From NCBI GenBank assembly GCA_002483145.1, contig DLHJ01000003.1, forward strand, positions 434,001-498,000: 64,000 nucleotides of DNA. Reading direction: 5' to 3'. The notes below the pieces were generated by a model. It saw only the letters and a program-made list of their open reading frames with translations. It was not told the DNA's origin and searched no databases. Source of the stretch: Cellvibrio sp. UBA7671. GTDB taxonomy: Bacteria; Pseudomonadota; Gammaproteobacteria; Pseudomonadales; Cellvibrionaceae. Made by a program: the position numbers and the translations under genes. Shown one piece after another: positions 1 through 64,000 of this stretch (its first letter is position 1; each line of letters starts with the position of its first letter).

Positions 1-919
1 AAAAGCAGTCTACGAACTCGTGTGGATGATAACGCTGCAATCGCAGTTATCAGATGGGGAGAATCTTTCCACCGCAATAACGTTCGAAAATGGAGCCAAG
101 GATTCTTTTATCAGCAAGGCGCTTCGAGTGAAGCACCTCGGCTGGCGCGCGGCCGCAAATCTGTTTAAACAAAATAATGAGGCGAAAGCGGCGACTTCCG
201 ATTTGGATAGTGAGAATGAGGAAAAGCTTACCCCTTCATCCCTACCGGAATTATCCTCTAACGAATCATTGACGCCACGTTCAGTGACACTTCAAACGAA
301 GCTCACTGAAGCACCAAGCATCTATACCGAAAAAACCCTGGTTGAAAAACTGGAAAAGCTAGGTATTGGTAGACCAAGCACATACGCCTCAACCATAGAG
401 CGGATATTGCAACTCAACTATGTTGATCGCAACAAAAAGACCCTGCAAATAACCCCATTGCCATTTGGTACAGCAATGGTTAACGCGCTCGATAAAAAAT
501 TCAGTTTTATGGAGTATTCATATACAGCTGAAATTGAAATGGAATTCGATTTAATTGCACAGCGCAAAGCAGAATACCTTCCAGTTGTAAACACTGCTTT
601 TGAAGCACTTCAGCAAGAGCTGGAGCGATTTAAGTCCTCTGATCTATCCAGTAAAGCACAGGAGCATTTGGCAAGTATGAAGCCAAGTCTGGCTGCAGCA
701 CCAATCGCTAAATCATCCAAGGCTCCATCATCGGCATCGACGCAACCATCAACTAACACGGCAGTCTCCCGCAAACAATGTATGCCTGGTGATAAATGCC
801 CTGAATGCAAGACTGGAACTGCCTCCGTAAAAAAAATTAAAGAAGGAAAAAATGTAGGCCGATCGTTTATTGGCTGCAGCAACTTTCCAAACTGTCGTTT
901 ATTCAGCTGGCTTCATTAA
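1..919 (+). CDS. topB: DNA topoisomerase III, C-terminal part (partial at window edge)
   Basis: Type IA topoisomerase; in ICEs of this class it resolves intermediates during element replication and transfer. The frame is open back to base 2 and reads YELVW just before the first possible start codon (GTG at 20), matching the conserved 'LYELIW' stretch of the family, so the gene begins outside the window. Visible parts are the core segment with TEKTLVEKLEKLGIGRPSTY and the following YVDR region (about residues 105-215 counted from the GTG), a Ser/Ala/Pro-rich linker, and a C-terminal zinc finger with a CPGDKCPEC...GRSFIGCSNFPNC pattern. The catalytic tyrosine region is upstream and not visible. 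The next gene starts 15 bases after the stop. Confidence 0.93.
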   Translation, partial: KAVYELVWMITLQSQLSDGENLSTAITFENGAKDSFISKALRVKHLGWRAAANLFKQNNEAKAATSDLDSENEEKLTPSSLPELSSNESLTPRSVTLQTKLTEAPSIYTEKTLVEKLEKLGIGRPSTYASTIERILQLNYVDRNKKTLQITPLPFGTAMVNALDKKFSFMEYSYTAEIEMEFDLIAQRKAEYLPVVNTAFEALQQELERFKSSDLSSKAQEHLASMKPSLAAAPIAKSSKAPSSASTQPSTNTAVSRKQCMPGDKCPECKTGTASVKKIKEGKNVGRSFIGCSNFPNCRLFSWLH

Positions 920-934
920 TTTGTGGAGATTGTG

Positions 935-1492
935 ATGGACTTTATTTCAATATTTTTTGGCGAACGGCTGACAGCGTCGCAGACGCAAAAAGTACTACGC
1001 TTGAAACCAGTAAAAATAAATTCGTTCAATCCATTTCCTGCTAGCAGAAATCGGATTTTAGGATTTGACGGGACATTGATTTCATTTGCCGCCTCTGGAA
1101 ACCACGATAAGCTTGATCGATCGCTACAAACATTCCACTCCGAACTCACTGTTTATAACAGCAACATAAGTCGCTATTTGGTCAGGGAGTATAAACAGCG
1201 AGGAGCAAGGCTTAATGCTGATCGGTTAGACCTAATTCGCGCCCAGGTCGTTCAAGAGCATTTTCTTGAACATAACAAGGCCTACATCAGTATTAGCAGC
1301 CAGATTAAACAGCTGCGCGAGGATGCTCCACTACTGTCCCAATCAACGCTGCGCATAGATGATTTGAATCTTCTGGATGAATCACAAAAGAAGGCCGTTT
1401 TTTTCCCTTTGTTAAATATCCGGGTAAGCCTTTCTGTTATGGAAGATATCTGGGAAAAGCTAATCCCCTATGAACAACAATTATTCAACTGA
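935..1492 (+). CDS. Hypothetical ICE backbone protein (185 aa)
   Basis: I do not recognise a family. The ATG at 935 is chosen because a GGAG sits six bases upstream; an in-frame GTG at 923 has no site of its own. The protein is soluble, mixed alpha/beta by composition, with a helical C-terminal half rich in Gln, Leu and charged residues, and no signal peptide or membrane segment. It lies between topB and a membrane haem-binding sensor, with only 15 and 11 base gaps, so it is probably co-transcribed with topB. Confidence 0.75.
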   Translation: MDFISIFFGERLTASQTQKVLRLKPVKINSFNPFPASRNRILGFDGTLISFAASGNHDKLDRSLQTFHSELTVYNSNISRYLVREYKQRGARLNADRLDLIRAQVVQEHFLEHNKAYISISSQIKQLREDAPLLSQSTLRIDDLNLLDESQKKAVFFPLLNIRVSLSVMEDIWEKLIPYEQQLFN

Positions 1493-1503
1493 CGGAGTGC
1501 AGC

Positions 1504-2472
1504 ATGCTTAACTTTCTAATCAATCGATCGATTTTGACTCAGGTCGGCTTTCTCTTTCTGATGCTGTTTGTATTGTGGTTTTTCGGAATATCGTCACTTC
1601 TCAATAGATTGACGCAACAGCAACTGGAGATTCAGGCGCGTACCGTTGTAGACAATGTAAATACCTTAGGTCAATTAATATCGGGACATGGTGGCATGTG
1701 GGTTAAAGCCGGTCCTGATTTCAATGAGCGCTACCTAGATAAAATTGATGCGGGTAATGGCGTGTTTTTCTATTCCAAAAACCCGGCGAGAGTACAGAAA
1801 GAGTTTTCTGACAAAGGCCTGTCCAACAAGTTTCCTGCATCCTTTCGGATGGTTTCACTTAACCCAACTAATCCAGAGAACCTGGCGATGGGTTTTGAAG
1901 CTAAAGCACTACGCGAAATGACCCGCGATAAAACTAATGGAAAAAATATTCACAGTATTTCTCGTCATAACGATAGCCAATATGAATTTATTGAACCGGT
2001 AATTCATAGCGAAAATTGCATCGCATGCCATGGTGATCCTGCGAAAGCGCCGGAATCTGTTCGTAATGCTTATGGAACCACAAATGGTTACAACTACAAG
2101 GCAGGTGATTTGGCGGGTGCTATAGCAGTTACCATCGACTTCAACAAATGGGAGATGCTATCAACTTTGATAAACGCCCCTCTTGTTCTGCTTTTATTGC
2201 TACCCATCATTGCCATTCTCCTTTTTGTTTACCTTCAGTCAAAAAATATTTCTAGCATTGCTAGGCGAATTGGTTCGTACCAACGAGGGACGCCTATCGG
2301 TGTTGATGCGAGAGCCATCCCGGACAACACCCGCAATGAGGTATTTATCTTGATAAAAGCCGCCGCGAAGATGACAGGAATAGTAGAAGGTACTTACGCA
2401 CAACTTAATGCCTACATAAAAGCTGCAAAGCATTCAAAGTCACAACCCAAAACCAACGCGGTGAGAGATTAA
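1504..2472 (+). CDS. Membrane-anchored Tll0287-like (DUF3365) haem-binding sensor protein
   Basis: The 322-residue protein has an N-terminal membrane segment (about residues 8-30), a periplasmic domain, and a second hydrophobic segment (about 220-245) followed by a short cytoplasmic tail that resembles a degenerate HAMP linker. The periplasmic domain ends in a c-type haem motif, CIACH, preceded by YEFIEPVIHSEN, which matches the Tll0287-like (former DUF3365) sensor fold found in chemoreceptors and kinases. No kinase, cyclase or methyl-accepting output domain follows, so it may act through partner proteins or as a redox/haem sink. The next small membrane gene starts 3 bases after its stop. A haem sensor is unusual in the middle of an ICE backbone. 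Confidence 0.82.
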   Translation: MLNFLINRSILTQVGFLFLMLFVLWFFGISSLLNRLTQQQLEIQARTVVDNVNTLGQLISGHGGMWVKAGPDFNERYLDKIDAGNGVFFYSKNPARVQKEFSDKGLSNKFPASFRMVSLNPTNPENLAMGFEAKALREMTRDKTNGKNIHSISRHNDSQYEFIEPVIHSENCIACHGDPAKAPESVRNAYGTTNGYNYKAGDLAGAIAVTIDFNKWEMLSTLINAPLVLLLLLPIIAILLFVYLQSKNISSIARRIGSYQRGTPIGVDARAIPDNTRNEVFILIKAAAKMTGIVEGTYAQLNAYIKAAKHSKSQPKTNAVRD

Positions 2473-2475
2473 AAA

Positions 2476-2712
2476 ATGGAACCTAAAAACCATGATTTTT
2501 TGCTTAATGCAAAGACCTTGCGCCTGGTGATCTATTCAAGCCTGGTAATAGCAAACCTTTTATTTATTTTACTGTATCCAGTACATGCCCTTATTGGCGT
2601 TATTGGTGCGCTGTTCTTTTTTGTGCTGTTGTTGTGGTTTTTGTGGAAAGACGCGGCAAAAACATCAACCAAAATTTCCAATGCGTCGCAACCTAGAAAA
2701 TCTACCCATTAA
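2476..2712 (+). CDS. Small hypothetical membrane protein (78 aa)
   Basis: Starts 3 bases after the haem sensor gene, so the two are very likely translationally coupled. Two adjacent hydrophobic segments (about residues 17-37 and 40-60) predict a helical hairpin in the inner membrane, followed by a basic Lys/Ser/Thr-rich tail. No family recognised. Its tight link suggests a role with the haem sensor or with the pilL-like gene 9 bases downstream. Confidence 0.7.
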   Translation: MEPKNHDFLLNAKTLRLVIYSSLVIANLLFILLYPVHALIGVIGALFFFVLLLWFLWKDAAKTSTKISNASQPRKSTH

Positions 2713-2721
2713 GGAATCAAT

Positions 2722-3153
2722 ATGAGAAACCTATTTTTACTGATATGTGTTTTTGCGATCGGAACAGCATCGCAAGTGGCAAGCGCACTTAATGAAGTGG
2801 CACGAACTGATCGCTATACCCTCACCAAAATTGAAGCCACCAGTGATCAACAGCGTCCGTTGATGGCGATAACAACCCTCTCATTTGGCAAAGAAGTTCT
2901 TACGGTCGGTGATGCGATTAAGGAAACCCTAATGGGATCAGGATTTAAGTGGCAAAGCCCTGATAGCCAGGACCAGTTATTAAACAGCCTGCCGTTGCCT
3001 GCAGTAGTTCGTGTGATGGGTCCTATCCGACTAGCGGAGGCATTACAGACGATTGCGGGTGAGGCATGGATATTACGAACGGATAATCTGCATCGTGCGG
3101 TGTGGTTTGAGATGAACGAAAACGCTGTAAATACCAATAACCTAAAGGAGTGA
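2722..3153 (+). CDS. pilL: PilL N-terminal family ICE protein (TIGR03748-like)
   Basis: The 143-residue protein has a signal peptide (about 1-22) followed by RYTL...EATSDQQRPL, a 'VGDAIKETL..SG' segment, and SLPLPAVVRVMGPIRLAEALQTIAGEAW. This matches the PFGI-1-class PilL N-terminal family (pattern LPLPA..R.GP..L.EALQTLAG.AW), which in these elements starts the type IV pilus (thin pilus) cluster. Here no other pil genes follow: the next gene is csrA, 6 bases later. Either the pilus cluster has been lost or this domain works on its own. The csrA ribosome binding site overlaps the last codons. Confidence 0.8.
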   Translation: MRNLFLLICVFAIGTASQVASALNEVARTDRYTLTKIEATSDQQRPLMAITTLSFGKEVLTVGDAIKETLMGSGFKWQSPDSQDQLLNSLPLPAVVRVMGPIRLAEALQTIAGEAWILRTDNLHRAVWFEMNENAVNTNNLKE

Positions 3154-3159
3154 TCAAGC

Positions 3160-3345
3160 ATGTTAATTCTAACCCGGAGACCAGACGAAACGGTTGTAAT
3201 TGGCAACAACATTCGAGTGAGAGTCATGGGCGTAAACGGCAACCAAGTACGAATTGGCATCGATGCACCAAAAGACATAGAGGTCGATCGAGAAGAGATC
3301 CATGAGAGAAAACAACAAGAGCGCTCCAGTAAAAAGCGCTTGTAA
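3160..3345 (+). CDS. csrA: CsrA/RsmA-family post-transcriptional regulator
   Basis: A 61-residue protein that begins [15 protein letters not shown] and continues with the five-strand CsrA core ([25 protein letters not shown]), followed by a basic tail. The RNA-binding R44-equivalent is present in DREEIHE. CsrA dimers bind GGA motifs in mRNA leaders to alter translation or stability. The start is supported by AAGGAG eight bases upstream, overlapping the end of the pilL-like gene. An ICE-borne copy could act on element leaders, several of which have GGA in hairpin loops or Shine-Dalgarno sites, or it could interfere with the host Csr system. Those targets are inference. Confidence 0.93.
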
Positions 3346-3402
3346 GTCATCTGATTAAATTAACTATTTCACCCTTACCCTAATACATCGACGGAGTTGA
3401 TT

Positions 3403-4155
3403 ATGGCCCCATTGTTTAAAAATATTATCTCAATTGGTTCAGCTGCTGCCCTTACCCTTTTGACCGGTTGTGCTGCCACCAATACAGCCTTAACAAAAAA
3501 GGAACTGGATGTGCAAACCAAAACAAGCACAGCCATTTTTATTGAACCCGTAGCTCCTGCGAAACGAACTATTTATGTGGATGTGAAAAGTGGTGTGCAG
3601 GAATTTGATCGTGCCATTTTCAAAAAACTGCTTAAAGATAGCTTTGCAACAAACGACAATAACTACAGGATTATCGATGACCCAGAGCAGGCACAGTTTA
3701 TCTTGTCCGCATTTGTACTGAACCTGGAGAAGGCTTCCCCTAGCGCCTCAGCACAAGCGCTCAATCGTGGGTATGAAGGTGGTGGCATCCTCGCCGGTGC
3801 CGCGATTGGTGGTGCTGCCAAGGGTGACTGGCAAGGTGCTGTCGCCGGTGGTGTGGTAGGTGCTGGTGTTGACATGATCAGTGGTGCCCTGGTTAAAGAT
3901 GTGACCTACATGTTGGTGTGTGATGTGCAAATCAAAGAGCGTACGAAAAGTGGTGTGATAGTTAAACGGGCCACTGATATTTCCACCAAGGTTTCAGACG
4001 ATGGTTACACCAACCAACAGGTAGACGAAACCAGCAATATGAAAGAGTACCGCACGCGCATCGTCACCACAGCAAATAAGGCTAACTTGAAATTGGAAGA
4101 AGCTGCATCACCGATTTACTCCAAAACTGCGGCCGCGATGAGTGGATTTTTTTAA
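3403..4155 (+). CDS. traT: TraT-like surface exclusion / complement resistance lipoprotein
   Basis: The 250-residue protein has a lipoprotein signal ending LLTGC. It then follows F-plasmid TraT: a TKTSTAIFIEP segment, 'VQEFDRAIFKKLL', two glycine-rich hydrophobic stretches (GGGILAGAAIGG and VAGGVVGAGVDM, roughly residues 125-165), and a C-terminal strand-rich part. TraT is an outer-membrane lipoprotein that blocks mating-pair stabilisation between cells carrying the same element. The ATG at 3403 has CGGAG six bases upstream; an in-frame TTG at 3397 is unlikely. A strong terminator follows directly, so it ends the topB-to-traT transcription unit. Confidence 0.9.
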   Translation: MAPLFKNIISIGSAAALTLLTGCAATNTALTKKELDVQTKTSTAIFIEPVAPAKRTIYVDVKSGVQEFDRAIFKKLLKDSFATNDNNYRIIDDPEQAQFILSAFVLNLEKASPSASAQALNRGYEGGGILAGAAIGGAAKGDWQGAVAGGVVGAGVDMISGALVKDVTYMLVCDVQIKERTKSGVIVKRATDISTKVSDDGYTNQQVDETSNMKEYRTRIVTTANKANLKLEEAASPIYSKTAAAMSGFF

Positions 4156-4180
4156 TTGATCGCTAGCGTGATCAGTCTTT

Positions 4181-4206
4181 GCCACCTTTCGGGGTGGCTT
4201 TTTTTA
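4181..4206 (+). terminator. Rho-independent terminator after traT
   Basis: The inverted repeat GCCACC (4181-4186) and GGTGGC (4193-4198) with a TTTCGG loop is followed by a run of seven T, 26 bases after the traT stop codon. Confidence 0.9.
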
Positions 4207-4252
4207 ACCCAAATTTCGTTGACATGAGTCATTTACATCAGGAGATATAAAA

Positions 4253-4678
4253 ATGAATTTTCCTCACATATTCATCCTAGTCTGCATTCTCGTCATCGCC
4301 TCGACCATATGGTTTAAGAGCCCCGCCTCTAGTGAAGATATGACAAATATAATTTCTCAGGTTAATAACTCTTCATCAGAAGAGGTCAAGAGCAAGCTCG
4401 TTGTTTTCCTGAAAGACACTCCGAATCCAACACGCCAACAACTATCTGATTTTCGAGATGAAGTGGATCAAATTTTAGTGGTCGATTTAGCAAGGCAAGC
4501 AACTGGTGATAATTCATTGCAGGCTAAATCGCCTGAGACAAAAGCAAACCCAGCACCGCTTAAAACGTCATCTTTTATCGAGCGTTTTATGGTTTGGATG
4601 TTTTGTTTGGGTTTGGCAACCATCGTCACTTTGAGTGTCTATCGGATATTTCAAAAACGTAAAAGCGATCAACTATGA
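4253..4678 (+). CDS. Hypothetical membrane protein with two terminal membrane segments
   Basis: A 141-residue protein starting at an ATG with AGGAG upstream. The N-terminus is hydrophobic (about residues 4-21) and a second segment lies near 112-132 (FMVWMFCLGLATIVTLSVY), with a Ser/Asp/Gln-rich helical region between them that is probably periplasmic, and a short basic cytoplasmic tail. No family recognised. It starts a new transcription unit after the traT terminator. Confidence 0.65.
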   Translation: MNFPHIFILVCILVIASTIWFKSPASSEDMTNIISQVNNSSSEEVKSKLVVFLKDTPNPTRQQLSDFRDEVDQILVVDLARQATGDNSLQAKSPETKANPAPLKTSSFIERFMVWMFCLGLATIVTLSVYRIFQKRKSDQL

Positions 4679-4740
4679 ATATCAAAAAAATTCTATATGC
4701 CCTAAAAAATCCCATTTTTTATTAAATTCCGGTAATTGAA

Positions 4741-5013
4741 ATGACCTCACAACAACCGAAACCACAATACCTAACAGTCGTTTACACCATCAATAGTCCA
4801 GAAGATTTTTTGGAGGAGAATAATAGACTGCAATCTTTGTTCACTGAACCAGACGGGAAACCTTGGGCTATAACCGCTATGTCTGTAGATCACGAGATCC
4901 ACCGACTGGAACTGATAGAGAGTGCACTGGACTCTGACCAGGACGAGTTGATAGAGGTAATTATTAGCCATCCAGCAATTGGGAACGTTTGCGACCTGGA
5001 CGCCCTGGAGTAA
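4741..5013 (+). CDS. Small hypothetical acidic protein (90 aa)
   Basis: A soluble acidic protein (MTSQQPKPQYLTVVYTI...) with no recognised domain. An AT-rich 60-base spacer without an obvious terminator separates it from the gene before. Its last codons contain CTGGAG, which serves as ribosome binding site for the DUF2786 gene starting at 5019, so the two are coupled. Confidence 0.65.
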   Translation: MTSQQPKPQYLTVVYTINSPEDFLEENNRLQSLFTEPDGKPWAITAMSVDHEIHRLELIESALDSDQDELIEVIISHPAIGNVCDLDALE

Positions 5014-5018
5014 ACGCA

Positions 5019-5693
5019 ATGACAACGAATTCTAAAATTTTAGAAAAAATTAAGAAGTGCCTTGCGTTAGCTGGATCATCTAATCCACATGAAGCAGAAA
5101 CAGCATGGCGCCAGGCCAGGAAGCTTATGGAGGCACATAAGCTGGAAATGCTTGACGTGCAGGCATCCGAAGTTAATACAACAAGTAGCTACGCAGGTAA
5201 GCGCCCTCCTGTTTGGTTACTGTCGCTAGCGCAGGCATGTGCCAAAGCGTTCTCTTGTAGTCTTATTACTCGTTCATCCGTTCATGGCTCCCAGGTTGTT
5301 TTTATTGGCACTGGCAATGCATCAGAGTTTTGTGAATATGCGTTCACCGTTTTACAAACCCAATTGAAATTTGCACGAACCGGATATGTAGCCACCTTAT
5401 CGCGCTGCAAGCTCGCGACCAAGAGACGCAGGGGTGAAATATTTGCGGAGAACTGGGTTAGCGCGGTGTATTCAACTGTTGCCAGGTTCGCGCAAGTTGA
5501 CCCTGAAACGACCGCATTAATTGAAGCTTACTTTCAAAAGAACCTTTCGGAAATTAGTACCTATAAGTTAGAGCCAAAGAAAGTTACTAACAAAGATCGA
5601 TCGGCGGCCTACGCGGGTTATAAAGCAGGACAGAGTGCGAAGCTACATCGAGCTATGGGTCAGGATCAAAGAATGGGGATTTCCCATGGCTGA
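5019..5693 (+). CDS. DUF2786 domain protein
   Basis: A 224-residue protein beginning ILEKIKKCLALAGSSNPHEAETAWRQARKLMEAHKL (split here: KIKKCLALA and EAETAWRQARKLM), the DUF2786 hallmark helical repeat found in many ICE and plasmid proteins of unknown function. The middle has W-LL-LA--CA--F-C and VFIGTGNASEFCEY, typical of the longer members. The C-terminal AAYAGYKAGQSAKLHRAM is also usual for the family. The ATG at 5019 is chosen for its upstream CTGGAG. The gene overlaps the next one by 8 bases. Confidence 0.85.
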   Translation: MTTNSKILEKIKKCLALAGSSNPHEAETAWRQARKLMEAHKLEMLDVQASEVNTTSSYAGKRPPVWLLSLAQACAKAFSCSLITRSSVHGSQVVFIGTGNASEFCEYAFTVLQTQLKFARTGYVATLSRCKLATKRRRGEIFAENWVSAVYSTVARFAQVDPETTALIEAYFQKNLSEISTYKLEPKKVTNKDRSAAYAGYKAGQSAKLHRAMGQDQRMGISHG

Positions 5694-6120
5694 AAAAATG
5701 CAAGCTAGCCTCCTAACTGAAGAGGACAAACTTTTCCTAAGCAACCTTCAATCCTGGATGCGGTCATCGATGGAATTTTCCATCTTGGGCATTCAACCCA
5801 AAGATTCCGATTTGGTTCGTATCGACGGAAAGCTATCACCCTATCTGGCATTAATGCTCGGGCAAAAGTCTGCGTTTGTATCTTTAGAGGAATTGCGCCA
5901 GCTATGCGAGAATTCTGCGCAGAACGGATTGATTTATGAGGCTTGGATGGATAGCGCGCTGCAGAATGCGTACATCTTTTCGAAACCATTACAGACAGAA
6001 GATGCTTTCCGCTTCATTACGTATTTTAAAGCCTATCACGAGATCGATAATGAAGAAGCTTTGGCAGCAGAAGCAAGAGAAGCTCTCGATCGTGCGCGTG
6101 AAGAACTTTATGGGTATTAG
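5686..6120 (+). CDS. Hypothetical protein (144 aa) coupled to DUF2786
   Basis: The ATG at 5686 lies inside the last codons of the DUF2786 gene, with GGGGA seven bases upstream; a longer in-frame start at 5635 would overlap far more and has no site. The protein is soluble and mostly helical, with a C-terminal acidic/Ala-rich helix (EALAAEAREALDRAREEL). No family recognised. The coupling suggests function together with DUF2786. Confidence 0.7.
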   Translation: MAEKMQASLLTEEDKLFLSNLQSWMRSSMEFSILGIQPKDSDLVRIDGKLSPYLALMLGQKSAFVSLEELRQLCENSAQNGLIYEAWMDSALQNAYIFSKPLQTEDAFRFITYFKAYHEIDNEEALAAEAREALDRAREELYGY

Positions 6121-6149
6121 GAATTCGTTCAGATATTTTAAGCAATTCC

Positions 6150-6348
6150 GTTGAATTCTTGACCTGTTCAAGTAAACTTAATTGGACTTCAGCTTTAGCT
6201 GGATCTATATCAACCACCAAAGGCACACAGAGTGGTTACGTCGAAAGACGGTGCCTACATTCAATAAGGCTTTTACGCCTACATCAACGACCCACGGGGA
6301 TAACTTATCCTCTGGGTAGGTTTCCCTTTTTTCCAGGAGACCTAACTC
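6150..6348 (+). promoter_or_regulatory. Structured 5' leader, copy 1 of the recurrent ICE leader
   Basis: In order: CAGC-TTTA-GCTG hairpin; GTC-GAAA-GAC hairpin (6240-6249) inside a GGCAC/GTGCC stem; TTCAATAA (6260-6267); AGGC-TTTTAC-GCCT hairpin; then CCCA(6291-6294)-GGATA(6298-6302)...TATCC(6306-6310)-TGGG(6313-6316); then a CCC-TTTTTT run and AGGAG before the ATG at 6349. Hairpin order and TTCAAT match the leaders in front of radC, the ardB-like gene and others, although the distal GGG arm is not obvious in this copy. Confidence 0.6.
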
Positions 6349-6561
6349 ATGTCACAAAACTCACCTTTTGGTTCTTTGGCCGCACAATCTTGTGGTCCGT
6401 TGCTTCCGCTGGAAGTTCTCAAGTCGCGTGCCGGATTTTATATCGGAACATCGACCGATGAAGGCCCATATTCGCGGGAGTCCGTAGAATATTGGCATGC
6501 CGAATCAGAAGCATGGTATGCCTTAAAAAATCAAACCTGGACACAAAGACTTCATCCTTAG
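6349..6561 (+). CDS. Small conserved-type ICE protein (70 aa)
   Basis: Starts with MSQNSPFG; the AGGAG at 6333-6337 supports the start. Contains a short motif around AGFYIGTSTDEGPYSRESVEYW that resembles small proteins I have seen in other PFGI-1-type elements, though I cannot name a family. It is the first of three very short genes (6349, 6575, 6798) with gaps of 13 and 10 bases, expressed from the structured leader upstream and ended by one terminator. Confidence 0.72.
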   Translation: MSQNSPFGSLAAQSCGPLLPLEVLKSRAGFYIGTSTDEGPYSRESVEYWHAESEAWYALKNQTWTQRLHP

Positions 6562-6574
6562 TGGAGATGAAATT

Positions 6575-6787
6575 ATGACAAGTCATATTGCCAATTTATT
6601 TTCCCCCAAGGGGCTTGATTACTATCAGGATCTCACCAGAGATATGAAGTGCTCAATTGATGTGACTCGTGATGAGTCTGCAGCCGTTTTAAAGGCTTAC
6701 GATCGTGGCGTGGACGTTTTGAACCAAGACGAATTGCAATTACTGAACTCTGTGATCGCAAAACTGAAAGATGTAATTCACCCTTGA
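6575..6787 (+). CDS. Small hypothetical protein (70 aa)
   Basis: GTGGAG lies eight bases before the ATG. The protein is all-helical by composition, with no signal or membrane segment and no family recognised. Second gene of the three-gene small-protein unit. Confidence 0.68.
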   Translation: MTSHIANLFSPKGLDYYQDLTRDMKCSIDVTRDESAAVLKAYDRGVDVLNQDELQLLNSVIAKLKDVIHP

Positions 6788-6797
6788 GTAAACTGAT

Positions 6798-7004
6798 ATG
6801 ACGCCATTTCCAGATCACTACGTCGGTAATATCACTCGTGTAGACAAACTTGCAGATGGGGCAATTTCAATTTGCTTTTGGGCGAAAAGAGAAGAGTCAA
6901 TAACCGAGGTATTACACGCAACACCCGAAGACTATCTTGCAGAGTTTCCTGGTCATGCTATCGAAGTAAAACCTTGGCCATCTCAAACTTTACCCACTCA
7001 ATGA
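6798..7004 (+). CDS. Small hypothetical protein (68 aa)
   Basis: Third gene of the unit, 10 bases after the previous stop. It looks like a small beta-rich domain (VGNITRVDKLADGAISICFW) with a proline-containing end. Its stop codon lies inside the loop of a terminator hairpin, so the 3' end of the coding sequence doubles as the first terminator arm. No family recognised. Confidence 0.68.
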   Translation: MTPFPDHYVGNITRVDKLADGAISICFWAKREESITEVLHATPEDYLAEFPGHAIEVKPWPSQTLPTQ

Positions 7005-7013
7005 GTGGGTTTT
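6992..7013 (+). terminator. Rho-independent terminator overlapping a stop codon
   Basis: ACCCACTCA (6992-7000) and TGAGTGGGT (7002-7010) are perfect inverted repeats followed by TTT. The TGA stop of the preceding gene is inside the hairpin. Confidence 0.8.
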
Positions 7014-7232
7014 ATTCCAGAGCCTTTTCATCGAGAAGGCTGCGGAATAAAGATTTAAGTACAGCCTAAGCTGCCCTTAAAAAGCTATCCACTGGATCTG
7101 CGGAGTTTACTCCTACGATAGCGCGGCGAAAGCCTGATCCTATACTCACCCCACTGGGAAACACACTCCCATTGGGCGTGGTGTTTTTCTCACTGGGGTT
7201 TTCTTTTTTCATCCCTAGCTAGGAGAAATACC
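7012..7232 (+). promoter_or_regulatory. Structured 5' leader of the DUF3577 gene, copy 2 of the recurrent ICE leader
   Basis: A 220-base chain of hairpins. TTATTCC (7012-7018)/GGAATAA (7044-7050) encloses AGCCTT/AAGGCT. Then come CAGC-CTAA-GCTG, ATCC/GGAT, GGAG-TTTA-CTCC, GGC-GAAA-GCC (7125-7134), then CCCCA (7149-7153)-TGGGA (7155-7159)...TCCCA (7167-7171)-TTGGG, then a distal TGGGG (7194-7198) followed by TTTTCTTTTTT and AGGAGA before the ATG. The CCCCA arm can pair with either the near TTGGG or the distal TGGGG. A 'DUF3577 RNA motif' is known from computational RNA surveys; identity is plausible but untested. Confidence 0.72.
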
Positions 7233-8054
7233 ATGTCACACTCAAATAATATTGCCGATCAAAAAATCCGTTGGTTCAATGCTCACACCGAAGCATGCGG
7301 TTACCTGAATGGCCTGAAAGAAGTTAAACCTTCTCCCGGTCAAACATTTAAACCATTCTGGACAACCACCTTCTGCAAATTAGAAGGTAATCCAGAAAAC
7401 CCTCGGAAAACCTATATCAGCATATCCATCGCCAACCCCAAAGTTGTCGAGATATTGAAACCTCATGCCAACCAATTGAATATGGAAGGCTCTCGGGTTT
7501 TTGTTACTGCACGAATCTCTGATCTTGAAGTAGAACCTTTTATCTACGGAAATAACAGTAGCCGTGCAGGTCAGTTGGGCGTTAATTGGCAGGCCAAACT
7601 TATTTCACTCATTGCGTTAAAGGTCGGTGACATTACGATTGACCTGAAGAAAGAAACGACCACTGACTTTGGTGTGAATGCAAATCAATCTGCAACGAAT
7701 CACCAGCCACAAAATAGTCCTTCACTTTTTGATTTGCCGTTGATGGTTACCCTGGATAAAAACGAAGCTAACTTTGAAGTAACCAAGCAACGTTTGAAAG
7801 ACTCCGGGTATCGTTGGAATGGCGAAAAGATAGCGTGGTACCTGGCTACCATTAAAGTGGAAAATAGCGATCCAGCTATCAATGAGAAGCGCCAAGCTTT
7901 GAATGATGCAGGATATACATTTTCCAGTAACGATAATGTTTGGAGGATGCCAACTGCCCCAAAGCAGCAAAGCAATCCCCCGAGTCAACCAGTCGGCCTC
8001 CCAGGTCGGCACCATCAAGACAGTCAGCAACCAAGCAACCAACGCCAGCAGTAA
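7233..8054 (+). CDS. DUF3577 / STY4534-family ICE protein
   Basis: The 273-residue protein begins with RWFNAHTEACGYLNGLKEVKP, matching the DUF3577 N-terminal pattern (FDLHT.G.GYLNR.REV.P). The family is annotated as an ICE replication-associated protein, probably a single-strand-binding-like fold. Unlike the short family members it carries a second half (about residues 165-250) with two similar units of the form VTK-RLKDSGYRWNG-KIAWYLA and NEKRQALNDAGYTFSSNDNVWRM, then a Gln/Ser/Pro-rich tail. Start supported by AGGAGA nine bases upstream. It follows a long hairpin-rich leader. Confidence 0.8.
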   Translation: MSHSNNIADQKIRWFNAHTEACGYLNGLKEVKPSPGQTFKPFWTTTFCKLEGNPENPRKTYISISIANPKVVEILKPHANQLNMEGSRVFVTARISDLEVEPFIYGNNSSRAGQLGVNWQAKLISLIALKVGDITIDLKKETTTDFGVNANQSATNHQPQNSPSLFDLPLMVTLDKNEANFEVTKQRLKDSGYRWNGEKIAWYLATIKVENSDPAINEKRQALNDAGYTFSSNDNVWRMPTAPKQQSNPPSQPVGLPGRHHQDSQQPSNQRQQ

Positions 8055-8799
8055 GGCAGCAGTCGCAAGGTAAGAGTGTACTATCAGTGTTTCTGATGCT
8101 TTTAGGGATGGTGTAAACCATCTCTGAAGGCGTCATATCAGAGCCATTCGAAAATACCAGGATGACTGTGATATGATTTACGAACTCCAGACGCGGCTGC
8201 CTCCGCGCCCCTTAGCCCTTCGGGGTTTGGCGGACCAATCGAGGTTAAACGTCCGTAGGCTAACGCCTCCTCGTATCTTCAAGCTGGGTTGAATCATGTA
8301 CGTCTTGCTGGCGTCCTCAACATGATTCTATCTGCCCCCAGAATGCCTTTCGCAGTGAGATGCGAAACACTCCATCAAAACAGTGACCTTACTATTGATG
8401 CTTCGGCGTCGGTATTAGGGTCACTCTTTATCAGGACGCAGTGCTTTGACACAGCGCCATAGCCAAGTAAATTTTCTTACTGTGGCGCCCTATCAGAGCA
8501 TTGCTCACAATCCCTCAAAAGTGCGCCCGCCCGCATCAAAATAGGCGGCATCGTTGTGCAGAATTGACTGTGCGCGATTAATGGTTTGTTGAGATCCGAC
8601 CCGTCAAAACAAACAAAGCACTGCGCATGGACGCGCATATTTCTTGAGAAATGATGCACTAGCTTTTTGTTATACAGACAACTAGTTCATCGTTTTTCGT
8701 TTTAAGTCCAGCGTCACACGCTGACCTTAATAACGATCATCCATAAGTGCAGCGATACATTCGTATCTATGATGATCTCACCGCAAGGTGGCACTTACC
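8055..8799. other. Gene-free, densely folded 745-base region
   Basis: No convincing ORF on either strand. Inverted repeats seen include CCCC/GGGG within TCCGC/GCGGA (about 8200-8235); GAATCATGT (8291-8299) with ACATGATTC (about 8320-8328); TTTCGCA/TGCGAAA (8348-8367); a 20-bp arm pair 8382-8401/8406-8425 closed by TTCG with one mismatch; GCGCCA/TGGCGC with inner AGTAA/TTACT (8454-8488); TGCGC/GCGCA; and ATTTCT/AGAAAT near 8640. G-T pairs and a TTCG loop point to an RNA fold rather than a DNA palindrome. It could be a large non-coding RNA, an extended leader for radC, or an origin-like region. Confidence 0.5.
8382..8425 (+). ncRNA. Near-perfect 20-bp hairpin with TTCG loop inside the folded region
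   Basis: The arm at 8382-8401 (AGTGACC...TTGATGC) pairs with 8406-8425 (GCGTCGG...GGTCACT) around TTCG (8402-8405). Nineteen of 20 positions pair if G-U is allowed; the mismatch is C against T. There is no T-run after it, so it is not a terminator. G-U pairs suggest plus-strand RNA. Confidence 0.5.
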
Positions 8800-8901
8800 T
8801 TCAATCAGGGTTTAATCCCTTTCAGTCAAACAGCCCGTTGGGAAAATTCATTCCCAGCGGGAGTCAATTTTCTTCACGGGCTTTTTTTGTGGAGAAAGAC
8901 G
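8800..8901 (+). promoter_or_regulatory. Attenuator-like leader of radC, copy 3 of the recurrent ICE leader
   Basis: TTCAATCA (8800-8807) leads into AGGG-TTTAAT-CCCT, then AGCCCGT (8832-8838), TGGGAA (8839-8844)...TTCCCA (8851-8856), CGGG (8858-8861), then ACGGGCT (8876-8882) followed by a seven-T run and GGAG before the ATG. CCCG (8834-8837) can extend the inner hairpin with CGGG, or AGCCCGT can pair perfectly with ACGGGCT to make a terminator next to the T-run. The two folds exclude each other. A radC RNA motif is known upstream of such genes; whether this is that motif needs a covariance-model search. Confidence 0.75.
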
Positions 8902-9369
8902 ATGGGTAACCAACAAGCATTTAATTACTCGACAGCCGATGAAGTCATCAATGCAGCAAAACACATTATGGAATCCATGATGGAGCAGCGCGATACATTG
9001 TTAACCAGCCCTGACCTAGTCAGGCAGTATTTAATGATGAGATTGGGCAGAGCAGAGCGCGAAATATTCTGCGTAATATTTCTGGACAATCAAAATCGTT
9101 TAATTGCTGCTGAAGATCTGTTTATGGGTACGATCGACGGAGCCAGTGTTTATCCAAGAGAGGTGCTTAAGGCAGCTCTCAAATATAACGCTGCCGCCGT
9201 TTTGCTTGCACACAATCACCCAAGTGGTGTTGTGGAGCCAAGCCAAGCTGATCAACGAATTACACAACGGTTGCAAACTGCTTTAGAGCTTGTAGATGTT
9301 CGTGTGTTGGATCACTTCGTTGTATCAGGTACCGAATCCACCTCATTTGCAGAACGTGGTTTGTTGTAA
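8902..9369 (+). CDS. radC: RadC-family JAB/JAMM domain protein
   Basis: The 155-residue protein is essentially one RadC (JAMM/MPN+) domain. The metal-binding motif [14 protein letters not shown] is intact, preceded by the conserved [18 protein letters not shown] and followed by [11 protein letters not shown]-borne RadC proteins are short like this one and lack the N-terminal helix-hairpin-helix of chromosomal RadC; their function is unproven despite the old DNA-repair name. The ATG at 8902 with GGAG eight bases upstream is preferred; an in-frame start at 8788 would translate the structured leader. Confidence 0.92.
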
Positions 9370-9370
9370 T

Positions 9371-9479
9371 TTCAATCAAGGCTTACGCCACTCTTACCCC
9401 AGCGGGAATTATTCATTCCCGCTTCGGGCGTGATGATTTTCCAATGGGTTTTCATTTTTTTTATCCAAGGAGAATCATC
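9371..9479 (+). promoter_or_regulatory. Attenuator-like leader of the antirestriction gene, copy 4 of the recurrent ICE leader
   Basis: Begins one base after the radC stop with TTCAATCA (9371-9378), then GGC-TTAC-GCC (9380-9389), then CCCA, GCGGGAAT/ATTCCCGC hairpin, near CGGG, then distal TGGG followed by TTTTCATTTTTTTT, and AAGGAGA before the ATG. Same order and same CCC-arm choice as the radC leader. Confidence 0.72.
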
Positions 9480-9902
9480 ATGAGTACAGCTACTGCTTCA
9501 CAATCAAAAATAGTCGCTACCGTTGTTCCAGGTCATTTGCGGGCGGCCACACTGCCAAAGCGCTTTCCTGGTATGTTCCTAGTGTTCGAGTCACTTGTGT
9601 ATCGTTATTTGGAAGTATTTTCAGATAACTACAAAGGCGGATACTGGGAATTTTTTGATTTGAGCAATGGTGGTTTTTACATGTCGCTGAATTCAAATGC
9701 CCGGTTCTATTTGTCCATAGCCAGCAATGGTTTTGAAGGCGAGATGACGGCGGATGCAGCAAGCCTGGTAGTAAACATGTTTGCTATTGGCCAATTGGCT
9801 AACCAGCATAAAACAGACTATCTCATCGAGTTGTATCACCTGCTGCGTACTTTTGTGAGTGAGCATCCTGAGGTTAATCGAATTCTTTGTGCCATCGATT
9901 GA
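9480..9902 (+). CDS. ArdB/KlcA-like antirestriction protein
   Basis: The 140-residue protein contains LPKRFPGMFLVFESLVYRYL, then YKGGYWEFFDLSNGGFYM, then the ADAASLVVNMFAIGQLA helix and a final HPEVNRILCAID, in the order of the ArdB/KlcA antirestriction family. These proteins protect incoming conjugative DNA from host type I restriction. The ATG at 9480 follows AAGGAGAATCATC; an in-frame extension to 9444 is leader sequence. Its position beside radC under the same type of leader fits an early-expressed establishment function. It may also limit damage from restriction systems in a recipient; the type of enzyme affected is not shown here. Confidence 0.85.
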   Translation: MSTATASQSKIVATVVPGHLRAATLPKRFPGMFLVFESLVYRYLEVFSDNYKGGYWEFFDLSNGGFYMSLNSNARFYLSIASNGFEGEMTADAASLVVNMFAIGQLANQHKTDYLIELYHLLRTFVSEHPEVNRILCAID

Positions 9903-9910
9903 GGTGAAGT

Positions 9911-10189
9911 ATGAGTGATCGTGTGCAGATCGAGGTTCGTGCGTGCTTTATTAATCAAAATACGGGTGATGTGGTTGAAACGACATCACCTGACCCAGCC
10001 TTAACGCCAAACTTGTTTGGTGTTTACATGCGTCCAAGCAATGGCGATCAAGACTGGGTTTGGTGTGCAGATTTTGCCACCTATGAGTATTTTGAATTTT
10101 TTATCGATGCTTTTGTATTGAAGTATCACAATGATGGTTCTGGATTTGATTTGGACTTAAGCAAAATCAGTAACCATATTCATCGTTAA
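9911..10189 (+). CDS. Hypothetical protein downstream of antirestriction gene (92 aa)
   Basis: Starts 8 bases after the antirestriction gene, with GAGGTGAAGT upstream, so it is co-transcribed with it. Acidic and aromatic-rich (VWCADFATYEYFEFFIDAF), which is a composition seen in DNA-mimic inhibitors, but no family is recognised and DNA mimicry is only a guess. Confidence 0.7.
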   Translation: MSDRVQIEVRACFINQNTGDVVETTSPDPALTPNLFGVYMRPSNGDQDWVWCADFATYEYFEFFIDAFVLKYHNDGSGFDLDLSKISNHIHR

Positions 10190-10191
10190 AT

Positions 10192-10279
10192 TTCAATTTT
10201 TACTAATCCGCCCGGTGGGAATTTACTTCCCACCGGGAGTGGATTCTTCCGGGCTTTCTTATTTTCTCGGGAGAATTTT
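10192..10279 (+). promoter_or_regulatory. Attenuator-like leader, copy 5 of the recurrent ICE leader
   Basis: TTCAAT lies two bases after the previous stop. GCCCGG (10210-10215) is followed by TGGGAA (10216-10221)...TTCCCA (10227-10232), near CCGGG (10233-10237), and distal CCGGGC (10249-10254) followed by TTTCTTATTTT and CGGGAG before the ATG. This is the cleanest copy: the first arm is perfectly complementary to both downstream arms. The small upstream hairpin of other copies is missing. Confidence 0.75.
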
Positions 10280-11566
10280 ATGACTCACACAATTCGTGCT
10301 CAATATGACCTGATTGCCGGTAAAGAAGCCTTGGCTTCCGATTTCGGAGCAATGTTGGATTGGATTGAGCAATGGGATATGAAGCCCTGCAGTAGTGTTT
10401 ATTTTGGTGAAGAGGTCAATGCTTTACTGGTGCGTAACTGGATTGCATTTCGTAATTCGTTGACTAATACACTAAATCAATATAACCGTAGCTTTCTTGA
10501 AGATTGCGCGCGTGAAGCATGCGAACCAGAGGATTTTTATGAAATCCAGGATTGCATGGATGAGATCACGGATGGTCAGCTGATGGCTTTGGGACGTTTG
10601 TTTTATCCCGGTGGAAAGGCCATAGTAAAACAACCTGAAAGCATTACTTCCATCGCGGTTGAGTGGTGTGTGGAAGATATTCAATCTATCAGGCCCGACT
10701 TAACGGATGAACAAGCCGGTGCAGTTTTACAAGCTGCTGATCGTTGTCACAATGCTGAGGTTGGCATTAATTGGGATGTACTTCGATTTCATGCAGATGA
10801 TCTATTTCCGGAGGAGGATGAGGATGAGGATGAGGATGAGGATGAGGATGAGGATGAGGATGAGGATGAGGATATTGACCTGGCAGATGAGTTATTGCCC
10901 GAGTCTTCTGAAGTAAATAGTAAGTATGCTGATTCAATAATTGCGGTCAACCCTTCCAATTATGATGCTATTGAAGTTCATGGAGTTCGCAACATCAACG
11001 ACGCAGATGATCCTGATGGGACACATTACGAAGTTGACGATGAGAACCCTGAGCTATACAGCGTGTATTTGCATTGTGTTGGAGGCGGCATCGAGTGTGT
11101 TGGTGACTTTTCATCTAATGCTCTCGCCGAAGAATATGCAAGCGAGCTTTCCATGCTCTACTCATGGAAGGTCTTGCACTTTCCGCTAGTCGTTATCGGT
11201 GAGGAGGATGAATCTGCAGAAGAGTTATTGCCTCTGTCTTCTGAAGTGACCACTGAGAGTGAATTTTCAACTAATGATCTCCCTGTGTTCCGTTGCCTCC
11301 GGGGTTTTCATACCGAGCAATTTGTTACAGCTGATTGGGATTTAATTTATTCAATAGACCCTTTAGAAAGTTGTAGCGGCCAAGTTGCCTGTATTTTTAC
11401 TGACAGCTACGATGATCTGGAAAGCGCTGCTATCAGTGGTGCAGTGTATTTTGGAAGCCAGCCAATTTGTAGTCGTGCAGAATTGGAGGGAGCATTGATT
11501 GGTCATGAAATGACTCTCAAGGCGACTGGTGTAAATTCAATTCTGTTTTTTGTTAGAACGCGTTAA
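10280..11566 (+). CDS. Large acidic protein with Glu-Asp dipeptide repeat (428 aa)
   Basis: No family recognised. The N-terminal 175 residues are helical with a W-rich start (MLDWIEQWDMKP). A Glu-Asp repeat follows at about 178-198, encoded by ten perfect GAGGAT units. The second half contains EVHGVRNINDADDPDGTHYEVDDENPELYSVYLH (seen as DDPDGTHYEV then ELYSVYLH), a possible beta-rich domain, and two similar short segments ADELLPESSEV and AEELLPLSSEV around 205 and 315 that suggest an internal duplication. Whole protein very acidic. Ends at a strong terminator. Confidence 0.78.
   Translation: MTHTIRAQYDLIAGKEALASDFGAMLDWIEQWDMKPCSSVYFGEEVNALLVRNWIAFRNSLTNTLNQYNRSFLEDCAREACEPEDFYEIQDCMDEITDGQLMALGRLFYPGGKAIVKQPESITSIAVEWCVEDIQSIRPDLTDEQAGAVLQAADRCHNAEVGINWDVLRFHADDLFPEEDEDEDEDEDEDEDEDEDEDIDLADELLPESSEVNSKYADSIIAVNPSNYDAIEVHGVRNINDADDPDGTHYEVDDENPELYSVYLHCVGGGIECVGDFSSNALAEEYASELSMLYSWKVLHFPLVVIGEEDESAEELLPLSSEVTTESEFSTNDLPVFRCLRGFHTEQFVTADWDLIYSIDPLESCSGQVACIFTDSYDDLESAAISGAVYFGSQPICSRAELEGALIGHEMTLKATGVNSILFFVRTR
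10814..10873 (+). repeat. Ten perfect GAGGAT tandem repeats
   Basis: Sixty bases of uninterrupted six-base repeat inside the 10280 gene, preceded by an extra GAG. The unit is in frame, so copy-number slippage would lengthen or shorten the acidic Glu-Asp stretch without breaking the gene. Confidence 0.95.
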
Positions 11567-11573
11567 TTCTTTT

Positions 11574-11603
11574 GCCCCCGATTGCTTTTGCATCGGGGGC
11601 TTT
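11574..11603 (+). terminator. Rho-independent terminator after the acidic-repeat gene
   Basis: GCCCCCGAT (11574-11582) pairs with ATCGGGGGC (11592-11600), followed by TTT, seven bases after the stop codon. Confidence 0.82.
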
Positions 11604-11604
11604 A

Positions 11605-11934
11605 GAGGTACTCATCTGCAACCCCGAGCTGGTGAAAACCGGTCTGGATCTGCTGGAGTTCCCGTCCATCGTCTTTATGCAAACGGGTTACAACGTCTAC
11701 ACCCTAATGCAAGCCGCTCGCCGCTCCTGGCGAATTGGTCAGCAACAGGGAGTAGAGGTCGTATTCTTGGGTTATGCCCAATCAGCCCAAAGCCGTTGTT
11801 TAGCGCTGATGGCTGAGAAGATTGCGGTAAGCCAATCTACCTCTGGAGATATTCCGGAGTCAGGCTTGGATTCACTCAATCAGCGCGGGGACAGTATTGA
11901 AATGGCGATGGCCAGGGATTTGATAGCTGCGTAA
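11605..11934 (+). pseudogene. 3' remnant of an SNF2/DEAD-type helicase
   Basis: The frame reads VLICNPELVKTGLDLLEF, VFMQTGYNVYTLMQAARRSWRIGQ and then a C-terminal region to the stop at 11934. This is motif V and VI (including the arginine fingers RRSWRIGQ) of a large SNF2-like helicase that normally follows radC in this ICE class. Only about 110 codons remain; the ATPase core is absent and the frame upstream runs straight into the terminator of the acidic-repeat gene. No ribosome binding site or credible start is visible. A recombination event has replaced the rest of the gene. Confidence 0.82.
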
Positions 11935-11949
11935 TTGTTTAAAATTAAG

Positions 11950-11969
11950 CCCTCTTCGGAGGGTTTTTT
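11950..11969 (+). terminator. Rho-independent terminator of the former helicase gene
   Basis: CCCTC-TTCG-GAGGG (11950-11963) is followed by six T, 15 bases after the remnant's stop codon. Confidence 0.85.
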
Positions 11970-12504
11970 CTACCCGAAACAACTGTGAATTATTGCTTGA
12001 ATTAGCTTTTCGCGCGAATGACCAGATATAACCGTCAAGAAAAGCAGTCCAGTATCGTTCCAATCGGACTCGTTTGGAGTTATCGACTATAGATTTTCAA
12101 TGATACAGTGCAGTTTGGTAATTTTTGAGTGTATGTATTTTTTGCTTTGTTTCCATCGACTGGCTACCAAGCCAGCATGAATACTAAGAAAGAGCGGCAT
12201 TTATTTCTGTCAAAAATTTACAATCCCGACTAGTTAGATGTTAGGAATAGTGAACTCTCAGAAAGTAATTAGAAGGCCGCATCACCTTGAGATATTAAGA
12301 TCGCATTCGATTGAACACCTTAAGCAACTTAGTCACCAAGCGGGGCAATCCTCTTTAAGGTTATCGAGTATCGAAAATTTACTCACAACAGCACATAGCT
12401 TCCTTAACTTTGAGTAAAAAACACTCCTGCTGAAAAAAGTCAGTGTCATATTTTGGAATTTTTATAAGACGATTCTTGGGTAAAGCTCGTAATTCGCACA
12501 TGTT
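11970..12504. other. Gene-free junction before the restriction-modification island
   Basis: About 535 bases without a supportable gene on either strand. Base composition becomes AT-rich towards the right end. No inverted terminal repeats, direct repeats or insertion-sequence signatures were found. It likely carries the promoter for the HTH/methyltransferase operon near its right end. Confidence 0.5.
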
Positions 12505-12530
12505 TAATGTACATTAAAGTACATTAAAGA
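12505..12530 (+). promoter_or_regulatory. Palindromic operator candidate for the RM operon
   Basis: TAATGTACATTA (12505-12516) is a perfect 12-base palindrome, followed after two bases by a second half-like copy, AGTACATTAAAG. The pair lies about 30-50 bases before the HTH gene, where a promoter would be. Likely bound by the HTH protein to delay or balance restriction expression; that is inference. Confidence 0.5.
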
Positions 12531-12558
12531 TCGTCAATATCCATTGGTTACTATCTAT

Positions 12559-12759
12559 ATGATCGCCGAAAACGAAGAAACAATGATAACGTTAAAAGAA
12601 GTTGCGGAATGTTTAAACGTAAATGAACGGACCGTATATCGATGGGTTACAAACGGTGAATTACCTGCATATAAGTTAGGAAAGGTGTGGAGAGTGAAAC
12701 CTTCTGAGCTAAATGATTGGGTAATTAAGAACAAAAATTCGGGAGGAGCCGGACGTTGA
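12559..12759 (+). CDS. HTH (excisionase/MerR-like) DNA-binding protein, probable RM regulator
   Basis: The core TLKEVAECLNVNERTVYRWVTNGELPAYKLGKVWRVK is a winged helix-turn-helix of the excisionase (helix_turn_helix_17) family (seen as EVAECLNVNERTVYRW and AYKLGKVWRV). About 60 residues. The start is uncertain: ATG at 12559 or 12583 (weak GAAG upstream); TTG at 12544 is least likely. Its stop overlaps the TTG start of the first methyltransferase, so it is the first gene of the operon and plausibly its control protein. Confidence 0.8.
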   Translation: MIAENEETMITLKEVAECLNVNERTVYRWVTNGELPAYKLGKVWRVKPSELNDWVIKNKNSGGAGR

Positions 12760-14048
12760 CCCTTAAAGACATCGATGGCCTATCAATTTACAGGCCAGTC
12801 CAGTATTTGGGGGCAAAAATAAGAACGTTACCAGCCATTATAGAGGCCACCGATTATTTGCTGGGCTCCAATGGAACTTGCTTGGATCTGTTTTCCGGCT
12901 CTTCAGTCGTTTCACAAACTTTGCATGCTAAAGGATTGAAGGTCATCGGTAATGATGCGTTACGTTTTTCGTTCCTAATTACGCATGCCTTAATTTCTAA
13001 TCATCAGCTTTCGAATGTTGAAAAACTGTTATCTAGATTTGTAAATTCAGATAGCGAACTTCATGGAATCGAGAAAAAAATATCGGCAGAAAAAAATGCA
13101 ATCAATAAGAAAGATCCCACTGTCCTAATTAAGCAAAATATCGAAACATTAATGGATTGGGATAAAAAAAGATTAAACCTTATAGCATCATTAAACGAAA
13201 CCGAAAAGTGGAAGAACACGGCAGTGCTCCTCTATTCAGGTACTTATTTTGGATTTAATCAGGCCAAGCATATTGATTTAATACGGTCAAAAATATTTGA
13301 TCTTATTCGCAAAAAAAATATAACACTTTATGAGTATTCATTATTAATGACAGCTCTTTTTTCGACCATCTCTCAGTCAGTTTTTTCAGCTGGAAAACAT
13401 TTTGCGCAGCCTCATTTAATAAAGACAGAAAAAAATCTACCTTTCATATCCAAAAGAATAATTCAAGATAGATCTTATGATGTTTTGGAAACATTTAAAA
13501 TTAAAGTTAAAGAGCTTGTAAAAATAAAGTCAGAATCAAAAAACAATGACTCATATGCAACGAATGAAAATTTGGAATCATTAGTTAAAAATAGAAAGCT
13601 TGAAAAAATTGACTTGATATATGCAGATCCGCCTTATACGGCTCAGCAATACTCTCGCTTTTACCATATTCCGGAGGTGCTATCTGAAGACAAATTTCCC
13701 GAACTTCAATTAGTGAATGGAAAGGTCACTAGGGGAATTTATCCTGTAGATAGATTTAAATCCAAGTTTTGCTCAAAAAAAACAGCCCATGAAGCATTTG
13801 AAGATATTTTTTTATTATCAAAAAAATATGATTCATCATTAATACTAAGTTATTCGTTATCGAAAAACTCAGCCACAGGCAATGAGAGAATGATCTCACT
13901 AGATAAGCTTCTTGATCTTTCTCGGAAATTCTATGGAAAAAATGTACATCTCATTGAATTTGCGCACACATATCGTCAATTCAATAATATTGCCTCCGTA
14001 GTTAACAAAAAAGAAGATAAAGAAATTCAAATAGTTTGCAAGAAGTAG
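12756..14048 (+). CDS. DNA adenine methyltransferase 1 of the LlaJI-like RM system
   Basis: The 430-residue protein has, in order, motif X-like VQYLGAKIRTLPAI (about 18-31), motif I CLDLFSGSSVVSQTL (about 47-61), a long variable region, and motif IV IYADPPYTAQQYSRFYH (about 290-306). This order fits a D12/alpha-class N6-adenine methyltransferase with a large target-recognition insert. It starts at TTG with a strong GGGAGGAG six bases upstream, overlapping the HTH gene stop. Low GC and Lys/Ile/Asn-rich codon use contrast with the backbone, a sign of horizontal acquisition. Together with the next gene it probably methylates the two strands of an asymmetric site. Confidence 0.87.
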   Translation: MTLKDIDGLSIYRPVQYLGAKIRTLPAIIEATDYLLGSNGTCLDLFSGSSVVSQTLHAKGLKVIGNDALRFSFLITHALISNHQLSNVEKLLSRFVNSDSELHGIEKKISAEKNAINKKDPTVLIKQNIETLMDWDKKRLNLIASLNETEKWKNTAVLLYSGTYFGFNQAKHIDLIRSKIFDLIRKKNITLYEYSLLMTALFSTISQSVFSAGKHFAQPHLIKTEKNLPFISKRIIQDRSYDVLETFKIKVKELVKIKSESKNNDSYATNENLESLVKNRKLEKIDLIYADPPYTAQQYSRFYHIPEVLSEDKFPELQLVNGKVTRGIYPVDRFKSKFCSKKTAHEAFEDIFLLSKKYDSSLILSYSLSKNSATGNERMISLDKLLDLSRKFYGKNVHLIEFAHTYRQFNNIASVVNKKEDKEIQIVCKK

Positions 14049-14058
14049 GTTTTATTGA

Positions 14059-15321
14059 ATGCTAAATAGATACATAGGAAATAAAAAGTCCATTCTTGAG
14101 CCCATCATCAGTCAGGTCAAAGAAAAGCTCCCAAATGGTGGCAGAGTATGCGATGCATTTTCTGGCTCATTGGCAGTAAGTTTTGAACTGAAAAAGGAAG
14201 GGTATGAAGTTTCAACAAATGATATAAATTTATTTTCTCATTTTTATGGAAAGCATTTAATTGAGCAATGCAGCTTGCCAGAAATAGAGCTTGCATCATT
14301 TAATATAGACAATGTTGATAAGCATATAAATCAAGCTCAACTGATTTTGGATAGAGGGATTTCTGGCGCAGAGGATTACAGTTTTCTAAGAAACAAAAAA
14401 AACTCACACCGCTTTCAGAAACTGCTTACTGTGTATTTGTATTTAAATAATTTAATGGATGGCAAACCAAAAGGAAATAGTTATTTTTTTGATACCTATA
14501 CTGAAGAAGGTAAAAATTCTCACTTTGAGAGTCAGAGAGGGACAATAGGACGCCGTAAATTTTTCACTCCATCCAATGGACGTAGGCTCGATTTGGTAAT
14601 GAATCAGATACGAAAATGGAATAAAGACGGCGTGCTTGAAGATGGTTACTTTAAGTATACATTGGTTTGCAGTGTTATTGATGCTTTAGAAAAAGTCAGC
14701 AACACTCAAGGTACGTATCATGATTTTCCAAGAGATAAATATGACTCGCGGGCTCATATTCCGTTGATGCTATACCCTCCAAATTTTGATGGAATAATTT
14801 CAAAAAAGAAAAAGCATATAATTGGACGCTGCGAAGACTCGATAGAATTTGTATCAAAAATTCCAAGCCAAGATCTACTATACTTAGATCCGCCATACAA
14901 CTTCAGGCAATATACAAGTTATTATTTTTTACCGAATGTTTTATGTGAATACATTGATATGGATGATTTGAAGATCTATTTCGATAATGTGCAGTTTGTA
15001 AGAGGTCAAAACATGACAAACGATTTTAATTCATCTTTTTCTAAAAAAAATGAATTTATTAAATCGTTATATAATTTGGTAAAAAACTGTGACACAAAAA
15101 ACGTATTAATGAGCTATTTTGATGGGCGAAATCATTGGAATAACACTGCGGATGGTACGGATGTTGAGGGAAAAGAAGTGCTACTAAAGTTTTTCAATAG
15201 TGAATTATTTATAGCTGGCACATGCGATCTCATTCCATTTGATAGACTTAATTATCAGAGTTACGGCGGCCACAAGGCTAAGTTTATAAAAGAGTTTTTG
15301 TTCTCAGGAGTAAAAAAATGA
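14059..15321 (+). CDS. DNA adenine methyltransferase 2 of the LlaJI-like RM system
   Basis: The 420-residue protein has motif X NRYIGNKKSILEPI (3-16), motif I CDAFSGSLAVSFEL (about 31-44) and motif IV LLYLDPPYNFRQYTSYY (about 273-289), again the alpha-class order with a long central region. It begins 10 bases after the first methyltransferase and overlaps the McrB-like gene by ATGA. It is only distantly similar to its neighbour. Paired adenine methyltransferases differ from LlaJI itself, where both are cytosine-C5 enzymes. Confidence 0.87.
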   Translation: MLNRYIGNKKSILEPIISQVKEKLPNGGRVCDAFSGSLAVSFELKKEGYEVSTNDINLFSHFYGKHLIEQCSLPEIELASFNIDNVDKHINQAQLILDRGISGAEDYSFLRNKKNSHRFQKLLTVYLYLNNLMDGKPKGNSYFFDTYTEEGKNSHFESQRGTIGRRKFFTPSNGRRLDLVMNQIRKWNKDGVLEDGYFKYTLVCSVIDALEKVSNTQGTYHDFPRDKYDSRAHIPLMLYPPNFDGIISKKKKHIIGRCEDSIEFVSKIPSQDLLYLDPPYNFRQYTSYYFLPNVLCEYIDMDDLKIYFDNVQFVRGQNMTNDFNSSFSKKNEFIKSLYNLVKNCDTKNVLMSYFDGRNHWNNTADGTDVEGKEVLLKFFNSELFIAGTCDLIPFDRLNYQSYGGHKAKFIKEFLFSGVKK

Positions 15322-17138
15322 TGTTTTGGAATACATTGTTAAGCGGCAAGGCTCTCGCGGACTGGATTATGGCGTTAGTAGCAGACCCTGTTGCTAATCC
15401 AAATGCAAGATTCGATAAAGGACAAAAATTAGATCCGTTTCAAACATCCATGAGAGATGCAAAGGGTATTTCCGCTTGGCTTTCAGATGTAGAACAAGGA
15501 AGGTTAATAAATAGAGGGGGTAATGGAAATCAAGCCTATACCGATTTAAAAGGAGCTTTTCTTATTGAGGAGCATCAAGGTGCTCATGTATTGAGTATAT
15601 TAGGTCGAAATGTGCTGAATAAATGGAGGCAGGCAGGCATCGACAATTCCAATGAGAACGATGATTTTTCGCGAATGTTGCTGCTTGTTTTGGAGGCCAG
15701 AACACTATCTATACAGGCATATCTAGATATGCTCACGTTTTGGTCGGAAATACGGGAGTCAGGCTCACCAATATCATTCATATTAAATCCAGAATCATTA
15801 TATTTAATGGGGCTGCTCTGTAACGAGCTAACCGGATTTAAGCCGTGGGACGTAATCAAAAGAAACTCGTTGCAATTCCAAGCCAATGGAACAATCGATC
15901 AGCTGAGGGATGCATATAGAACTAATAACAATATTCTCTCCAGATTAGATAAAATTGAAGTGTGGTTACAAAACTCAGCTTCACGAGCATCAGGTAGGCA
16001 AAAATTTTGTTTGGCTATGGAATGCGCTTTTGCTCCAATTGGAGAGGCAACCGCTCTAATTGAATCGCAAAATGTCACTGATCTTGTAGGAGTCTGTACC
16101 GGTGATCGACTAAAGCTCTTTTTTGATGAGTATGATTTGTTTAATATTAGACAAAATTATGCCATTAAAGGCGAGAATAGAATATTTTACGGTGCTCCTG
16201 GCACAGGAAAAAGCACGCAAGCCAAGAAAATAATTAGAGGTTCAGTATTCGAGGTCGTAACATTTCATCCCGCTACTGACTATTCCAGCTTTGTTGGATA
16301 TTACAAACCAATATCCATAGAAAACAATGCCGGCGAGCAAGTAGTTCAATACACTTATCAAGCACAACACTTTCTCCGCATTTATGTAAAAGCATGGAAG
16401 GATCTGGCAAATAAGCATTATTTGTTAATAGAAGAAATTAACCGTGGAAACTGCGCAAAGATATTTGGTGACATATTTCAATTGTTAGATCGTGATGATC
16501 AAGGGTTTTCTGATTATGTAATAAATGCAGATTCAGATGTTTCTGAATATCTTCGAAAAAACTTAAATAATGCGGAATACAAAAGCTCAATTAGAGAACT
16601 AGTCTTACACAAAAATAACGTTTCGTTACACGAAGATGAATTGTTTTCCGTTCTAGCTTTACCAAATAATTTATCAATAATTGCCACAATGAATACCTCT
16701 GACCAATCATTATTTCCTATGGATAGTGCCTTTAAGCGTCGCTGGAATTGGTCATACACACCAATTATTACTCCGATGGGGACAGTAACAATTCAGGTAA
16801 ATAATGAACGATATGATTGGTTTGATTTTGTTCAGAAGGCAAATAAAAAGATATCGTTAGTTACAGAAAGTGAGGACAAAAAAATTGGAAATTATTTTGT
16901 TAAGCCGCTAGATCAGAGGATTGATGTGGATACTCTGGTGAATAAAGTCATGTTTTATCTATGGAATGATATTTTTAAGGAAGAGTATGGATATGATATA
17001 GAAAACAATATATTCGTAATAAGTGAAAATGATGAATTGAAGCCAATTTTATACTCAGACCTATACCAAGAAGCCGGTATAAATGAAATTACCCTTCAAA
17101 AGCTACTAGAAGCAAATAAAATAGCCAAGATTAATTGA
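15318..17138 (+). CDS. McrB-like AAA+ GTPase/ATPase restriction subunit
   Basis: The 606-residue protein has an N-terminal region of about 280 residues, probably target binding, followed by an AAA+ domain: Walker A FYGAPGTGKST (about 290-300), Walker B LIEEINRGNCAKIFGD (about 374-389), and the McrB-type MNTSDQSLFPMDSAFKRRWNW, which carries the MNxxD nucleotide-specificity signature and arginine finger. McrB proteins form hexameric GTP-driven motors that recruit McrC. The start overlaps the upstream methyltransferase stop. The N-terminal domain differs from the DUF3578 fold of E. coli McrB. Confidence 0.9.
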   Translation: MMFWNTLLSGKALADWIMALVADPVANPNARFDKGQKLDPFQTSMRDAKGISAWLSDVEQGRLINRGGNGNQAYTDLKGAFLIEEHQGAHVLSILGRNVLNKWRQAGIDNSNENDDFSRMLLLVLEARTLSIQAYLDMLTFWSEIRESGSPISFILNPESLYLMGLLCNELTGFKPWDVIKRNSLQFQANGTIDQLRDAYRTNNNILSRLDKIEVWLQNSASRASGRQKFCLAMECAFAPIGEATALIESQNVTDLVGVCTGDRLKLFFDEYDLFNIRQNYAIKGENRIFYGAPGTGKSTQAKKIIRGSVFEVVTFHPATDYSSFVGYYKPISIENNAGEQVVQYTYQAQHFLRIYVKAWKDLANKHYLLIEEINRGNCAKIFGDIFQLLDRDDQGFSDYVINADSDVSEYLRKNLNNAEYKSSIRELVLHKNNVSLHEDELFSVLALPNNLSIIATMNTSDQSLFPMDSAFKRRWNWSYTPIITPMGTVTIQVNNERYDWFDFVQKANKKISLVTESEDKKIGNYFVKPLDQRIDVDTLVNKVMFYLWNDIFKEEYGYDIENNIFVISENDELKPILYSDLYQEAGINEITLQKLLEANKIAKIN

Positions 17139-17139
17139 T

Positions 17140-18810
17140 ATGAAAGTATATTTTGAAGGTGAAAAGTATAGTAAGGCATGCATTGACAATCGAGTAATTG
17201 ATTATTTCAATGAGCTGAATGTAACTGGTGAATATATCACCGAGTATGTGGGCTATTACTCAGATCACATACATGCTCCTGTATTTTTTTTGCCTAAAAT
17301 AGGTACTCAGTTAGTTAACAATGACAAAGACATCTATGAATATTTAGCCAAGACAGGATTGCATGTAGGGAAGACGCACATTAAAGGTATACAAATTCCG
17401 TTTTTATCCAAAATTGCGTATTTATTATATCTGTCGCTCATTAAATTTATTAAAAGAAAACCCGAAACACAATTATCTATGGAGGGGCGAATATTTGATA
17501 TTAAGCTCAAAAGGTCATCCATGGGAACAACTGAGCTAGAAACCGTAATAGCGCTCGAATCTTTCTATAAGCAACATGAAGATATGCTTGCCTTTAGCTT
17601 TCGAGAGGCCAATGAAAAAAAATGTGCCAACGTGGATTGGGGGAAAACGATTCGCTGTACCAGCCCCTATATATCTAACCAAACTGTGATTTACGCATAT
17701 CCAATTAATCAGGAAGAGGATGCCGACTATTCCAATAAAATTCTTATTGTATATTTTTCTCTACTTAGTTATCTATCAAAACAATATGGAAAGAAATTTA
17801 CAATTGATCATAGGTTAGAGCTAATTTCTCATAAAAATTTCAATTCATTTTCAAATAGATGCAGAAAATTATTGAAGAAAACTAAAGGTCAGAATTTTGA
17901 TGATAGATTCATAAGGCTCTCTAAGCTGCTAACTGCATATTTTGACATTCAATCATTCGAAAGGAAAAAATCCTTTAGCGAGGATAAGCTTTTAATAAAA
18001 GGATATAACTTTATATTTGAAGACATGATTGATTTATTGCTCTCCGACCAAGCAGTTATTAGTGACTTGAAAAACCAAAGAGACGGAAAAATAGTAGATC
18101 ACATTTATCAATACAATAGCTTATTTGATGGTGACGATATTTACTACATAGGAGACTCTAAATACTACAAAGATAGCACTAGTTTTTCTAAACATTCAAA
18201 ATACAAGCAATTTACATATGCTAAAAATGTAATTCAATTCAATGTAGATCCTTTCGGTGAACAAGAGCAACTGACCTATCGAGATGAACTTACAGAAGGT
18301 TATAATTTATCACCTAACTTTTTCATTAATGGCTACCTCTTGGATTCAACGTTGACCAATCCTCAACCTGGTTTTATGGTCGATCATCAGGGGTTAAAAA
18401 ACCCCACCTTTCTGTGTCAGTTTAAAAACCGAATATTTGATAGAGATAGCTTATATCTTTGTTATTTTAAGCTTAATTTTTTATTTATTCTTCAAAGCTA
18501 CGTTATTGAGAATAAGATAACAATCATAAAATTTAGAGAGCAAACATATAAAGTCATAAGGGAGCATTTTATAAATCTTTATAATGAGCGTTACAAGTTT
18601 TTCCGCTTGCAGCCACATGTCGAACTGGATGCATTCACGGAGGCTTTTTTCCGTAAGTTGCACGGTAAAACTTATAGAAGTTATAAAGACATTCAAGAAG
18701 GCACGATTACATTGGGGTTAGATTGGAATGAGGCTTTTACAATAGAAAATGCTGAGCTATTAAACTTTTTGAGCATGCATGCAAATATTCTTGAATTTCG
18801 ATTGCGATAA
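17140..18810 (+). CDS. McrC/LlaJI R2-like restriction endonuclease subunit
   Basis: The 556-residue protein begins one base after the McrB-like stop. In the second half, HIYQYNSLFDGDDIYYIGDSKYYK (seen as IYYIGDSKYYK near residue 345) has the acidic strand plus D-x-K of a PD-(D/E)XK nuclease, and 'YKQFTYAKNVIQFN' follows as expected for the QxxxY helix. Family context is the LlaJI restriction endonuclease group. With the McrB-like protein it should cut DNA lacking the modification made by the two methyltransferases. Last gene of the operon; no obvious terminator after it. Confidence 0.85.
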   Translation: MKVYFEGEKYSKACIDNRVIDYFNELNVTGEYITEYVGYYSDHIHAPVFFLPKIGTQLVNNDKDIYEYLAKTGLHVGKTHIKGIQIPFLSKIAYLLYLSLIKFIKRKPETQLSMEGRIFDIKLKRSSMGTTELETVIALESFYKQHEDMLAFSFREANEKKCANVDWGKTIRCTSPYISNQTVIYAYPINQEEDADYSNKILIVYFSLLSYLSKQYGKKFTIDHRLELISHKNFNSFSNRCRKLLKKTKGQNFDDRFIRLSKLLTAYFDIQSFERKKSFSEDKLLIKGYNFIFEDMIDLLLSDQAVISDLKNQRDGKIVDHIYQYNSLFDGDDIYYIGDSKYYKDSTSFSKHSKYKQFTYAKNVIQFNVDPFGEQEQLTYRDELTEGYNLSPNFFINGYLLDSTLTNPQPGFMVDHQGLKNPTFLCQFKNRIFDRDSLYLCYFKLNFLFILQSYVIENKITIIKFREQTYKVIREHFINLYNERYKFFRLQPHVELDAFTEAFFRKLHGKTYRSYKDIQEGTITLGLDWNEAFTIENAELLNFLSMHANILEFRLR

Positions 18811-18927
18811 ATTTTTTCACAAAATCTATCTCCTCTGAAGTGACAATACCATCCTGTCTTAAAAAAATTTTTATTTCATCGCCTCCTTCAGCTCTTGGCC
18901 GAAAAGCGAAGTGGCGAAAATTCAGCG

Positions 18928-20187
18928 TTAGGTGCATGCAGCCAATGGAAGGTCGCACCAGCTCCCTGTAAACATTGGCGAACGCTTCGCTTGTTTCATG
19001 CTCCACTTTTTTTTCGTTCCTTCGGCCGCACAGAACAGCGTACCCCGTCCAAAACTTGAGTTAACCTGGTCAATCAGTGACATTAATTTATCCGATCTCA
19101 CCGATTGTACTGGTGTAAATAAATCAACTTGAATATTGCTCTTATCGGTAATGTCGATCAGTCCAACACCGGCTTTTTGGAATTGATAGCCTTTTCTGAA
19201 TAGCTGCGAAATCGCAAATGTAGCATAGGCAATTAAAACGCGAGTATCGTCTGTTGGATAAGGCAGTTTAATGGTTGCACTTTTAGAATAATGATTTTCA
19301 CCAAATGGCGATGTTTGCAAAAACACCAACATATTAGTAGCCAAACAATTCTGCTTCCTCAGCTTCTCACCAGCGCGGCTTGCATAGAGTGCGACTGCTT
19401 GTTTGATCGGCTCTAACTCCGACTGTTTTTCACCGAAAGATCGTGTGCAGTAAATTTGTTTTTTGGGTGATGGTTGCTCTTCTAGTTCCAGGCAGCTTAC
19501 TCCATTTAATTCTTCAACTGTACGCTCCAGTGTTACATTGAACTGTGTTCGCAAGTGCTTTGTATTGGCGTTCGCCAAATCCCATGCGGTGTGAATCCCC
19601 ATATCTGCTAGCCGTTTTGAGGTTCGTGATCCAACGCCCCACACGTCTTTGGTCGCCGCCTTTTGCAATAACCATTCGCGCTGATCTTCACGTTCCAGCA
19701 CGCACACATGATTAAGTTTTGGAATTTTCTTGGCTGCTTTATTGGCGAGCTTGGCGAGTGTTTTCGTTTGAGCAATGCCGACGCCCACAGGAATTCTCAC
19801 CTGTTTCCAAATAGCCTTTTTTATTTGTTGGCCGTATTCCTGGTAATTACCAAATAACACATCAATTGGCCGCACGAAGGATTCATCGCAGCTGTAGACT
19901 TCTACATCGCTCGCAAATTGTCGGATGGTATCCACTACACGCGCGGATATATCTCCATAGAGCGCGTAGTTTGATGAGAACACGTGAACACCATGCTTTT
20001 TAAGTAACGGTTCTAATTTGAAGTAGGGTTCGAGATCTGGAATCCCAAGTGCCTTGGCTTCCTTGGAGCGAGCCACAATGCAGCCGTCGTTATTTGAAAG
20101 CACAACCACAGGCTTGCCTCGCAAATCCGGGCGAAAGATTTGCTCACAGCTACAATAAAAAGAATTGCAGTCTATTAAACCGAACAC
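18928..20187 (-). CDS. umuC: UmuC-like error-prone DNA polymerase V subunit
   Basis: The 419-residue Y-family polymerase begins MFGLIDCNSFYCSCE, with catalytic Asp6 in the DCNSFY motif, SNNDGCIVARS, and VYSCDESF holding the second pair of catalytic acids (Asp101/Glu102). The helix-hairpin-helix part, DVWGVGSRTSKRLADMGI, and a little-finger domain follow, so length is normal. It replicates past lesions together with UmuD'. The start overlaps umuD by 13 bases on the same strand, so the pair is one operon under the LexA box at 20612. Confidence 0.95.
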   Translation of the reverse strand: MFGLIDCNSFYCSCEQIFRPDLRGKPVVVLSNNDGCIVARSKEAKALGIPDLEPYFKLEPLLKKHGVHVFSSNYALYGDISARVVDTIRQFASDVEVYSCDESFVRPIDVLFGNYQEYGQQIKKAIWKQVRIPVGVGIAQTKTLAKLANKAAKKIPKLNHVCVLEREDQREWLLQKAATKDVWGVGSRTSKRLADMGIHTAWDLANANTKHLRTQFNVTLERTVEELNGVSCLELEEQPSPKKQIYCTRSFGEKQSELEPIKQAVALYASRAGEKLRKQNCLATNMLVFLQTSPFGENHYSKSATIKLPYPTDDTRVLIAYATFAISQLFRKGYQFQKAGVGLIDITDKSNIQVDLFTPVQSVRSDKLMSLIDQVNSSFGRGTLFCAAEGTKKKWSMKQAKRSPMFTGSWCDLPLAACT

Positions 20188-20600
20188 CGGTGATACCTCA
20201 ATGAATGTGTGACCACACCTTCGATGACCAGGTCCATATCTTCCAGGATCGATATAGGTGGAAACTGCGGATTCCCAGACAAAAGCTGACGCCGCCGTAA
20301 ATCCAACACCTTACAAACTAGGCTTCCATCAACGACCGCGATCACCACATCTCCATTGATTGCCTCCAAAGCACGATCTACGATCAACAGGTCGCCATCA
20401 TGGATGCCGTGCTGCTCCATAGAGTCGCCCTGGGCGCGCACGTAGTATGTGGCCGATGGGTGTTTCACCACATGCTCATTAAGGTCGAGCCTACGCTCCA
20501 AATGATCGTCTGCAGGGCTTGGAAAGCCTGCGCGCACCCGGTGGAGGTAGAGTGGTATCGGGAGTGGCGTGGGCGGGTCAATCGGAAATACTTTGTTCAT
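20175..20600 (-). CDS. umuD: UmuD-like self-cleaving SOS protein
   Basis: The 141-residue S24-family peptidase has the Ala-Gly cleavage site in VRAGFPSPADD (about residues 23-33), the catalytic Ser in GDSMEQHGI (about 58-66) and the catalytic Lys in SLVCKVL (about 96). RecA filament-stimulated cleavage yields UmuD', which joins UmuC to form Pol V. The strong LexA box 12-37 bases upstream of its start gives direct SOS control. Such mobile umuDC copies are common in ICEs (rumAB-like) and raise mutation rate during transfer. Confidence 0.95.
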   Translation of the reverse strand: MNKVFPIDPPTPLPIPLYLHRVRAGFPSPADDHLERRLDLNEHVVKHPSATYYVRAQGDSMEQHGIHDGDLLIVDRALEAINGDVVIAVVDGSLVCKVLDLRRRQLLSGNPQFPPISILEDMDLVIEGVVTHSLRYHRCSV

Positions 20601-20611
20601 GGCTAGCGCTG

Positions 20612-20637
20612 CTATACTGTTGTTATATACAGTATAG
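20612..20637. promoter_or_regulatory. Strong LexA (SOS) box between umuDC and the SRAP gene
   Basis: CTATACTG (20612-20619) and CAGTATAG (20630-20637) are perfect inverted repeats enclosing the CTG-N10-CAG consensus. It lies just before umuD on the minus strand and 54 bases before the SRAP gene on the plus strand, so one box may control both. Confidence 0.92.
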
Positions 20638-20690
20638 CGTCAGGCTGGCTAGGAGAGTCAACAGAATGCTTAGAACTCTTTGGAGCAACC

Positions 20691-21335
20691 ATGTGTAGTC
20701 GTATCTTTGTCACTCCTGGAAATCCCCTCAAATTACTTTTGGCGCAGTTTGGGATGGATGGAGTGGGCTTACCTGAGATAAATAACTTGGCACCTACAGA
20801 AGCTGCCCCGGTGGTTTATCGGGATGGCAGTAGTTTCAATATTTCGCCGATGCGCTGGTGGCTGCATCCATCATGGTCACCAGAGCCGCCCAATCAGAAA
20901 TTCGCCATGTTTAATGCCAGGATCGAGACAGTTCTCACCAGCCGCGCATTTCAGGGGCCGGTGCGGCACAAGCGCGCAATAATCCCGGTGTCTGGCTTTG
21001 TGGAATTCAAAATGCAGGGCAAACAAAAGCAGCCGTTCTATGTACAGGCTGCCTCCGGAGAGACGCTGGCAGTTGCCGCGATGTGGGAGTGCTGGCAGAA
21101 CCAGGTGTGGAGTACCGCAATGATTACCCAGGCGGCAAGTGAATCATTTGCAGAGGTTCATGATCGGATGCCTCTGTCATTAAATGCAGAGCAGGTCACT
21201 CGATGGATGAATCCAGATGAGGAGGTTAAAAAACTCCTGCAGGACTTGCGCGGACAATCAGCGGAGCTTCACTGGAGCCCGGTTGATCCGCGCGTGAATA
21301 ATGCTCGAAACAAGGAAAGTGTTCTCTTTCTTTGA
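20691..21335 (+). CDS. yedK: SRAP (YedK/HMCES) abasic-site crosslinking protein
   Basis: The 214-residue protein starts MCSRIF, placing the catalytic Cys at position 2 as required for thiazolidine linkage to abasic sites in single-stranded DNA. Other family signatures are present: NLAPTEAAPVV, MRWWLHPSW, FNARIETV, IIPVSGFVEF with the active-site Glu, and HDRMPL with the His. The protein shields abasic single-stranded DNA from error-prone repair. It sits divergent to umuDC around a shared SOS box. During conjugation, when long single strands are exposed, such protection would be useful; that link is inference. Confidence 0.94.
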   Translation: MCSRIFVTPGNPLKLLLAQFGMDGVGLPEINNLAPTEAAPVVYRDGSSFNISPMRWWLHPSWSPEPPNQKFAMFNARIETVLTSRAFQGPVRHKRAIIPVSGFVEFKMQGKQKQPFYVQAASGETLAVAAMWECWQNQVWSTAMITQAASESFAEVHDRMPLSLNAEQVTRWMNPDEEVKKLLQDLRGQSAELHWSPVDPRVNNARNKESVLFL

Positions 21336-21711
21336 GCTGAGATTGTGGTTGAGCGGCGCTTGTGGCAATCAATCGCAAATTGCTCAACTATTTTTTCAAA
21401 ACTCAGCATTACACCGCTCAAATGGTTTGATGTGGAGCTGTTACTGGTCCATGCGTGAAAAATAAATATTAATTTTTAAAATTAGATAAGAACTAGCGGC
21501 TACGTGAATTCCATCGGTTTCATCTATGACGAATCAGAAAGTACTCGAATAGGAACGCGAAACAGTCTAACTTTTTCTAATAATATTTAGTTGCTCAACA
21601 GTTTTTTGAGGTTTCACACAGCCTCGGCCAAGAGCTGAAGTTAGGAGCCGCCATGACAATTGGCAGGCCAGGTAATTTGCTCAGAATTTTTAACGCAGTC
21701 CTTGTAATGCG
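21336..21711. other. Gene-free spacer with an imperfect direct repeat
   Basis: About 375 bases between convergent genes. TTGCTCAACTATTTTTT (21380-21396) recurs with two changes at 21591-21607, 211 bases apart. A short in-frame fragment, MTIGRPGNLLRIF, is readable from 21652 but ends quickly and may be a relic. No hairpin terminator seen. Confidence 0.4.
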
Positions 21712-22536
21712 CTACCGTGAATAAACTCTAGACATATACCTAATGAAGCAGGTAATACGCTCCAACCAATAAAGAGCTTCTTCATCAGTAATGTCGGATT
21801 TCTTCGGATTTCCGTGCCTTATATCAGGATACAGGTCGTGCACTCTATCCCATATAGACAGACCATCTTTCACTATCACATCCATCCCCCAGTTTTTTTC
21901 CGTGCGCAGTTTTTGGGTGGCGCTCTTAATGTCTTTTTCACCAGAGAGGTTTTTGAGCATTGACTCCATTGCAGACATACAATCTCGAACAGCATCTTTC
22001 CTGTCTCTGTCGTTCTCAGTATTTAGCAGGTGTTCCTTTGCTTGTTTAAGATGATCAAGAGCTTGCTCACAGATTCCCTTAACGTATTTCTCGGCGTCTT
22101 CTACCTCCTCAACTCTAGAATCAACATTATCCCTCAGAACCCAGGAAGAGCTTTTTGACCAATTATCAAACTCTAGAATATAACCAATCTCAAGATCCTC
22201 TAAGAATTCATTTAAATCATCGACAGAGAATAAAAGGCTATTTTTGGAGCATGCATCGGCGAGAAAATCCATAATTTTTGGAAAATCCTTTTTACATAAG
22301 CTACCAACATAAGAAGGGAGGTCTTCTAACAGAAAACTCCATCCCCAGTTTGTTGTTGGTTCTGTTGGGATTCTACTCGCAATATCATTAATTACAGCTT
22401 TCAGTTCTCGCTCGTCTTCGCATTGACGAATGAGAAATCCTTGTAAAGCCGAACTAAACCCATTCGGAAGATCTGAAACATAAAATTCATTGCTTTCATA
22501 ACCTTTGTAACTCTTGTGCTCTGCTTTGAACCCCAT
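21712..22536 (-). CDS. Abi-like protein with probable C-terminal HEPN-type domain
   Basis: The 274-residue protein has an N-terminal part with FLIRQCEDERELKAVINDIASRIPTEPT, a middle segment DLNEFLEDLEIGYILEFDNW, and a C-terminal helical domain from about residue 150 with RDCMSAMESMLKNLSG and DLYPDIRHGNP. The R-H pair in DIRHG resembles the catalytic R-x-H region of HEPN RNases seen in abortive-infection proteins. No partner antitoxin is adjacent. GGGAG precedes the ATG. Family assignment is by pattern only; an Abi-type defence role is plausible given neighbours. Confidence 0.6.
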   Translation of the reverse strand: MGFKAEHKSYKGYESNEFYVSDLPNGFSSALQGFLIRQCEDERELKAVINDIASRIPTEPTTNWGWSFLLEDLPSYVGSLCKKDFPKIMDFLADACSKNSLLFSVDDLNEFLEDLEIGYILEFDNWSKSSSWVLRDNVDSRVEEVEDAEKYVKGICEQALDHLKQAKEHLLNTENDRDRKDAVRDCMSAMESMLKNLSGEKDIKSATQKLRTEKNWGMDVIVKDGLSIWDRVHDLYPDIRHGNPKKSDITDEEALYWLERITCFIRYMSRVYSR

Positions 22537-22777
22537 GCAGAAACTCCCTATATAGCAAACAGTTTTTTAAATTAAATGGCTAAGGCCTTGTATATATGGA
22601 TAGGTCAGCCCAGCTCATTAGGGATGACTGAATTAAGCAATATCTTAGCAACCAATACAGTTAACGTTGGAAATAAAGCGCTTAAACAATTCGGGGATAT
22701 GCAGCCGCTTCTTTTTTACATCTGCCTCAAAAATGGAATTTGTTAATAAAAAATAACGACCTGAGCCAGTTGTTAGT

Positions 22778-23725
22778 CTATCTAGCTTGAAGATCAGTTA
22801 TTATTTGAATTGGACCATCATTAAAACCAACCAGTTCTCCTCCATCTATGAAACTCTCTAAAAAAAAGAAAACTTGCTCTATTGGAGTGTTCCAGTTTTT
22901 CCTGACGAATTCCGAAAAAAAATTAAACTCTTCATCTGTACTTGGATATTGTCTTTGCGGCCCGCTTAAAAAAAACCACTGAAAACAACCTAATACATTT
23001 AAAAAATCACGTATAATGAAATGGGATTTTTCAAAAAATAACTGTACCCTAGCAATCCCATGGTGATGAGATTCTTCAAAATATACAAGCTTCTGATTTC
23101 CCTCCACTACACCAATACCAAAAACACAAAACTCGTTCTTTTTTCCCCAATAGCGCTCTGTTCGCAATTTATTACCATAAACACCCTCAACCTCACCAAA
23201 TATAGCCACAGATGAACCATTAAAAGTATTTTCAACTATCAAACACAAGTCTGAGCGTGCGACAAGATTATTAACCAATTCGCTTTTTACTTCAAAAGGA
23301 AAGACCTCTGTAAATCGGTTAATCAATTTATAGCTTAGTGAAGAATCAATACCTGAAACATAAAATGAAAATGCATCAAGATTTTTGTTGAAACAAACTC
23401 CGTATAAATCCTCCAGCCTTTCAAGTAGTTCAACGATAATATGTCCACCAAGTTTTTGATTGAAAAAACTTGCAAGAAAATACTGAACGCCCCAGTTATT
23501 AATATAAGTTTCGACTTGTGCAAAAAAATTAACTGGTAGGCCACCCCTCATAAGGTTTAACGTCCACGCTGGAAATTCATTAAATTTTCGAGGAGAGTGC
23601 ATCAAATTAATATGCGAATCAATGCACTTCAAGACGCTATAAAAATGTGTAGCCCAGTATGACTTAACATCAGGAATAATAATTTGACTGACTGGGGCAA
23701 GAATACTTCTCTTGTTACTTCTCAT
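22778..23725 (-). CDS. Unrecognised 315-aa protein in the defence-gene cluster
   Basis: No family recognised. The protein is aromatic-rich (many Phe/Tyr/Trp). The stretch SDLCLIVENTFNGSSVAIFGEVEGVYGNKL (seen as AIFGEVEGVYG near residue 178) puts Glu-x-Glu on a hydrophobic strand, which could be a nuclease-like core, but lysine placement does not clearly fit PD-(D/E)XK. Low GC like its neighbours. It lies between the HEPN-like gene and the AAA ATPase, all on the minus strand with gaps of 240-320 bases, so each probably has its own promoter. Confidence 0.55.
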   Translation of the reverse strand: MRSNKRSILAPVSQIIIPDVKSYWATHFYSVLKCIDSHINLMHSPRKFNEFPAWTLNLMRGGLPVNFFAQVETYINNWGVQYFLASFFNQKLGGHIIVELLERLEDLYGVCFNKNLDAFSFYVSGIDSSLSYKLINRFTEVFPFEVKSELVNNLVARSDLCLIVENTFNGSSVAIFGEVEGVYGNKLRTERYWGKKNEFCVFGIGVVEGNQKLVYFEESHHHGIARVQLFFEKSHFIIRDFLNVLGCFQWFFLSGPQRQYPSTDEEFNFFSEFVRKNWNTPIEQVFFFLESFIDGGELVGFNDGPIQIITDLQAR

Positions 23726-24048
23726 TGGGAAACCAGTTAAAATATTTTAGAGAGTTGATTTATATTAATGCCGAGCTAAAGGAAAAATTTTTAGGATTTT
23801 GGAGACTTTTCTCTCTCAAGTATTTCTCTAAGAACTTTATATGACCAAAATACACCTAACCATTAATAAGTTATGATTAAGTATAGGAATAAACTCGAAG
23901 ATACATGCATAAATATATTCGAAAATATACGGCCAACTAAATACAAAACTCTGACTCCCGCTTTGGGCTCAATTGAGTCAATCTGGCTCCATTGAAATTT
24001 GAATCAGATTAATTACATCGCATAACAGCAAAGCTAAAAAGGGAACCA
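23726..24048. other. AT-rich spacer without visible genes
   Basis: About 320 AT-rich bases between two minus-strand genes. It probably holds the promoter for the 22778-23725 gene near its left end. No repeats or terminator hairpin recognised. Confidence 0.4.
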
Positions 24049-26235
24049 TCAGGTCGGAATCTGCTTCAACTCATTATATAATTCATACAACCTATGAGCC
24101 GACATATCCAAAATTGGCTCGTACATAAAAGAGTTTAAATGTATATTTTCCGGCGTCATGAGATTGACCTGATCAAGCAAACTAATCGTCATTATTTCAC
24201 TAGGGAACATTTCAACGAATTTATCAAATAACGCCCTAGTTTGATTAGAGTCAATGCCATCTACGAACGCTTGATCGCTGATTTTTGCAATCATGAACCC
24301 TTCAGCCTTCAATCTGATCGCCATTGCAACAATAACTTTACACTCAAGATCTGGAGATTCATGAGCAGCAAGAGATAAATCATCGCACTTCTGAAAAACT
24401 TTATTAATTACACTTAGTGTTAAATCTGGAAGAGTTAAATTTGCCTTATCTGCAAAGATGCCACGATAAATTGCCTGCAAATCCCCAACCGTAATATTTA
24501 CACTATCTGACTTCAAATGCAGAAGTGAGGTCAGCTTTTCATAATATTCTTTATGTCCACAATACTCAGCAAGATTGCGGGCAAATGGGATACTAGCAAG
24601 CATATACAAGTCATTTTGATGCATCTCACGTTTCCATGCGTTAAACACGTCGTTCTGATACTTTTCGGGATTGAGTTGAATGCTGGACAACGTTTTTGAC
24701 GCCAGTAACCGCTTTGCTCGGGATGTCGAGTTTTTACTACCAATAATTCTACTACCGATAATCCTGTGAAAATCAAAGTTATGAGTAAGCAAAAGAATAT
24801 AAAAGTGTTTTATTTTCGCGATATCACGCAGATACTCGACAATTGCATACTTATTTTTATAATCAAATGAGTCCGCTATATCATCGATTACAATCAGGAT
24901 GGGGAATCCGGCATTCCTTCTAACTTCGATTTCGAAAAGTATATTCAAAATATATAATGCGCGCTTTTCTCCTTGACTTAAAGTGGAAATTAATGCGTCA
25001 TGATTAACTAGCTGCGATTCACCCCGTCCATCATTGAAGCTAAATTGAATAGTAGGTGCTGCATCGTTAAGAATTACTTCATCTTGATTATCAATATGCA
25101 ATTCAAATGGAACCGTAAATCGCTCATTGAATGTATCAGTTACGTTTTTCCAAATTGTCTCTTGCTGCCTTGCCTGATCGATAATATCTTTGACTTTTTG
25201 TTGATTTAACAGATAGGTTGTAACCAAATCCTCCCATGCAGAACGATGCGATTGAAGATAACCTATTACAACTTTTTGCTTGAATATCTGGACGCTCTTA
25301 TATTCTGGCAAAAGTTCCTGATGCTCGGCTATAAGATCGCGAAAGGCTTGAGTTTCCTTCGTTGTTAGCTTTTTGTCTACCTTACTGAATTTTTCTTTTA
25401 GCTCTGGGTTTTTGAAAACCTTATCCTGTTCTTCCTGCAAAATTTCATCTAATCGGTCTTTTGATACCACTTCTTCTTTTATACCATGTACTAATATGTT
25501 GACGCTATGTGATGCAGTAAAGAAGCCAGTTTCTGCTAGGCTTTTCGAAACCACACCAGCTTTTTGATGATTGAATATCTTTGAAAGAACAGTCGATTCA
25601 GTAATAAGCTTCTCATATGTATCAACATACTCAGCAAGCTCCACCCCAAAGCTATCTGTTGAAGCAAGCTCTAAGACTTTTGGATTAAACAGGTCGCCAT
25701 ATTTAAATTCATTAAGTCCACTAAAATTCTGATCCTCCTTATGAAGTAGCTCAGTTAAAAGCTCAAGTAAATCTTTTATAGGTCGATTGAATGCATCACA
25801 GATTAACTCCGGAACAGACTTTGCTTGCTTACCTGATGACTTCGCAAGCTCCTTAATTAGCAACGCCCTCTTATCATCAACTTCTTTTAATACCTCGTCG
25901 TAATTGCGCTTCAGAGATTCATTAACCAGCAGAGTCGAAAGTTGTTTAGAGCTGTAGCTTTCATCGTAGGAGTCAATAACCAGTACTTGACCCTGTATCA
26001 TTGGTTTACCATCCACTTTGATATCTCTTTTTGTTTGTCGATCAACAAAAATAGCATCAGTGGTCTTTGTATTTGATTCAATATCCTTGAATGTTTTAGC
26101 CAATGATGTTTTCAGAGTACCATTCGGCGCATATAAGGAACAAAACCCACCAATATCATCCGACTTCGTCAAATCGAATTCTTTTGTCAGTTGATTTATG
26201 CCGTAACAATTCTCTAGATCTAATTCAATCTTCAT
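24049..26235 (-). CDS. AAA_13/RloC-like ABC-type ATPase with altered Walker A (728 aa)
   Basis: The protein opens with KIELDLENCYGINQLTKEF and a P-loop region YAPNGTLKTSLAKTF (about 35-49). Compared with GxxxxGK[ST], the first Gly is Ala and the Gly before Lys42 is Leu. The rest of an SMC/ABC-like ATPase is present: long helical middle (about 90-380), signature TLSQGEKRAL, Walker B LIVIDDIADSFDY and switch LLTHNFDF. The C-terminal 180 residues are unrecognised. Similar 'NGT-KTS' proteins are, to my recollection, stand-alone defence ATPases related to the RloC/PrrC group; the anticodon nuclease motif is not evident. AGGAAG precedes the ATG. Confidence 0.75.
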   Translation of the reverse strand: MKIELDLENCYGINQLTKEFDLTKSDDIGGFCSLYAPNGTLKTSLAKTFKDIESNTKTTDAIFVDRQTKRDIKVDGKPMIQGQVLVIDSYDESYSSKQLSTLLVNESLKRNYDEVLKEVDDKRALLIKELAKSSGKQAKSVPELICDAFNRPIKDLLELLTELLHKEDQNFSGLNEFKYGDLFNPKVLELASTDSFGVELAEYVDTYEKLITESTVLSKIFNHQKAGVVSKSLAETGFFTASHSVNILVHGIKEEVVSKDRLDEILQEEQDKVFKNPELKEKFSKVDKKLTTKETQAFRDLIAEHQELLPEYKSVQIFKQKVVIGYLQSHRSAWEDLVTTYLLNQQKVKDIIDQARQQETIWKNVTDTFNERFTVPFELHIDNQDEVILNDAAPTIQFSFNDGRGESQLVNHDALISTLSQGEKRALYILNILFEIEVRRNAGFPILIVIDDIADSFDYKNKYAIVEYLRDIAKIKHFYILLLTHNFDFHRIIGSRIIGSKNSTSRAKRLLASKTLSSIQLNPEKYQNDVFNAWKREMHQNDLYMLASIPFARNLAEYCGHKEYYEKLTSLLHLKSDSVNITVGDLQAIYRGIFADKANLTLPDLTLSVINKVFQKCDDLSLAAHESPDLECKVIVAMAIRLKAEGFMIAKISDQAFVDGIDSNQTRALFDKFVEMFPSEIMTISLLDQVNLMTPENIHLNSFMYEPILDMSAHRLYELYNELKQIPT

Positions 26236-26325
26236 GGAAACTTCCTGTTTAATTATTTTTTAGCTACAAGTCAGTACTGAGTTAACCGTTCGCCTTGAAC
26301 TTATCGGACCATTACCAGCCTCTTT

Positions 26326-26811
26326 CTATTTTGATTTTTTCCGCCAATCCCAGGGCGGGATAATCTGATCTGCACTCATTGACCACAATCCAGCTTTTTG
26401 TGTTTTAGCGTGATCCTGGAGGAGAAAGTACTCTTGGTCTGCAACATATTTGGTGTATGCCCATGCATCACCATTCTTAACCATTAGCTTATTAACATTT
26501 TCCTCCAGCAGGTAAATGGTACCCAATGTTCTGCCATACCTGTCTTTGCCAGTGGTGCTGACTGTTACGTTTTTGGTGGCTATGAGCAACGAGAGGGCTT
26601 GTTTCGATTTGTTGCCCCAAGGTTGATTTGTTTCGGGCGCATCTATTTCGGAGAGGCGTACATTGATGGTTTCAGAGCCGTTCACAAGGAGAGAGACCGT
26701 ATCACCATCACTTACTTTGACGACTTTTCCTGCAATTTGGTCTGCAGCGGATACTGCTTGGATAGCGAGAAGAAGCGAGAGGAGGGAAACCTTTAATATA
26801 TTCATAAGCAT
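26326..26811 (-). CDS. Secreted thermonuclease (SNase-like) family protein
   Basis: The 161-residue protein has a signal peptide (about 1-23, ending AVSAAD) followed by one staphylococcal-nuclease domain: GKVVKVSDGDTVSLLV, VRLSEIDAPETNQPWGNKSKQAL (seen as RLSEIDAPE with the catalytic Arg and Asp/Glu), and DRYGRTLGTIYL with the second active-site Arg, ending WSMSADQIIPPWDWRK. Catalytic residues all appear present. It should act in the periplasm or outside the cell and cut DNA or RNA, using calcium. Such nucleases are frequent in plasmids and ICEs, possibly processing DNA at the cell surface. Confidence 0.9.
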   Translation of the reverse strand: MLMNILKVSLLSLLLAIQAVSAADQIAGKVVKVSDGDTVSLLVNGSETINVRLSEIDAPETNQPWGNKSKQALSLLIATKNVTVSTTGKDRYGRTLGTIYLLEENVNKLMVKNGDAWAYTKYVADQEYFLLQDHAKTQKAGLWSMSADQIIPPWDWRKKSK

Positions 26812-27145
26812 CCATGTTTGAGCTTTATTACATTTAAGAGAGGGAGATTACTTGCTGTTATTTGTATGTCAATTACTCGATATTACGCAACAGATACCCA
26901 TTCGTCACCCTTTTGGTCTGAAAAATTCAGCTGAGATATTGCACCCTACCGAAGAACAAACTATCTTTATGGGGCTATATGCCCAGTGACATCTTCACTG
27001 ACCCTTAATTTAGCTGCACACAGGTCCGCAATGCAGCAAGACGAAAGTCTGTCCTAATCCTTACCACCCATCGGGGAGTCTAATCCTCCCCGCCCGGGCT
27101 GGCCTTAGCTCCTTCGATTTATTTATTTAAATCCTGGAGCACCCC
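26812..27145 (+). promoter_or_regulatory. Intergenic region ending in copy 6 of the recurrent ICE leader
   Basis: The left half holds promoters for the divergent genes. The right half carries AGAC-GAAA-GTCT (27039-27050), then CCC (27067-27069), CGGGGAG (27072-27078)...CTCCCCG (27086-27092), GGG (27096-27098), then GGCCTTAGCTCCTT and TGGAG ahead of the ATG at 27146. The GNRA-type small hairpin followed by the CCC-GGGGA...TCCCC-GGG hairpin is the same order as the DUF3577 and radC leaders, though the T-run is weak here. Confidence 0.65.
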
Positions 27146-27358
27146 ATGAAATCCACATTCAATCTTTCTGAATTTCGCACTGTTGAAGCAGAGTTTGGAG
27201 AAACAATCTCCATTGTGTCTGTTGATTCGCGCGTACCTGAGAATCCGTTTAAAGCCACAAGCCTAAAGCTTGAGGAATATAACGAGCGTGTTGAATTCTT
27301 GAGAGAGCATGACCACATCTTTGGAATGAACATGGCCAAAGAAAAATTTTGCAAGTAA
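27146..27358 (+). CDS. Small ICE protein, paralogue A (70 aa)
   Basis: Preceded by CTGGAGCACCCC and the structured leader. The C-terminal part LEEYNERVEFLREHDHIFGMNMAKEKF matches the end of the next gene (YNQLVDWLRENDHGFAMN), so the two are diverged tandem paralogues. N-terminus contains STFNLSEFRTVEAEF. No named family; the shared end suggests a helix followed by a conserved DH-F-MN segment. Confidence 0.72.
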   Translation: MKSTFNLSEFRTVEAEFGETISIVSVDSRVPENPFKATSLKLEEYNERVEFLREHDHIFGMNMAKEKFCK

Positions 27359-27374
27359 GTTTGAGCTTTCCCTG

Positions 27375-27466
27375 ATTTCGCTTTCGGCGATTAGGGAATC
27401 CTCCTAAAGGCCTTTCAGGAGGGCTTTTTGGGGGATTCCCTAATCAACCAAGCCTGGAGCTTAATC
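27375..27466 (+). promoter_or_regulatory. Nested-hairpin leader between the small paralogues
   Basis: GATTAGGGAATCC (27389-27401) and GGATTCCCTAATC (27433-27445) are perfect 13-base inverted repeats enclosing CCTCC-TAAAGGCCTTTCA-GGAGG followed by GCTTTTTG. The inner hairpin plus T-run looks like a terminator for paralogue A; the outer pair would compete or close over it. An upstream CCCT can also pair with AGGG of the outer arm. Related in style, not in sequence, to the recurrent leader. Confidence 0.65.
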
Positions 27467-27688
27467 ATGGTAAACGCAAATAAGCAAACTTTCGATGTGA
27501 ACAGTCGTCATGTAATGTGTGTAAATTTCAATGGTGCTAGCGGTTTGTGCGATGTGGTTGTAAGCGAGAAGAAAAGCGACCGCACCTTCATCAAATCAAT
27601 GGTGCTTGATCAGTACAATCAGTTAGTAGACTGGCTTCGTGAAAACGATCATGGGTTTGCAATGAATTCTATTCGCTCATACTTTTGA
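27467..27688 (+). CDS. Small ICE protein, paralogue B (73 aa)
   Basis: The ATG at 27467 has TGGAGC upstream, repeating the site of paralogue A; the longer frame back to 27428 runs through the hairpins. The protein has QTFDVNSRHVMCVNFNGASG then YNQLVDWLRENDHGFAMNSI, sharing the final motif with paralogue A. Unknown function. Followed by a bidirectional terminator. Confidence 0.72.
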   Translation: MVNANKQTFDVNSRHVMCVNFNGASGLCDVVVSEKKSDRTFIKSMVLDQYNQLVDWLRENDHGFAMNSIRSYF

Positions 27689-27715
27689 TTGTTTGAGGTA
27701 AATATGCTGACAAAT

Positions 27716-27750
27716 AAAAAAGCCCCTTTTCTAATGATTAGGGGCTTTTT
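27716..27750. terminator. Bidirectional Rho-independent terminator between convergent genes
   Basis: AAAAAAGCCCCT (27716-27727) pairs with AGGGGCTTTTT (27740-27750). A-run and T-run flank the stem, so it can stop transcription from both the small-paralogue unit and the minus-strand gene to its right. Confidence 0.9.
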
Positions 27751-27765
27751 ATTGAGCATTGCAAA

Positions 27766-28521
27766 TTATGAGTTTACTTCCCACTGTGCAATTTGCTCTG
27801 GTGTCACTACACCCGTTTCGAGGGCAGATTTTTTTAATGACTCTCGAACATCATGGGTTGATAACCCTTCATCCAGGCGTAGTTTTTTTAAAAGCGCTGC
27901 ACGAAACAGGGGGTCGTTGTTAAATGCCTCGCGCTCCTTTGCACACTGATAGCTGAAACCGCTTGGATCTCCGAATAGCGTTTCGTAATAACTGATTATT
28001 CCTTGGCGGGTACCAGGATACTTGCGGTGAAATTCCCCAATGATCTGACCAACTAACTCGGTGTTAGCAAGCTGGGACTCCTCCAGTATTCCATCTTCCA
28101 GGTAACGACGCAGTGCCTGTTGGCGATATTTAGGAGAGTTGTAAAATTTAACTCGCAAGCGCTTGTGACGAGTATCCAAAGCGTTTTCATCACCATAGAA
28201 CCATTCAAAACAATTGAGTGGGTCTTTACTTGGCTTATCGTTTTTTGAAAGGGCTTCCAGTTTACTGAGAAATTCCATAGGCTCCAGTTCAGCGCCCGCG
28301 TTTAGTTCGATCACCTTCTCACGTTGCTTTTCCGCAAGCCGCGCCTTGCGTTCTATCTCCGACTCTTGAAAAATATCGAACTCAGGTGCATCAAGTGCGA
28401 GCGCCCTTCCCGTGTAAGCCATAAACATGCTTTCAGCTAGCCCGCCTGACAAGCCACGCTCTTCATAGATTACTCTACTGACAACAACGCGCTCGTTATG
28501 ATTAAGAGGCCTATAGGTCAT
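27766..28521 (-). CDS. Hypothetical charged helical protein (251 aa)
   Basis: No family recognised. Highly charged and helical, with a putative coiled segment EIERKARLAEKQREKVIEL (about 53-71). The C-terminal region has LRLDEGLSTHDVRESLKKSALETG, which could be a small helix-turn-helix-like unit. The ATG at 28521 is preferred to the GTG at 28524. Base composition resembles the ICE backbone rather than the AT-rich cargo. Confidence 0.68.
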   Translation of the reverse strand: MTYRPLNHNERVVVSRVIYEERGLSGGLAESMFMAYTGRALALDAPEFDIFQESEIERKARLAEKQREKVIELNAGAELEPMEFLSKLEALSKNDKPSKDPLNCFEWFYGDENALDTRHKRLRVKFYNSPKYRQQALRRYLEDGILEESQLANTELVGQIIGEFHRKYPGTRQGIISYYETLFGDPSGFSYQCAKEREAFNNDPLFRAALLKKLRLDEGLSTHDVRESLKKSALETGVVTPEQIAQWEVNS

Positions 28522-28665
28522 CACAGTTACCTACTTCAGTTTGAGTTTGTGCAAGCACAATACATTGACATATTTTCAAAGGTATTAGCCATCCCTGTAT
28601 ATTTTTAATTCCCTAGCCTCGGCACTCAATTCAAAAATACCCACCCTAAATTTTCATTACAAAAA

Positions 28666-29301
28666 TCAACGTAAAGGTAATGCTGTGTATAAACGTAAAG
28701 CTTTGGCCACCTGCCTAATCAGTGCATCTCTTACCATCAATCGCGTAGTTTCATTCTGATCTTCGGGCACCCCGTTAGATTGAACTATACCCATCCATTT
28801 TCCATCCACAATTCTGCCCTGCCATTCAGCACCCATAGAAACAGGTGGGGCAAAATATTTATTCTCGTGCTCATCCAACTCTCTAAAAAACCTAGCTGAT
28901 AGCTTTGGAAGCTGAAATAACACGTTCTTATTTGCAAGCCCAGCAAGCAACTCAGTATCTACAATTTCGACCTCAACCTGAAACACCCCCCATTCAAAAT
29001 CCTTGGGCTGGGTTAGCGTACAGCGAATCGATTTAATAGTACTGCCGAGATCAGCTCCAACCATGCGAATAGCATCCTCCAACTCCGAAGGAACAATAAA
29101 CCATGTTGGCCAACCAGTAGACTGTGGTGCACCGCTGCCGCCACTAAGATCATCCCCATTCCAGCGCATGGCAACGCATGGGGCACCATCCCAAATACCT
29201 TCAACAACACTAAAGCCATCTTGACCTGTATCACACAAAGTCACCTTATGACGCCACCTATCTTTAGGGGAAACAACCTCTTCTGGACGCTTATAGCCCA
29301 T
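28666..29301 (-). CDS. Hypothetical protein (211 aa)
   Basis: No family recognised. GAGG six bases upstream supports the ATG at 29301 over the in-frame GTG at 29313. Contains WRHKVTLCDTGQDGFSVVEGIWDG and a Gly/Ser-rich loop GDDLSGGSGAPQSTGWPTWFIVP; the second half is beta-rich. Preceded by an array of TAGCTA/TAACTA repeats that look like an operator. Confidence 0.65.
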   Translation of the reverse strand: MGYKRPEEVVSPKDRWRHKVTLCDTGQDGFSVVEGIWDGAPCVAMRWNGDDLSGGSGAPQSTGWPTWFIVPSELEDAIRMVGADLGSTIKSIRCTLTQPKDFEWGVFQVEVEIVDTELLAGLANKNVLFQLPKLSARFFRELDEHENKYFAPPVSMGAEWQGRIVDGKWMGIVQSNGVPEDQNETTRLMVRDALIRQVAKALRLYTALPLR

Positions 29302-29346
29302 ATCAAACCTCACTGAATATACTGATAACGATTGTGATTGACTGCT

Positions 29347-29390
29347 TAGCTATACATAGTTAAGTGTAGCTATAGATAACTATATACTGC
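29347..29390. promoter_or_regulatory. Operator-like TAGCTATA repeat array
   Basis: TAGCTATACATAGTTA (29347-29362) is followed after four bases by TAGCTATAGATAACTA (29367-29382). The two are imperfect direct repeats, each a partial palindrome. They sit 46-80 bases upstream of the minus-strand gene starting at 29301, where promoter elements are expected. The regulator is not identified. Confidence 0.45.
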
Positions 29391-29701
29391 ATTGATGAAA
29401 ATGCAATGTCCTTACAAAAATTCGACTACCTCTAGAGAGCATGGATGAGAGGTTTAATAGAGACCGGTACTCGCACTGGTTAAAAACAATGCAGAAAAAT
29501 CTATTTTTGACCAACCTCTACTGGTGTATGGATAACCAGCGTAGTAGTCTCGGTAGCTCTAATGGGAACCATGAGGATGGACGTTTTATGGCAGGTACAA
29601 ATGCAGATGATATGAGGTTTGAGGCATCAACTAGTTATTCGCGCGTCAACTATAAGCACTAACGGTTGGACGCAGTTAAGGCAAGCAGGGAATCCAAATG
29701 G
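29391..29701. other. Spacer with one weak plus-strand ORF
   Basis: About 310 bases. A 73-codon ORF (29441-29662, plus) is open but has no ribosome binding site, no recognised motif and a low-complexity end, so I do not call it a gene. No repeats or terminators seen. Confidence 0.4.
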
Positions 29702-30913
29702 CTAGTTTCCCGGTTCATTCATTGGTTCGTAATCAGGATAAGCCAACGTAATTGCATCACGCATCTCATCTGTGTAATTTTCTTCAATTTGATCCAAGTA
29801 TCCATGAAAACCATCCCAATCCAACACTGAAAAAATTTGTGTTCTGTAAGGTGCTAACACTCTCGCCTGGGGAAAGTCGCACCACTGCTTCATCACTTTA
29901 TCAACAAAAATAGCGTCACAGTACGGCCCAAAAATTGAGATGCAATTTGAGTCATAAAAAAGGCCAGATAGCTTTTTCCGCGCAGTATTTTGGTTTGTGT
30001 ATGCACCTTCTTTAACACGCCTTCGTAACATCGCAAAAATACCGCAAGATATCCTTAAATGCGGAATCATCTTGAAATGTGGAGAGACAAAAAAATCTGC
30101 AATTCTTGCCAGTCGCTCATCCATCTGCATTGTATCTTCGTCATAATGCATTAATGATTCGACATACATTACGTCAATCGGTGCGTCCATATAAGCCATT
30201 AAGTTACCTCGCGCTAATTTACTCCACATTTCCAGATATTGGTCGATGAGAGATCGACCATATCCCTCTGCTTCTATTTCCATGTCCTCTTCATACGAGG
30301 TGGTAAGTTGGGCCCAGTCTGGAAAAAGGGTTACTAAAGTAGCAATTGCATCTGTTTTTCCTTGCCGCATTGCTTCTATATTTCCTAAAATTGGACGCAT
30401 ATCAAGCCAAAAATAATCGTCCCACGAGTGAATTTCACCCGCAAACACCTCGGATTCGTCAACCAATTGAATGACGTCACCATTTGTTCTAAAAGCCGCA
30501 AAAGCACGCTGTAATTGAAGCCGTTTAATTTCAAAGTCATCACTGAATTTATGGCCACGAGCTGTTTGTTTAATAAACTTAAAAAGGTTTTCCTGTTGCT
30601 CATGCCGCCATAAATGTGTTTCTTTGGTATGAACAGAAGAGTATGGGCAAACGATGAGCTGCCTTGCTGCCATATCTTCAATTCGATGTGCAGCATCAAC
30701 AAAAGGTTTTTCTTGAGCTCGAAAAGCATGAGATAAAAAGAATTGATCGAGGTAGATAATTTTTTTTCTTACCTCTGGGAGAGAATAACGTGTCCACTGG
30801 CGGCAATGGTTGCAACCCCTCCTTAAAATATTTCTATCTATGTTCACATTACCGTATTTTCCAGCAACGCCACATCTTGGGCATGGTTCATCAAGATCGT
30901 GAGCTATCAACAT
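29702..30913 (-). CDS. Zinc-ribbon plus PIN-like protein of unknown function (403 aa)
   Basis: The N-terminus has a zinc ribbon with CPRC (11-14) and CNHC (34-37). It is followed by KKIIYLDQFFLSHAF (about 50-64), where an Asp ends a hydrophobic strand, and later LIVCPYSSVHTKETHLW, with acidic and Thr/Glu positions like those of PIN-domain nucleases. The rest is helical and aromatic-rich. PIN assignment is by motif order only. It starts 13 bases after the SEC-C gene upstream on the same strand, so they are a two-gene operon. A toxin-like or RNA-targeting role would fit, without proof. Confidence 0.62.
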   Translation of the reverse strand: MLIAHDLDEPCPRCGVAGKYGNVNIDRNILRRGCNHCRQWTRYSLPEVRKKIIYLDQFFLSHAFRAQEKPFVDAAHRIEDMAARQLIVCPYSSVHTKETHLWRHEQQENLFKFIKQTARGHKFSDDFEIKRLQLQRAFAAFRTNGDVIQLVDESEVFAGEIHSWDDYFWLDMRPILGNIEAMRQGKTDAIATLVTLFPDWAQLTTSYEEDMEIEAEGYGRSLIDQYLEMWSKLARGNLMAYMDAPIDVMYVESLMHYDEDTMQMDERLARIADFFVSPHFKMIPHLRISCGIFAMLRRRVKEGAYTNQNTARKKLSGLFYDSNCISIFGPYCDAIFVDKVMKQWCDFPQARVLAPYRTQIFSVLDWDGFHGYLDQIEENYTDEMRDAITLAYPDYEPMNEPGN

Positions 30914-30926
30914 TTTTTTACGCTAC

Positions 30927-32108
30927 CTATATTTTAGTTATCGAAACAATTTTTCCAGTCGTACTACCACTCACAAGATCGTCGTATGCAAAAGGTTGCG
31001 TGTAGTTCTCTACCATGGCTAAATCATAAATCGCTTGTTGTCTTTGTTTATCAATACCTGTCCACCAATCCAATCGAAAATAGGTATTCTCGGAGTGAGC
31101 GAAAATGGATTTGGTGAGCCATTGAATAATGAATTGATAATCCCTGGAGAAAAGGGCTTTAAGGTAAGCGATGATGATGTGATGGCTGTCTAAGTAAGAA
31201 ATAACATAAGCTGCATTTCCACTCATGGTTACCGTTGAAATGAAAAAATGCTCAAACAGTTTATGTGGATCGCCTAGATTTTGAATCTTTTTGCCAAGCA
31301 GATCATGGAATGGTGCCACTGTTCCACAAACAGCAATATCGAGAGGCTTGTCTAGCTGGATGACATAGCTGGTAAATCTTTTGTATTGAAAGTGGGTTCT
31401 TATTTTTTCAAATTCAATTTTTATTCGATGGATATCATCAAATCCTTTATGGATATCAATTTCAAGAAGAGCCAAATTTTCCTGAATCATCAGTTGTTCA
31501 TATAGCTGGCGGCCCTTGTCAAGATTCTCCTTCATCCACAATACTGCATCTTTTGCTGCACTCTTTTGATAATACTCGTGGCATATCGCTCGATAAGAGC
31601 TAGCCCAGCAATTTTCTACCGTGACGGTAAATTCACTAACCTCAAAACCCTTAAATAAATCAACGTCATGAAAATCGCAGAATCCATAAAAAATTGAAGC
31701 CTGATGCTTTATTCCATTTTGAATGCTAATGATTTTATCAAAACCAAATCTATTCCTATAAAAGGTACCTACATGATTGTCATTGGTCATGCTTGCCAGG
31801 ACACGCCCCCGTTGAATTGTATGGGCGCCTTTTATTATGCCATTGCAATTATTGGAATCGAATGTTGCACAGCAAAATTTCGGATCATCCATTATTTTGG
31901 ATATCTCAGAACGCATTTGACTCTCTGAAATGATCCGTTCGCTTTCTCTTCCTGCATGACAGTCAATAAATCGCTTGTTGCTGCCACACCAACAATTATC
32001 CTGGCGTTTGGTTTTTGCAATATGAAAAAGATCAGCCACAAATTGATTTTTTGACTCTTGATCAAAGACGGAATATTGCTTGCTCATTGACTGCGAGAGT
32101 TCGTCCAT
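30927..32108 (-). CDS. SEC-C motif protein (393 aa), partner of the PIN-like gene
   Basis: Near the N-terminus is CWCGSNKRFIDCHAGRE, a SEC-C type zinc motif (C-x-C-G-S-x5-C-H). The middle and C-terminal parts have no recognised domain but contain ENYTQPFAYDDLVSGS at the end. The ATG used has AAAGGA seven bases upstream; a longer in-frame ATG at 32141 has no such site. SEC-C domains occur in SecA and in stand-alone proteins that often accompany toxin or defence genes. Downstream partner is the zinc-ribbon/PIN-like protein. Confidence 0.68.
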   Translation of the reverse strand: MDELSQSMSKQYSVFDQESKNQFVADLFHIAKTKRQDNCWCGSNKRFIDCHAGRESERIISESQMRSEISKIMDDPKFCCATFDSNNCNGIIKGAHTIQRGRVLASMTNDNHVGTFYRNRFGFDKIISIQNGIKHQASIFYGFCDFHDVDLFKGFEVSEFTVTVENCWASSYRAICHEYYQKSAAKDAVLWMKENLDKGRQLYEQLMIQENLALLEIDIHKGFDDIHRIKIEFEKIRTHFQYKRFTSYVIQLDKPLDIAVCGTVAPFHDLLGKKIQNLGDPHKLFEHFFISTVTMSGNAAYVISYLDSHHIIIAYLKALFSRDYQFIIQWLTKSIFAHSENTYFRLDWWTGIDKQRQQAIYDLAMVENYTQPFAYDDLVSGSTTGKIVSITKI

Positions 32109-32199
32109 TATTTTTCCTTTTGTAAACTTTGATATTTCCATACTGCCAATTGGTTTTCATCAGCAACCGGTTCTCGGGCTTATGTTGCTCCGCGTGCTA

Positions 32200-32859
32200 T
32201 CAGGTTTCAGTCAATCGCTGACAAAAACGTCGCGCTTCAGGACACACAATATCGAGATGCTCTTTCTCTTCACTGCTTGTCGTGAACCAAATGAATCGGT
32301 ACTCGCCCTGATGAGCAAATTTTAATTGTTTGATGAAAAATGCCGCGCTCGATTTTTCGGCCACATATTTGTCGTATTCCTTCGCCCATTCCTCAGGTGA
32401 AGCAAATTGATCCGGGGAAACTATAGATTTTTCATCATAATCATTAATTAAGAGGCTGTCCCTGTAAGAACAAAGTCCCTCCACGCCACCAATGAACCCT
32501 GGAATATACCTAGAAATTGCATCTGCAAAGGCTAGTGTGTTTATTATTCTAAAACCATCAGCGGTTTTGAAACTGGCTTCCATGTTCTTGTTTTCAACTG
32601 TTCCACCACACAGAACATATGCTTCCTGCCCATTGGTCGCCAAAATCGTGTGATTTCCGTTTGGGGTCGCAATTTTCATATTCGCCCTACCTTCGGCCAC
32701 ATCTCCTTGTTGTTCATCCGGGTTATTTCTAAATTTTTTGAATGAGGATAAACGAAGTTTTCCCTCATTGAAGAAGTCATCGACAAATTGCGACTCCATG
32801 TAGCGGGTTATCACAGGAAGCCTGAGATCCCATCTTCTTGAAAAAACTGTCGATATCAA
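32200..32859 (-). CDS. Hypothetical protein with DUF2971-like beginning (219 aa)
   Basis: The segment ITRYMESQFVDDFFNEGKLRLSSFKKFRNNPDEQQGDVAEG (seen as FVDDFFNEGKLRLSSF and DEQQGDVAEG) follows the pattern of DUF2971-type proteins often found near defence loci. The end FAHQGEYRFIWFT resembles their final strand. The start is uncertain: TTG at 32859 keeps the conserved first strand, while the next ATG is at 32799. It sits 90 bases upstream of the SEC-C gene on the same strand, so it may be the first gene of a three-gene cluster. Confidence 0.55.
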   Translation of the reverse strand: MISTVFSRRWDLRLPVITRYMESQFVDDFFNEGKLRLSSFKKFRNNPDEQQGDVAEGRANMKIATPNGNHTILATNGQEAYVLCGGTVENKNMEASFKTADGFRIINTLAFADAISRYIPGFIGGVEGLCSYRDSLLINDYDEKSIVSPDQFASPEEWAKEYDKYVAEKSSAAFFIKQLKFAHQGEYRFIWFTTSSEEKEHLDIVCPEARRFCQRLTET

Positions 32860-33087
32860 TTTTCAATTCTCTTTAATTGCCACATACCAAAATAATACCA
32901 ATTTTCACGTCAGTCGTGGGTTTGCCCTCATCCGTACGACTTCTCTAGCTTTTAAGTCGATTTACATGTCTAACATCAGATAAGTCACGCTGAAAGCCTT
33001 GCGGCTAGCGGGCGCTGTGCGAGTTATGTAACATTTGGCGGAAATGCTCTGGAACCCCTTATTAAACAGCCTTCCGTGATACGTAAA

Positions 33088-33111
33088 TAAAAAAGGCCAC
33101 ATAAAGTGGCC
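33088..33111 (-). terminator. Rho-independent terminator for the 33158-33883 gene
   Basis: On the minus strand GGCCAC-TTTAT-GTGGCC is followed by six T. It lies about 47 bases beyond the stop codon of the minus-strand gene. Confidence 0.87.
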
Positions 33112-33157
33112 ATCAACAAAATCAAACTTTTTAACTAAATAGCCTGTTCGAAAACTA

Positions 33158-33883
33158 CTATTCCACGGCAACAGTCTCGGAATCAGGTAATTCAGTTTGA
33201 GCATAATAGGCATCGACCTTTTCGGCCACTGCTGTCATAAGCTCAACATGAAACTCCAATTCAATTTTAGCGCGCCGCGTAGCAAGGGTTTCCTTATCGG
33301 TTATTCCTGCTTCAAACAGTTTTTGCTTATCAGCATCAATCCTGGGAGCAAGCTGCTCCTTAGGGCTGAGTGATTTGATCTCAGATCCATTCTGACGAAG
33401 GCTAGCTCCGTGGTCGGCGTAAGCACGTGTAGCACCTTCGCGCTGGCCATAGGTTGCAAACATGTTGAGTTCAGTGTGGGCACCAAATTCAGCGTTTACC
33501 AACTTGCGGACCAACATTTGCGCCGCCTGTTGAGAGAGATTAACGGAGACAAAATAGCGCTCGTCACCGTCTTTCAATCCAACATTGAGATAGGGAGTTG
33601 GTCTGCCATCAACATCACGCTCAATTATCCGGGCACTGCTTAAAACACCCGAGAGAGTTACTGGTGTGATGCCTTTTTGACGCAGATATTCAAGCGCCTT
33701 TGCAGATGCCGAATCACCTTTGTTGCCTTTAAAACCCTTCTTCGCCTCGTCTTCACCAACAAGTGCTTTTGCCTCGCTGACGAATGTTTCTGACTCCGGG
33801 TTTGAAATGTATAACATTCCCAAAAACGCACTGTAGCGCAGATTAAAAATGGAATGGTTAGTGCCAGTAGATTGAATAGCCAT
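33158..33883 (-). CDS. Hypothetical ICE protein under the recurrent leader (241 aa)
   Basis: Opens MAIQSTGTNHSIFNLRYSAFLGMLY and has KALEYLRQKGITPVTLSGVLSSARIIERD, then DGDERYFVSVNLSQQAAQMLVRKLVNAEFGA (seen as RYFVSVNLSQQAAQML). I cannot name its family, but the order strand-strand followed by 'GDERYFVSV' and a helix recalls small single-strand-binding-like ICE proteins such as DUF3577. GGAGA seven bases upstream and the same hairpin leader as radC tie it to the ICE backbone although it lies in the cargo zone. Confidence 0.68.
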   Translation of the reverse strand: MAIQSTGTNHSIFNLRYSAFLGMLYISNPESETFVSEAKALVGEDEAKKGFKGNKGDSASAKALEYLRQKGITPVTLSGVLSSARIIERDVDGRPTPYLNVGLKDGDERYFVSVNLSQQAAQMLVRKLVNAEFGAHTELNMFATYGQREGATRAYADHGASLRQNGSEIKSLSPKEQLAPRIDADKQKLFEAGITDKETLATRRAKIELEFHVELMTAVAEKVDAYYAQTELPDSETVAVE

Positions 33884-33995
33884 GATGTTTTCTCCAGGGA
33901 TAGAATGAAAAAACCCGAGGAGATAAACACTTCCCGACGGGAGTATTTTTCCCGACGGGTAATTGAGGGTGAAGCCAATGCTTCGATTGTGAAAG
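33884..33995 (-). promoter_or_regulatory. Attenuator-like leader, copy 7 of the recurrent ICE leader (minus strand)
   Basis: Read on the minus strand: GAAGC-ATTG-GCTTC (33984-33971), spacer, CCCG-T-CGGGA...TCCCG-T-CGGG (33959-33931), then a distal CGGG (33917-33914) followed by a six-T run and GGAGA before the ATG at 33883. The arrangement equals the plus-strand copies at 7-10 kb. Confidence 0.75.
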
Positions 33996-34218
33996 TAAAC
34001 GCTGTCTTACGACATGATCCCATTGCGGCGCTTTTGGGGATCTTCTTAAAGGCTCAACGAGAGTCGTTGATGCTTTACACCCGAAGTCTAGCCGTAGTTG
34101 GTTTTAAGATCAATATTCAGACAGCACTCAATTTAAGCATTAATGAAGCTCCATCACAAAAACACAAACGTGTAACACTGACTGGACACTCTCCGCAAAA
34201 AGCGAACTTCAGCATCAG
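33996..34218. other. Promoter region without genes
   Basis: About 220 bases between the minus-strand leader and the end of the cytochrome b561 gene. The fragments that can be read here are not supported as genes. It probably carries the promoter for the leader-controlled gene. Confidence 0.4.
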
Positions 34219-34863
34219 CTATTCATTGGCTGAATTTTCATGTTCCTTTTCCTCCCCCAATGTTTTGGCGTTGGTAACATACCCACGCGCCATGCTTGCA
34301 AACACGTCATCACGGCGCACCCAAGCGTGGAACAACGCAGCCGCCAAATGCATCAGAACCGTGGCAAATAGCAGTAGCGCCAGCCAGGTATGAGCGCTGC
34401 GAAATACGGCATAAACGGTGGCGTTGTGGGGCGCGATGGCTGGCAGTGCAAAACCATTGAACATCGTCACTGGATAACCGCCCACCGACAGCATGCACCA
34501 ACCAATCAACGGCATGGCAAACATCAGCGCGTACAGCAACCAGTGTGAGGCCTTGGCCGCGAACACCTGCACGGCGGGCAGATCGGCGGGCAAAGGTGGC
34601 GGTCGATGACGCAGACGATTGATCAACCGCACAATTACCAACAGCAAAATAGCGATGCCGAGCGGTTGATGCAGACTGATTAGCGCGGGACGCAAACTGA
34701 GCGACGAGACCATGCCGATGCCAACAAACAACATCGCCAAAATCATTAGCGCCATGCTCCAGTGCAGAACGCGCGCTGTAAAGTTGAAATGGCGCGGATC
34801 AGGACAAGACTCTACGTGGTTTAGCGGTGCATGATTCTCGGGGACGTTTGCGGTGTCATTCAT
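34219..34863 (-). CDS. Cytochrome b561 family membrane protein
   Basis: The 214-residue protein has four predicted membrane helices. It has the family start NFTARVLHWSMALMILAMLFVGIGM with a first haem His, then LISLHQPLGIAILLLVIVRLINRLRH (seen as LHQPLGIAILLLVIVRL), then ASHWLLYALMFAMPLIGW and HTWLALLLFATVLMHLAAALFH. Conserved His residues on helices 1, 2 and 4 suit two b-haems. Probably shuttles electrons from quinone to the partner peroxidase upstream on the same strand, with which it overlaps by ATGA. GC content is higher than in the neighbours. Confidence 0.9.
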   Translation of the reverse strand: MNDTANVPENHAPLNHVESCPDPRHFNFTARVLHWSMALMILAMLFVGIGMVSSLSLRPALISLHQPLGIAILLLVIVRLINRLRHRPPPLPADLPAVQVFAAKASHWLLYALMFAMPLIGWCMLSVGGYPVTMFNGFALPAIAPHNATVYAVFRSAHTWLALLLFATVLMHLAAALFHAWVRRDDVFASMARGYVTNAKTLGEEKEHENSANE

Positions 34864-35972
34864 GGAGAAGTCTCCTGTGAAGAGGCCTGACCGATGGCAG
34901 TGTCAGCTTTGCCGGTAGCAATATCGTACTGGCGACGATTAAATGAGACCGAATAGACAGCGGAGCGTGCCGCCAGCAATGGATCTTCCGAGCCGTCTAC
35001 GCCCTTTGGCAGTATTAGCGGATCGTAATTAATATCGCGGCACGCGCCGCTAGTTTGTGGCGATGAACTCTCGATCACCACACTGCCCACGGTCACTTTC
35101 CGGCGATCTTCCGGCCAGATTTTCGATGGATCTGTAATCGAATCACCCGGTGCAGCTATTGTCACCACCATGTCCCAGCGCAAGGGTCCATGCGCGAGTC
35201 GCGCCATAAGATCTTCTGTAAGAAAGTTATCGTCGGCTGCCTCTCGCTCTTCAGGCGACATAGCCACGAAGGCTGTCTGCGGCTGCATTGACCAGCGCAC
35301 ATGGTGCTGCTCACCGGCAGGGTTGCTGAAGCGAAAGGTGTTGACGCTGTTGTATGCAGTATTCGCCCAACTGGTTGACCAAGGCGTGTTCTTGGCCCAC
35401 TCCGCGAATCGCGCGAACTCCGGATGTGCTGCTGCAAACGCGGCCACTTTAGCGGGGTCGGGTTTGCCTGTGGCGGGATCGGGCGCATTGGCCGCTGTTT
35501 GCTCATAGAACGCCTCAACCGACGATACTGCAAAAAACGGAAAGCTATTCATCGCCATACGCCATTGCTGGCCATCATCGCTGTTAAGTTGGAGCGCCAT
35601 GCTGCGCACGCGCGCCTTGTTGTCCAACCCGTAGGGCGAGCCGCCGCCAATCGACATACGTCCGATAAACGGCGTGCGTACCGTCGAAAACAAACGCGCG
35701 CTGGAGAGCTCAACGCCCTGGCCATTACCCTCAAAATAACCTGCCACGCACACGCCTTTAGCATGCGCGCGACGGAAGCCGCGATGGACTTGCCCGTTGC
35801 TGGTCTCAATCGCATTGGTGAAGCGCGCCGGGGTAAGCCTGTCTGGCGTAAGCCACCCAGCCACCCACGCAAAAGCGAGCACGATCGCGGCAACGATGAA
35901 CCCAATAGCAAGTAGCGGGAGCCAAGTCAGGCGCCGCGATAATAGATCAGGGGTAGATGTAGTGTTTTGCAT
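34860..35972 (-). CDS. Catalase-family peroxidase, membrane-anchored
   Basis: The 370-residue protein has an N-terminal membrane segment (about 15-38) followed by a reduced catalase fold of the SrpA-like 'catalase-related peroxidase' type: ETSNGQVHRGFRRAHAKGVCVAGYFEGNGQG (seen as HRGFRRAHAKGVC with the distal His), then ARLFSTVRTPFIGRMSIGGGSP and SFPFFAVSSVEAFYE. These lack most of a full catalase, and peroxidase activity with an electron donor is expected. The anchored position and overlap with cytochrome b561 suggest a periplasmic quinol-dependent peroxide detoxifier. Confidence 0.88.
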   Translation of the reverse strand: MQNTTSTPDLLSRRLTWLPLLAIGFIVAAIVLAFAWVAGWLTPDRLTPARFTNAIETSNGQVHRGFRRAHAKGVCVAGYFEGNGQGVELSSARLFSTVRTPFIGRMSIGGGSPYGLDNKARVRSMALQLNSDDGQQWRMAMNSFPFFAVSSVEAFYEQTAANAPDPATGKPDPAKVAAFAAAHPEFARFAEWAKNTPWSTSWANTAYNSVNTFRFSNPAGEQHHVRWSMQPQTAFVAMSPEEREAADDNFLTEDLMARLAHGPLRWDMVVTIAAPGDSITDPSKIWPEDRRKVTVGSVVIESSSPQTSGACRDINYDPLILPKGVDGSEDPLLAARSAVYSVSFNRRQYDIATGKADTAIGQASSQETSP

Positions 35973-36110
35973 GGAAGGCGTTTCTCATCTATGGCTTGAT
36001 TGCATTATTAATCAGCTCACTTATCAACGGATGTTGTATTTGTCGCTTTACCCTTACTGCATAAGAGTTTTCATACACGTTGGGTAAGATTAAATAATTC
36101 ATTCGCTTAC

Positions 36111-36127
36111 CTTAAGTATGTCCTAAG
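36111..36127. promoter_or_regulatory. PmrA-box-like repeat upstream of the 36233 gene (imperfect)
   Basis: CTTAAG (36111-36116), five bases, then CCTAAG (36122-36127). This has the half-site spacing of the PmrA consensus YTTAAK-N5-YTTAAK with one mismatch in the second half. It lies about 105 bases before the proposed start of the small membrane gene. Confidence 0.5.
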
Positions 36128-36232
36128 TTTTTACGGCTAAGATTGCACAATGAACTTAAGAGTATCCTACCCTTAACTTACGCCCTCAATTACTGCTCAG
36201 GGATCGAAAAAAAAATATGTCTTTATCCTCTT

Positions 36233-36568
36233 ATGTTTGAAACAGCACCCTATACCATTTTTAGCATTTTACTACTCATAGTAATCGCTACCGTGTATTT
36301 ACGTAGCTTAATTCTTAGTTACGCTGAAAAACATTTCCCGGATATTTTTATTGAATTCAAGTTGTATGAGGAACACGAAGACGATACATCGACCTTGTCG
36401 TTGTATCGTTACATCATGTCAAGATCATTTGAAAAGACTAACGACCCAATTTTTATAGCAATGTGTAATCGTTATATGCGGTGGGGGCAGTCATTTGTCG
36501 TTTCTTTCGTCATTGTAATAATAGATATCGATTTTATTTACAAAATATTTTTGTCTTTTCATCGCTAA
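36233..36568 (+). CDS. Small hypothetical membrane protein (111 aa)
   Basis: Two hydrophobic segments: TAPYTIFSILLLIVIATVYL (about 4-23) and SFVVSFVIVIIDIDFIYKIF near the end. An acidic middle, EEHEDDTS, lies between them. The ATG at 36233 is preferred to a TTG at 36143, although no clear ribosome binding site is visible at either. No family recognised. First gene of the plus-strand envelope island. Confidence 0.5.
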   Translation: MFETAPYTIFSILLLIVIATVYLRSLILSYAEKHFPDIFIEFKLYEEHEDDTSTLSLYRYIMSRSFEKTNDPIFIAMCNRYMRWGQSFVVSFVIVIIDIDFIYKIFLSFHR

Positions 36569-36636
36569 TGGTGGGCTAAGTGTCGTTTATTAGAATGAGC
36601 ATACATTCGATGTGAGCTAATCTCACGGAGCTTCAT

Positions 36637-37440
36637 ATGACTCGTTTACAAACCATTCAATCTTCCCCAAATTCACCCAATAAAGTCGCAGAAGTTACCT
36701 TGGTATTCTGGGCCATCAAAATGATGTCCACCACCATGGGTGAGACGGGCGCTGATTTTTTAATTTTTAAATTGCACTGGGGTCTTATTATCACTTCATG
36801 TGTCATGGTACTACCATTGCTCGTGGTATTGCTTGCTCAAATTCAGATTAGAACCTATCAACATTGGTTGTATTGGTTGGCAGTAGTACTGGTAAGTATC
36901 GTGGGAACGTTAATTACCGATATGTTGACGGATTATTGCCATGTTCCTCTCGCCTTATCTTCCAGTCTTTTTAGCGTGCTACTGATAACAGTGTTTATTA
37001 TGTGGTATCGACAGGAAGGTACTTTATCCATTCGTAGCGTTAATACCCGGAAGCGTGAATTATTTTATTGGCTAACTATATTAATCACTTTTGCGTTGGG
37101 TACAGCACTGGGTGATTGGATCTCGGAAGGTTTGAATTGGGGTTATTTGGTCGCCACGTCAATTTTTACTTTATTGATATTACTTGTCGCAATTGCCCAT
37201 TATAGATTTAAGGTAAATACCATTACATGTTTCTGGATCGCCTATGTATTAACACGACCATTAGGCGCTTCTATTGGAGACCTTCTTTCTCATTCAGCCA
37301 AGAATGGCGGATTGGGATTTGGCACTACTAATACAAGCCTTGTTTTTCTGATAATTATTATAGCCCTGGTAATGTATCTAACAATTGTAGATAAAACTGC
37401 ATCCAAGAATAAGACGGTATCTATGGGAGCAGACGCATGA
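36637..37440 (+). CDS. COG4705-type multi-pass membrane protein, copy 1
   Basis: The 267-residue protein has about eight membrane segments and repeats of the pattern T-G-x3-D: TTMGETGADFL (about 30-40), GTLITDMLTDY, LGTALGDWISEGLNWGY, and TRPLGASIGDLLSHSAKNGG. Such repeated polar motifs within membrane helices suggest four homologous units and a pore or ion-handling role, but function of COG4705 is unknown. It overlaps copy 2 by ATGA. GGAG lies about ten bases before the ATG. Confidence 0.82.
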   Translation: MTRLQTIQSSPNSPNKVAEVTLVFWAIKMMSTTMGETGADFLIFKLHWGLIITSCVMVLPLLVVLLAQIQIRTYQHWLYWLAVVLVSIVGTLITDMLTDYCHVPLALSSSLFSVLLITVFIMWYRQEGTLSIRSVNTRKRELFYWLTILITFALGTALGDWISEGLNWGYLVATSIFTLLILLVAIAHYRFKVNTITCFWIAYVLTRPLGASIGDLLSHSAKNGGLGFGTTNTSLVFLIIIIALVMYLTIVDKTASKNKTVSMGADA

Positions 37441-38177
37441 ATAAGCTTCCCGAAATTACAATTTTTTTCTGGGCAATGAAAATCTGCGCAACCACCCTAG
37501 GAGAGACCGCTGGTGATCTCTTTTCAATGACAATGAATTTAGGTTACGCAGTCAGCTCTTTACTTCTATTGTGCATTTTCCTCATCAGCTTGGTTGCGCA
37601 ATTGAGAATCAGATATCACCAACCGTGGCTTTATTGGTCAGTTATTTTATTAACCAGCACCGCAGGAACTACGGTATCGGATTTTATGGATAGAACACTG
37701 GGTTTAGGTTATGGGGTGGGCGCGTTGCTACTGGCGAGTTTACTTGCTGGACTATTGGTATTCTGGAAAATTACCCAACACAACATTTCAGTATCCAATG
37801 TCAGCGGCACCAAGCCTGAGATCCTCTATTGGTTGGTGATATTGGTGTCGAATACTTTAGGTACAGCACTGGGTGATTATTTATCAGATTCATCTGGATT
37901 AGGTTTTTTCGGTGGTGCCATGTTAATTAGTAGCGTTATTACCATAACCGCTATTGCCTATTGGTACACCACAGTTTCTAGAGTCGCTCTTTTCTGGATT
38001 GCATTTGTATTGACAAGGCCGTTAGGCGCAACGATTGGTGACCTAATGACTAAACCCATCGAACATGGCGGTTTAAATTGGGGGACGCAAGGCTCCAGTT
38101 TTGCGCTATTTATTATATTGGTTTCGATCATACTATATACCAGTAGAACGGCTAAGCCATTAGCGACTCACAATTAG
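37437..38177 (+). CDS. COG4705-type multi-pass membrane protein, copy 2
   Basis: A 246-residue paralogue of the preceding gene with the same four motifs: TTLGETAGDLF, AGTTVSDFMDRTLGLGYG, LGTALGDYLSDSSGLGF and TRPLGATIGDLMTKPIEHGGLNWGT. The start overlaps copy 1, so they are translationally coupled and probably form a heteromeric complex. The OmpR-type regulator begins 42 bases downstream, in the same direction. Possible operon COG4705-COG4705-RR-HK. Confidence 0.82.
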   Translation: MNKLPEITIFFWAMKICATTLGETAGDLFSMTMNLGYAVSSLLLLCIFLISLVAQLRIRYHQPWLYWSVILLTSTAGTTVSDFMDRTLGLGYGVGALLLASLLAGLLVFWKITQHNISVSNVSGTKPEILYWLVILVSNTLGTALGDYLSDSSGLGFFGGAMLISSVITITAIAYWYTTVSRVALFWIAFVLTRPLGATIGDLMTKPIEHGGLNWGTQGSSFALFIILVSIILYTSRTAKPLATHN

Positions 38178-38219
38178 CAACCACAATAGAAATGCAAAGA
38201 TGAATTACGGAGATTGTAG

Positions 38220-38885
38220 ATGCGGATTCTATTAATCGAAGATGATCAGATGATCGGTGAATCAGTAGCGGAAAGTCTGAAAGATTCCGGTTATGCGGTT
38301 GATTGGGTGAAGGATGGTGATTCAGGTCTGTCAGCAATTGGCTGCCAGCACTATGATCTCCTGCTTCTGGACTTAGGCTTGCCTCGCAAAGATGGTATTG
38401 ATGTTTTAAGATCGGTACGTCAACAAAAAAAGTCACTTCCAGTTATTATTTTGACCGCACGAGATGCTGTAGAGGATCGCATTGCTGGGCTGGATACCGG
38501 CGCAGACGATTATTTAGTAAAACCATTTGCGTTAGGTGAATTGAGTGCACGCATACGTGCTGTTTTACGCCGCCAATCAAGTAGTTCGGGCCCTCATCTC
38601 ACTAATGGTGTTATCTCTTTAGATCCCGTTACGCGCGAAGCATGCTTGGTAGGCGCAACGCCGCTTCGGTTGTCTGCTCGTGAGTTTGCGTTACTCCAAG
38701 CCTTGTTGGTGCGCCCTGGAGCTATTCTTTCTCGCGGCGAATTGGAGGAGAAAATATATGCATGGGGTGACGAAGTAGAAAGTAATGCCATTGAATTTTT
38801 TATTCACTCATTACGAAAGAAATTTGGCAGTGATATCATTAAGAATGTTCGGGGGTTGGGGTGGATGGTCGCAAAGGTAAGTTGA
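38220..38885 (+). CDS. OmpR-family response regulator (PmrA/QseB-like)
   Basis: The 221-residue protein has a receiver domain with acidic DD8-9, the phosphorylation site D51 (LLLLDLGLP), and K101 in DYLVKPF, followed by a winged-helix DNA-binding domain ending KKFGSDIIKNVRGLGWMV. Closest in type to PmrA/QseB/BasR regulators of lipid A modification genes. It overlaps the sensor kinase by 25 bases. PmrA-box-like direct repeats upstream of the divergent minus-strand genes are its probable targets. Confidence 0.93.
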   Translation: MRILLIEDDQMIGESVAESLKDSGYAVDWVKDGDSGLSAIGCQHYDLLLLDLGLPRKDGIDVLRSVRQQKKSLPVIILTARDAVEDRIAGLDTGADDYLVKPFALGELSARIRAVLRRQSSSSGPHLTNGVISLDPVTREACLVGATPLRLSAREFALLQALLVRPGAILSRGELEEKIYAWGDEVESNAIEFFIHSLRKKFGSDIIKNVRGLGWMVAKVS

Positions 38886-40201
38886 CAAACTCATTACAAT
38901 TCCGTTTATCGATAGGAACAGCTATTGCAATTTTGGGAGTTGCATTATTCGCAGGTTCTTTTTCCTATTGGTGGGCATTTGAGGAAGCCATTGAGCTACA
39001 AGATGAGCAGCTCATTCGTTTGGCTGCATTGGTCAATTACCAGCGTATTGTCCAGCCTAGTCAAGATAGTCCAATATCCAGCGCTGACCCGGAGTCTCAC
39101 TTTGTGGTGCAATGGTTAGACCCCGCGTCAGAGCAAACCAACGTTGAGTTGCCAGGAATACCTGTTGATCTACCCAATGGATTACAGACACTGTATGTAA
39201 ATGGTGTAAGTTGGCGTCTGTTAGTCAAAGAAATGAGCAATGGTTCGCGTGTACTCGTCGCTCAACAAACAGAAGTGCGAGATGAGATTGCACGTAGTAG
39301 CGCCTTGAATACTCTAGTGCCTCTCATCATTTTGATACCATTAATACTGTTATGGGTTGCTTATTTAATCCGTCAGGTCTTTTCACCATTAAAGAAAATG
39401 GCGGAGCAACTCAATCAGAGTACTGACAGTGATTTGATGCCCTTGCCGGAAAATAATTTAGCCACAGAAATTGCCCCCTTTATTGCTTCCATTAATCATC
39501 TACTTGCGCGTGTGCGCGAGTCCATTACGCACCAACGACAATTTGTACGCGATGCGGCGCATGAGCTAAGGTCGCCGCTAACTGCCATTTCATTGCAAGC
39601 TGAGCGCCTGGTAGAAGTCGGACTGGAGCCAGGCTTGCACACACGCTTGGTGAAATTACATCAAGCAACTGAGCGCACTCGCATACTTATCGAACAACTT
39701 TTAACGATGGCAAGAGCTCAAGACGAACAGAGTCTAGCCAGCATAGCCATTCCCGTAAAAACATTACTTCGTGAAATTCTTGAAGATTTATTGCCATTGG
39801 CAGAAGTTAAAAAAATTGAAGTAGCGGTTATTGGTGAAGATATTCAGGTCCATAGTCAGCCAATCGATTTACAAATTCTAATTAAAAATCTGATTGAGAA
39901 CGCAATTCGCTACACTCCGCAGGGTGGGCATGTTGAGATCTTGTTGAGTGATAAGAATAGCGTCGCAGAATTGATAGTCAGAGATTCAGGCCCAGGTATT
40001 GCGGATGAAGACCAAGCACGGGTATTCGATCCCTTCTACCGAGTCCTGGGTAATGACCAACCAGGATCAGGACTAGGGCTGTCAATCGTGCGGACAATCG
40101 CAAATCGATTGGGTTTGATCGTAGAGCTTTTCAATAATGACCTTTCGAGCCAGTCAGGACTATCAGCACGTCTGGTGTTTCCAAAAAGAACAACAATGTA
40201 A
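38861..40201 (+). CDS. Sensor histidine kinase (QseC/PmrB-like)
   Basis: The 446-residue protein has a first membrane segment (about 13-35), a periplasmic domain of about 115 residues, a second membrane segment (about 145-168), a HAMP-like linker, the HisKA motif AAHELRSPLTAI with the phospho-His, and a HATPase domain with N box IKNLIENAIRY, G1 DSGPGI and G2 GSGLGLSI. The start is a GTG at 38861 with GGGG upstream, inside the response regulator gene. The periplasmic part lacks an obvious metal-binding cluster, so the signal is unknown. Confidence 0.92.
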   Translation: MDGRKGKLTNSLQFRLSIGTAIAILGVALFAGSFSYWWAFEEAIELQDEQLIRLAALVNYQRIVQPSQDSPISSADPESHFVVQWLDPASEQTNVELPGIPVDLPNGLQTLYVNGVSWRLLVKEMSNGSRVLVAQQTEVRDEIARSSALNTLVPLIILIPLILLWVAYLIRQVFSPLKKMAEQLNQSTDSDLMPLPENNLATEIAPFIASINHLLARVRESITHQRQFVRDAAHELRSPLTAISLQAERLVEVGLEPGLHTRLVKLHQATERTRILIEQLLTMARAQDEQSLASIAIPVKTLLREILEDLLPLAEVKKIEVAVIGEDIQVHSQPIDLQILIKNLIENAIRYTPQGGHVEILLSDKNSVAELIVRDSGPGIADEDQARVFDPFYRVLGNDQPGSGLGLSIVRTIANRLGLIVELFNNDLSSQSGLSARLVFPKRTTM

Positions 40202-40251
40202 AAACAAATATTGGTACGGAAAAAATATTCTCTTGAAATTTAATGTACTAA

Positions 40252-41922
40252 TTAAAATGAATGTTTAACTTTTACTAACCACTGTAGCTGAGATGTGTCC
40301 GGCCCCGCGTCGAGCGGCGTAGCAATATCAATATGAAGCACATTATGACCGCCTTCATCTCGACTACCGTTGCGTGTGCCGGAAATACGCAACCCCATAC
40401 CGAAATCGCGTAACGTTCCCGTTTCGGATTGCGGGATTAAACTATCACCCCAAGCGCGCCCTTGATCATAAAAAATGGCGTACCCCATATGAAACAGCGA
40501 AAACCATTCCTTTTCACCATAAAAGCGCTGCTCCATCGTTAACAAATAACGCTTGTCGCCCGTTTGGTAATAGGCCGGGTATCCACGCAGACCATTATCG
40601 CCACCCAAGCTCAGCGCCTTATCCCCGAAAAGACGCAATCCGCGCGCACCCTCAAGTGAAAGATAAAATTGACCTGATTCGAAATTTTGCCAATGATAAT
40701 TAATGTTTCCTTCAAGTATCCCATTGTAAATTTTTCCTCCGTTATAAAGTCCCTCATAACGAAACTCGGCGAGCAGTAGGCTTGCTTCGCTTACAACAAA
40801 GCCCTGAGTGATATTGTGAGAAAACTGATAACTATTGTCATATTCTTTATAAGAGGAATTGGCAAATCCCAAGCGCACTCTGGATTGAAACCCGAGGTTA
40901 ATATCTTCAATACGGTTGATTTGTTGGATATTGCTCGCCTCAATGTAGCCATCATGGATATACGCATATTCAATCCAACTAGTATTAAAATCGCGATTAT
41001 GTGGGAGCAGATTGTCACTGAGGTCAGTGTCCAGTGGAAAAAATATATCTTCCTCTTGTGTGTAGCCAATATTCCAGCGATGAATATTGCGCTTATCACT
41101 CAGTGACATTTTTGCACCATAGAAAAACTCCTGTTTTTCAGAGCTATGGCCAAACGTCTGTACTATTTCTCCTGCATTATAAAGACTGTCCTCCTGATCG
41201 AACTGCTCGTACGTAATGCCACCCGCATTGACTGTGCTCAAAGCAAAGTAAGGGCGAACCCACTCGTAATACTGATGCTTACCATCACTATTATCTGCAT
41301 AGCTTAGATTCAATGCCGTTTGATGCCAACCCGTATTAGGATCACGGTAATTAAATAATTCTCCGCTCCGTTCTGCTGAGCTAGTGTGAAGTATATTAAT
41401 GGTTTTTCCATAACCCAAAAAATTGGAATCATGCAAACCGAAACCGGATGTACTTTCACCCCCCGCATGAGAGTAGCTTAATGAGGGAACGAGCGTCCAT
41501 ACCTCGAACACATCCACATCGACCTGTCCATTATCTTCATCGTGTGTTGTTATACTTGCGTTATTAAAATAGTGGCGGGTTCGCAAAATTCGTTCGCTTT
41601 CAGCAAGAAGATCTTTATCAAGATAATCGCCATTTTCCACCAAGAGATCCTTGGCAACTACTGATTCGTGCGTATCTATATGAAGTCGGTTGGCCAATCG
41701 AAACAAGTAGTTATTTTCTTCCGGTTTAGACTCATCGAAAATTGGATGAATTTTAATGTTGATATTTATCGGTGTTATATTTTTCTGTGTGGTCTCGAGT
41801 GCTTCCGCGCAGGGGGCTTCTACACAAGGAACGTCTAATTCGCTTGCATCAACCAGTGCAACTTGAAAATCCAAAAAAACGGACGCTATTGATACCAAAC
41901 ATATTTTTGGATTGATTTTCAC
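40252..41922 (-). CDS. Omp85/BamA-like outer-membrane protein with POTRA region
   Basis: The 556-residue protein has a signal peptide (about 1-27), a POTRA-like region (about 52-140: SERILRTRHYFNNASITTHD, VDVDVFEVWTLVPSLSYS), then a beta-barrel with alternating aromatic strands ending in VKVKHSF, a C-terminal Phe as needed for barrel insertion. GLRGYPAYYQTGDKRYLLTMEQRF (seen as GLRGYPAYY) corresponds to the conserved loop of Omp85 proteins. Too short for BamA (one POTRA rather than five), so closer to stand-alone 'surface antigen D15' proteins. A PmrA-box-like repeat lies 80-96 bases upstream. Confidence 0.85.
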   Translation of the reverse strand: MKINPKICLVSIASVFLDFQVALVDASELDVPCVEAPCAEALETTQKNITPININIKIHPIFDESKPEENNYLFRLANRLHIDTHESVVAKDLLVENGDYLDKDLLAESERILRTRHYFNNASITTHDEDNGQVDVDVFEVWTLVPSLSYSHAGGESTSGFGLHDSNFLGYGKTINILHTSSAERSGELFNYRDPNTGWHQTALNLSYADNSDGKHQYYEWVRPYFALSTVNAGGITYEQFDQEDSLYNAGEIVQTFGHSSEKQEFFYGAKMSLSDKRNIHRWNIGYTQEEDIFFPLDTDLSDNLLPHNRDFNTSWIEYAYIHDGYIEASNIQQINRIEDINLGFQSRVRLGFANSSYKEYDNSYQFSHNITQGFVVSEASLLLAEFRYEGLYNGGKIYNGILEGNINYHWQNFESGQFYLSLEGARGLRLFGDKALSLGGDNGLRGYPAYYQTGDKRYLLTMEQRFYGEKEWFSLFHMGYAIFYDQGRAWGDSLIPQSETGTLRDFGMGLRISGTRNGSRDEGGHNVLHIDIATPLDAGPDTSQLQWLVKVKHSF

Positions 41923-42001
41923 GGTAGGACCTCACAGCATCGCTAATTCAATATTTTTCACAATAAAAAATATTGATTATGAAGTAGCCTACCAAATGAC
42001 A

Positions 42002-42018
42002 CTTAAGGGATACTTAAA
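42002..42018 (-). promoter_or_regulatory. PmrA-box-like repeat upstream of the Omp85-like gene
   Basis: On the minus strand TTTAAG (42018-42013), TATCC, CTTAAG (42007-42002), a full match to YTTAAK-N5-YTTAAK, 80 bases before the start codon at 41922. Confidence 0.72.
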
Positions 42019-42061
42019 TAGATTATTTTTCAGAAATATATTTAGTTAATAAAATACATTT

Positions 42062-43720
42062 TTAATTTCCCATAGATGTCCTGCAAGGTTTAACGATATC
42101 AAGATCAGGGTTATAGATTTGTGTCTGTATATTCAGCATACCCAGTACAGTATGAAATAGATTATCGTGCGAGTAAGCCAGTGTATTATTCTGTTTAAGG
42201 CATTCAGTATTGATAGCATTGGCTTTTGCATAGTCATCTGATAGCCACAGAAAGAGCGGCACTTGTTTTTGTTCTTTAGGAGCAAGGGCGTATGGCATAC
42301 CATGTAGGTATAGGCCGTTCTCGCCCAGAGACTCACCATGATCTGACAGGTAAAGTAGCGACGTATTGTATTGGCTACTTTTTGTTTTCAACCATTCGAT
42401 GGTGCTATTTAAAAAATAATCGGTGTATCGAATGGTGTTGTCGTAAGCATTAATGACTTCCTCAGTGGTACAGTTTTGTAATTGATTGGTTTTACACACC
42501 GGAGTGAAAACCTCTTTATCGTCTGGGTAACGATAAAAATAATCAGGCCCATGACTACCTTTTTGATGCAACACAATTACCTTACTACCGTTTTCGGCGG
42601 TAATCTTTTCATCCAAAAAATGCAACAAAATTTCATCAAAGCATTCGCGATCATTACAAATATTTGGTATCTGAAGGCGCTGCATGTCTTCGAAAGCGAT
42701 ACGATTACATGTACCTTTACAACTAGAATTGTTATCACGCCATAAAACACTAATTCCTGCATGATTAATTACATCTAAAAGCCCCTCTTGTGACTTAGCT
42801 TTAGAATCTGAATACCCGCTGCGCCCGAGTGCAGAGAACATGCAAGGTACAGATACTGCGGTTTCGGTGCCACACGAAGTCACTTTTGGGAAATTGATGA
42901 TATTTTGCTGGGCAATCAGCGGAGTTGTATCGCGTTTATAGCCATTTATACCAAAATGATCGGCTCGCGCAGTCTCTCCAACCACCAAGATAAATAGTGT
43001 TGGTTTGGCAAGGTATTTACCAAATGAATTAATCGCCGCATCATTCTCAATAGGTTTTACTTCAATAATTTTATTACTTGTAGCTGCATATGAAAGACCT
43101 GCGTAGATAAAATTTAGAGGATTGGCCATTTGACGAATGTTTTTGTGGTTACGAAAAAAAGACGCATAGTCCATTGACATACTCATTATCAATGCAAGAC
43201 ATCCAATAAAAGCGATAGCTATAAACTTGGTTTTTCGCCAGCACTCAGTTTTGAATTCTTCATAACTAATTTTAATTTTTAGTATTAATAACGCCGGAAG
43301 CAACCCAAGTGCAACAACATACAAAACGAGACTCATGTTGAATAAGTCTCTGGTTTCAGAAAAATCAGTTTCCGCGACGTTTTGGATCATTAGACGATGG
43401 ATTACAACACCATAGGCATCCATAAAGTAAGCAACAATTGATGCAGTTATGAATACAATCGGAAAAATAGTTTTAACTATATACGGCAATGTAATAAGTG
43501 AAATAATTATGGATGTGAATAACCATAACACTAGACTTATATTCGCGATGAATATAAAACCTCTGAGGGTTGAGTAATCAACCAAGGCAAAGACTGTCTC
43601 AAAAAATGAGGAGTTATAAAAAATAACAAAAAATAATGCGCAGAATATTGAAAATTGAGTTGCACTTAGTTTCTGATCTAAGGTTTCATTCTGCGCTTTC
43701 GCGGAAATACTAATTGACAT
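42062..43720 (-). CDS. eptA: Lipid A phosphoethanolamine transferase, EptA/PmrC-like
   Basis: The 552-residue protein starts MSISISAKAQN, has five membrane helices in the first 180 residues, then a periplasmic sulfatase-fold domain: VVGETARADHFGINGYKRDTTP with an acidic metal ligand, SCGTETAVSVPCMFS with the nucleophile Thr, paired Cys residues for disulfides, and LSDHGESLGENGLYLHGMPYA with the Asp/His zinc ligands. It adds phosphoethanolamine to lipid A, lowering surface charge and conferring resistance to cationic peptides. The ATG at 43720 begins one base after the PAP2 stop; a longer frame would overlap it by 150 bases. Length is normal for the family. Confidence 0.92.
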   Translation of the reverse strand: MSISISAKAQNETLDQKLSATQFSIFCALFFVIFYNSSFFETVFALVDYSTLRGFIFIANISLVLWLFTSIIISLITLPYIVKTIFPIVFITASIVAYFMDAYGVVIHRLMIQNVAETDFSETRDLFNMSLVLYVVALGLLPALLILKIKISYEEFKTECWRKTKFIAIAFIGCLALIMSMSMDYASFFRNHKNIRQMANPLNFIYAGLSYAATSNKIIEVKPIENDAAINSFGKYLAKPTLFILVVGETARADHFGINGYKRDTTPLIAQQNIINFPKVTSCGTETAVSVPCMFSALGRSGYSDSKAKSQEGLLDVINHAGISVLWRDNNSSCKGTCNRIAFEDMQRLQIPNICNDRECFDEILLHFLDEKITAENGSKVIVLHQKGSHGPDYFYRYPDDKEVFTPVCKTNQLQNCTTEEVINAYDNTIRYTDYFLNSTIEWLKTKSSQYNTSLLYLSDHGESLGENGLYLHGMPYALAPKEQKQVPLFLWLSDDYAKANAINTECLKQNNTLAYSHDNLFHTVLGMLNIQTQIYNPDLDIVKPCRTSMGN

Positions 43721-43721
43721 G

Positions 43722-44438
43722 TCAATTCCATGGTGACTGATTTTTAGATTTTTCTTTAAAGAAGAACAGAAACAACGCCAGTGAGAAAAACCAACAAATG
43801 GCAAGTGTCCATAGATCATGTGAAATAAAATGTGCGCCTCGGATTTGTTGCACAAAGCCAAACACGGCACCAGCAATCATAGAAGCTCCTAGTCCTACCC
43901 AGCGCCATCTGGATTGATAATATAGGCCGAAAAAATAACTGGAAATCCAGGCATATCCTGCACTCGCATGTCCTGCAGGAAAGCACCCAGCACCATTCCG
44001 CAGAAGCAACTGCTCCACTACTGACTTATAAACAAGTTGGCCGCCATATCGATTAAATTCCCAAGGACATGATATGGCGAGGCTAGACTTTAAAAATCCG
44101 ATAAGTAAACTACTACCGGCGGTTGCTAAAAATAGATAAAGGAGAGGCTTTTTATGAGCGGCCAATGTCAAATTGAAAAAAGATAGGCCTAGGAGCACCA
44201 GTGATATCAATGCAAGAACAATAGACGCACTGCGCCCACCCTTATGAAAAAACACTTCGGTTAGCCAGCTATCTTTCCAAGTCCAACTATTGCCTTGAAT
44301 AGCATAGAAATAATCAGCCATTAATCGATCAATATCAGCTATGTCGATTGCTATCGAAAGGACAACCAGAGTTACAAGCGGTATTAGAAAGTGCGACGCC
44401 AAAAATCTATTGGGGCTAACTATCATGAGATATATCAA
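43722..44438 (-). CDS. PAP2-superfamily membrane phosphatase (LpxE/LpxT-like context)
   Basis: The 238-residue protein has about six membrane segments. Phosphatase motifs are partly diverged: KSSLAISCPWEF for motif 1 (Cys where Arg is usual), CFPAGHASAGY for motif 2 with the catalytic His, and IRGAHFISHDLW for motif 3 with the second His. Members next to eptA dephosphorylate lipid A or undecaprenyl-diphosphate, preparing sites for modification. Cotranscribed with eptA (one-base gap). Two PmrA-box-like repeats lie 33-50 and 123-139 bases upstream. Confidence 0.88.
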   Translation of the reverse strand: MIYLMIVSPNRFLASHFLIPLVTLVVLSIAIDIADIDRLMADYFYAIQGNSWTWKDSWLTEVFFHKGGRSASIVLALISLVLLGLSFFNLTLAAHKKPLLYLFLATAGSSLLIGFLKSSLAISCPWEFNRYGGQLVYKSVVEQLLLRNGAGCFPAGHASAGYAWISSYFFGLYYQSRWRWVGLGASMIAGAVFGFVQQIRGAHFISHDLWTLAICWFFSLALFLFFFKEKSKNQSPWN

Positions 44439-44470
44439 TTAATGAAAGTGAGACATATTAAAAAAGAAAA

Positions 44471-44487
44471 CTTAGTTAAGACTTAGT
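44471..44487 (-). promoter_or_regulatory. PmrA-box-like repeat, promoter-proximal to PAP2-eptA (weak)
   Basis: CTTAGT (44471-44476), five bases, CTTAGT (44482-44487) on the plus strand, an exact direct repeat with 11-base period, 33 bases before the PAP2 start. It departs from the consensus at one position per half. Confidence 0.42.
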
Positions 44488-44560
44488 TTTGAACAAGATC
44501 TTGTCGTCTGAAAAAGTGAAATCTTATTCGTATTTCACTTACGAAGATTATCGGAGGATT

Positions 44561-44577
44561 ATTAAGGGAAACTTAAG
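44561..44577 (-). promoter_or_regulatory. PmrA-box-like repeat upstream of PAP2-eptA
   Basis: On the minus strand CTTAAG (44577-44572), TTTCC, CTTAAT (44566-44561), an exact match to YTTAAK-N5-YTTAAK, 123 bases before the PAP2 start. Confidence 0.75.
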
Positions 44578-44618
44578 GTTTAATAAGGTGAGTATTTTGG
44601 CCACAGTGAAGCTGTGTG

Positions 44619-44975
44619 CTAGTTGCTAATTTTTGCCTTTGATTGAGCTCGAATTACACCAGTGGCTGTTCTGCGGTTAAAAGCGCCAATGATAGAGTAA
44701 TCTCCCTCAGGTAAGGGGCCAACAAATAGGAAGACTTCCGTTTTACCCATTATGATTTTTTTTAATTTGAGAGAGCGACTTTCGATTTCTTCTGCTGTCT
44801 TATCATGGTTATGGACGATTAGTTTTATTTTTGTATTGGCTGGAACCACCACTAGGTCTGTATCAAAGACATGTTTATTTATATCGATTTTGAATGTAGG
44901 AACATCATCAGATGCAAATGTGGCGTGTGCCAGCACCATTACACAGCATGAATGTCTGTAAAATTTCCATTTCAT
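44619..44975 (-). CDS. Cupredoxin-like periplasmic protein (118 aa)
   Basis: A signal peptide (about 1-21, ending AHATFASDD) is followed by one beta-sandwich: VVVPANTKIKLIVHNHDKTAEEIESRSLKL, then KIIMGKTEVFLFVGPLPEGDYSIIGAF and TATGVIRA (seen as VPANTKIKLIVHNHD and GPLPEGDYSI). This is the cupredoxin_1 pattern used in EfeO-type and related periplasmic proteins; classical copper ligands (His-Cys-His-Met) are not evident. Placed between the PAP2 gene and an intergenic region that contains a PmrA-box-like repeat 51-67 bases before its start. Function unknown. Confidence 0.78.
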   Translation of the reverse strand: MKWKFYRHSCCVMVLAHATFASDDVPTFKIDINKHVFDTDLVVVPANTKIKLIVHNHDKTAEEIESRSLKLKKIIMGKTEVFLFVGPLPEGDYSIIGAFNRRTATGVIRAQSKAKISN

Positions 44976-45025
44976 ATAGGGGCGGAGGTGGCATGAGTGT
45001 GTTCAGCCTAATCTAAACGAATAAA

Positions 45026-45042
45026 CTTAAATAAGACTTAGC
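45026..45042 (-). promoter_or_regulatory. PmrA-box-like repeat upstream of the cupredoxin-like gene (weak)
   Basis: CTTAAA (45026-45031), five bases, CTTAGC (45037-45042) on the plus strand; the minus-strand reading has one perfect and one partial half-site at the right spacing. Confidence 0.42.
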
Positions 45043-45353
45043 AAAATCATTTACGTTGATGCGATCCACATGAGACTCAACAAATAATCCGATCTGGCGG
45101 ACCTTATTTTTCATTTATAAAATAGCAGCAAGCTCAATCCACAGAAGGCGGTCGCCAGTCTCTTTAAGAAATCAATCAATACAGTCTCATTCCTACAGCG
45201 CGTCTGACCATAAGAAACCTTCGCTATAATTAAAGAAGCACCCAATCAGTTGATAGATGCGACAAAATGCCAGTATTTAATGCTGTTCACTTTCCATTCA
45301 TCCCAAAACTGCTATATATTCAAAAACAACAGTCGGACCATAGGCTCCCCCAA
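45043..45353. other. Spacer between the envelope island and the conjugation operon
   Basis: About 310 bases with no supported gene. An in-frame extension of the 45354 gene back to 45267 is possible but has no ribosome binding site. No insertion-sequence remnant seen at this cargo/backbone junction. Confidence 0.4.
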
Positions 45354-45605
45354 ATGGACAACAAAACCCTTGGTATAAGAATCCTCAAATCTACCGCACT
45401 CTTTACGGGTAAAGCGGTATGGTTCCTGTTGTGCAAAGGTTGTCTGGCAGTGCTGCTGATAATGGGATTCATTGTAAAAGCAATCACTGCACGCAAAGAT
45501 GACGACGATGAGCAAGTTCGCCCCATGGGGCACTTGTATGATGAAGGAGACATTGATAACCCCTGCAATCCCATCTCCCCATTTTTCTTTCCCGATAATA
45601 AATGA
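45354..45605 (+). CDS. Small hypothetical membrane protein (83 aa)
   Basis: One membrane segment (about residues 17-42, VWFLLCKGCLAVLLIMGFIV) and an acidic cytoplasmic-like tail with DDDDEQ and NPCNPISPFFFPDNK. The ATG at 45354 is chosen because the membrane segment then lies close to the start; a longer frame from 45267 is possible. Convergent with the traG-like gene, with a hairpin between them. Confidence 0.55.
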   Translation: MDNKTLGIRILKSTALFTGKAVWFLLCKGCLAVLLIMGFIVKAITARKDDDDEQVRPMGHLYDEGDIDNPCNPISPFFFPDNK

Positions 45606-45622
45606 GCCGCTTTAGTGCGGCT
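45605..45622. terminator. Candidate terminator between convergent genes
   Basis: AGCCGC (45605-45610), TTTAGT loop, GCGGCT (45617-45622), followed by TACTTCTT. The T-run is imperfect; the stem overlaps the end of the minus-strand traG-like gene. Confidence 0.5.
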
Positions 45623-47253
45623 TACTTCTTCAATAGGGCGCTACTTTTGCCTGCACCAACACCACCTAGGCTGTTTATTGCTGTGGCCACCTGTGTACCT
45701 GCTGACATTCCTATTGCCCCCAAGAAATAAGTAAAAAGTAATGGAAGAAGGTAGTAACACATTCTTACTACCCAACTAATCGCCATAGCATCCGGATTAT
45801 GTATCGCATCAGGTAGGACATAACCCACCACCGTTCTCCCGTCATCTCCAAAACTCAGCAGTGAATCCAGCAGAAAATTATCTAACCACGCAGCGAAAGC
45901 GAATAGGAACGACCAGAAAATAATACTGAACTGTAAGATGCTGAGCGTGACAAGGTTGCCCAGGTTAAACGAACCCAGCGTGAGTAAAATGGGCAAAACC
46001 ACAATAAAAATCATCAACGTAATGGCTTGCAGCGCGGGTGCAATTTTTCGATAACTTTCAGTTTCGACGGCATTTGGAATCGAGGTGAATGCAGCCCCCA
46101 GGAACGCAATACCTGTTTTAACGGCGCTGACCGTATCAGAGCCGAGATTATCACCTCCACCTGAAAGCCCATTTCCCAAATTTAATTCCATCGAGCTTTT
46201 AGTATTAAATAATGCAGTTTTTATCAATGTGTTATCCCGATCTTCTGAAGTCGCAAATTTATCTTCGGACCATAAATTCCACCAGGCTCCGGTGCAATCA
46301 CCGCAATCATCTTCAGCGCCATTTGCTTTCACATTGCTCAAGAGTCTTGTGCGCAACCCATGATCACTCGCAACACTAACGCCATCGGCCGGATAACCTA
46401 GCCACCATTCATGGCACGTGGGAAAACCACCTATATCAACACCCTCTGGCGGTGGAGGAAGCTTTACAGCATCGCGCGATTCCGAGTAGGGAAAGTGCTC
46501 GGGGGGCAACGCAGTAGAGGTTTTTAACGTATCGTAATAACCTGCACGCGACAAAAAGAATTCTGAGCCCGGCCATGAAATATCATCATAGATGGCGCCG
46601 TCCCGGAATTTTGCTGGCAGCTCAGAATCAGGTAATCGCTGGCTGCCAAATATATTCACGGCTGGCTTCCAGCATTGATTGTAAAAATCGCCTAGCTCAT
46701 CCTTCAGGTTTTTATCCGGCACATCCAATTCTGATAGACCTGACACCATTGTTCTTAAATCGGCCTGGCACGGCAGCTCCTGCTTAGCCGCCTGAGAAAT
46801 AGCGTGATTTAATAAAGTTACCAGGTACCACCAAAATGGAGCCTCCGGTGTTTTGCCATCCAGCATTGAAGAGAATGCAGCGGCTTTTTTATCGAGAGTA
46901 CTTCCAGAGTCACCAAAGGACTTTTCTGTCGCCGTCTTTTCCAGTACGCCACTCTCTGTGGCCTCACACCGATAGTGCGTATAGGTTGTTTTTGAAAGCT
47001 GCACATAGATCATCGGTTGTGCCGCCATAAACACAACAAATAGCATTGGGTAAAGTCGGGTTTCAAGAATGCGAACAAGGCCTTCAGCACTTATCTCTAC
47101 GGCGGAATCACGAGTATCGATTAGGACTTTAATAATAGCGGCGGTGAATGGAATCAACACCACGCCAGTGCTCACTAGAAGCGCCCATATCGCACCGTAT
47201 AAATTCCAGGCCAATACACTTGTATAGAGTTCTAACACGCTACCCGTTGGCAT
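45622..47253 (-). CDS. TraG N-terminal-like T4SS membrane protein
   Basis: The 543-residue protein has an N-terminal membrane region (LYGAIWALLVSTGVVLIPFTAAII, seen as two helices), a second helix pair near 70-90, a large soluble middle, and a cluster of at least four helices at 375-530 (IMIFIVVLPILLTLGSF, ILQFSIIFWSFLFAFAAW). This fits the PF07916 TraG-N family that ends GI-type T4SS operons. It stabilises mating pairs and in F-like systems affects exclusion, which makes it a possible partner for TraT. Last gene of the conjugation operon. Confidence 0.82.
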   Translation of the reverse strand: MPTGSVLELYTSVLAWNLYGAIWALLVSTGVVLIPFTAAIIKVLIDTRDSAVEISAEGLVRILETRLYPMLFVVFMAAQPMIYVQLSKTTYTHYRCEATESGVLEKTATEKSFGDSGSTLDKKAAAFSSMLDGKTPEAPFWWYLVTLLNHAISQAAKQELPCQADLRTMVSGLSELDVPDKNLKDELGDFYNQCWKPAVNIFGSQRLPDSELPAKFRDGAIYDDISWPGSEFFLSRAGYYDTLKTSTALPPEHFPYSESRDAVKLPPPPEGVDIGGFPTCHEWWLGYPADGVSVASDHGLRTRLLSNVKANGAEDDCGDCTGAWWNLWSEDKFATSEDRDNTLIKTALFNTKSSMELNLGNGLSGGGDNLGSDTVSAVKTGIAFLGAAFTSIPNAVETESYRKIAPALQAITLMIFIVVLPILLTLGSFNLGNLVTLSILQFSIIFWSFLFAFAAWLDNFLLDSLLSFGDDGRTVVGYVLPDAIHNPDAMAISWVVRMCYYLLPLLFTYFLGAIGMSAGTQVATAINSLGGVGAGKSSALLKK

Positions 47254-47269
47254 TTATATCCCACCTCAA

Positions 47270-47647
47270 TTAAATCAAATAGCCGATAATATTTGATGCA
47301 AAAAACAACTCATAACAAATCAGCAATACGAGTAAGGGCCGACGTGTAACGCGCACCAACTCCTGGCTGCAATTCTTGATGAACATCGCAAGTAACTTTC
47401 TCCAAAAATGCCATAGAGATACATAAAGAGACATGCGGAACAGTAGCAGCCAAGGTGAGCTGGAAAACGCATGAAGCGATTCAATTCGCTCACCTCCACC
47501 CGCCAGTAAAATTCTCAACAAAAGAAACCCAACAAGGACAGTCAAAAGAAAGCCAATCAGACACAGTGCCAACCTTTTTAACTTGTGCACCTTTGATGAT
47601 TTTGCGGCTTCCGATGCATCCGAAAATGGAGAGCTGTTATGGCTCAT
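47270..47647 (-). CDS. T4SS-associated small membrane protein (125 aa)
   Basis: Two to three hydrophobic segments (LCLIGFLLTVLVGFLLLRILL about 30-50, LLLFRMSLYVSLW about 68-80, LLVLLICYELFFASNIIGYL at the end). It starts inside the last codons of the PFL_4711-family gene and is followed 16 bases later by traG-N. No named family; the position is that of a conserved hypothetical in related T4SS operons. Confidence 0.7.
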   Translation of the reverse strand: MSHNSSPFSDASEAAKSSKVHKLKRLALCLIGFLLTVLVGFLLLRILLAGGGERIESLHAFSSSPWLLLFRMSLYVSLWHFWRKLLAMFIKNCSQELVRVTRRPLLVLLICYELFFASNIIGYLI

Positions 47648-49010
47648 TGATCGCTCCTTCTGTCATACCCTGACGCGCTGGTTTGATGCGGACGTAATCA
47701 ATAAACGCAGGATCTTGTTTGCGACCCGAGCCGCGCTGTGCAATTGCACCCGCAGCATTGGTGATGACTTTCTGACGAACTTCCGTTTCAAATAAAATGT
47801 TATCGATTTCTGCCTGCAATCTTTTGCGTGAGTATTCGATTTCACTTTGTGCGGTGTCACCTGATGCGGAGATATTAGGCTCCTGTGCACCCGCATTTAA
47901 CAGATCGCGAGCGATCAATGCTTTTTCCATTGTGCGCGCCAAGGCAATTTCACCCATTAATTTGCTAGCCAATATTTGTTGCTCATCGACCGGGGCGCGC
48001 TTCAGGTTTTGGATTGTCGAATCATTGATTACTACACCCATACCAGGAGCAGATAATTTGTTTAAGTCCGCTGACGTTATTTTGTAGTTCATGGGCTGAC
48101 TCATAATGGCCGCCAAATCAGCCGCAACAATTTCACGCTCAACACGAAATTGATAACGCAAGCCTTGTCCAACCGTGGTTTTTAATTTGTCGCAATCGAC
48201 ACAGGTGCGAATTTCGCGCTCACCCACGACCGCTTTAGCCCAAGTAGTTGCTGCAGTAGCGTTTGGAAATACCCGTGTAATATTTGGATCGCCAATTACA
48301 TCATCTTCATCCAGCGGCGTAGCAGTACCGACTAAGTGTGTGTATCCAGCACCAACTGTATCCTGGACTATCTTGATGGGAGGCTGCCCAATACCACCCT
48401 TCTTGGTGCCACCATCAAACATCACTCCTGCGTTACCTGCAGTAGCTTCAATAGATTGTTCTGCATCAACAGGGTTATCACCGGCAAGACTGGCTTTGTC
48501 CCACGAGCTCTTACGGGTGACAGCAATCCAGCCCTCTACTGGATCACGCCCGGAGCGCAAATCGGCTTTAGCATCACGGCAGGTTTTGAGAGAAAGCGTG
48601 TAGGACTCCTTAGCGTCTTTAAGACCCTTTGTCAGCGTGTCATAAAGCCCTGGCCAGTTTTCTTGTATCTTGGATAACCCCCACGCCGAGAAAACCGCTG
48701 TAGCAGCGCCTAGAACGTCTTCCGTGAGGCCGTAGACGTTATGCTTGATATTGCCGAAGGTATCGCTGATTCCAAAGCTGGGGTCGAATGAGCAGCCACG
48801 AAACATATTCCATTCCGCACCGGCCGATAAATTCAGCGTGGTTTTGTTGGACTGGTTGTAATACATGTAAGGATCGCCACCACCAATGGCGTAATACCAT
48901 GCCCCATCACCTGTAGGTCTCACCATGTCACCTGCACTTGATGTGCCGGGTACCAATGCAGTACACATAACCACAGACAAACATAAATATTTTTTGAGTT
49001 TGTTCATCAC
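47637..49010 (-). CDS. PFL_4711-family ICE conjugation protein (TIGR03755)
   Basis: The 457-residue exported protein has a signal peptide (about 1-26, ending GTSSAGDM), then YYAIGGGDPYMYYNQSNKTTLNLSAGAEWNMFRGCSFDPSFGISDTF (seen as YYAIGGGDPYMYY and WNMFRGCSFDP), and a Cys pair CVDCDK at about residue 273. The C-terminal third is a long helix. Order and motifs agree with the TIGR03755 family, always next to TIGR03756. Periplasmic, presumably part of the mating channel or pilus assembly, with disulfides. Confidence 0.87.
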   Translation of the reverse strand: MMNKLKKYLCLSVVMCTALVPGTSSAGDMVRPTGDGAWYYAIGGGDPYMYYNQSNKTTLNLSAGAEWNMFRGCSFDPSFGISDTFGNIKHNVYGLTEDVLGAATAVFSAWGLSKIQENWPGLYDTLTKGLKDAKESYTLSLKTCRDAKADLRSGRDPVEGWIAVTRKSSWDKASLAGDNPVDAEQSIEATAGNAGVMFDGGTKKGGIGQPPIKIVQDTVGAGYTHLVGTATPLDEDDVIGDPNITRVFPNATAATTWAKAVVGEREIRTCVDCDKLKTTVGQGLRYQFRVEREIVAADLAAIMSQPMNYKITSADLNKLSAPGMGVVINDSTIQNLKRAPVDEQQILASKLMGEIALARTMEKALIARDLLNAGAQEPNISASGDTAQSEIEYSRKRLQAEIDNILFETEVRQKVITNAAGAIAQRGSGRKQDPAFIDYVRIKPARQGMTEGAINEP

Positions 49011-49022
49011 ATACCCCTTAAA

Positions 49023-49976
49023 TTAAAAATCGATTTTGCCGATATAGGCGCCTTTGGCTTCGCAGCAGGCGTAATAGCGCCAGAGAGCCCACAGATAACT
49101 TTCGCGGGTTTTATTTTTGCCATTAGCCCAGGTAGCTGAACCGCCGAATATTCGTGTTGAGTTTTCTAATGACGGCGCCAACATTTGAAAACGATTGTCG
49201 TGACTTTCGTTGACGGTAACGGGGTCAGGTGGCCAACAACGATTTTCACAGCTGCCCGTTGCGGGCAAATAAATATGTGGTTGCGCATTTCGCGTAACAA
49301 TTTCACTGGCGCGGTGGGCTGCGACAGCTGCATTGATAGGGTCGTATGGGTGAGCGCCCCAACCGCAGCGAGGATAGAGCGGTGCCCAATACCCTTGGCC
49401 AATACCTGGCAACCAGGCGCTGGTTTCAATTTTGGGAATGCCCAGGATTGATTGCGGAAAAATCTGCTCGATGCCTGGATCATTCCAAGATGGGTCAAGG
49501 CTGCTTTCGAAATGCGGTAACATAGGGATGCTCAGCATTGACTGACAGAAATATTCTTCGTCGCCCAGTGCGTTATAAAACGGCAAGGCAGGATGCGAAA
49601 TAATTTCAACATGCTTAAAGTCCAGAGGTGTTTCCTGGTTATCTGCATCTTCTGTCTGGCTGATTGCGCCACTGGGCGTATCATTCCAATCCTTTATTTC
49701 ATCCCACTCGGTTTGATAGGTGTAACTCGCCACCACAAGATCAGGAATGTAATGACCAACACGAACAGACTCTTCAATGTCGCAACTAAATAAGGTGCAC
49801 TTTAACCAGAAACAGATCCCCAAAACTTCCCAGTCAAAACAATCAATACAATCGATCGCCGCCTTAATAATGTCTTCTGTTTCAAGAGAGCCATGCTTGG
49901 GGCCGGTGGGCACAGACTGCGAAACCGCACTCGCGGAACAAGTAAGCAACAACAATAGCAACGTAAATTTTTTCAT
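49023..49976 (-). CDS. PFL_4710-family, TraU-like ICE conjugation protein (TIGR03756)
   Basis: The 317-residue exported protein has a signal peptide (about 1-18) followed by CIDCFDWEVLGICFWLKCTLFSCDIEESVRVGHYIPDLVV (seen as IDCFDWEVLGICFW and VGHYIPDLV), a Cys-rich start characteristic of TraU-type mating-pair stabilisation proteins. Further Cys clusters near CENRCWPPDP and YYACCEAKGAY. Many Cys pairs require the periplasmic disulfide machinery. It begins three bases from the PFL_4709 gene stop. Confidence 0.88.
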   Translation of the reverse strand: MKKFTLLLLLLTCSASAVSQSVPTGPKHGSLETEDIIKAAIDCIDCFDWEVLGICFWLKCTLFSCDIEESVRVGHYIPDLVVASYTYQTEWDEIKDWNDTPSGAISQTEDADNQETPLDFKHVEIISHPALPFYNALGDEEYFCQSMLSIPMLPHFESSLDPSWNDPGIEQIFPQSILGIPKIETSAWLPGIGQGYWAPLYPRCGWGAHPYDPINAAVAAHRASEIVTRNAQPHIYLPATGSCENRCWPPDPVTVNESHDNRFQMLAPSLENSTRIFGGSATWANGKNKTRESYLWALWRYYACCEAKGAYIGKIDF

Positions 49977-49978
49977 CG

Positions 49979-50404
49979 CTACTGCTCCCGAATAGATTCA
50001 ATATGTTGACGGTATAGCATTGTGGCTTGAGCAACATCCGTACTTCCGTAAATCACATACTTACCATCATCAAACACAATCGCCGGAATTTTTTTTAGTT
50101 GGTATTGCATCATTTTCTGACGACCGCGATAGGCATCACGCATGGCTATTTGGTACGCCTTACCTTCCTCTGATGTAAAAAATTGCTTCGCTTTTATCAA
50201 AGCTAGTTTTTCATCGGCAGGCAACTTGGGAGCAAGGCGTTTTTTTAAGCGCGAGGGTTCGCTGAGATCATAATGAATGACTTCTACCGCATTCACTGAA
50301 CCCACATTTGCGGGTGACTCGGTAAACATCTCTATCCGCTCTTGAGCAAAAGCGGGAGCTGCAATTAACACCATGAGCAATATGCATTTATTTGCTAGGT
50401 ACAT
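49979..50404 (-). CDS. PFL_4709-family ICE conjugation protein (TIGR03757)
   Basis: The 141-residue protein has a signal peptide (MYLANKCILLMVLIAAPAFAQ, split: N-region MYLANK and core CILLMVLIAAPAFA) followed by a thioredoxin-like fold, ERIEMFTESPANVG, and YQLKKIPAIVFDDGKYVIYGSTDV. It lacks a CxxC motif. The ATG at 50404 has GGAG seven bases upstream; the longer frame to 50491 overlaps the 50388 gene. It overlaps that gene by 17 bases. Confidence 0.85.
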   Translation of the reverse strand: MYLANKCILLMVLIAAPAFAQERIEMFTESPANVGSVNAVEVIHYDLSEPSRLKKRLAPKLPADEKLALIKAKQFFTSEEGKAYQIAMRDAYRGRQKMMQYQLKKIPAIVFDDGKYVIYGSTDVAQATMLYRQHIESIREQ

Positions 50405-50591
50405 GCGGAATACTCCAAACCCATTTACCATTGACCTCTGCACCAAATGCATTGTCGGTTGCCTTGAATAAGTGGCTTTTACGCGCATCAACTACCAAAT
50501 AATAAACATCGTCTTTTTTAATCTCGCTTAAATGACACGGCGTTTCTTTGCCTGCATCTATGCGAAAAGCGTATTGGATGCACTCACTCAT
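50388..50591 (-). CDS. Small hypothetical T4SS-region protein (67 aa)
   Basis: GGAGAG eight bases before the ATG supports it as a real gene between the VirB4-like ATPase and the PFL_4709 gene. It has an all-beta composition with KKDDVYYLVVDARKSHLF and GKWVWSIPHVPS. Family not recognised; overlaps the following gene by 17 bases in another frame. Confidence 0.7.
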   Translation of the reverse strand: MSECIQYAFRIDAGKETPCHLSEIKKDDVYYLVVDARKSHLFKATDNAFGAEVNGKWVWSIPHVPSK

Positions 50592-50610
50592 ATATCACTC
50601 TCCTGCATTT

Positions 50611-53442
50611 TCAAGATGCTTTGCGACGGCCTTTGGCAATCATCTCGCCAATCATGGCAGCCGCCTCAAGCTCAGAAATATTGTGTTGCTGCATGAGTTT
50701 AAACCGCGCCGTTTTTTCTTCTTTTTCAGACTGCCCCAATGCCAGGCAAAGCCCCGGTGGAACAATTCGAAACAAGCCTTGTACGGTGTCACTTAAGATG
50801 ACGCCTTCAGTGTATTTGCGCGGCGCTTTAGTGGTGGAGAGCATCATGGTGCGCTGATCAGGCGTCAGCTTTTTAAAACGCTCGATATTGGCAAGCTCTC
50901 CCTGATCCACAAATAAACACATCCACCACTCAAACATGGCAAGCATTTTTTCTGCATCATCGGGATAATCCTTCATATTTTGCGTGGCTTGCCAGAGCCA
51001 TAAACCCATACGGCGTCCCAGAAGTTTTGACACCACAACCAAATAGGAGGCGAGTAATTTATCGGTGGTGATTACGTGCGCTTCGTCGGTAAGATTAATT
51101 GTGGGGCGACCGTCCCGCTGTGTGCGCTGAGCGCGCGCAATAATTTGATTTACGATGGAAATATACGCGACCGACAACTTATCTTTATTCGCGCCACCGG
51201 TGGCCAAAGTACCCATTTCAATTCGGATAAAATCGGCATCCGGTAATTCACTACCTGGCCGATTAAACAATTCACCAGCAAAGCCATCGATAAACAAGCT
51301 CATGGCTTCCACCATTTCATCGATACGACCAGCGCGTTCAGGCTTCTCTGGTTTTAGTGCTGCGAGCGCATGAATTACATCTTCAGTGAGGAGATCTTGT
51401 TTTCGCGCGAGCTTTGCTTGCTTTGCGGAATTGAGAATCGCCGTTTTTAACAAGCCAACATCAGAACGACTCATGCGCTCTTCTTCGCGCGTTTCTCCTC
51501 CGGTGACCATGAGCCGAGCAATAATCAGCATTTCACCCAAAATATCGCGCTGCCCACCGTCAGTAGTATCCGTATCCTTAGTAGCCGATTCCAACTCAGC
51601 CTCACCCTCCAATACTTCCTCCATAACAGAGTGGGCTTGAATTAAATTGCCATCGTCATCAATTAAATCTAGTGCGGGTTTAAAGGGCGGAATTGATGGA
51701 GCTACACCCGGGCGCAAGACAATATCCACAACTGACTTGCCCCATAATTTGAAAAACTCGGATAATAAATTGAATGAGTTACCGGCCTCGATCACCACCC
51801 AACGTGGATTGTGAATCGCTGTAATGAGCATTTGCAGCCACACCAAGGTGGCGGACTTACCGGCACCGGTGGGACCAAATAAAAACAGGTGTCCGTTTTT
51901 GGTTCGATCCTCTTGATATAGGGGGTCGCACATGAATCCTTCACCGCCACGATTAAAGCCCACAATCCCAGGATTGCCGGTACCAACGCTGCGACCATAA
52001 ACCGGTAAGAGATTCGCCAAGTGATGCGCATAGACAAGACGCTGGCGAATTTCCACTTGAGCTAAGGTAGGGTCGTATGCACCAGGCAAAAACCGGATAT
52101 AGCGATCGAGGCGCACTTCGTCGTATTCCGGATCAATAACTTGCAATCCATTTGCACTCAACTTGGTTTCTACTTGCATGATGACGGAATCAAGTTCGTC
52201 ATCATCTGATGCACGCAGTGCAACTCCAATACTGTAGGGATAGAGTTTATTTCCTCGTGCAATTTGCGCACGCGCATAATCCACTTCATCACGTGTCGCC
52301 TCTGCCTCTGGTGTATCACCTTTAGAGTTTTTAGCCAGTTTTTCCAAATGCTTCCGCACCGCGCTTTGCTGCTTCACAACAAAGTTGGTAATGACTAGCG
52401 AACCTTCTGGCAATTCATCAATCAGGCAGGTAATGCGCGCGTTTGCACCACTGACTTCCTCTTCGCTAACGTAGCGTTCTGCAGTGAGCTGACCTATCTT
52501 GGGGGCATGATTCATTTGCTCGATCGATAACACTGTGTGCGGCATTCCATCAAAATACCAGCAGCGGGTTTTTTCATCGGAACGCACATCGCGCGTCATC
52601 ACATCATTGGATAAATCATATTCAGCCGTTTTTTCGTCTTCGTTGTGTGCGTAGGGATTCAGGCGAAGCCATGCCTCTGTGTCACCCTGTGTCTGCTTGG
52701 GTTTTGGATTAAACCAACGGAATAACCAATTACGAATATCTTCGCCTTTTAAGCGGCGACCATTTAACCCGGCTGCCTTTAACATTTGATAAACGCGGTC
52801 ACATTGCGCATCCAATTCTTTTTCCGGTGTCATCCCTTTTCGGCGCGAGCTTGCACCATTGTGACGACGATAAAACACCATGTAGGTTTTGCGGCGGGAA
52901 CCACCCCAATTGCGATCGTTCGCCAGTGGATCAGTAAACAAGCCGCCTTTGCGCGACATATCCTCAATGTGTTCACGAAAAATGGTATCGATAAAATACT
53001 CAGTGTACTTATCGATGGTGGTGTCGCGCTGTGCATGCACCTTGATCGCATGTTCACGCAAGCGATCTACAATTGAAGTAAAAGACGCTGAGTCCAACCA
53101 TGAATAAGTTGTGACCACCCAAGGTGAATGATTTAGCTCTTCAAAGGTGCCAGTAATAAAATCTCGAATTTGATTGCGCTGTTGCGTCATAAACTCTTTT
53201 GAACGAGCCTCAGTAGGGACAGGCTGTATTTCAAATACCGCCGCCACACTCCGCCCGTCTTCAAGCAATAGTTTGTCGTTCTCAATAATATCTAGCCATG
53301 GCAAATAACCCGCGATCGATGATCGTTGTTTATAGGCACGCTTCAAATCATTCGCAGTAACGTCTTTACCGTGAATGGGAGCTCCGCGCAATAAATAATC
53401 CTGAATACCTTGCGAAACTTTCGTAATCAAGTCGGCAGTCAT
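50611..53442 (-). CDS. VirB4/TraC-like conjugative ATPase, PFL_4706 family (TIGR03744)
   Basis: The 943-residue protein has the N-terminal VirB4 domain, then Walker A LFLFGPTGAGKSATL (about 500-514), a long insert, Walker B INLTDEAHVI (about 790), and a conserved LWLWQATQNMKDYPDDAEKML with the sensor Gln. It powers pilus assembly and substrate transfer at the inner membrane. It overlaps the TIGR03751 lipoprotein gene by four bases (ATGA). Length is normal for the family. Confidence 0.93.
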   Translation of the reverse strand: MTADLITKVSQGIQDYLLRGAPIHGKDVTANDLKRAYKQRSSIAGYLPWLDIIENDKLLLEDGRSVAAVFEIQPVPTEARSKEFMTQQRNQIRDFITGTFEELNHSPWVVTTYSWLDSASFTSIVDRLREHAIKVHAQRDTTIDKYTEYFIDTIFREHIEDMSRKGGLFTDPLANDRNWGGSRRKTYMVFYRRHNGASSRRKGMTPEKELDAQCDRVYQMLKAAGLNGRRLKGEDIRNWLFRWFNPKPKQTQGDTEAWLRLNPYAHNEDEKTAEYDLSNDVMTRDVRSDEKTRCWYFDGMPHTVLSIEQMNHAPKIGQLTAERYVSEEEVSGANARITCLIDELPEGSLVITNFVVKQQSAVRKHLEKLAKNSKGDTPEAEATRDEVDYARAQIARGNKLYPYSIGVALRASDDDELDSVIMQVETKLSANGLQVIDPEYDEVRLDRYIRFLPGAYDPTLAQVEIRQRLVYAHHLANLLPVYGRSVGTGNPGIVGFNRGGEGFMCDPLYQEDRTKNGHLFLFGPTGAGKSATLVWLQMLITAIHNPRWVVIEAGNSFNLLSEFFKLWGKSVVDIVLRPGVAPSIPPFKPALDLIDDDGNLIQAHSVMEEVLEGEAELESATKDTDTTDGGQRDILGEMLIIARLMVTGGETREEERMSRSDVGLLKTAILNSAKQAKLARKQDLLTEDVIHALAALKPEKPERAGRIDEMVEAMSLFIDGFAGELFNRPGSELPDADFIRIEMGTLATGGANKDKLSVAYISIVNQIIARAQRTQRDGRPTINLTDEAHVITTDKLLASYLVVVSKLLGRRMGLWLWQATQNMKDYPDDAEKMLAMFEWWMCLFVDQGELANIERFKKLTPDQRTMMLSTTKAPRKYTEGVILSDTVQGLFRIVPPGLCLALGQSEKEEKTARFKLMQQHNISELEAAAMIGEMIAKGRRKAS

Positions 53443-53960
53443 CTGTGAGATAGCTCCTGCACTTGATGTTGGGTATTCGCCTTAATGGCGGATTTTTTTC
53501 GATCTTTCTTCAGTGCATCATTTTGCTCATGAACCTTCTGCACCTGATAGTCAGACAGGATCTTGGCTGCATCCAAGGTCTCACCTGGTAAGGCGTAGGG
53601 TTGTCGTTCGTACATTGAGAAGCGTGTAATGTAAGCAGGCACAGGGGCGCCGGTGGCTCCTACAGCATGAGGGCGAACGTACATAAACAAATCGGGATTA
53701 GGCAGTCGCGGATACAGATGATCTAAACGCTCTGGATAGGGTGGCAACCCCAATTGCTGATCTGAGGGAGCAACAGCTGGGCGCTGCATGAGCGTTGCCT
53801 GGCGCTCTGCAATTTGTTCCTGGTTCGACCCGGTATAGTCTTCATAGACTTGTTTCATTGTCGGCGCGTTAGGGTTGGCCACATCTTCGAGCTTTGAAGC
53901 ACAACCTGTTACCAGTAATGCAGATAACACCGTCAGTAAATTAATCGAGCGCATTAACAT
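53439..53960 (-). CDS. Conjugative transfer region lipoprotein (TIGR03751)
   Basis: The 173-residue protein has a lipobox LLVTGCASK and then PTMKQVYEDYTGSNQEQI, LPPYPERLDHLYPRLPNPDLFMYVRPH (seen as LYPRLPNPDLFMYV), and YERQPYALPGE, all features of the family. The likely start, ATG at 53960, has GGAGG six bases before it. A VirB7-like outer-membrane lipoprotein role is expected. It overlaps the VirB10-like gene upstream and the ATPase downstream. Confidence 0.86.
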   Translation of the reverse strand: MLMRSINLLTVLSALLVTGCASKLEDVANPNAPTMKQVYEDYTGSNQEQIAERQATLMQRPAVAPSDQQLGLPPYPERLDHLYPRLPNPDLFMYVRPHAVGATGAPVPAYITRFSMYERQPYALPGETLDAAKILSDYQVQKVHEQNDALKKDRKKSAIKANTQHQVQELSHR

Positions 53961-55416
53961 TATTGCCTCCGGTCGCATACGCTAATTTGCGTGCATCGCT
54001 GTGATAGTCGATGTAAAGATCCTGGGTGATATTGAGCGAAACCATGGCTGAGGGATCGACGTAAATAACATCAAATGTGTCACGCATACGTTTGCTGTAA
54101 AAATCCATCACGGTTTCCATAGAATCTGAATAAGTTTGATTGGTAATGAAGGCTGATTTGTCGCCGGTCACACTGGTCGAGCCGCCCCCCAAAGGATTAT
54201 CGGTAGTGGTCGTTTCAGCAGCCGCTTTTGCATCAAAATAGGATTTGGCTGTACCCAACAACCCCATCGTAAATAATTGCTTGTGCGCATCTGTAACCCT
54301 GCGTCCAGGGATGCAAGGTACACCTTGAGGATTCGTGACATACCCGATACTGGCTGACCCTTCGCTTTCAGCAAACGGTGATGTAGATTTACCCGATTTA
54401 GAGCCACCACCTCCTTGCTGTTGGTCATAACGCATATGCTGAATTCGTCCATCGGCAAATGTGTATGTGGCCGCAGTTAGGCTCACAGCAGCACATGATA
54501 GATTCCAATTTCCACGTACAATCCCTTCAAAAACAATTCCTTTCAAACCAGGAATTCGCAGGCCATTCGTTGCAAGGTTTTCTTCACCCACAATAAATTT
54601 AGCGGGAAATGGGTCCGACACTTTTCCGCCAAGCGGCACAGTGCCGATGAGAGCAGTCATTGCTACCGCTTTAAAAATGGTACCGCGCGCAGGAATGGTG
54701 TAATGCGGAGTGATATCCGGTGCAATTTTGCCACCTGTTTTTTTCAGGGTATTGGTGACACCGTATTTACTTGCAGTCTGTGATGCACCAGCAACACCTG
54801 ACGACATTTTTTCTTTGAGCATGGATTCGGCAAGTTTGGGATCAAACCCCAAAAGCTGTGTCCGTGTCATTGGCCGAATAGTGACGTAACCGGGCAACGA
54901 GCGCGGACCTTCGACCACACCCTTTTTATTTGAGGATTTACCATCTGTTTCACCCCAACCCAAATCATCTTCAGTTACTTCATAGCCATTTTTTTGTGCA
55001 GCTTTTTCCTTGCCATCCTTGAGCATGTTTTCAGACAGCACGTTGAAATCTTCTTTCATCTTGCCCAGCTCGCTGGTCAATTGCTTAAATAAAGGATCTT
55101 CAGTGACATTAGTTGTTGTGGTGCTGGATTGCGGTTTTCCTTCAAGCAGAGCAAGACGACGATCCAATTCTTCCTGGTTTTTTTTCAAGCGCTGATTTTC
55201 ATCCACTTGCGCGGTATAGCGAGCTGAAACCTCTTTGATAGTTTCAGAAACAGTATCACCATCCTCGCTAACAGCAGACGTAGGTTTTGGAGCCGCCGTT
55301 TGTATTGGAGTGGGCTTAGGCTCATTTTTGGAGTTGATAATGGCTGCTCCAACGGCCACACACAAAATAACGACAATGACCCACACCAACTTATTAGTGC
55401 TCATATTAGTAGCCAT
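53941..55416 (-). CDS. VirB10/TraB-like T4SS protein, PFL_4705 family (TIGR03752)
   Basis: The 491-residue protein has one membrane segment (LVWVIVVILCVAVGAAII, about 8-25), a Pro/Thr-rich spacer, a coiled coil (RLKKNQEELDRRLALLEGK), and a periplasmic beta-rich region with LPGYVTIRPMTRTQLLG and FEGIVRGNWNLSCAAVSLTA, ending GGNNVNALD. It bridges inner and outer membranes. The start at 55416 is set by GGAGG six bases upstream and overlaps the end of the TIGR03749 gene by 11 bases; a longer frame to 55500 has no site. Confidence 0.87.
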   Translation of the reverse strand: MATNMSTNKLVWVIVVILCVAVGAAIINSKNEPKPTPIQTAAPKPTSAVSEDGDTVSETIKEVSARYTAQVDENQRLKKNQEELDRRLALLEGKPQSSTTTTNVTEDPLFKQLTSELGKMKEDFNVLSENMLKDGKEKAAQKNGYEVTEDDLGWGETDGKSSNKKGVVEGPRSLPGYVTIRPMTRTQLLGFDPKLAESMLKEKMSSGVAGASQTASKYGVTNTLKKTGGKIAPDITPHYTIPARGTIFKAVAMTALIGTVPLGGKVSDPFPAKFIVGEENLATNGLRIPGLKGIVFEGIVRGNWNLSCAAVSLTAATYTFADGRIQHMRYDQQQGGGGSKSGKSTSPFAESEGSASIGYVTNPQGVPCIPGRRVTDAHKQLFTMGLLGTAKSYFDAKAAAETTTTDNPLGGGSTSVTGDKSAFITNQTYSDSMETVMDFYSKRMRDTFDVIYVDPSAMVSLNITQDLYIDYHSDARKLAYATGGNNVNALD

Positions 55417-56227
55417 AACCATCCTCCATAATTGCCGAAGCAAATGGTGTATCTGAGACCAGATATAAGGTGGTGCGATCTTCAAGTGTTCCGGCAGCAC
55501 CCAGTGTCAAATGTTGAGGAGTAATATGCGTGAAATTCCCGGCCACTAATCCAGAGTTGATATGAATCGCAATAGGGCTTGTATTGATCACCATCACCGC
55601 CGTCACGTAGCGACCATAACCCGACCACGCGCCGACAATCGAAAAACGATATTGCTCACCGGCTTGCGAACGCATCAATGGAAAGTTGGCAGGCAGTGCT
55701 GATATCGCCTGTGCATTAACATCCGGATTCACCGGAATTAATCGACGTGGTGCATAGAGCGATTGAGAAGCGAAACGAGTCAATATAAGCTCAGGTGGAT
55801 CAAGTAATTCCTGAATACCACTTGAAAACTCAGCGCTTTCGGAATCCTGACCTTGTTGTGCCACAACACGATCGGGATCTTCGATGATTAGAGATTCCAC
55901 GACGGCATTTTGTTGCGCAACCAAATCCACCAAATAAACAGTTTCATTGTCTGTGCTGGTAGCAATAGCTCGCACTGATTCAAATTCCTCAGTTGCCTTC
56001 CAATAAACAACACGCTGGTTGGGTGCAAGTGATTCCAGTTTTTCAGTTACTTCCAATGGCAGTTGCAATGCAACATCTGCTGGAAAAGTTACCCGAACTT
56101 CCTCACCGACGGGCAACACAATTGTGATCGGGTATTTGTCCCAAACGATGGTGCGATCAGCCAATGCCAATGAAGCACACAGCAGCTGCATGAGCAGTAT
56201 CACGGCTAAAATTTGGTTACGTTTCAT
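55406..56227 (-). CDS. VirB9/TraK-like T4SS protein, PFL_4704 family (TIGR03749)
   Basis: The 273-residue protein has a signal peptide (about 1-24), then RTIVWDKYPITIVLPVGEEVRVTFPADVALQLPLEV (seen as WDKYPITIVLPVGEEVRV), a central ETVYLVDL region, and a C-terminal beta domain with WSGYGRYVTAVMVINTSPIAI and LGAAGTLEDRTTLYLVSD. The secretin-like TraK role is inferred from operon position. Overlaps TIGR03746 by four bases. Confidence 0.86.
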   Translation of the reverse strand: MKRNQILAVILLMQLLCASLALADRTIVWDKYPITIVLPVGEEVRVTFPADVALQLPLEVTEKLESLAPNQRVVYWKATEEFESVRAIATSTDNETVYLVDLVAQQNAVVESLIIEDPDRVVAQQGQDSESAEFSSGIQELLDPPELILTRFASQSLYAPRRLIPVNPDVNAQAISALPANFPLMRSQAGEQYRFSIVGAWSGYGRYVTAVMVINTSPIAIHINSGLVAGNFTHITPQHLTLGAAGTLEDRTTLYLVSDTPFASAIMEDGYGY

Positions 56228-56868
56228 TGGCTTTTATTCCTCGCTTTTTTACTGTTCTCTTCTGCTTCCTGCTCGGCGCGAGTAGGGTCAACCATGAACC
56301 CATCGAGCGCCATGCCCATGACATTGCACTTACGTGTGTCAGGCACAACACGAAGTGAATAACTCATGCCAACGTCTTTAATAACGACGCCTTTAACCCG
56401 CTCTTGTATTGTTGTCAGTAGTGCAATCGAAAAAATATTGCCGCCAAGCGGTGTCACAAACTCCGGCTTATAAAGACCCAAGTCTGCTAGCACACGAGTT
56501 CGATCTAGCTCTCCTTGTCGCCGTTTCAGCGCTTCATTTTGTTTTAACCATCGCTCGAATTCAGGCGTTACCAGACATTGATACTCAGTGATTAATCGTG
56601 AATAATCTTCTTTGCCTGAAACACTCCAGTCATTCAAATTCCGCCACACATACACCGCAAAAAAGAATGCGTTTGCCGCTTGAAGTTCTCCAGGGTTTAA
56701 AACTGCACCCTTCGATAAATCCGGCGGAACATGCACTGTGATTTCATTTTGACGCGAATAAATGACCAGTGACTGCAAAAACAGCAGCCCCATTAATACC
56801 AATAAAACAATTCGCAGCGTCCAGATATGTGAATCGCGCGAATGTAATGCGTTGCGAGCATCACCCAC
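56224..56868 (-). CDS. VirB8/TraE-like T4SS protein, PFL_4703 family (TIGR03746, DUF2895)
   Basis: The 214-residue protein has one membrane segment near 20-37 (IVLLVLMGLLFLQSLVIYS) followed by a periplasmic domain with VPPDLSKGAVLNPGELQAANAFFFAVYVWRNLNDW (seen as HVPPDLSKGAV and FFFAVYVWRNLNDW). The length and first 60 residues match the family. Small overlap with TIGR03750 upstream. Confidence 0.86.
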   Translation of the reverse strand: MGDARNALHSRDSHIWTLRIVLLVLMGLLFLQSLVIYSRQNEITVHVPPDLSKGAVLNPGELQAANAFFFAVYVWRNLNDWSVSGKEDYSRLITEYQCLVTPEFERWLKQNEALKRRQGELDRTRVLADLGLYKPEFVTPLGGNIFSIALLTTIQERVKGVVIKDVGMSYSLRVVPDTRKCNVMGMALDGFMVDPTRAEQEAEENSKKARNKSQ

Positions 56869-57217
56869 GTCGTGCCCCCTTACCGAATCTTTCCGAATGA
56901 CCTATGAACTTTCCCGAAGCCATCCCGATACTTAACTTAAAAAGAAATAGTTTTTCTTTAAACCAAGTGAGATAAAATTTTTGCCGAATGTGTTTAAGCC
57001 AGTTCATTGCAAACCAGGACACACCCACAGAAATGATCAAACCAATGATTATGCCGAACATGATAAATCCGATGACAATCCCCACAACGACACCAATGGT
57101 TAAACCGATAAACGCTCCGATAAAAAATGACCCCATCAATTCAGACTGGGTGCAATCGTTGTAGACAATCGGTTCTTGATTAACAGCATCTGCCAATCGA
57201 TCATCATGTTCAGACAT
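56861..57217 (-). CDS. TraL-like small membrane T4SS protein (TIGR03750)
   Basis: The 118-residue protein starts with a soluble N-terminus containing EPIVYNDCTQSELMGS, then two to three membrane helices rich in Gly/Ile (IGLTIGVVVGIVIGFIMFGIIIGLIISVG, seen as a continuous hydrophobic block), then KEKLFLFKLSIGMASGKF. Follows the family layout; equivalent to TraL in F-like systems. Confidence 0.84.
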   Translation of the reverse strand: MSEHDDRLADAVNQEPIVYNDCTQSELMGSFFIGAFIGLTIGVVVGIVIGFIMFGIIIGLIISVGVSWFAMNWLKHIRQKFYLTWFKEKLFLFKLSIGMASGKFIGHSERFGKGARRG

Positions 57218-57235
57218 AAGGCAATCTCTTGGGAT

Positions 57236-57655
57236 TTAACTGAGGAAAGATAAAACCCAAGTGCCCACGGCAATAACTAAAATCACCATGATCACACTAC
57301 CCAGTGAGTCGCCCACAACGGCTCCCCATTTTCCTTGATCGTTACTCTTCTGTTCATTCCAGCTTTTCAGAACTGTTTTGAGTGCAACAAGGCCTGATAA
57401 CAACATCGCAATCCAGATTGCAATTCGCGCGATGTATTTCAGAATGATCACCAAAATAGACGCACCGTCAGAATCAGCGTCGATACCATCAATTTCGACG
57501 GTTGGCATAGTGATATCCACTTGCGCATTAGTAAGGCTTGTAAAGAAAAAGCCTGTCACCAAGATTAGTGAAGTGAGGATAGATTTTTTGCAGAGAGCGA
57601 TTTTCGCGCGAGCGCGTGACCGCCATAATTGACCAAAGGAAACGAGCTGTAACAT
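57236..57655 (-). CDS. Conjugative pilin-type membrane protein, PFL_4702 family (TIGR03745)
   Basis: The 139-residue protein has an N-terminal extension with a signal sequence (about 25-44, ending SLTNAQ), then two membrane helices (ILVIILKYIARIAIWIAMLLSGLVAL and VIMVILVIAVGTWVLSFLS). Two hydrophobic helices separated by a charged loop (KSWNEQKSNDQGKW) resemble VirB2/TraA pilins. CGGAG precedes the ATG. Confidence 0.84.
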   Translation of the reverse strand: MLQLVSFGQLWRSRARAKIALCKKSILTSLILVTGFFFTSLTNAQVDITMPTVEIDGIDADSDGASILVIILKYIARIAIWIAMLLSGLVALKTVLKSWNEQKSNDQGKWGAVVGDSLGSVIMVILVIAVGTWVLSFLS

Positions 57656-57673
57656 AACAAAACTCCGTGATGG

Positions 57674-57910
57674 TTAATGAGACATGAACACTGCGATCAG
57701 TAGTAGCAGCAGAAACAGTCCTCTCAACACAATCCAGAGCACACCAACATCATCTTTATTTCGATCTTCGCTTCTATTTTTAAAAGCTTTAATAATTATG
57801 ATCATCCATGCAAGAGCCATTACCAAAAACAAAAATCCTGCCAGTATTGTATAAAGCACATCGGGTGAGCCAAAGTACGCAACAAATACCTCTTTTGCGG
57901 CAGCGTTCAT
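57674..57910 (-). CDS. Small T4SS membrane protein, PFL_4701 family (TIGR03758)
   Basis: A 78-residue protein with two membrane helices (LYTILAGFLFLVMALAWMIII and VLWIVLRGLFLLLLLIAVF) and a charged loop (NRSEDRNKD) between. Position just before the pilin gene and length agree with the family; possibly part of the pilin machinery. Confidence 0.82.
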   Translation of the reverse strand: MNAAAKEVFVAYFGSPDVLYTILAGFLFLVMALAWMIIIIKAFKNRSEDRNKDDVGVLWIVLRGLFLLLLLIAVFMSH

Positions 57911-57912
57911 TC

Positions 57913-58218
57913 CTAATTATTTCCCGCCAGAGTTAGCCCTTCCAACTTTCTTGGCGAGCGTGATGGATTATTTATATGCGCCTCCAATGCACGCTGCAGT
58001 TCTTGCAAATCATGGCGCAACGCAACATAGTCGAGCGTTACTCGCGCATCTGGATCTGCTTTAATAGACGCTTTTGCGGCCATTTCATCTACATGCTTTA
58101 AATCTTGCACAATTTTTATTAAGTAACGTTTTTCATCTTCAGTAACGGTATCGGTTTCGGTATCGGCAATACTGTTACCTACACTTAGCAGCCCGATAAT
58201 TATGATTAAGTATTTCAT
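57913..58218 (-). CDS. RAQPRD-family T4SS protein, with degenerate motif
   Basis: The 101-residue exported protein has a signal peptide (about 1-18), then LIKIVQDLKHVDEMAAKASIKADPDARVTLDYVALRHDLQ, fitting the family's DP-xR-x-x-DY-x-L pattern (seen as ADPDARVTLDYVALRHDL), and a C-terminus NPSRSPRKLEGLTLAGNN. The eponymous R-A-Q-P-R-D is here R-S-P-R-K. Overlaps the TIGR03765 gene by ATGA. Confidence 0.82.
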   Translation of the reverse strand: MKYLIIIIGLLSVGNSIADTETDTVTEDEKRYLIKIVQDLKHVDEMAAKASIKADPDARVTLDYVALRHDLQELQRALEAHINNPSRSPRKLEGLTLAGNN

Positions 58219-58709
58219 TGCGTGACCTCCTCTTTAGTAACAAGCACGGGATAAAATTCCAACCCAAATACAGCCGCTATTGATTCAACCGGTATTGCAT
58301 CCAACGATAAATCACCGCCGTATTCGCGCAGTATTCTCATTTGCTGATCGGACTGCACATTGGTGACCAGTCCCCGAGCATTAATTTCAATCAAATACGT
58401 GCGATTAGCTTCAAGCCACTCAGCCGAATGCTGATCGTAGCCAACAATAAAAAATGGGCGTTTGACAGGTTTGTTGTGGACATGGGCATCAATAACTCCT
58501 ACTCGCATATTTGATTCCACCGGGAACCTCTCCAGGATTGGTTGCCGCACTATCGCTGCAGGAATTGAATTTTTACTTGCTATAGTCCGCAATCGCTCAG
58601 AGGGTGATACCAGACCAGTTTCCCTACCTCCAAAATCGGCAATCACTTCCGGCTCTGCCATTACCATCGGTGCAATCATTAACCCCAATAAAACGCCCTT
58701 CGGTATCAT
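58215..58709 (-). CDS. PFL_4695-family ICE protein (TIGR03765)
   Basis: The 164-residue protein has a signal peptide (MIPKGVLLGLMIAPMVMAE), then VIADFGGRETGLVSPSERLR, and RPFFIVGYDQHSAEWLEANRTYLIEINARGLVTNVQ (seen as PFFIVGYDQHSAEWL and NARGLVTNV). These match the TIGR03765 layout. The ATG at 58709 overlaps the lytic transglycosylase stop by four bases and is preferred to a longer frame from 58790. Confidence 0.85.
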   Translation of the reverse strand: MIPKGVLLGLMIAPMVMAEPEVIADFGGRETGLVSPSERLRTIASKNSIPAAIVRQPILERFPVESNMRVGVIDAHVHNKPVKRPFFIVGYDQHSAEWLEANRTYLIEINARGLVTNVQSDQQMRILREYGGDLSLDAIPVESIAAVFGLEFYPVLVTKEEVTQ

Positions 58710-59308
58710 GGTGTAATGGTCGCCATTTGAGTTATTAAACCTACGGACGCTCTGCCATAAGAATGGCAGCGTGAACTTATGCGTAAACATTTCTTAAGCA
58801 CCAACTGTTGATAAGCATTTGCCAATTTTTTATTGCTGGGGCTGTGATACCGACCCACTGCAACCCACCAATCGGGAGAACCTTCACTCAGGGTTTTTAT
58901 ATAATGGTCTGCCAGTAATTTTGCCGCGTAATTTAAATTCTCTGTTGGATCGAGTGCCTGGAGTGGAGATACAAATTGGCTGATATGGGAGGGCATGTAT
59001 ATTTGTCCAATCCCAACTGCGACGCGCCCGACCTTACCTTCGCGTTGCGCATGTTCCATTGCTGTAAGCAATGCCATTTCTGCCTCCTCGCGGGTATCAA
59101 AGTAATATCCTTTTTCATCGATATTTAATGTCCACGGCCAAGGTAAAAATTTATCCTGCCCTGACTTACCACTCTCTTGCAACGCGATCGAAAAAAACAC
59201 CTCCACCGGCACACCGTATTGATCGGCTATGATTCTGTAAGCGCGCGGAATTTCCGCGTGAACAGTCATGGCAATCAAACCGATACATACACTGAGAATA
59301 ATTTTCAT
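58706..59308 (-). CDS. Lytic transglycosylase (SLT domain) of the T4SS
   Basis: The 200-residue exported protein has a signal peptide (about 1-18, ending VHAE), then a goose-type SLT domain with the catalytic Glu45 in IALQESG, GKVGRVAVGIGQIYM with the GxxQI region, NLNYAAKLLADHY and WWVAVGRYHSP. It opens peptidoglycan to let the conjugation channel through. Overlaps TIGR03759 upstream and TIGR03765 downstream by four bases each. Confidence 0.92.
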   Translation of the reverse strand: MKIILSVCIGLIAMTVHAEIPRAYRIIADQYGVPVEVFFSIALQESGKSGQDKFLPWPWTLNIDEKGYYFDTREEAEMALLTAMEHAQREGKVGRVAVGIGQIYMPSHISQFVSPLQALDPTENLNYAAKLLADHYIKTLSEGSPDWWVAVGRYHSPSNKKLANAYQQLVLKKCLRISSRCHSYGRASVGLITQMATITP

Positions 59309-60081
59309 ATCGCGACTATCTGGTCCCCGCCTGCAATCTGACGAAATAAGCTCGGCAATTTGGGGGTTGGAATTCCCAAACTTCCCGTCACCAAACTAAA
59401 TACCCCTTTATCGTGATTGAGCGTGATCTCTTTGGTTTTTACGCGCTCCACCGGAACGCCTGCGCTCTCAGCCCATTTGAATATTTGCTCATCGGTTGTT
59501 GCACCCAGCACAAAAATATCCACCTTGGCTTGTGTTTTTAAAACCCGAGACATCAGTGAACGGCAATGCACATCACAACTACCCACTTGTATGAATAGAC
59601 GTAATTTTTCATAGGGCTTGATAGTGGCAAGAGTAGGAAGTCGCTTTTGTATCCACTCCACATAGCGCTCATGCACAATCGATCGCTCTTTGTCATAGAG
59701 TGTCTGAAATTCAGTAACACGATATTGTCGCCAAGTGTCCAGCTCCGCCTCTATGCGTGCATAGCGACGCTTTTCTTCCGGAGACTCTGCATAGTGAGCA
59801 AGTATTGCAAGAGGTGATGCATTGTTATCCCACAATGCCCACGGTGAGTTTTTCTTTAACGTTTCATAGAGTGACCACTCTTCGGTGGTGAGCTGCCAAA
59901 ATTCATTGGGTTGCGTATGCACTTGTGAATACCGATCCAACAGCGACTCTGTACTGGTCGTCGGCTTATATACAACCGGTGCATTATTCAATTGACCACT
60001 GGCCGGAGCACTCTGAACACCAACTAGCAGCCAGAACCATACAGCCAGATATAGAGTTGATGATTGACGGATAGTCAACAT
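59305..60081 (-). CDS. PFL_4693-family ICE protein (TIGR03759)
   Basis: The 258-residue exported protein has WQLTTEEWSLYETLKKNSPWALWD (seen as LTTEEWSLYETL), ASPLAILAHYAESPEEKRRYARIEAELD and later LRLFIQVGSCDVHCRSLMSRVL and VDIFVLGATTDEQIFKWA, the order of the TIGR03759 family. The C-terminal half looks thioredoxin-like with a Cys pair CDVHC. Shares base 60081 with its upstream neighbour. Confidence 0.86.
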   Translation of the reverse strand: MLTIRQSSTLYLAVWFWLLVGVQSAPASGQLNNAPVVYKPTTSTESLLDRYSQVHTQPNEFWQLTTEEWSLYETLKKNSPWALWDNNASPLAILAHYAESPEEKRRYARIEAELDTWRQYRVTEFQTLYDKERSIVHERYVEWIQKRLPTLATIKPYEKLRLFIQVGSCDVHCRSLMSRVLKTQAKVDIFVLGATTDEQIFKWAESAGVPVERVKTKEITLNHDKGVFSLVTGSLGIPTPKLPSLFRQIAGGDQIVAI

Positions 60082-60773
60082 TAGAGCCGTAACTCCTGCA
60101 CTTGACCATTCACGTTAAAACGAGCAACTTTTGATGCCGGGTCTGCTTCTAGAAGCGTCCAGCCGCGCCAAGCATCTCCTGGCATTAACAAGTCTGATTT
60201 ATCCAGCCCATCACGCAAGGACACCAAGGTTGTACCGGCTTGATTGCGAATGGATACTAATACCACTGGAATTACAGGAGCAGGTTTCGGTTTGGCCTGT
60301 GTGACTTGCTTCTTTTGTGCAGCAGCTTGTATTTGCTGTGCTCTTTTATGTTCGGCAATTCTTTTTTCAAGATCTGACGTAAAACGCTCTATATTAGTAA
60401 CGCGCAACGCGGTTTTATCGATTGCAAAGGAATTGGCATCGACTGATGAAGTGAACACTTCTTGTTTTTGTTTTATTTCATCTAGTGACTGCGAAAATAG
60501 CTGCAGCTGCGCACTTAACTCTTGAATTGCAATGGCAGTTTTGTCGGGTTTCGATTGTTCCGACTTAGCACCCACCCACACAAGCAACTGATCTTTACCT
60601 ATCACAGTGAACGCACCCGATATCACTATTGCAAGCATCAGCACAACGAAGCTACTTGCGAAAATTGTGGCAGAAGATGATCCTCGCTTTGTGTCCGCCC
60701 TGTGAGTTACCCCACCACGCAATTCTGGTTCAGCTGTAATTCCGGGTAAATCCGGCAATTCCGAATGGCTCAT
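60081..60773 (-). CDS. Hypothetical T4SS-operon protein with one membrane segment and coiled coil (230 aa)
   Basis: Membrane segment about residues 36-58 (FASSFVVLMLAIVISGAFTVIG), then a helical region with LSAQLQLFSQSLDEIKQKQEVF and DLEKRIAEHKRAQQIQAAAQKK, likely coiled coil, and a small beta-rich end with TTLVSLRDGLDKSDLLMPGDAWRGW. Resembles the PilP/TcpQ-like or PFL_4696-position protein of related operons; I cannot assign it firmly. AGGTAAGAA precedes the ATG. Confidence 0.72.
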   Translation of the reverse strand: MSHSELPDLPGITAEPELRGGVTHRADTKRGSSSATIFASSFVVLMLAIVISGAFTVIGKDQLLVWVGAKSEQSKPDKTAIAIQELSAQLQLFSQSLDEIKQKQEVFTSSVDANSFAIDKTALRVTNIERFTSDLEKRIAEHKRAQQIQAAAQKKQVTQAKPKPAPVIPVVLVSIRNQAGTTLVSLRDGLDKSDLLMPGDAWRGWTLLEADPASKVARFNVNGQVQELRL

Positions 60774-60786
60774 TTCTTACCTCGAC

Positions 60787-61491
60787 CTAAAGAAATTTCT
60801 TAAATGTCTTCGCTGTTACGAAAAGCGAAAACGCAAACAAAGCCATCACCGGCAAAAACACCAACGATGGATGAATTGATATCGGCGCGGTTAAATACCC
60901 ACCGAACGACAGAAACAAAATTGGCACAAGTAATCGTTTGGCTCTGTGGTACAACATGGCCGATTCAATACCACCACAGGCTCTACGAATATCACGCTCC
61001 ACTAAACCATCCACAAATGCCACTAGCCCCACTAACACAAAGCCGGTGAGCGCACTAACACAGATGGCACTGCGTACCGCAAAAATAAAAATCGTATTGA
61101 CCAGTGCATCGATTCCATAAATCGCTATTTGCGTAGCACCACTGATAACACCATCAGCAAGATGATTGGATAGTTCGCGCAGTTTCAGAAAGGAAACGAT
61201 GGTATTGGCTACACCAACAAATTGAATACCAAGATCACTGGGATAAAATCCGGTAATTAAATTTTTGTTGTAAGCACCCAGATATGTCAGTTCCTGAGTC
61301 AACATTTCTTTAGAGTGATTTGGCCCCCAAAGCCAGATCATGCCCGCCCATTCAATTAGCACAGATGCACCAATCGCCAGCAATGACCACCAGCCAAGCT
61401 TGAACACATTTCCGACTGTTGAGCCAAACAACCAACCCCAAATTCCAGGACGCTTGGGTGGTGCAGGACGTTCTGATCGTGTGACCGTCAT
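60787..61491 (-). CDS. PFL_4697-family membrane protein (TIGR03747)
   Basis: The 234-residue protein has four or more membrane helices. Near the N-terminus PAPPKRPGIWGWLFGSTVGNVFKLGWW, then LLAIGASVLIEWAGMIWLW, and a central VRSAICVSALTGFVLVGLVAFVDGLVERDIRRACGGIESAMLYHRAKRL (seen as VDGLVERDIRRACGGIESAMLYHRAKR), the family hallmark. Inner-membrane protein always next to TraD. Overlaps traD by ATGA. Confidence 0.88.
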   Translation of the reverse strand: MTVTRSERPAPPKRPGIWGWLFGSTVGNVFKLGWWSLLAIGASVLIEWAGMIWLWGPNHSKEMLTQELTYLGAYNKNLITGFYPSDLGIQFVGVANTIVSFLKLRELSNHLADGVISGATQIAIYGIDALVNTIFIFAVRSAICVSALTGFVLVGLVAFVDGLVERDIRRACGGIESAMLYHRAKRLLVPILFLSFGGYLTAPISIHPSLVFLPVMALFAFSLFVTAKTFKKFL

Positions 61492-63650
61492 GCTACTGCT
61501 CTCACCTCACTTAAATTAAACCATTCATCATTTGCACCATTGCTGTCGTATTTGGCTTGCATTTGTTTGCACAAGAAATCCAAATTTTTTGGCAATTCCC
61601 CCGTTTCTTTGAATAGAGGCAAACGTAACTTGTAGAGTTTTCCACCCAGCATGGCGTAAGCATGACCTTTGGGCAGGCGAGTTAAATCACCAGGGGCAAC
61701 CAATGGGACTTTTTGTGTGGAAATACGCTGTTGTGTATTAGAACCAAAGTCATTCGGCGAATCAGGATTGGTGTCATCCGATGTACCTGAAACTAATGTG
61801 AGCTGATTTACTTCAACGTCTTGCAGAAGATCAGTTAGCAGCTGCGCTGTTGCATGCTCTTTCACGCGCAACATAATCAGGTTGCCTAAGTTACCGATTA
61901 CCTGACCTGCCTTGGCATCGTTGCCAAATCTGGCTTTGATATCGCTGAGCGTTTGTGTGTAAACAGTCAAACGGAAACCTGCACCACCAGCTTTGTTCGC
62001 CATAGGTACAAATTCTTTTCCAACGAGCTCATTAAACTCATCGGCATGAATGCAAATCATGCGACGTGTCGCCAATTGCGCAAGCTCTGGCGAAAGACCG
62101 TGGGTCTGTCCAAATTTATAAAGAGCACCTGCGCGCGAGGTGAGATCAGCAAACATAGAGTTGCCAACAGCTTGTGCAACTTCTGCATCCGTTAGCGCGT
62201 CCAATCCCACATAGACAATTCCGCCTGTACGAATAACTTCGTCCCAATCGAAAATCGGACGCGGATCATCCATATCAAAATAATTCGGTGACAGTAACTC
62301 TGCCGTGGGGCCTGATGTAAGTTTTTCCAGCAGCGGGAATAGTGATGCGACTAATTTGTCGTAGAAACTTTTTTCGTACTCAAAGGTTTTGATCAAGGCT
62401 CCTGCTACTTGATCCATCAAGCCTGCATCTTTATAAAGTTCCGCCATCGCCCAGGCACGGCGATCACGCGATGCCTGCGCCTTATCTGCTTTACGATCAG
62501 ATTCAATTAAACTTTGCGATGATTTACGCCAATTGGAGTGCCCCGCTCGACGCAATAACTCTTCTGAGCTTGGCAGATCGAAAACTAACGTGAGGTATTC
62601 GACCAGCAGCGGATCGATATTGGAACCGTAATGCAGAATGTTGTCGTAAGTTATTGGCTTGCCTAAAGCAGTTAAGGCTTTGGCAATCACGTTCACGTAA
62701 CGCCAGGCAAATTCGCGGAATGCAGCGCTATTCCCTTCGCCAGGTAATTGACCGGCAATACGGGAAGCAGGCTCGGTGATTCGATTGAATGAACCCACTG
62801 GGTTGTAGCGTGCAGATAATTCTGGATATCCCAAATGAAAACAATAAAATTGGTGACCGCGACCAGCTTTGACTGCCTCAATGTAGGTGCGCTTTAGTAA
62901 GTCCGCATCACCCTTTGGATCAAACACAATGACCACTTCACCATTGTGAATGTCTTGAGCGATTAATACCTCAGCTAATCGAGTTTTTCCAACGCGCGTC
63001 GTACCGACAACAAAAGTGTGTGCGACACGCTCGGACTGCCGCTCATATACCGGTACCTCACCTTCCCATAATCCAACAGCGTGAATTGCGGGAATACCCT
63101 CTACATAGGGAATTGGTGCGACTGGGTTGTACCAGGCTTGTGCGGAACTTGCCCATGCCATCCAAGCCGTTATTGCCGAGCGGCGCAGCACTCGTTCCAA
63201 CGTGCGCGCAACTTTGTATTTATAAGTTTGGTGTCGGTATTTATGCCAATCGAATTCCTGCCGATCAAAATCCACACGACGCTGCGTGTGACGCGCTGTC
63301 CACTCAAATCCTAATCCTAAAAACAAATTTTCTTTTGATACTGGTATGTCATTGCTGTCGATGGTAAATCCCGGCAGCACATGCATTTCATATTGGTATT
63401 TCAATAATTTCCGAGTTTGATAAAAACGTTGAGCGCACCGACAGAACATGCCAGCTGCAATGCCGTAGGTTAGTGAGGGCGTGCTTAACGCACCCATTAG
63501 CACCGCTGGTGAGAGCAGTGTGAGTGCACCTGCGAGACCGTATGCAGCAGCAGACATAGTCTCGTAGGCGGGGCGCAATAAATTTTCAACGGGATGCTTT
63601 CTGTTCATGCGGAGGATGATAGCGATCAGTTTTTCAACGTCATGCATCAA
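61488..63650 (-). CDS. traD: TraD/VirD4-type coupling protein (TIGR03743)
   Basis: The 720-residue protein has two N-terminal membrane helices (about 32-75), Walker A VVGTTRVGKTRLAEVLI (about 216-232), PKGDADLL, YNPVGSF, and Walker B ICIHADEFNELVG (about 530-542) with ARFGNDAKAGQVIGNLGNLIMLRV afterwards (seen as VIGNLGNLIMLRV). It brings relaxase-bound DNA to the T4SS. First gene of the minus-strand conjugation operon; the region upstream probably holds the operon promoter. Confidence 0.94.
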   Translation of the reverse strand: MMHDVEKLIAIILRMNRKHPVENLLRPAYETMSAAAYGLAGALTLLSPAVLMGALSTPSLTYGIAAGMFCRCAQRFYQTRKLLKYQYEMHVLPGFTIDSNDIPVSKENLFLGLGFEWTARHTQRRVDFDRQEFDWHKYRHQTYKYKVARTLERVLRRSAITAWMAWASSAQAWYNPVAPIPYVEGIPAIHAVGLWEGEVPVYERQSERVAHTFVVGTTRVGKTRLAEVLIAQDIHNGEVVIVFDPKGDADLLKRTYIEAVKAGRGHQFYCFHLGYPELSARYNPVGSFNRITEPASRIAGQLPGEGNSAAFREFAWRYVNVIAKALTALGKPITYDNILHYGSNIDPLLVEYLTLVFDLPSSEELLRRAGHSNWRKSSQSLIESDRKADKAQASRDRRAWAMAELYKDAGLMDQVAGALIKTFEYEKSFYDKLVASLFPLLEKLTSGPTAELLSPNYFDMDDPRPIFDWDEVIRTGGIVYVGLDALTDAEVAQAVGNSMFADLTSRAGALYKFGQTHGLSPELAQLATRRMICIHADEFNELVGKEFVPMANKAGGAGFRLTVYTQTLSDIKARFGNDAKAGQVIGNLGNLIMLRVKEHATAQLLTDLLQDVEVNQLTLVSGTSDDTNPDSPNDFGSNTQQRISTQKVPLVAPGDLTRLPKGHAYAMLGGKLYKLRLPLFKETGELPKNLDFLCKQMQAKYDSNGANDEWFNLSEVRAVA

Positions 63651-63882
63651 ATTGAACTAGCCGCGTGCAATTTGATTGCTGCGCAAAAAAGTCAAACCCA
63701 TTACAAAGCGCACAAGCATGGCCAATGGGCTTATCCCAAAAAAAGCGCGCGCCACCTCCCGATAAATCGTCCGGCGGCGCGCGCGCTAAAACGCTAGGGG
63801 TAATGGATCACAAGGGGTTAATCAGTGAAAGGAAAATGGCCGTTAATGGTTAAAGGGCAACTGAAAAAAGGCTGAAAGAGCA
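63651..63882. promoter_or_regulatory. Divergent promoter region with a GC-rich hairpin
   Basis: Between the divergent traD and the partial gene at the right edge. GCGCGCGCC (63745-63753) and GGCGCGCGC (63776-63784) form a nine-base inverted repeat with a 22-base loop, strikingly GC-rich against AT-rich flanks. Could be an attenuator, operator, or transfer-origin-like structure; no further evidence. Confidence 0.42.
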
Positions 63883-64000
63883 ATGACTGACACCTGCAAC
63901 AACTTTGAACAATCACTAATTTTGTTACTGACGAAATTACACAAAAAAGACTGGGCGACCCCAATCAAAGGGTTGGAAGAAAAGTTTCGGCAGATTCCCG
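63883..64000 (+). CDS. Possible gene cut by right window edge (39 codons visible)
   Basis: The ATG at 63883 opens a frame that stays open to the last base: MTDTCNNFEQSLILLLTKL, then HKKDWATPIKGLEEKFRQIP. A weak GAAAGAG lies seven bases upstream. The amphipathic helical look is gene-like, but no family can be named from 39 residues. Divergent to traD. Confidence 0.42.
   Translation, partial: MTDTCNNFEQSLILLLTKLHKKDWATPIKGLEEKFRQIP

Follow-up and report, generated by a model that had tools for sequence, protein, structure and literature searches.

A shared class of RNA leaders before genes of an integrative and conjugative element family, read as a candidate four-strand riboregulator

Seven genes in the 64-kb window (the whole stretch of DNA analysed here, 64,000 nucleotides from Cellvibrio sp. 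UBA7671), namely 6349, DUF3577/STY4534, radC, an ardB-like gene (ATG 9480), 10280, 27146 and, on the minus strand, 33883, have leaders in which an earlier note saw one shared order of parts, and the question is whether these leaders form a class and what such a class might do. The window leaders are one real shared class, larger than the earlier note described. Counted on the strand of the following gene, the strict pattern CCC-GGG[A/G]...[T/C]CCC-GGG was found at 6 places in the 64 kb (7149, 8834, 9397, 10211 and 27067 on the plus strand, 33959 on the minus strand), and all six lie directly upstream of a Shine-Dalgarno (SD) sequence and ATG; the 6349 leader has a diverged H2 hairpin at 6290, which reading and folding brought to light. 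The upstream marks that had been noted are present as listed: four leaders (6349, radC, ardB and 10280) contain TTCAAT, and five (6349, DUF3577, radC, 27146 and 33883) a GNRA hairpin.

The leaders run from hairpin H2 (strands S1 and S2) to a second hairpin, H3, in which S3 pairs with the SD strand S4. An alternative pairing, ALT, brings S1 and part of the H2 loop together with S3; since H2 (S1:S2) and ALT (S1:S3) share S1 they are mutually exclusive, and both are leader-specific, as judged from pairing evidence alone. Longer leaders carry a 5' pseudoknot, and the 9480 and 10280 leaders represent a short form without it. The outermost hairpin H0, the pseudoknot and the SD-sequestering H3 are parts absent from the earlier note. 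The stretch just 5' of H2 is G-poor and TTCA-rich.

A new covariance model, R1, recovered most of the window copies. Built from 29 leaders of other elements without window sequence, and used at E<=1 on 253 kb, it matched five of the seven leaders in the window and nothing else there, the 6349 and 27146 leaders having no match at this threshold. It also matched 7 of 12 tested pKLC102 genes, and all seven matches end at annotated start codons. A strict search for the combined module, covering the window and loci L051-L130, gave, in 910,010 bases per strand, 181 copies on the gene strand and 7 on the other, compared with 6, 2 and 3 copies in three dinucleotide shuffles of the same sequence set. 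One of the 7 opposite-strand copies is the real window leader of 33883. There are several leader copies per element. No description of such a leader was found in the titles and abstracts listed from the openly licensed literature (CC0, CC BY, CC BY-SA).

In the 6349 leader (plus strand), a crossing-pair scan gave a pseudoknot at 6212-6256 (score 38.2; a 6212-6217, b 6221-6226, a' 6232-6237, GNRA hairpin 6239-6250, b' 6251-6256), and folding gave H1 at 6267-6280, the diverged H2 at 6290-6317 and H3 at 6318-6343, where AGGTTTCC:GGAGACCT pairing masks the SD. The DUF3577/STY4534 leader (plus strand) has H0 and a pseudoknot at 7054-7140 (H0 7054-7081 by eye; score 32.0; a 7084-7089, b 7094-7098, a' 7117-7122, hairpin 7125-7134, b' 7136-7140), followed by H2 (S1:S2) at 7149-7176 by strict pattern and fold (R1 match 7149-7235, E 0.0046) and by a folded H3 at 7178-7232, in which S3 masks the SD; its ALT arms are 7149-7161 with 7184-7198, with a T-tract at 7199-7209. 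Among PDB structures, the only resemblance to DUF3577 was a partial and odd one, to miniGq chains. In the radC leader (plus strand), H0 and the pseudoknot lie at 8700-8797 (H0 8700-8730 by eye; score 40.9; a 8735-8741, b 8744-8750, a' 8771-8777, hairpin 8779-8790, b' 8791-8797), H1 at 8807-8820, H2 at 8834-8861 by strict pattern and fold (R1 match 8834-8904, E 0.41) and the folded H3 at 8868-8898, with ALT arms 8832-8846 and 8868-8882 and a T-tract to 8888.

The two short leaders, both on the plus strand and found by strict pattern and fold, have H1 at 9378-9389, H2 at 9397-9428 and H3 at 9430-9479 before the ardB-like gene (R1 match 9397-9482, E 0.095; ALT 3' arm 9433-9449, T-tract 9449-9462), and H2 at 10210-10237 and H3 at 10242-10277 before 10280 (R1 match 10211-10282, E 1.5e-5; ALT arms 10210-10223 with 10241-10254, T-tract 10255-10265). 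The 27146 leader (plus strand) shows by eye H0 and a partial pseudoknot at 26984-27050, which the pseudoknot scan missed at score 33 (a 27013-27017, a' 27033-27037, GNRA hairpin 27039-27050; b/b' weak), with H2 at 27066-27098 and H3 at 27108-27140 by strict pattern and fold, and an ALT 3' arm at 27107-27118. On the minus strand, the 33883 leader has H0 at 34048-34076 (by eye), a pseudoknot at 33997-34042 (score 36.7), H1 at 33971-33984, H2 at 33933-33960 and H3 at 33885-33930 (strict pattern, fold; R1 match 33881-33959, E 9.7e-5), with ALT arms 33949-33959 and 33913-33924 and a T-tract at 33904-33913.

The earlier note had also held that the stems change sequence yet keep pairing, and this was borne out when strands were exchanged between leaders of one element (2000 permutations). 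In the first set (15 loci, 72 leaders) z was -8.5 for H2, -8.6 for H3 and -6.2 for ALT, and in the second (28 loci, 113 leaders; all 208 rows of the relatives' leader set minus 16 overlapping loci) -8.0, -10.2 and -7.2, each reached by 0 of 2000 swaps; thinning the second set to 20 dissimilar loci (88 leaders) left -6.5, -9.2 and -6.4. Identical rows were dropped beforehand (5 of 93 leaders in the first set, 19 of 227 in the second), L023, which duplicates L022, was excluded, and some leaders count twice via two possible start codons (e.g. L060+7682 and +7689). At least 8 of the 88 first-set rows look like chance or antisense matches (e.g. L011+883, L032+4384, L035+217, L048-1767), and these were kept in the first strand-swap test and in the SD-accessibility test below. 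Among 36 segment pairs on 53 leaders, only H2, H3 and ALT went beyond z -2.0; this test and later ones used a filter of H3<=-7 (75 of 88 rows), and the T counts, pseudoknot shuffles, 5'-stretch composition and S2-blocking also ALT<=-7 (241 rows, two sets partly overlapping), so that these samples are selected for pairing. Control pairs were weak or null and not all flat (S2:SD z -1.7, -2.2 and -2.3; H2 loop:SD z -2.9 in the second set). The H2-loop bases paired in ALT numbered 3.41 when matched versus 2.48 and 2.47 when swapped (two sets; 0/2000), and S1 plus loop resembled the leader's own ribosome-binding site (RBS) more when matched than when swapped (reached by 4 and 0 of 2000).

Covariation was assessed in alignment A4, which holds 29 of 42 dissimilar DUF3577 leaders; the 13 aligning less evenly were left out, and the pair counts are therefore valid for the more uniform leaders. 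H3 was 82.1% paired with 20 double-change cells versus 11.2 shuffled (1/500), and ALT, whose structure was drawn by inspection of the same alignment that was scored, was 90.3% paired with 15 versus 5.5 (0/500). Counted as pairs with double changes, H3 showed no excess (5 versus 5.2 shuffled) and ALT a weak one (4 versus 2.1; 29/500). H2 was nearly invariant in these 29 leaders, with 1 double change. ALT covaries in columns that are unpaired in H2, and G-U pairs are frequent in H3 and ALT. The alternative pairing that had been noted in the radC and 10280 leaders is present there, and among the leaders of named relatives 182 of 208 have it at -7 kcal/mol or better.

Pairing between S3 and the SD strand reaches -7 or better in 75 of 88 leaders of the first set and in 190 of 208 of the second. 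The difference in SD accessibility was small (120-nt upstream windows; median 0.250 in 70 leaders versus 0.277 in 187 control ORFs, p 2.5e-4, with a coarse SD picker and uncurated control ORFs). Mean energies are about -20 kcal/mol for H2 versus -11 to -12 for ALT, so ALT would need a push. With S2 blocked in silico, 15% of the 241 leaders had P(SD unpaired)>0.5, compared with 9% when S2 was free, and the median was unmoved; the energetics do not support ALT as a strong SD-opening state, and the equation of ALT with ON is weak.

A T-tract, defined as at least 5 T in 8 after ALT, follows in 97 of 241 leaders overall, that is in 27 of 30 leaders of the window's genus versus 70 of 211 others (13/39 and 57/172). 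In the first eight positions after the ALT stem (+1 to +8) all three leader sets are enriched in T, with fractions of 0.53-0.90 in the genus itself (background 0.30) and 0.38-0.69 in the two other sets (background 0.22-0.23); beyond these positions the fraction is lower in those two sets. The distal arm with a T-run described earlier therefore stands for the window's genus and is not general. By predicted pairing SD masking is the wider feature, and given the two counts, antitermination of establishment genes, for which the exclusive pairings and the T enrichment speak, is not the common denominator. The generic terminator scan took loops of 3-8 only and was blind to ALT, so it has no bearing on attenuation. 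A conserved promoter 5' of the pseudoknot was also considered and rejected (extended -10 in 2 of 47 leaders versus 3.4 expected), and promoter-like sites in the window region numbered 4 versus 7.1 expected, with no promoter signature.

Sequence statistics show that the three pairings are leader-specific, that the leaders lie before start codons, that T is enriched after ALT and that some of the leaders have a pseudoknot. The reading that we favour, and whose chances we put at about even, is a double-gated leader, a four-strand riboregulator that directly precedes the start codon. Its ground state would have both S1:S2 (H2) and S3:S4 (H3) formed, with the RBS masked by S3; in the alternative state S3 would be taken by S1 and part of the H2 loop, a stretch whose sequence tends towards that of the RBS of the same gene. 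If ALT formed with polymerase just past S3, ALT and the T-tract could together work as an intrinsic terminator, chiefly within the window's genus; formed later, ALT would compete for the SD-masking strand. ALT would free the SD and is terminator-like where a T-tract follows, which makes its sign ambiguous. Repression by H3, termination by ALT, a default-off logic, a role for the pseudoknot and a trans signal are parts of the model that we infer: the double gate would keep replication and establishment genes of the ICE family silent by default until a trans signal frees S3, and the 5' pseudoknot (the radC-type domain) of long leaders would be the likely sensor or binding site. The shared controlling signal that the earlier note had invoked was not identified. 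Upstream segments showed no leader-specific pairing with S1, S2, S3 or SD in the 36-pair test, so a link from pseudoknot to switch stays a proposal.

The same pairings could instead describe a transcription attenuator, in which H2 is the antiterminator, ALT with its T-tract the terminator, a signal on H2 decides, and H3 is a by-product or tunes translation. The T enrichment and T-tract counts fit it, as does the outer CCC of S1, which pairs specifically with S3 beside the T-tract in the window's set (z -3.2; -0.4 in set 2). However, 141 of 211 leaders outside the genus have no T-tract, H3 pairing is as leader-specific as H2, and H2 outcompetes ALT unless helped; the T-tract also lies inside the H3 loop, so its position would be set by S3 under either reading. 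We regard this alternative as unlikely, though a serious competitor.

Less probable still, and in our view improbable, is that H2 and H3 are sites for an element-encoded or host RNA-binding protein, with S1:S3 complementarity arising only from the likeness of S1 to the RBS. Several copies per element, that likeness in S1 plus loop and the G-poor, TTCA-rich stretch would suit such sites, but stem and loop sequences vary while pairing is kept, and the covariation of ALT falls in columns unpaired in H2. Single-stranded DNA (ssDNA) promoters are known, and the structures might act as such a promoter or as a priming site in ssDNA during transfer rather than in RNA. The genes do belong to conjugative elements, and a passage on the STAXI motif raises ssDNA for a motif near similar genes (PMC2864571). 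Against it stand the strand counts (181 versus 7), with the copies linked to SD and start codon, and the frequent G-U pairs; in our view this explanation is very improbable.

How the class relates to the radC RNA motif had been left open. In the part of the 2010 survey used here the motif is a table row (PMC2864571), and the parts of that paper and of PMC7657543 used here give no mechanism; Rfam types it as Cis-reg. The Rfam radC model (RF01754; membership at or above 40 bits) matched nothing in the window or in the window's own genome, and positions 6100-10300 gave no match even at E<=5, which rules out the window leaders as plain Rfam members. It matched 4 places in G355, among them ones upstream of a DUF3577 and a RadC gene, and 3 in pKLC102, upstream of STY4534 and two other genes. 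All three pKLC102 matches are followed by a match of the H2/H3 model R1; at the G355 copies H2 is present at 4 of 4, and H3 is clear at 2, weak (-7.4) at 1 and not clear at 1. The radC-type topology (a, b, a', tetraloop hairpin, b') occurs in the 6349, DUF3577, radC and 33883 leaders, and partially in that of 27146. The same order was seen by eye in the four G355 copies and by scan in one, and the pseudoknot search read the Rfam match L032-7019 as GCAGCC/GATC/GGCTGC/hairpin/GATC; the b:b' pairing is our reading and is absent from the Rfam structure line. A pseudoknot score >=36 was reached by 31 of 241 leaders versus 7 of 1205 shuffles. These results support one leader class that would join the radC RNA motif with the window leaders, even though RF01754 misses the window copies. 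Neither STAXI nor the DUF3577 RNA motif, which we take to be a known computational motif, was among the matches listed in the Rfam scans (window and pKLC102 included); Rfam 15 may be without a DUF3577 model.

Under the double-gated reading one strand either hides the RBS or closes a terminator-like stem. A set of mobile-element genes may thus have an RNA-level lock in common. We extend this tentatively, with the balance somewhat against it, to a mobile-element-wide RNA regulon: one self-contained four-strand switch, with imitation of the gene's own RBS as competitor strand, would precede many genes for replication, RadC, antirestriction and establishment in a large ICE family across Gammaproteobacteria, each element carrying several copies, one shared strand would couple termination and translation, and the radC RNA motif would be its sensor or 5' domain. 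Placed at the start of a leader that closes with an SD-masking, partly terminator-like switch, the radC RNA would gain a testable output. If true, ICE replication and protection genes, including those in pKLC102, would be held by a common RNA lock absent from the annotation examined here, and the leader motif could be used for spotting such genes in unannotated elements.

In SD-sequestering expression platforms of translational riboswitches and RNA regulators, the SD is masked by an anti-SD strand for which another strand competes as partner. The leaders are similar in that the anti-SD strand S3 appears to pair with the SD, with covariation, and S1 plus loop competes; unlike those platforms, their competitor tends to resemble the RBS, they occur in many copies per mobile element, and their pseudoknot is a putative aptamer at most. 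With terminator/antiterminator attenuators, which use mutually exclusive hairpins, they share exclusive hairpins with S1 in common and the T-tract after ALT in 97 of 241; they differ in that the terminator 3' arm would double as SD mask and in that most leaders outside the genus have no T-tract. Like the window leaders, the radC RNA is a 5' leader of mobile-element genes, and like the long ones it has the 5' pseudoknot topology, then H2, and H3 at most of the 7 copies; the Rfam model, in contrast, stops short of H2 at 6 of 7 copies and covers H3 at none, and the short leaders, unlike radC RNA, are without the pseudoknot domain. STAXI resembles the leaders in having pseudoknots close to antirestriction genes, SSB genes and the like, but it is described as a tandem of two or three pseudoknots (PMC2864571), whereas the leaders read here carry one pseudoknot and the H2/H3 module.

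Judged by its sequence, the window sits inside an ICE, the transfer genes of which exceed NCBIfam cut-offs (TraC-like TIGR03744, TraD TIGR03754 and TIGR03743, TIGR03755 and TIGR03752). The earlier note had described recurrent attenuator-like leaders in this element, and a shared hairpin was indeed found ahead of seven ICE genes, named here by gene start: 6349, 7233 (DUF3577), 8902 (radC), 9480 (ardB-like), 10280, 27146 and, on the minus strand, 33883. Strict copies of this hairpin (H2, strands S1 and S2) occurred six times in the 64 kb, each directly followed by a Shine-Dalgarno (SD) sequence and ATG, and the seventh, ahead of 6349, is a diverged copy. Folding revealed a predicted second hairpin 3′ of H2 (H3, strands S3 and S4), missed in the earlier note; in each of the seven leaders its 3′ arm contains the SD. 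The H3 arms are GATGATTTTCC/GGAGAATCATC in the 9480 leader and GGTTTCC/GGAGACC in the 6349 leader.

The genes behind these leaders include those for DUF3577 (PF12101), RadC and an Antirestrict protein, and a Pfam scan (27146 outside its range) gave no family for the products of 6349, 10280 and 33883. PF12101 bears the NCBIfam name STY4534 family ICE replication protein, and the window DUF3577 protein scored 51.9 bits against the STY4534 family model, far below the cut-off of 160. A profile of DUF3577 proteins matched miniGq and G-alpha-q chains in the PDB over 38 residues (E 1.5e-5 and 0.056), a likeness that is probably spurious, as no stretch passes alone. The interval from the DUF3577 gene to the radC leader (8137–8699) contains no ORF of at least 80 aa on either strand. 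The same element encodes a weakly McrB-like protein (15318–17138, plus strand), a UmuC-type polymerase (18928–20187, minus strand) and a staphylococcal-nuclease homologue (26326–26811, minus strand). A lipid A phosphoethanolamine transferase family gene (42062–43876, minus strand; NF028537, 656.8 bits against a cut-off of 500) and a nearby sensor-kinase-like gene (38861–40201, plus strand) are apparently ICE cargo.

To S3 can also be paired S1 with part of the H2 loop (ALT). The combined module requires H2, H3 (−9 or better), ALT (−8 or better), an SD and a start codon; the gene strand carried 181 copies, the other strand 7, and the shuffles 6, 2 and 3. A new covariance model of the H2/H3 module (R1) was built from 29 DUF3577 leaders foreign to the window and recovered five of the seven window leaders: 10280 (E 1.5e-5), 33883 (9.7e-5), 7233 (0.0046), 9480 (0.095) and 8902 (0.41), with no further place in the window at E up to 1. 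A lossy first look at the whole genome (150 of 854 candidates scored) gave three hits at E ≤ 10, of which two are window leaders. In a pKLC102 stretch (6900–14738 of L131), R1 matched ahead of 7 of 12 plus-strand genes (E 2.1e-5 to 1). Every one of these matches stops precisely at the start codon of the annotation, and R1 matched nowhere else in 16 kb at E ≤ 1, pil genes included. With a looser script, H2 was placed ahead of 10 of these 12 genes, but H3 of −7 or stronger was seen in just 5, a shortfall due in part to faulty splitting of some hairpins; two of four pil genes were preceded by weak matches as well.

DUF3577 matches were obtained in 14 of 96 genomes (own genome counted), and ten of these places, read with 8 to 20 kb of surrounding sequence, showed the same leaders recurring ahead of different genes. 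PF12101 occurred in 15 of 274 genomes of the class, and the narrower family NF040584 in 7 of 349 sampled genomes of the phylum, all in the same class. A search of named genome contigs retained 80 loci from 452 relatives; in 71 of these, one or more leaders had an H3 of −7 kcal/mol or better, and in 62, H2 preceded the DUF3577 gene. Rows per locus reached 9, some being second start codons of one leader. Record titles were mostly Gammaproteobacteria, and the MAG titles from other phyla (L068, L073, L077, L080, L090, L105) may be binning errors. The 8.4-kb contig of L105, which holds several such leaders, also carries a cobalamin riboswitch (RF00174, 8038–8256).

Parsing gave a first set of 88 non-identical leaders and a second, named set of 208, and duplex energies of each leader's own strands were compared with those of strands exchanged between leaders of one element. 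In the first set (15 loci, 72 leaders), own pairings were stronger than swapped ones for H2 (−19.94 vs −16.29), H3 (−11.89 vs −9.20) and ALT (−11.23 vs −9.67), each with 0 of 2000 permutations, and the control pairs S2:SD (z 0.3) and S1:SD (z 2.6) gave no pairing signal. The second set is largely, not wholly, independent, because 16 of its 80 loci have a leader with 90% or more similarity to one in the first set; with the overlapping loci removed, 28 loci and 113 leaders were left, and z was −8.0 for H2, −10.2 for H3 and −7.2 for ALT (0 of 2000 each), with controls at −2.3 (S2:SD, 19 of 2000), −1.2 (S1:SD) and 0.4 (S2:S3). Among 36 segment pairs in 53 leaders, upstream ones included, only H2, H3 and ALT were leader-specific. 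Such swaps establish complementarity that is specific to each leader; they do not bear on function. S1 with its loop often resembles the RBS of the same gene, as in the pKLC102 gene at 7362 (GGGAAACCAT within H2, GGAAAACCATG at the gene start) and in the relative L019 (GGGGAATTTCATCAT and GGAGAATCATCATG); matched similarity exceeded swapped, which reached it in 4 and 0 of 2000.

In the 29 aligned DUF3577 leaders, double-change cells exceeded shuffles and the true register beat slid registers for both H3 and ALT; by the count of pairs with a double change, H3 was not above shuffles and ALT weakly so. H2 was almost invariant there, and therefore its covariation rests on comparing different genes.

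Long leaders hold a pseudoknot in the order a, b, a′, tetraloop hairpin, b′. A score of at least 36 was reached by 31 of 241 leaders and 7 of 1205 shuffles, so the pseudoknot is demonstrated for a minority of leaders only. In the window, the 6349, DUF3577 (score 32.0), radC and 33883 leaders have it and the 27146 leader has part of it; it is absent from those of 9480 and 10280, both close behind another gene. The scan alone is unspecific, reaching 36 at five non-leader window places besides three leaders; a match just past the 10280 gene (11593–11648, plus strand; score 36.0), with no strict H2 behind it, is possibly chance. The Rfam radC model (RF01754), suggested in the earlier note for these leaders, matched nothing in the window, as did the wider Rfam scan; the radC model matched three places in pKLC102 and one of 274 class genomes, G355, with four copies. 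The pseudoknot order is legible by eye in all four and was also detected by the scan in L032-7019. H2 follows the end of the Rfam model at six of these seven copies and overlaps it at one G355 copy. Two G355 copies have a clear H3 (−15.8, −16.3) and a third has a weak one (−7.4), and H3 is not clear at the fourth, where the start codon is far away; R1 at E ≤ 1 matched none of the G355 copies and followed all three pKLC102 places. From position alone, we infer that the radC-type pseudoknot may be a sensor; no pairing linking it to the switch was found among the 36 segment pairs (53 leaders).

In 122 dissimilar leaders, the roughly 8 bases immediately 5′ of H2 are poor in G and often include TTCA, a feature that may correspond to the "TTCAAT start" in the earlier note; within the final 25 bases ahead of H2, TTCA occurred in 36% of leaders and in 12% of shuffles. 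A promoter was looked for in 47 leaders and not located.

The most economical account would be a double gate around S3, which with S1 would close a terminator-like stem or with S4 would mask the SD, H2 setting which pairing forms. ALT, which spans the S1 stem and H2-loop bases unpaired in H2, could act either as off through termination or as on through SD exposure. H2 is far stabler than ALT, so that its formation would have to be blocked for termination to occur; with S2 blocked in silico, the SD was exposed in few leaders. In all three leader sets, positions +1 to +8 past the ALT stem are enriched in T, and the T-run reported earlier holds for the window's genus (27 of 30 leaders with five or more T in eight positions) and much less elsewhere (13 of 39 and 57 of 172). 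T count correlated weakly with ALT strength (Spearman −0.16, p 0.013; for H3, −0.11, p 0.095). Outside the window's genus, the position of the T tract is tied to the S3 end and not to the SD, as in an intrinsic terminator, yet the H3 loop, too, has its 5′ side at the S3 end.
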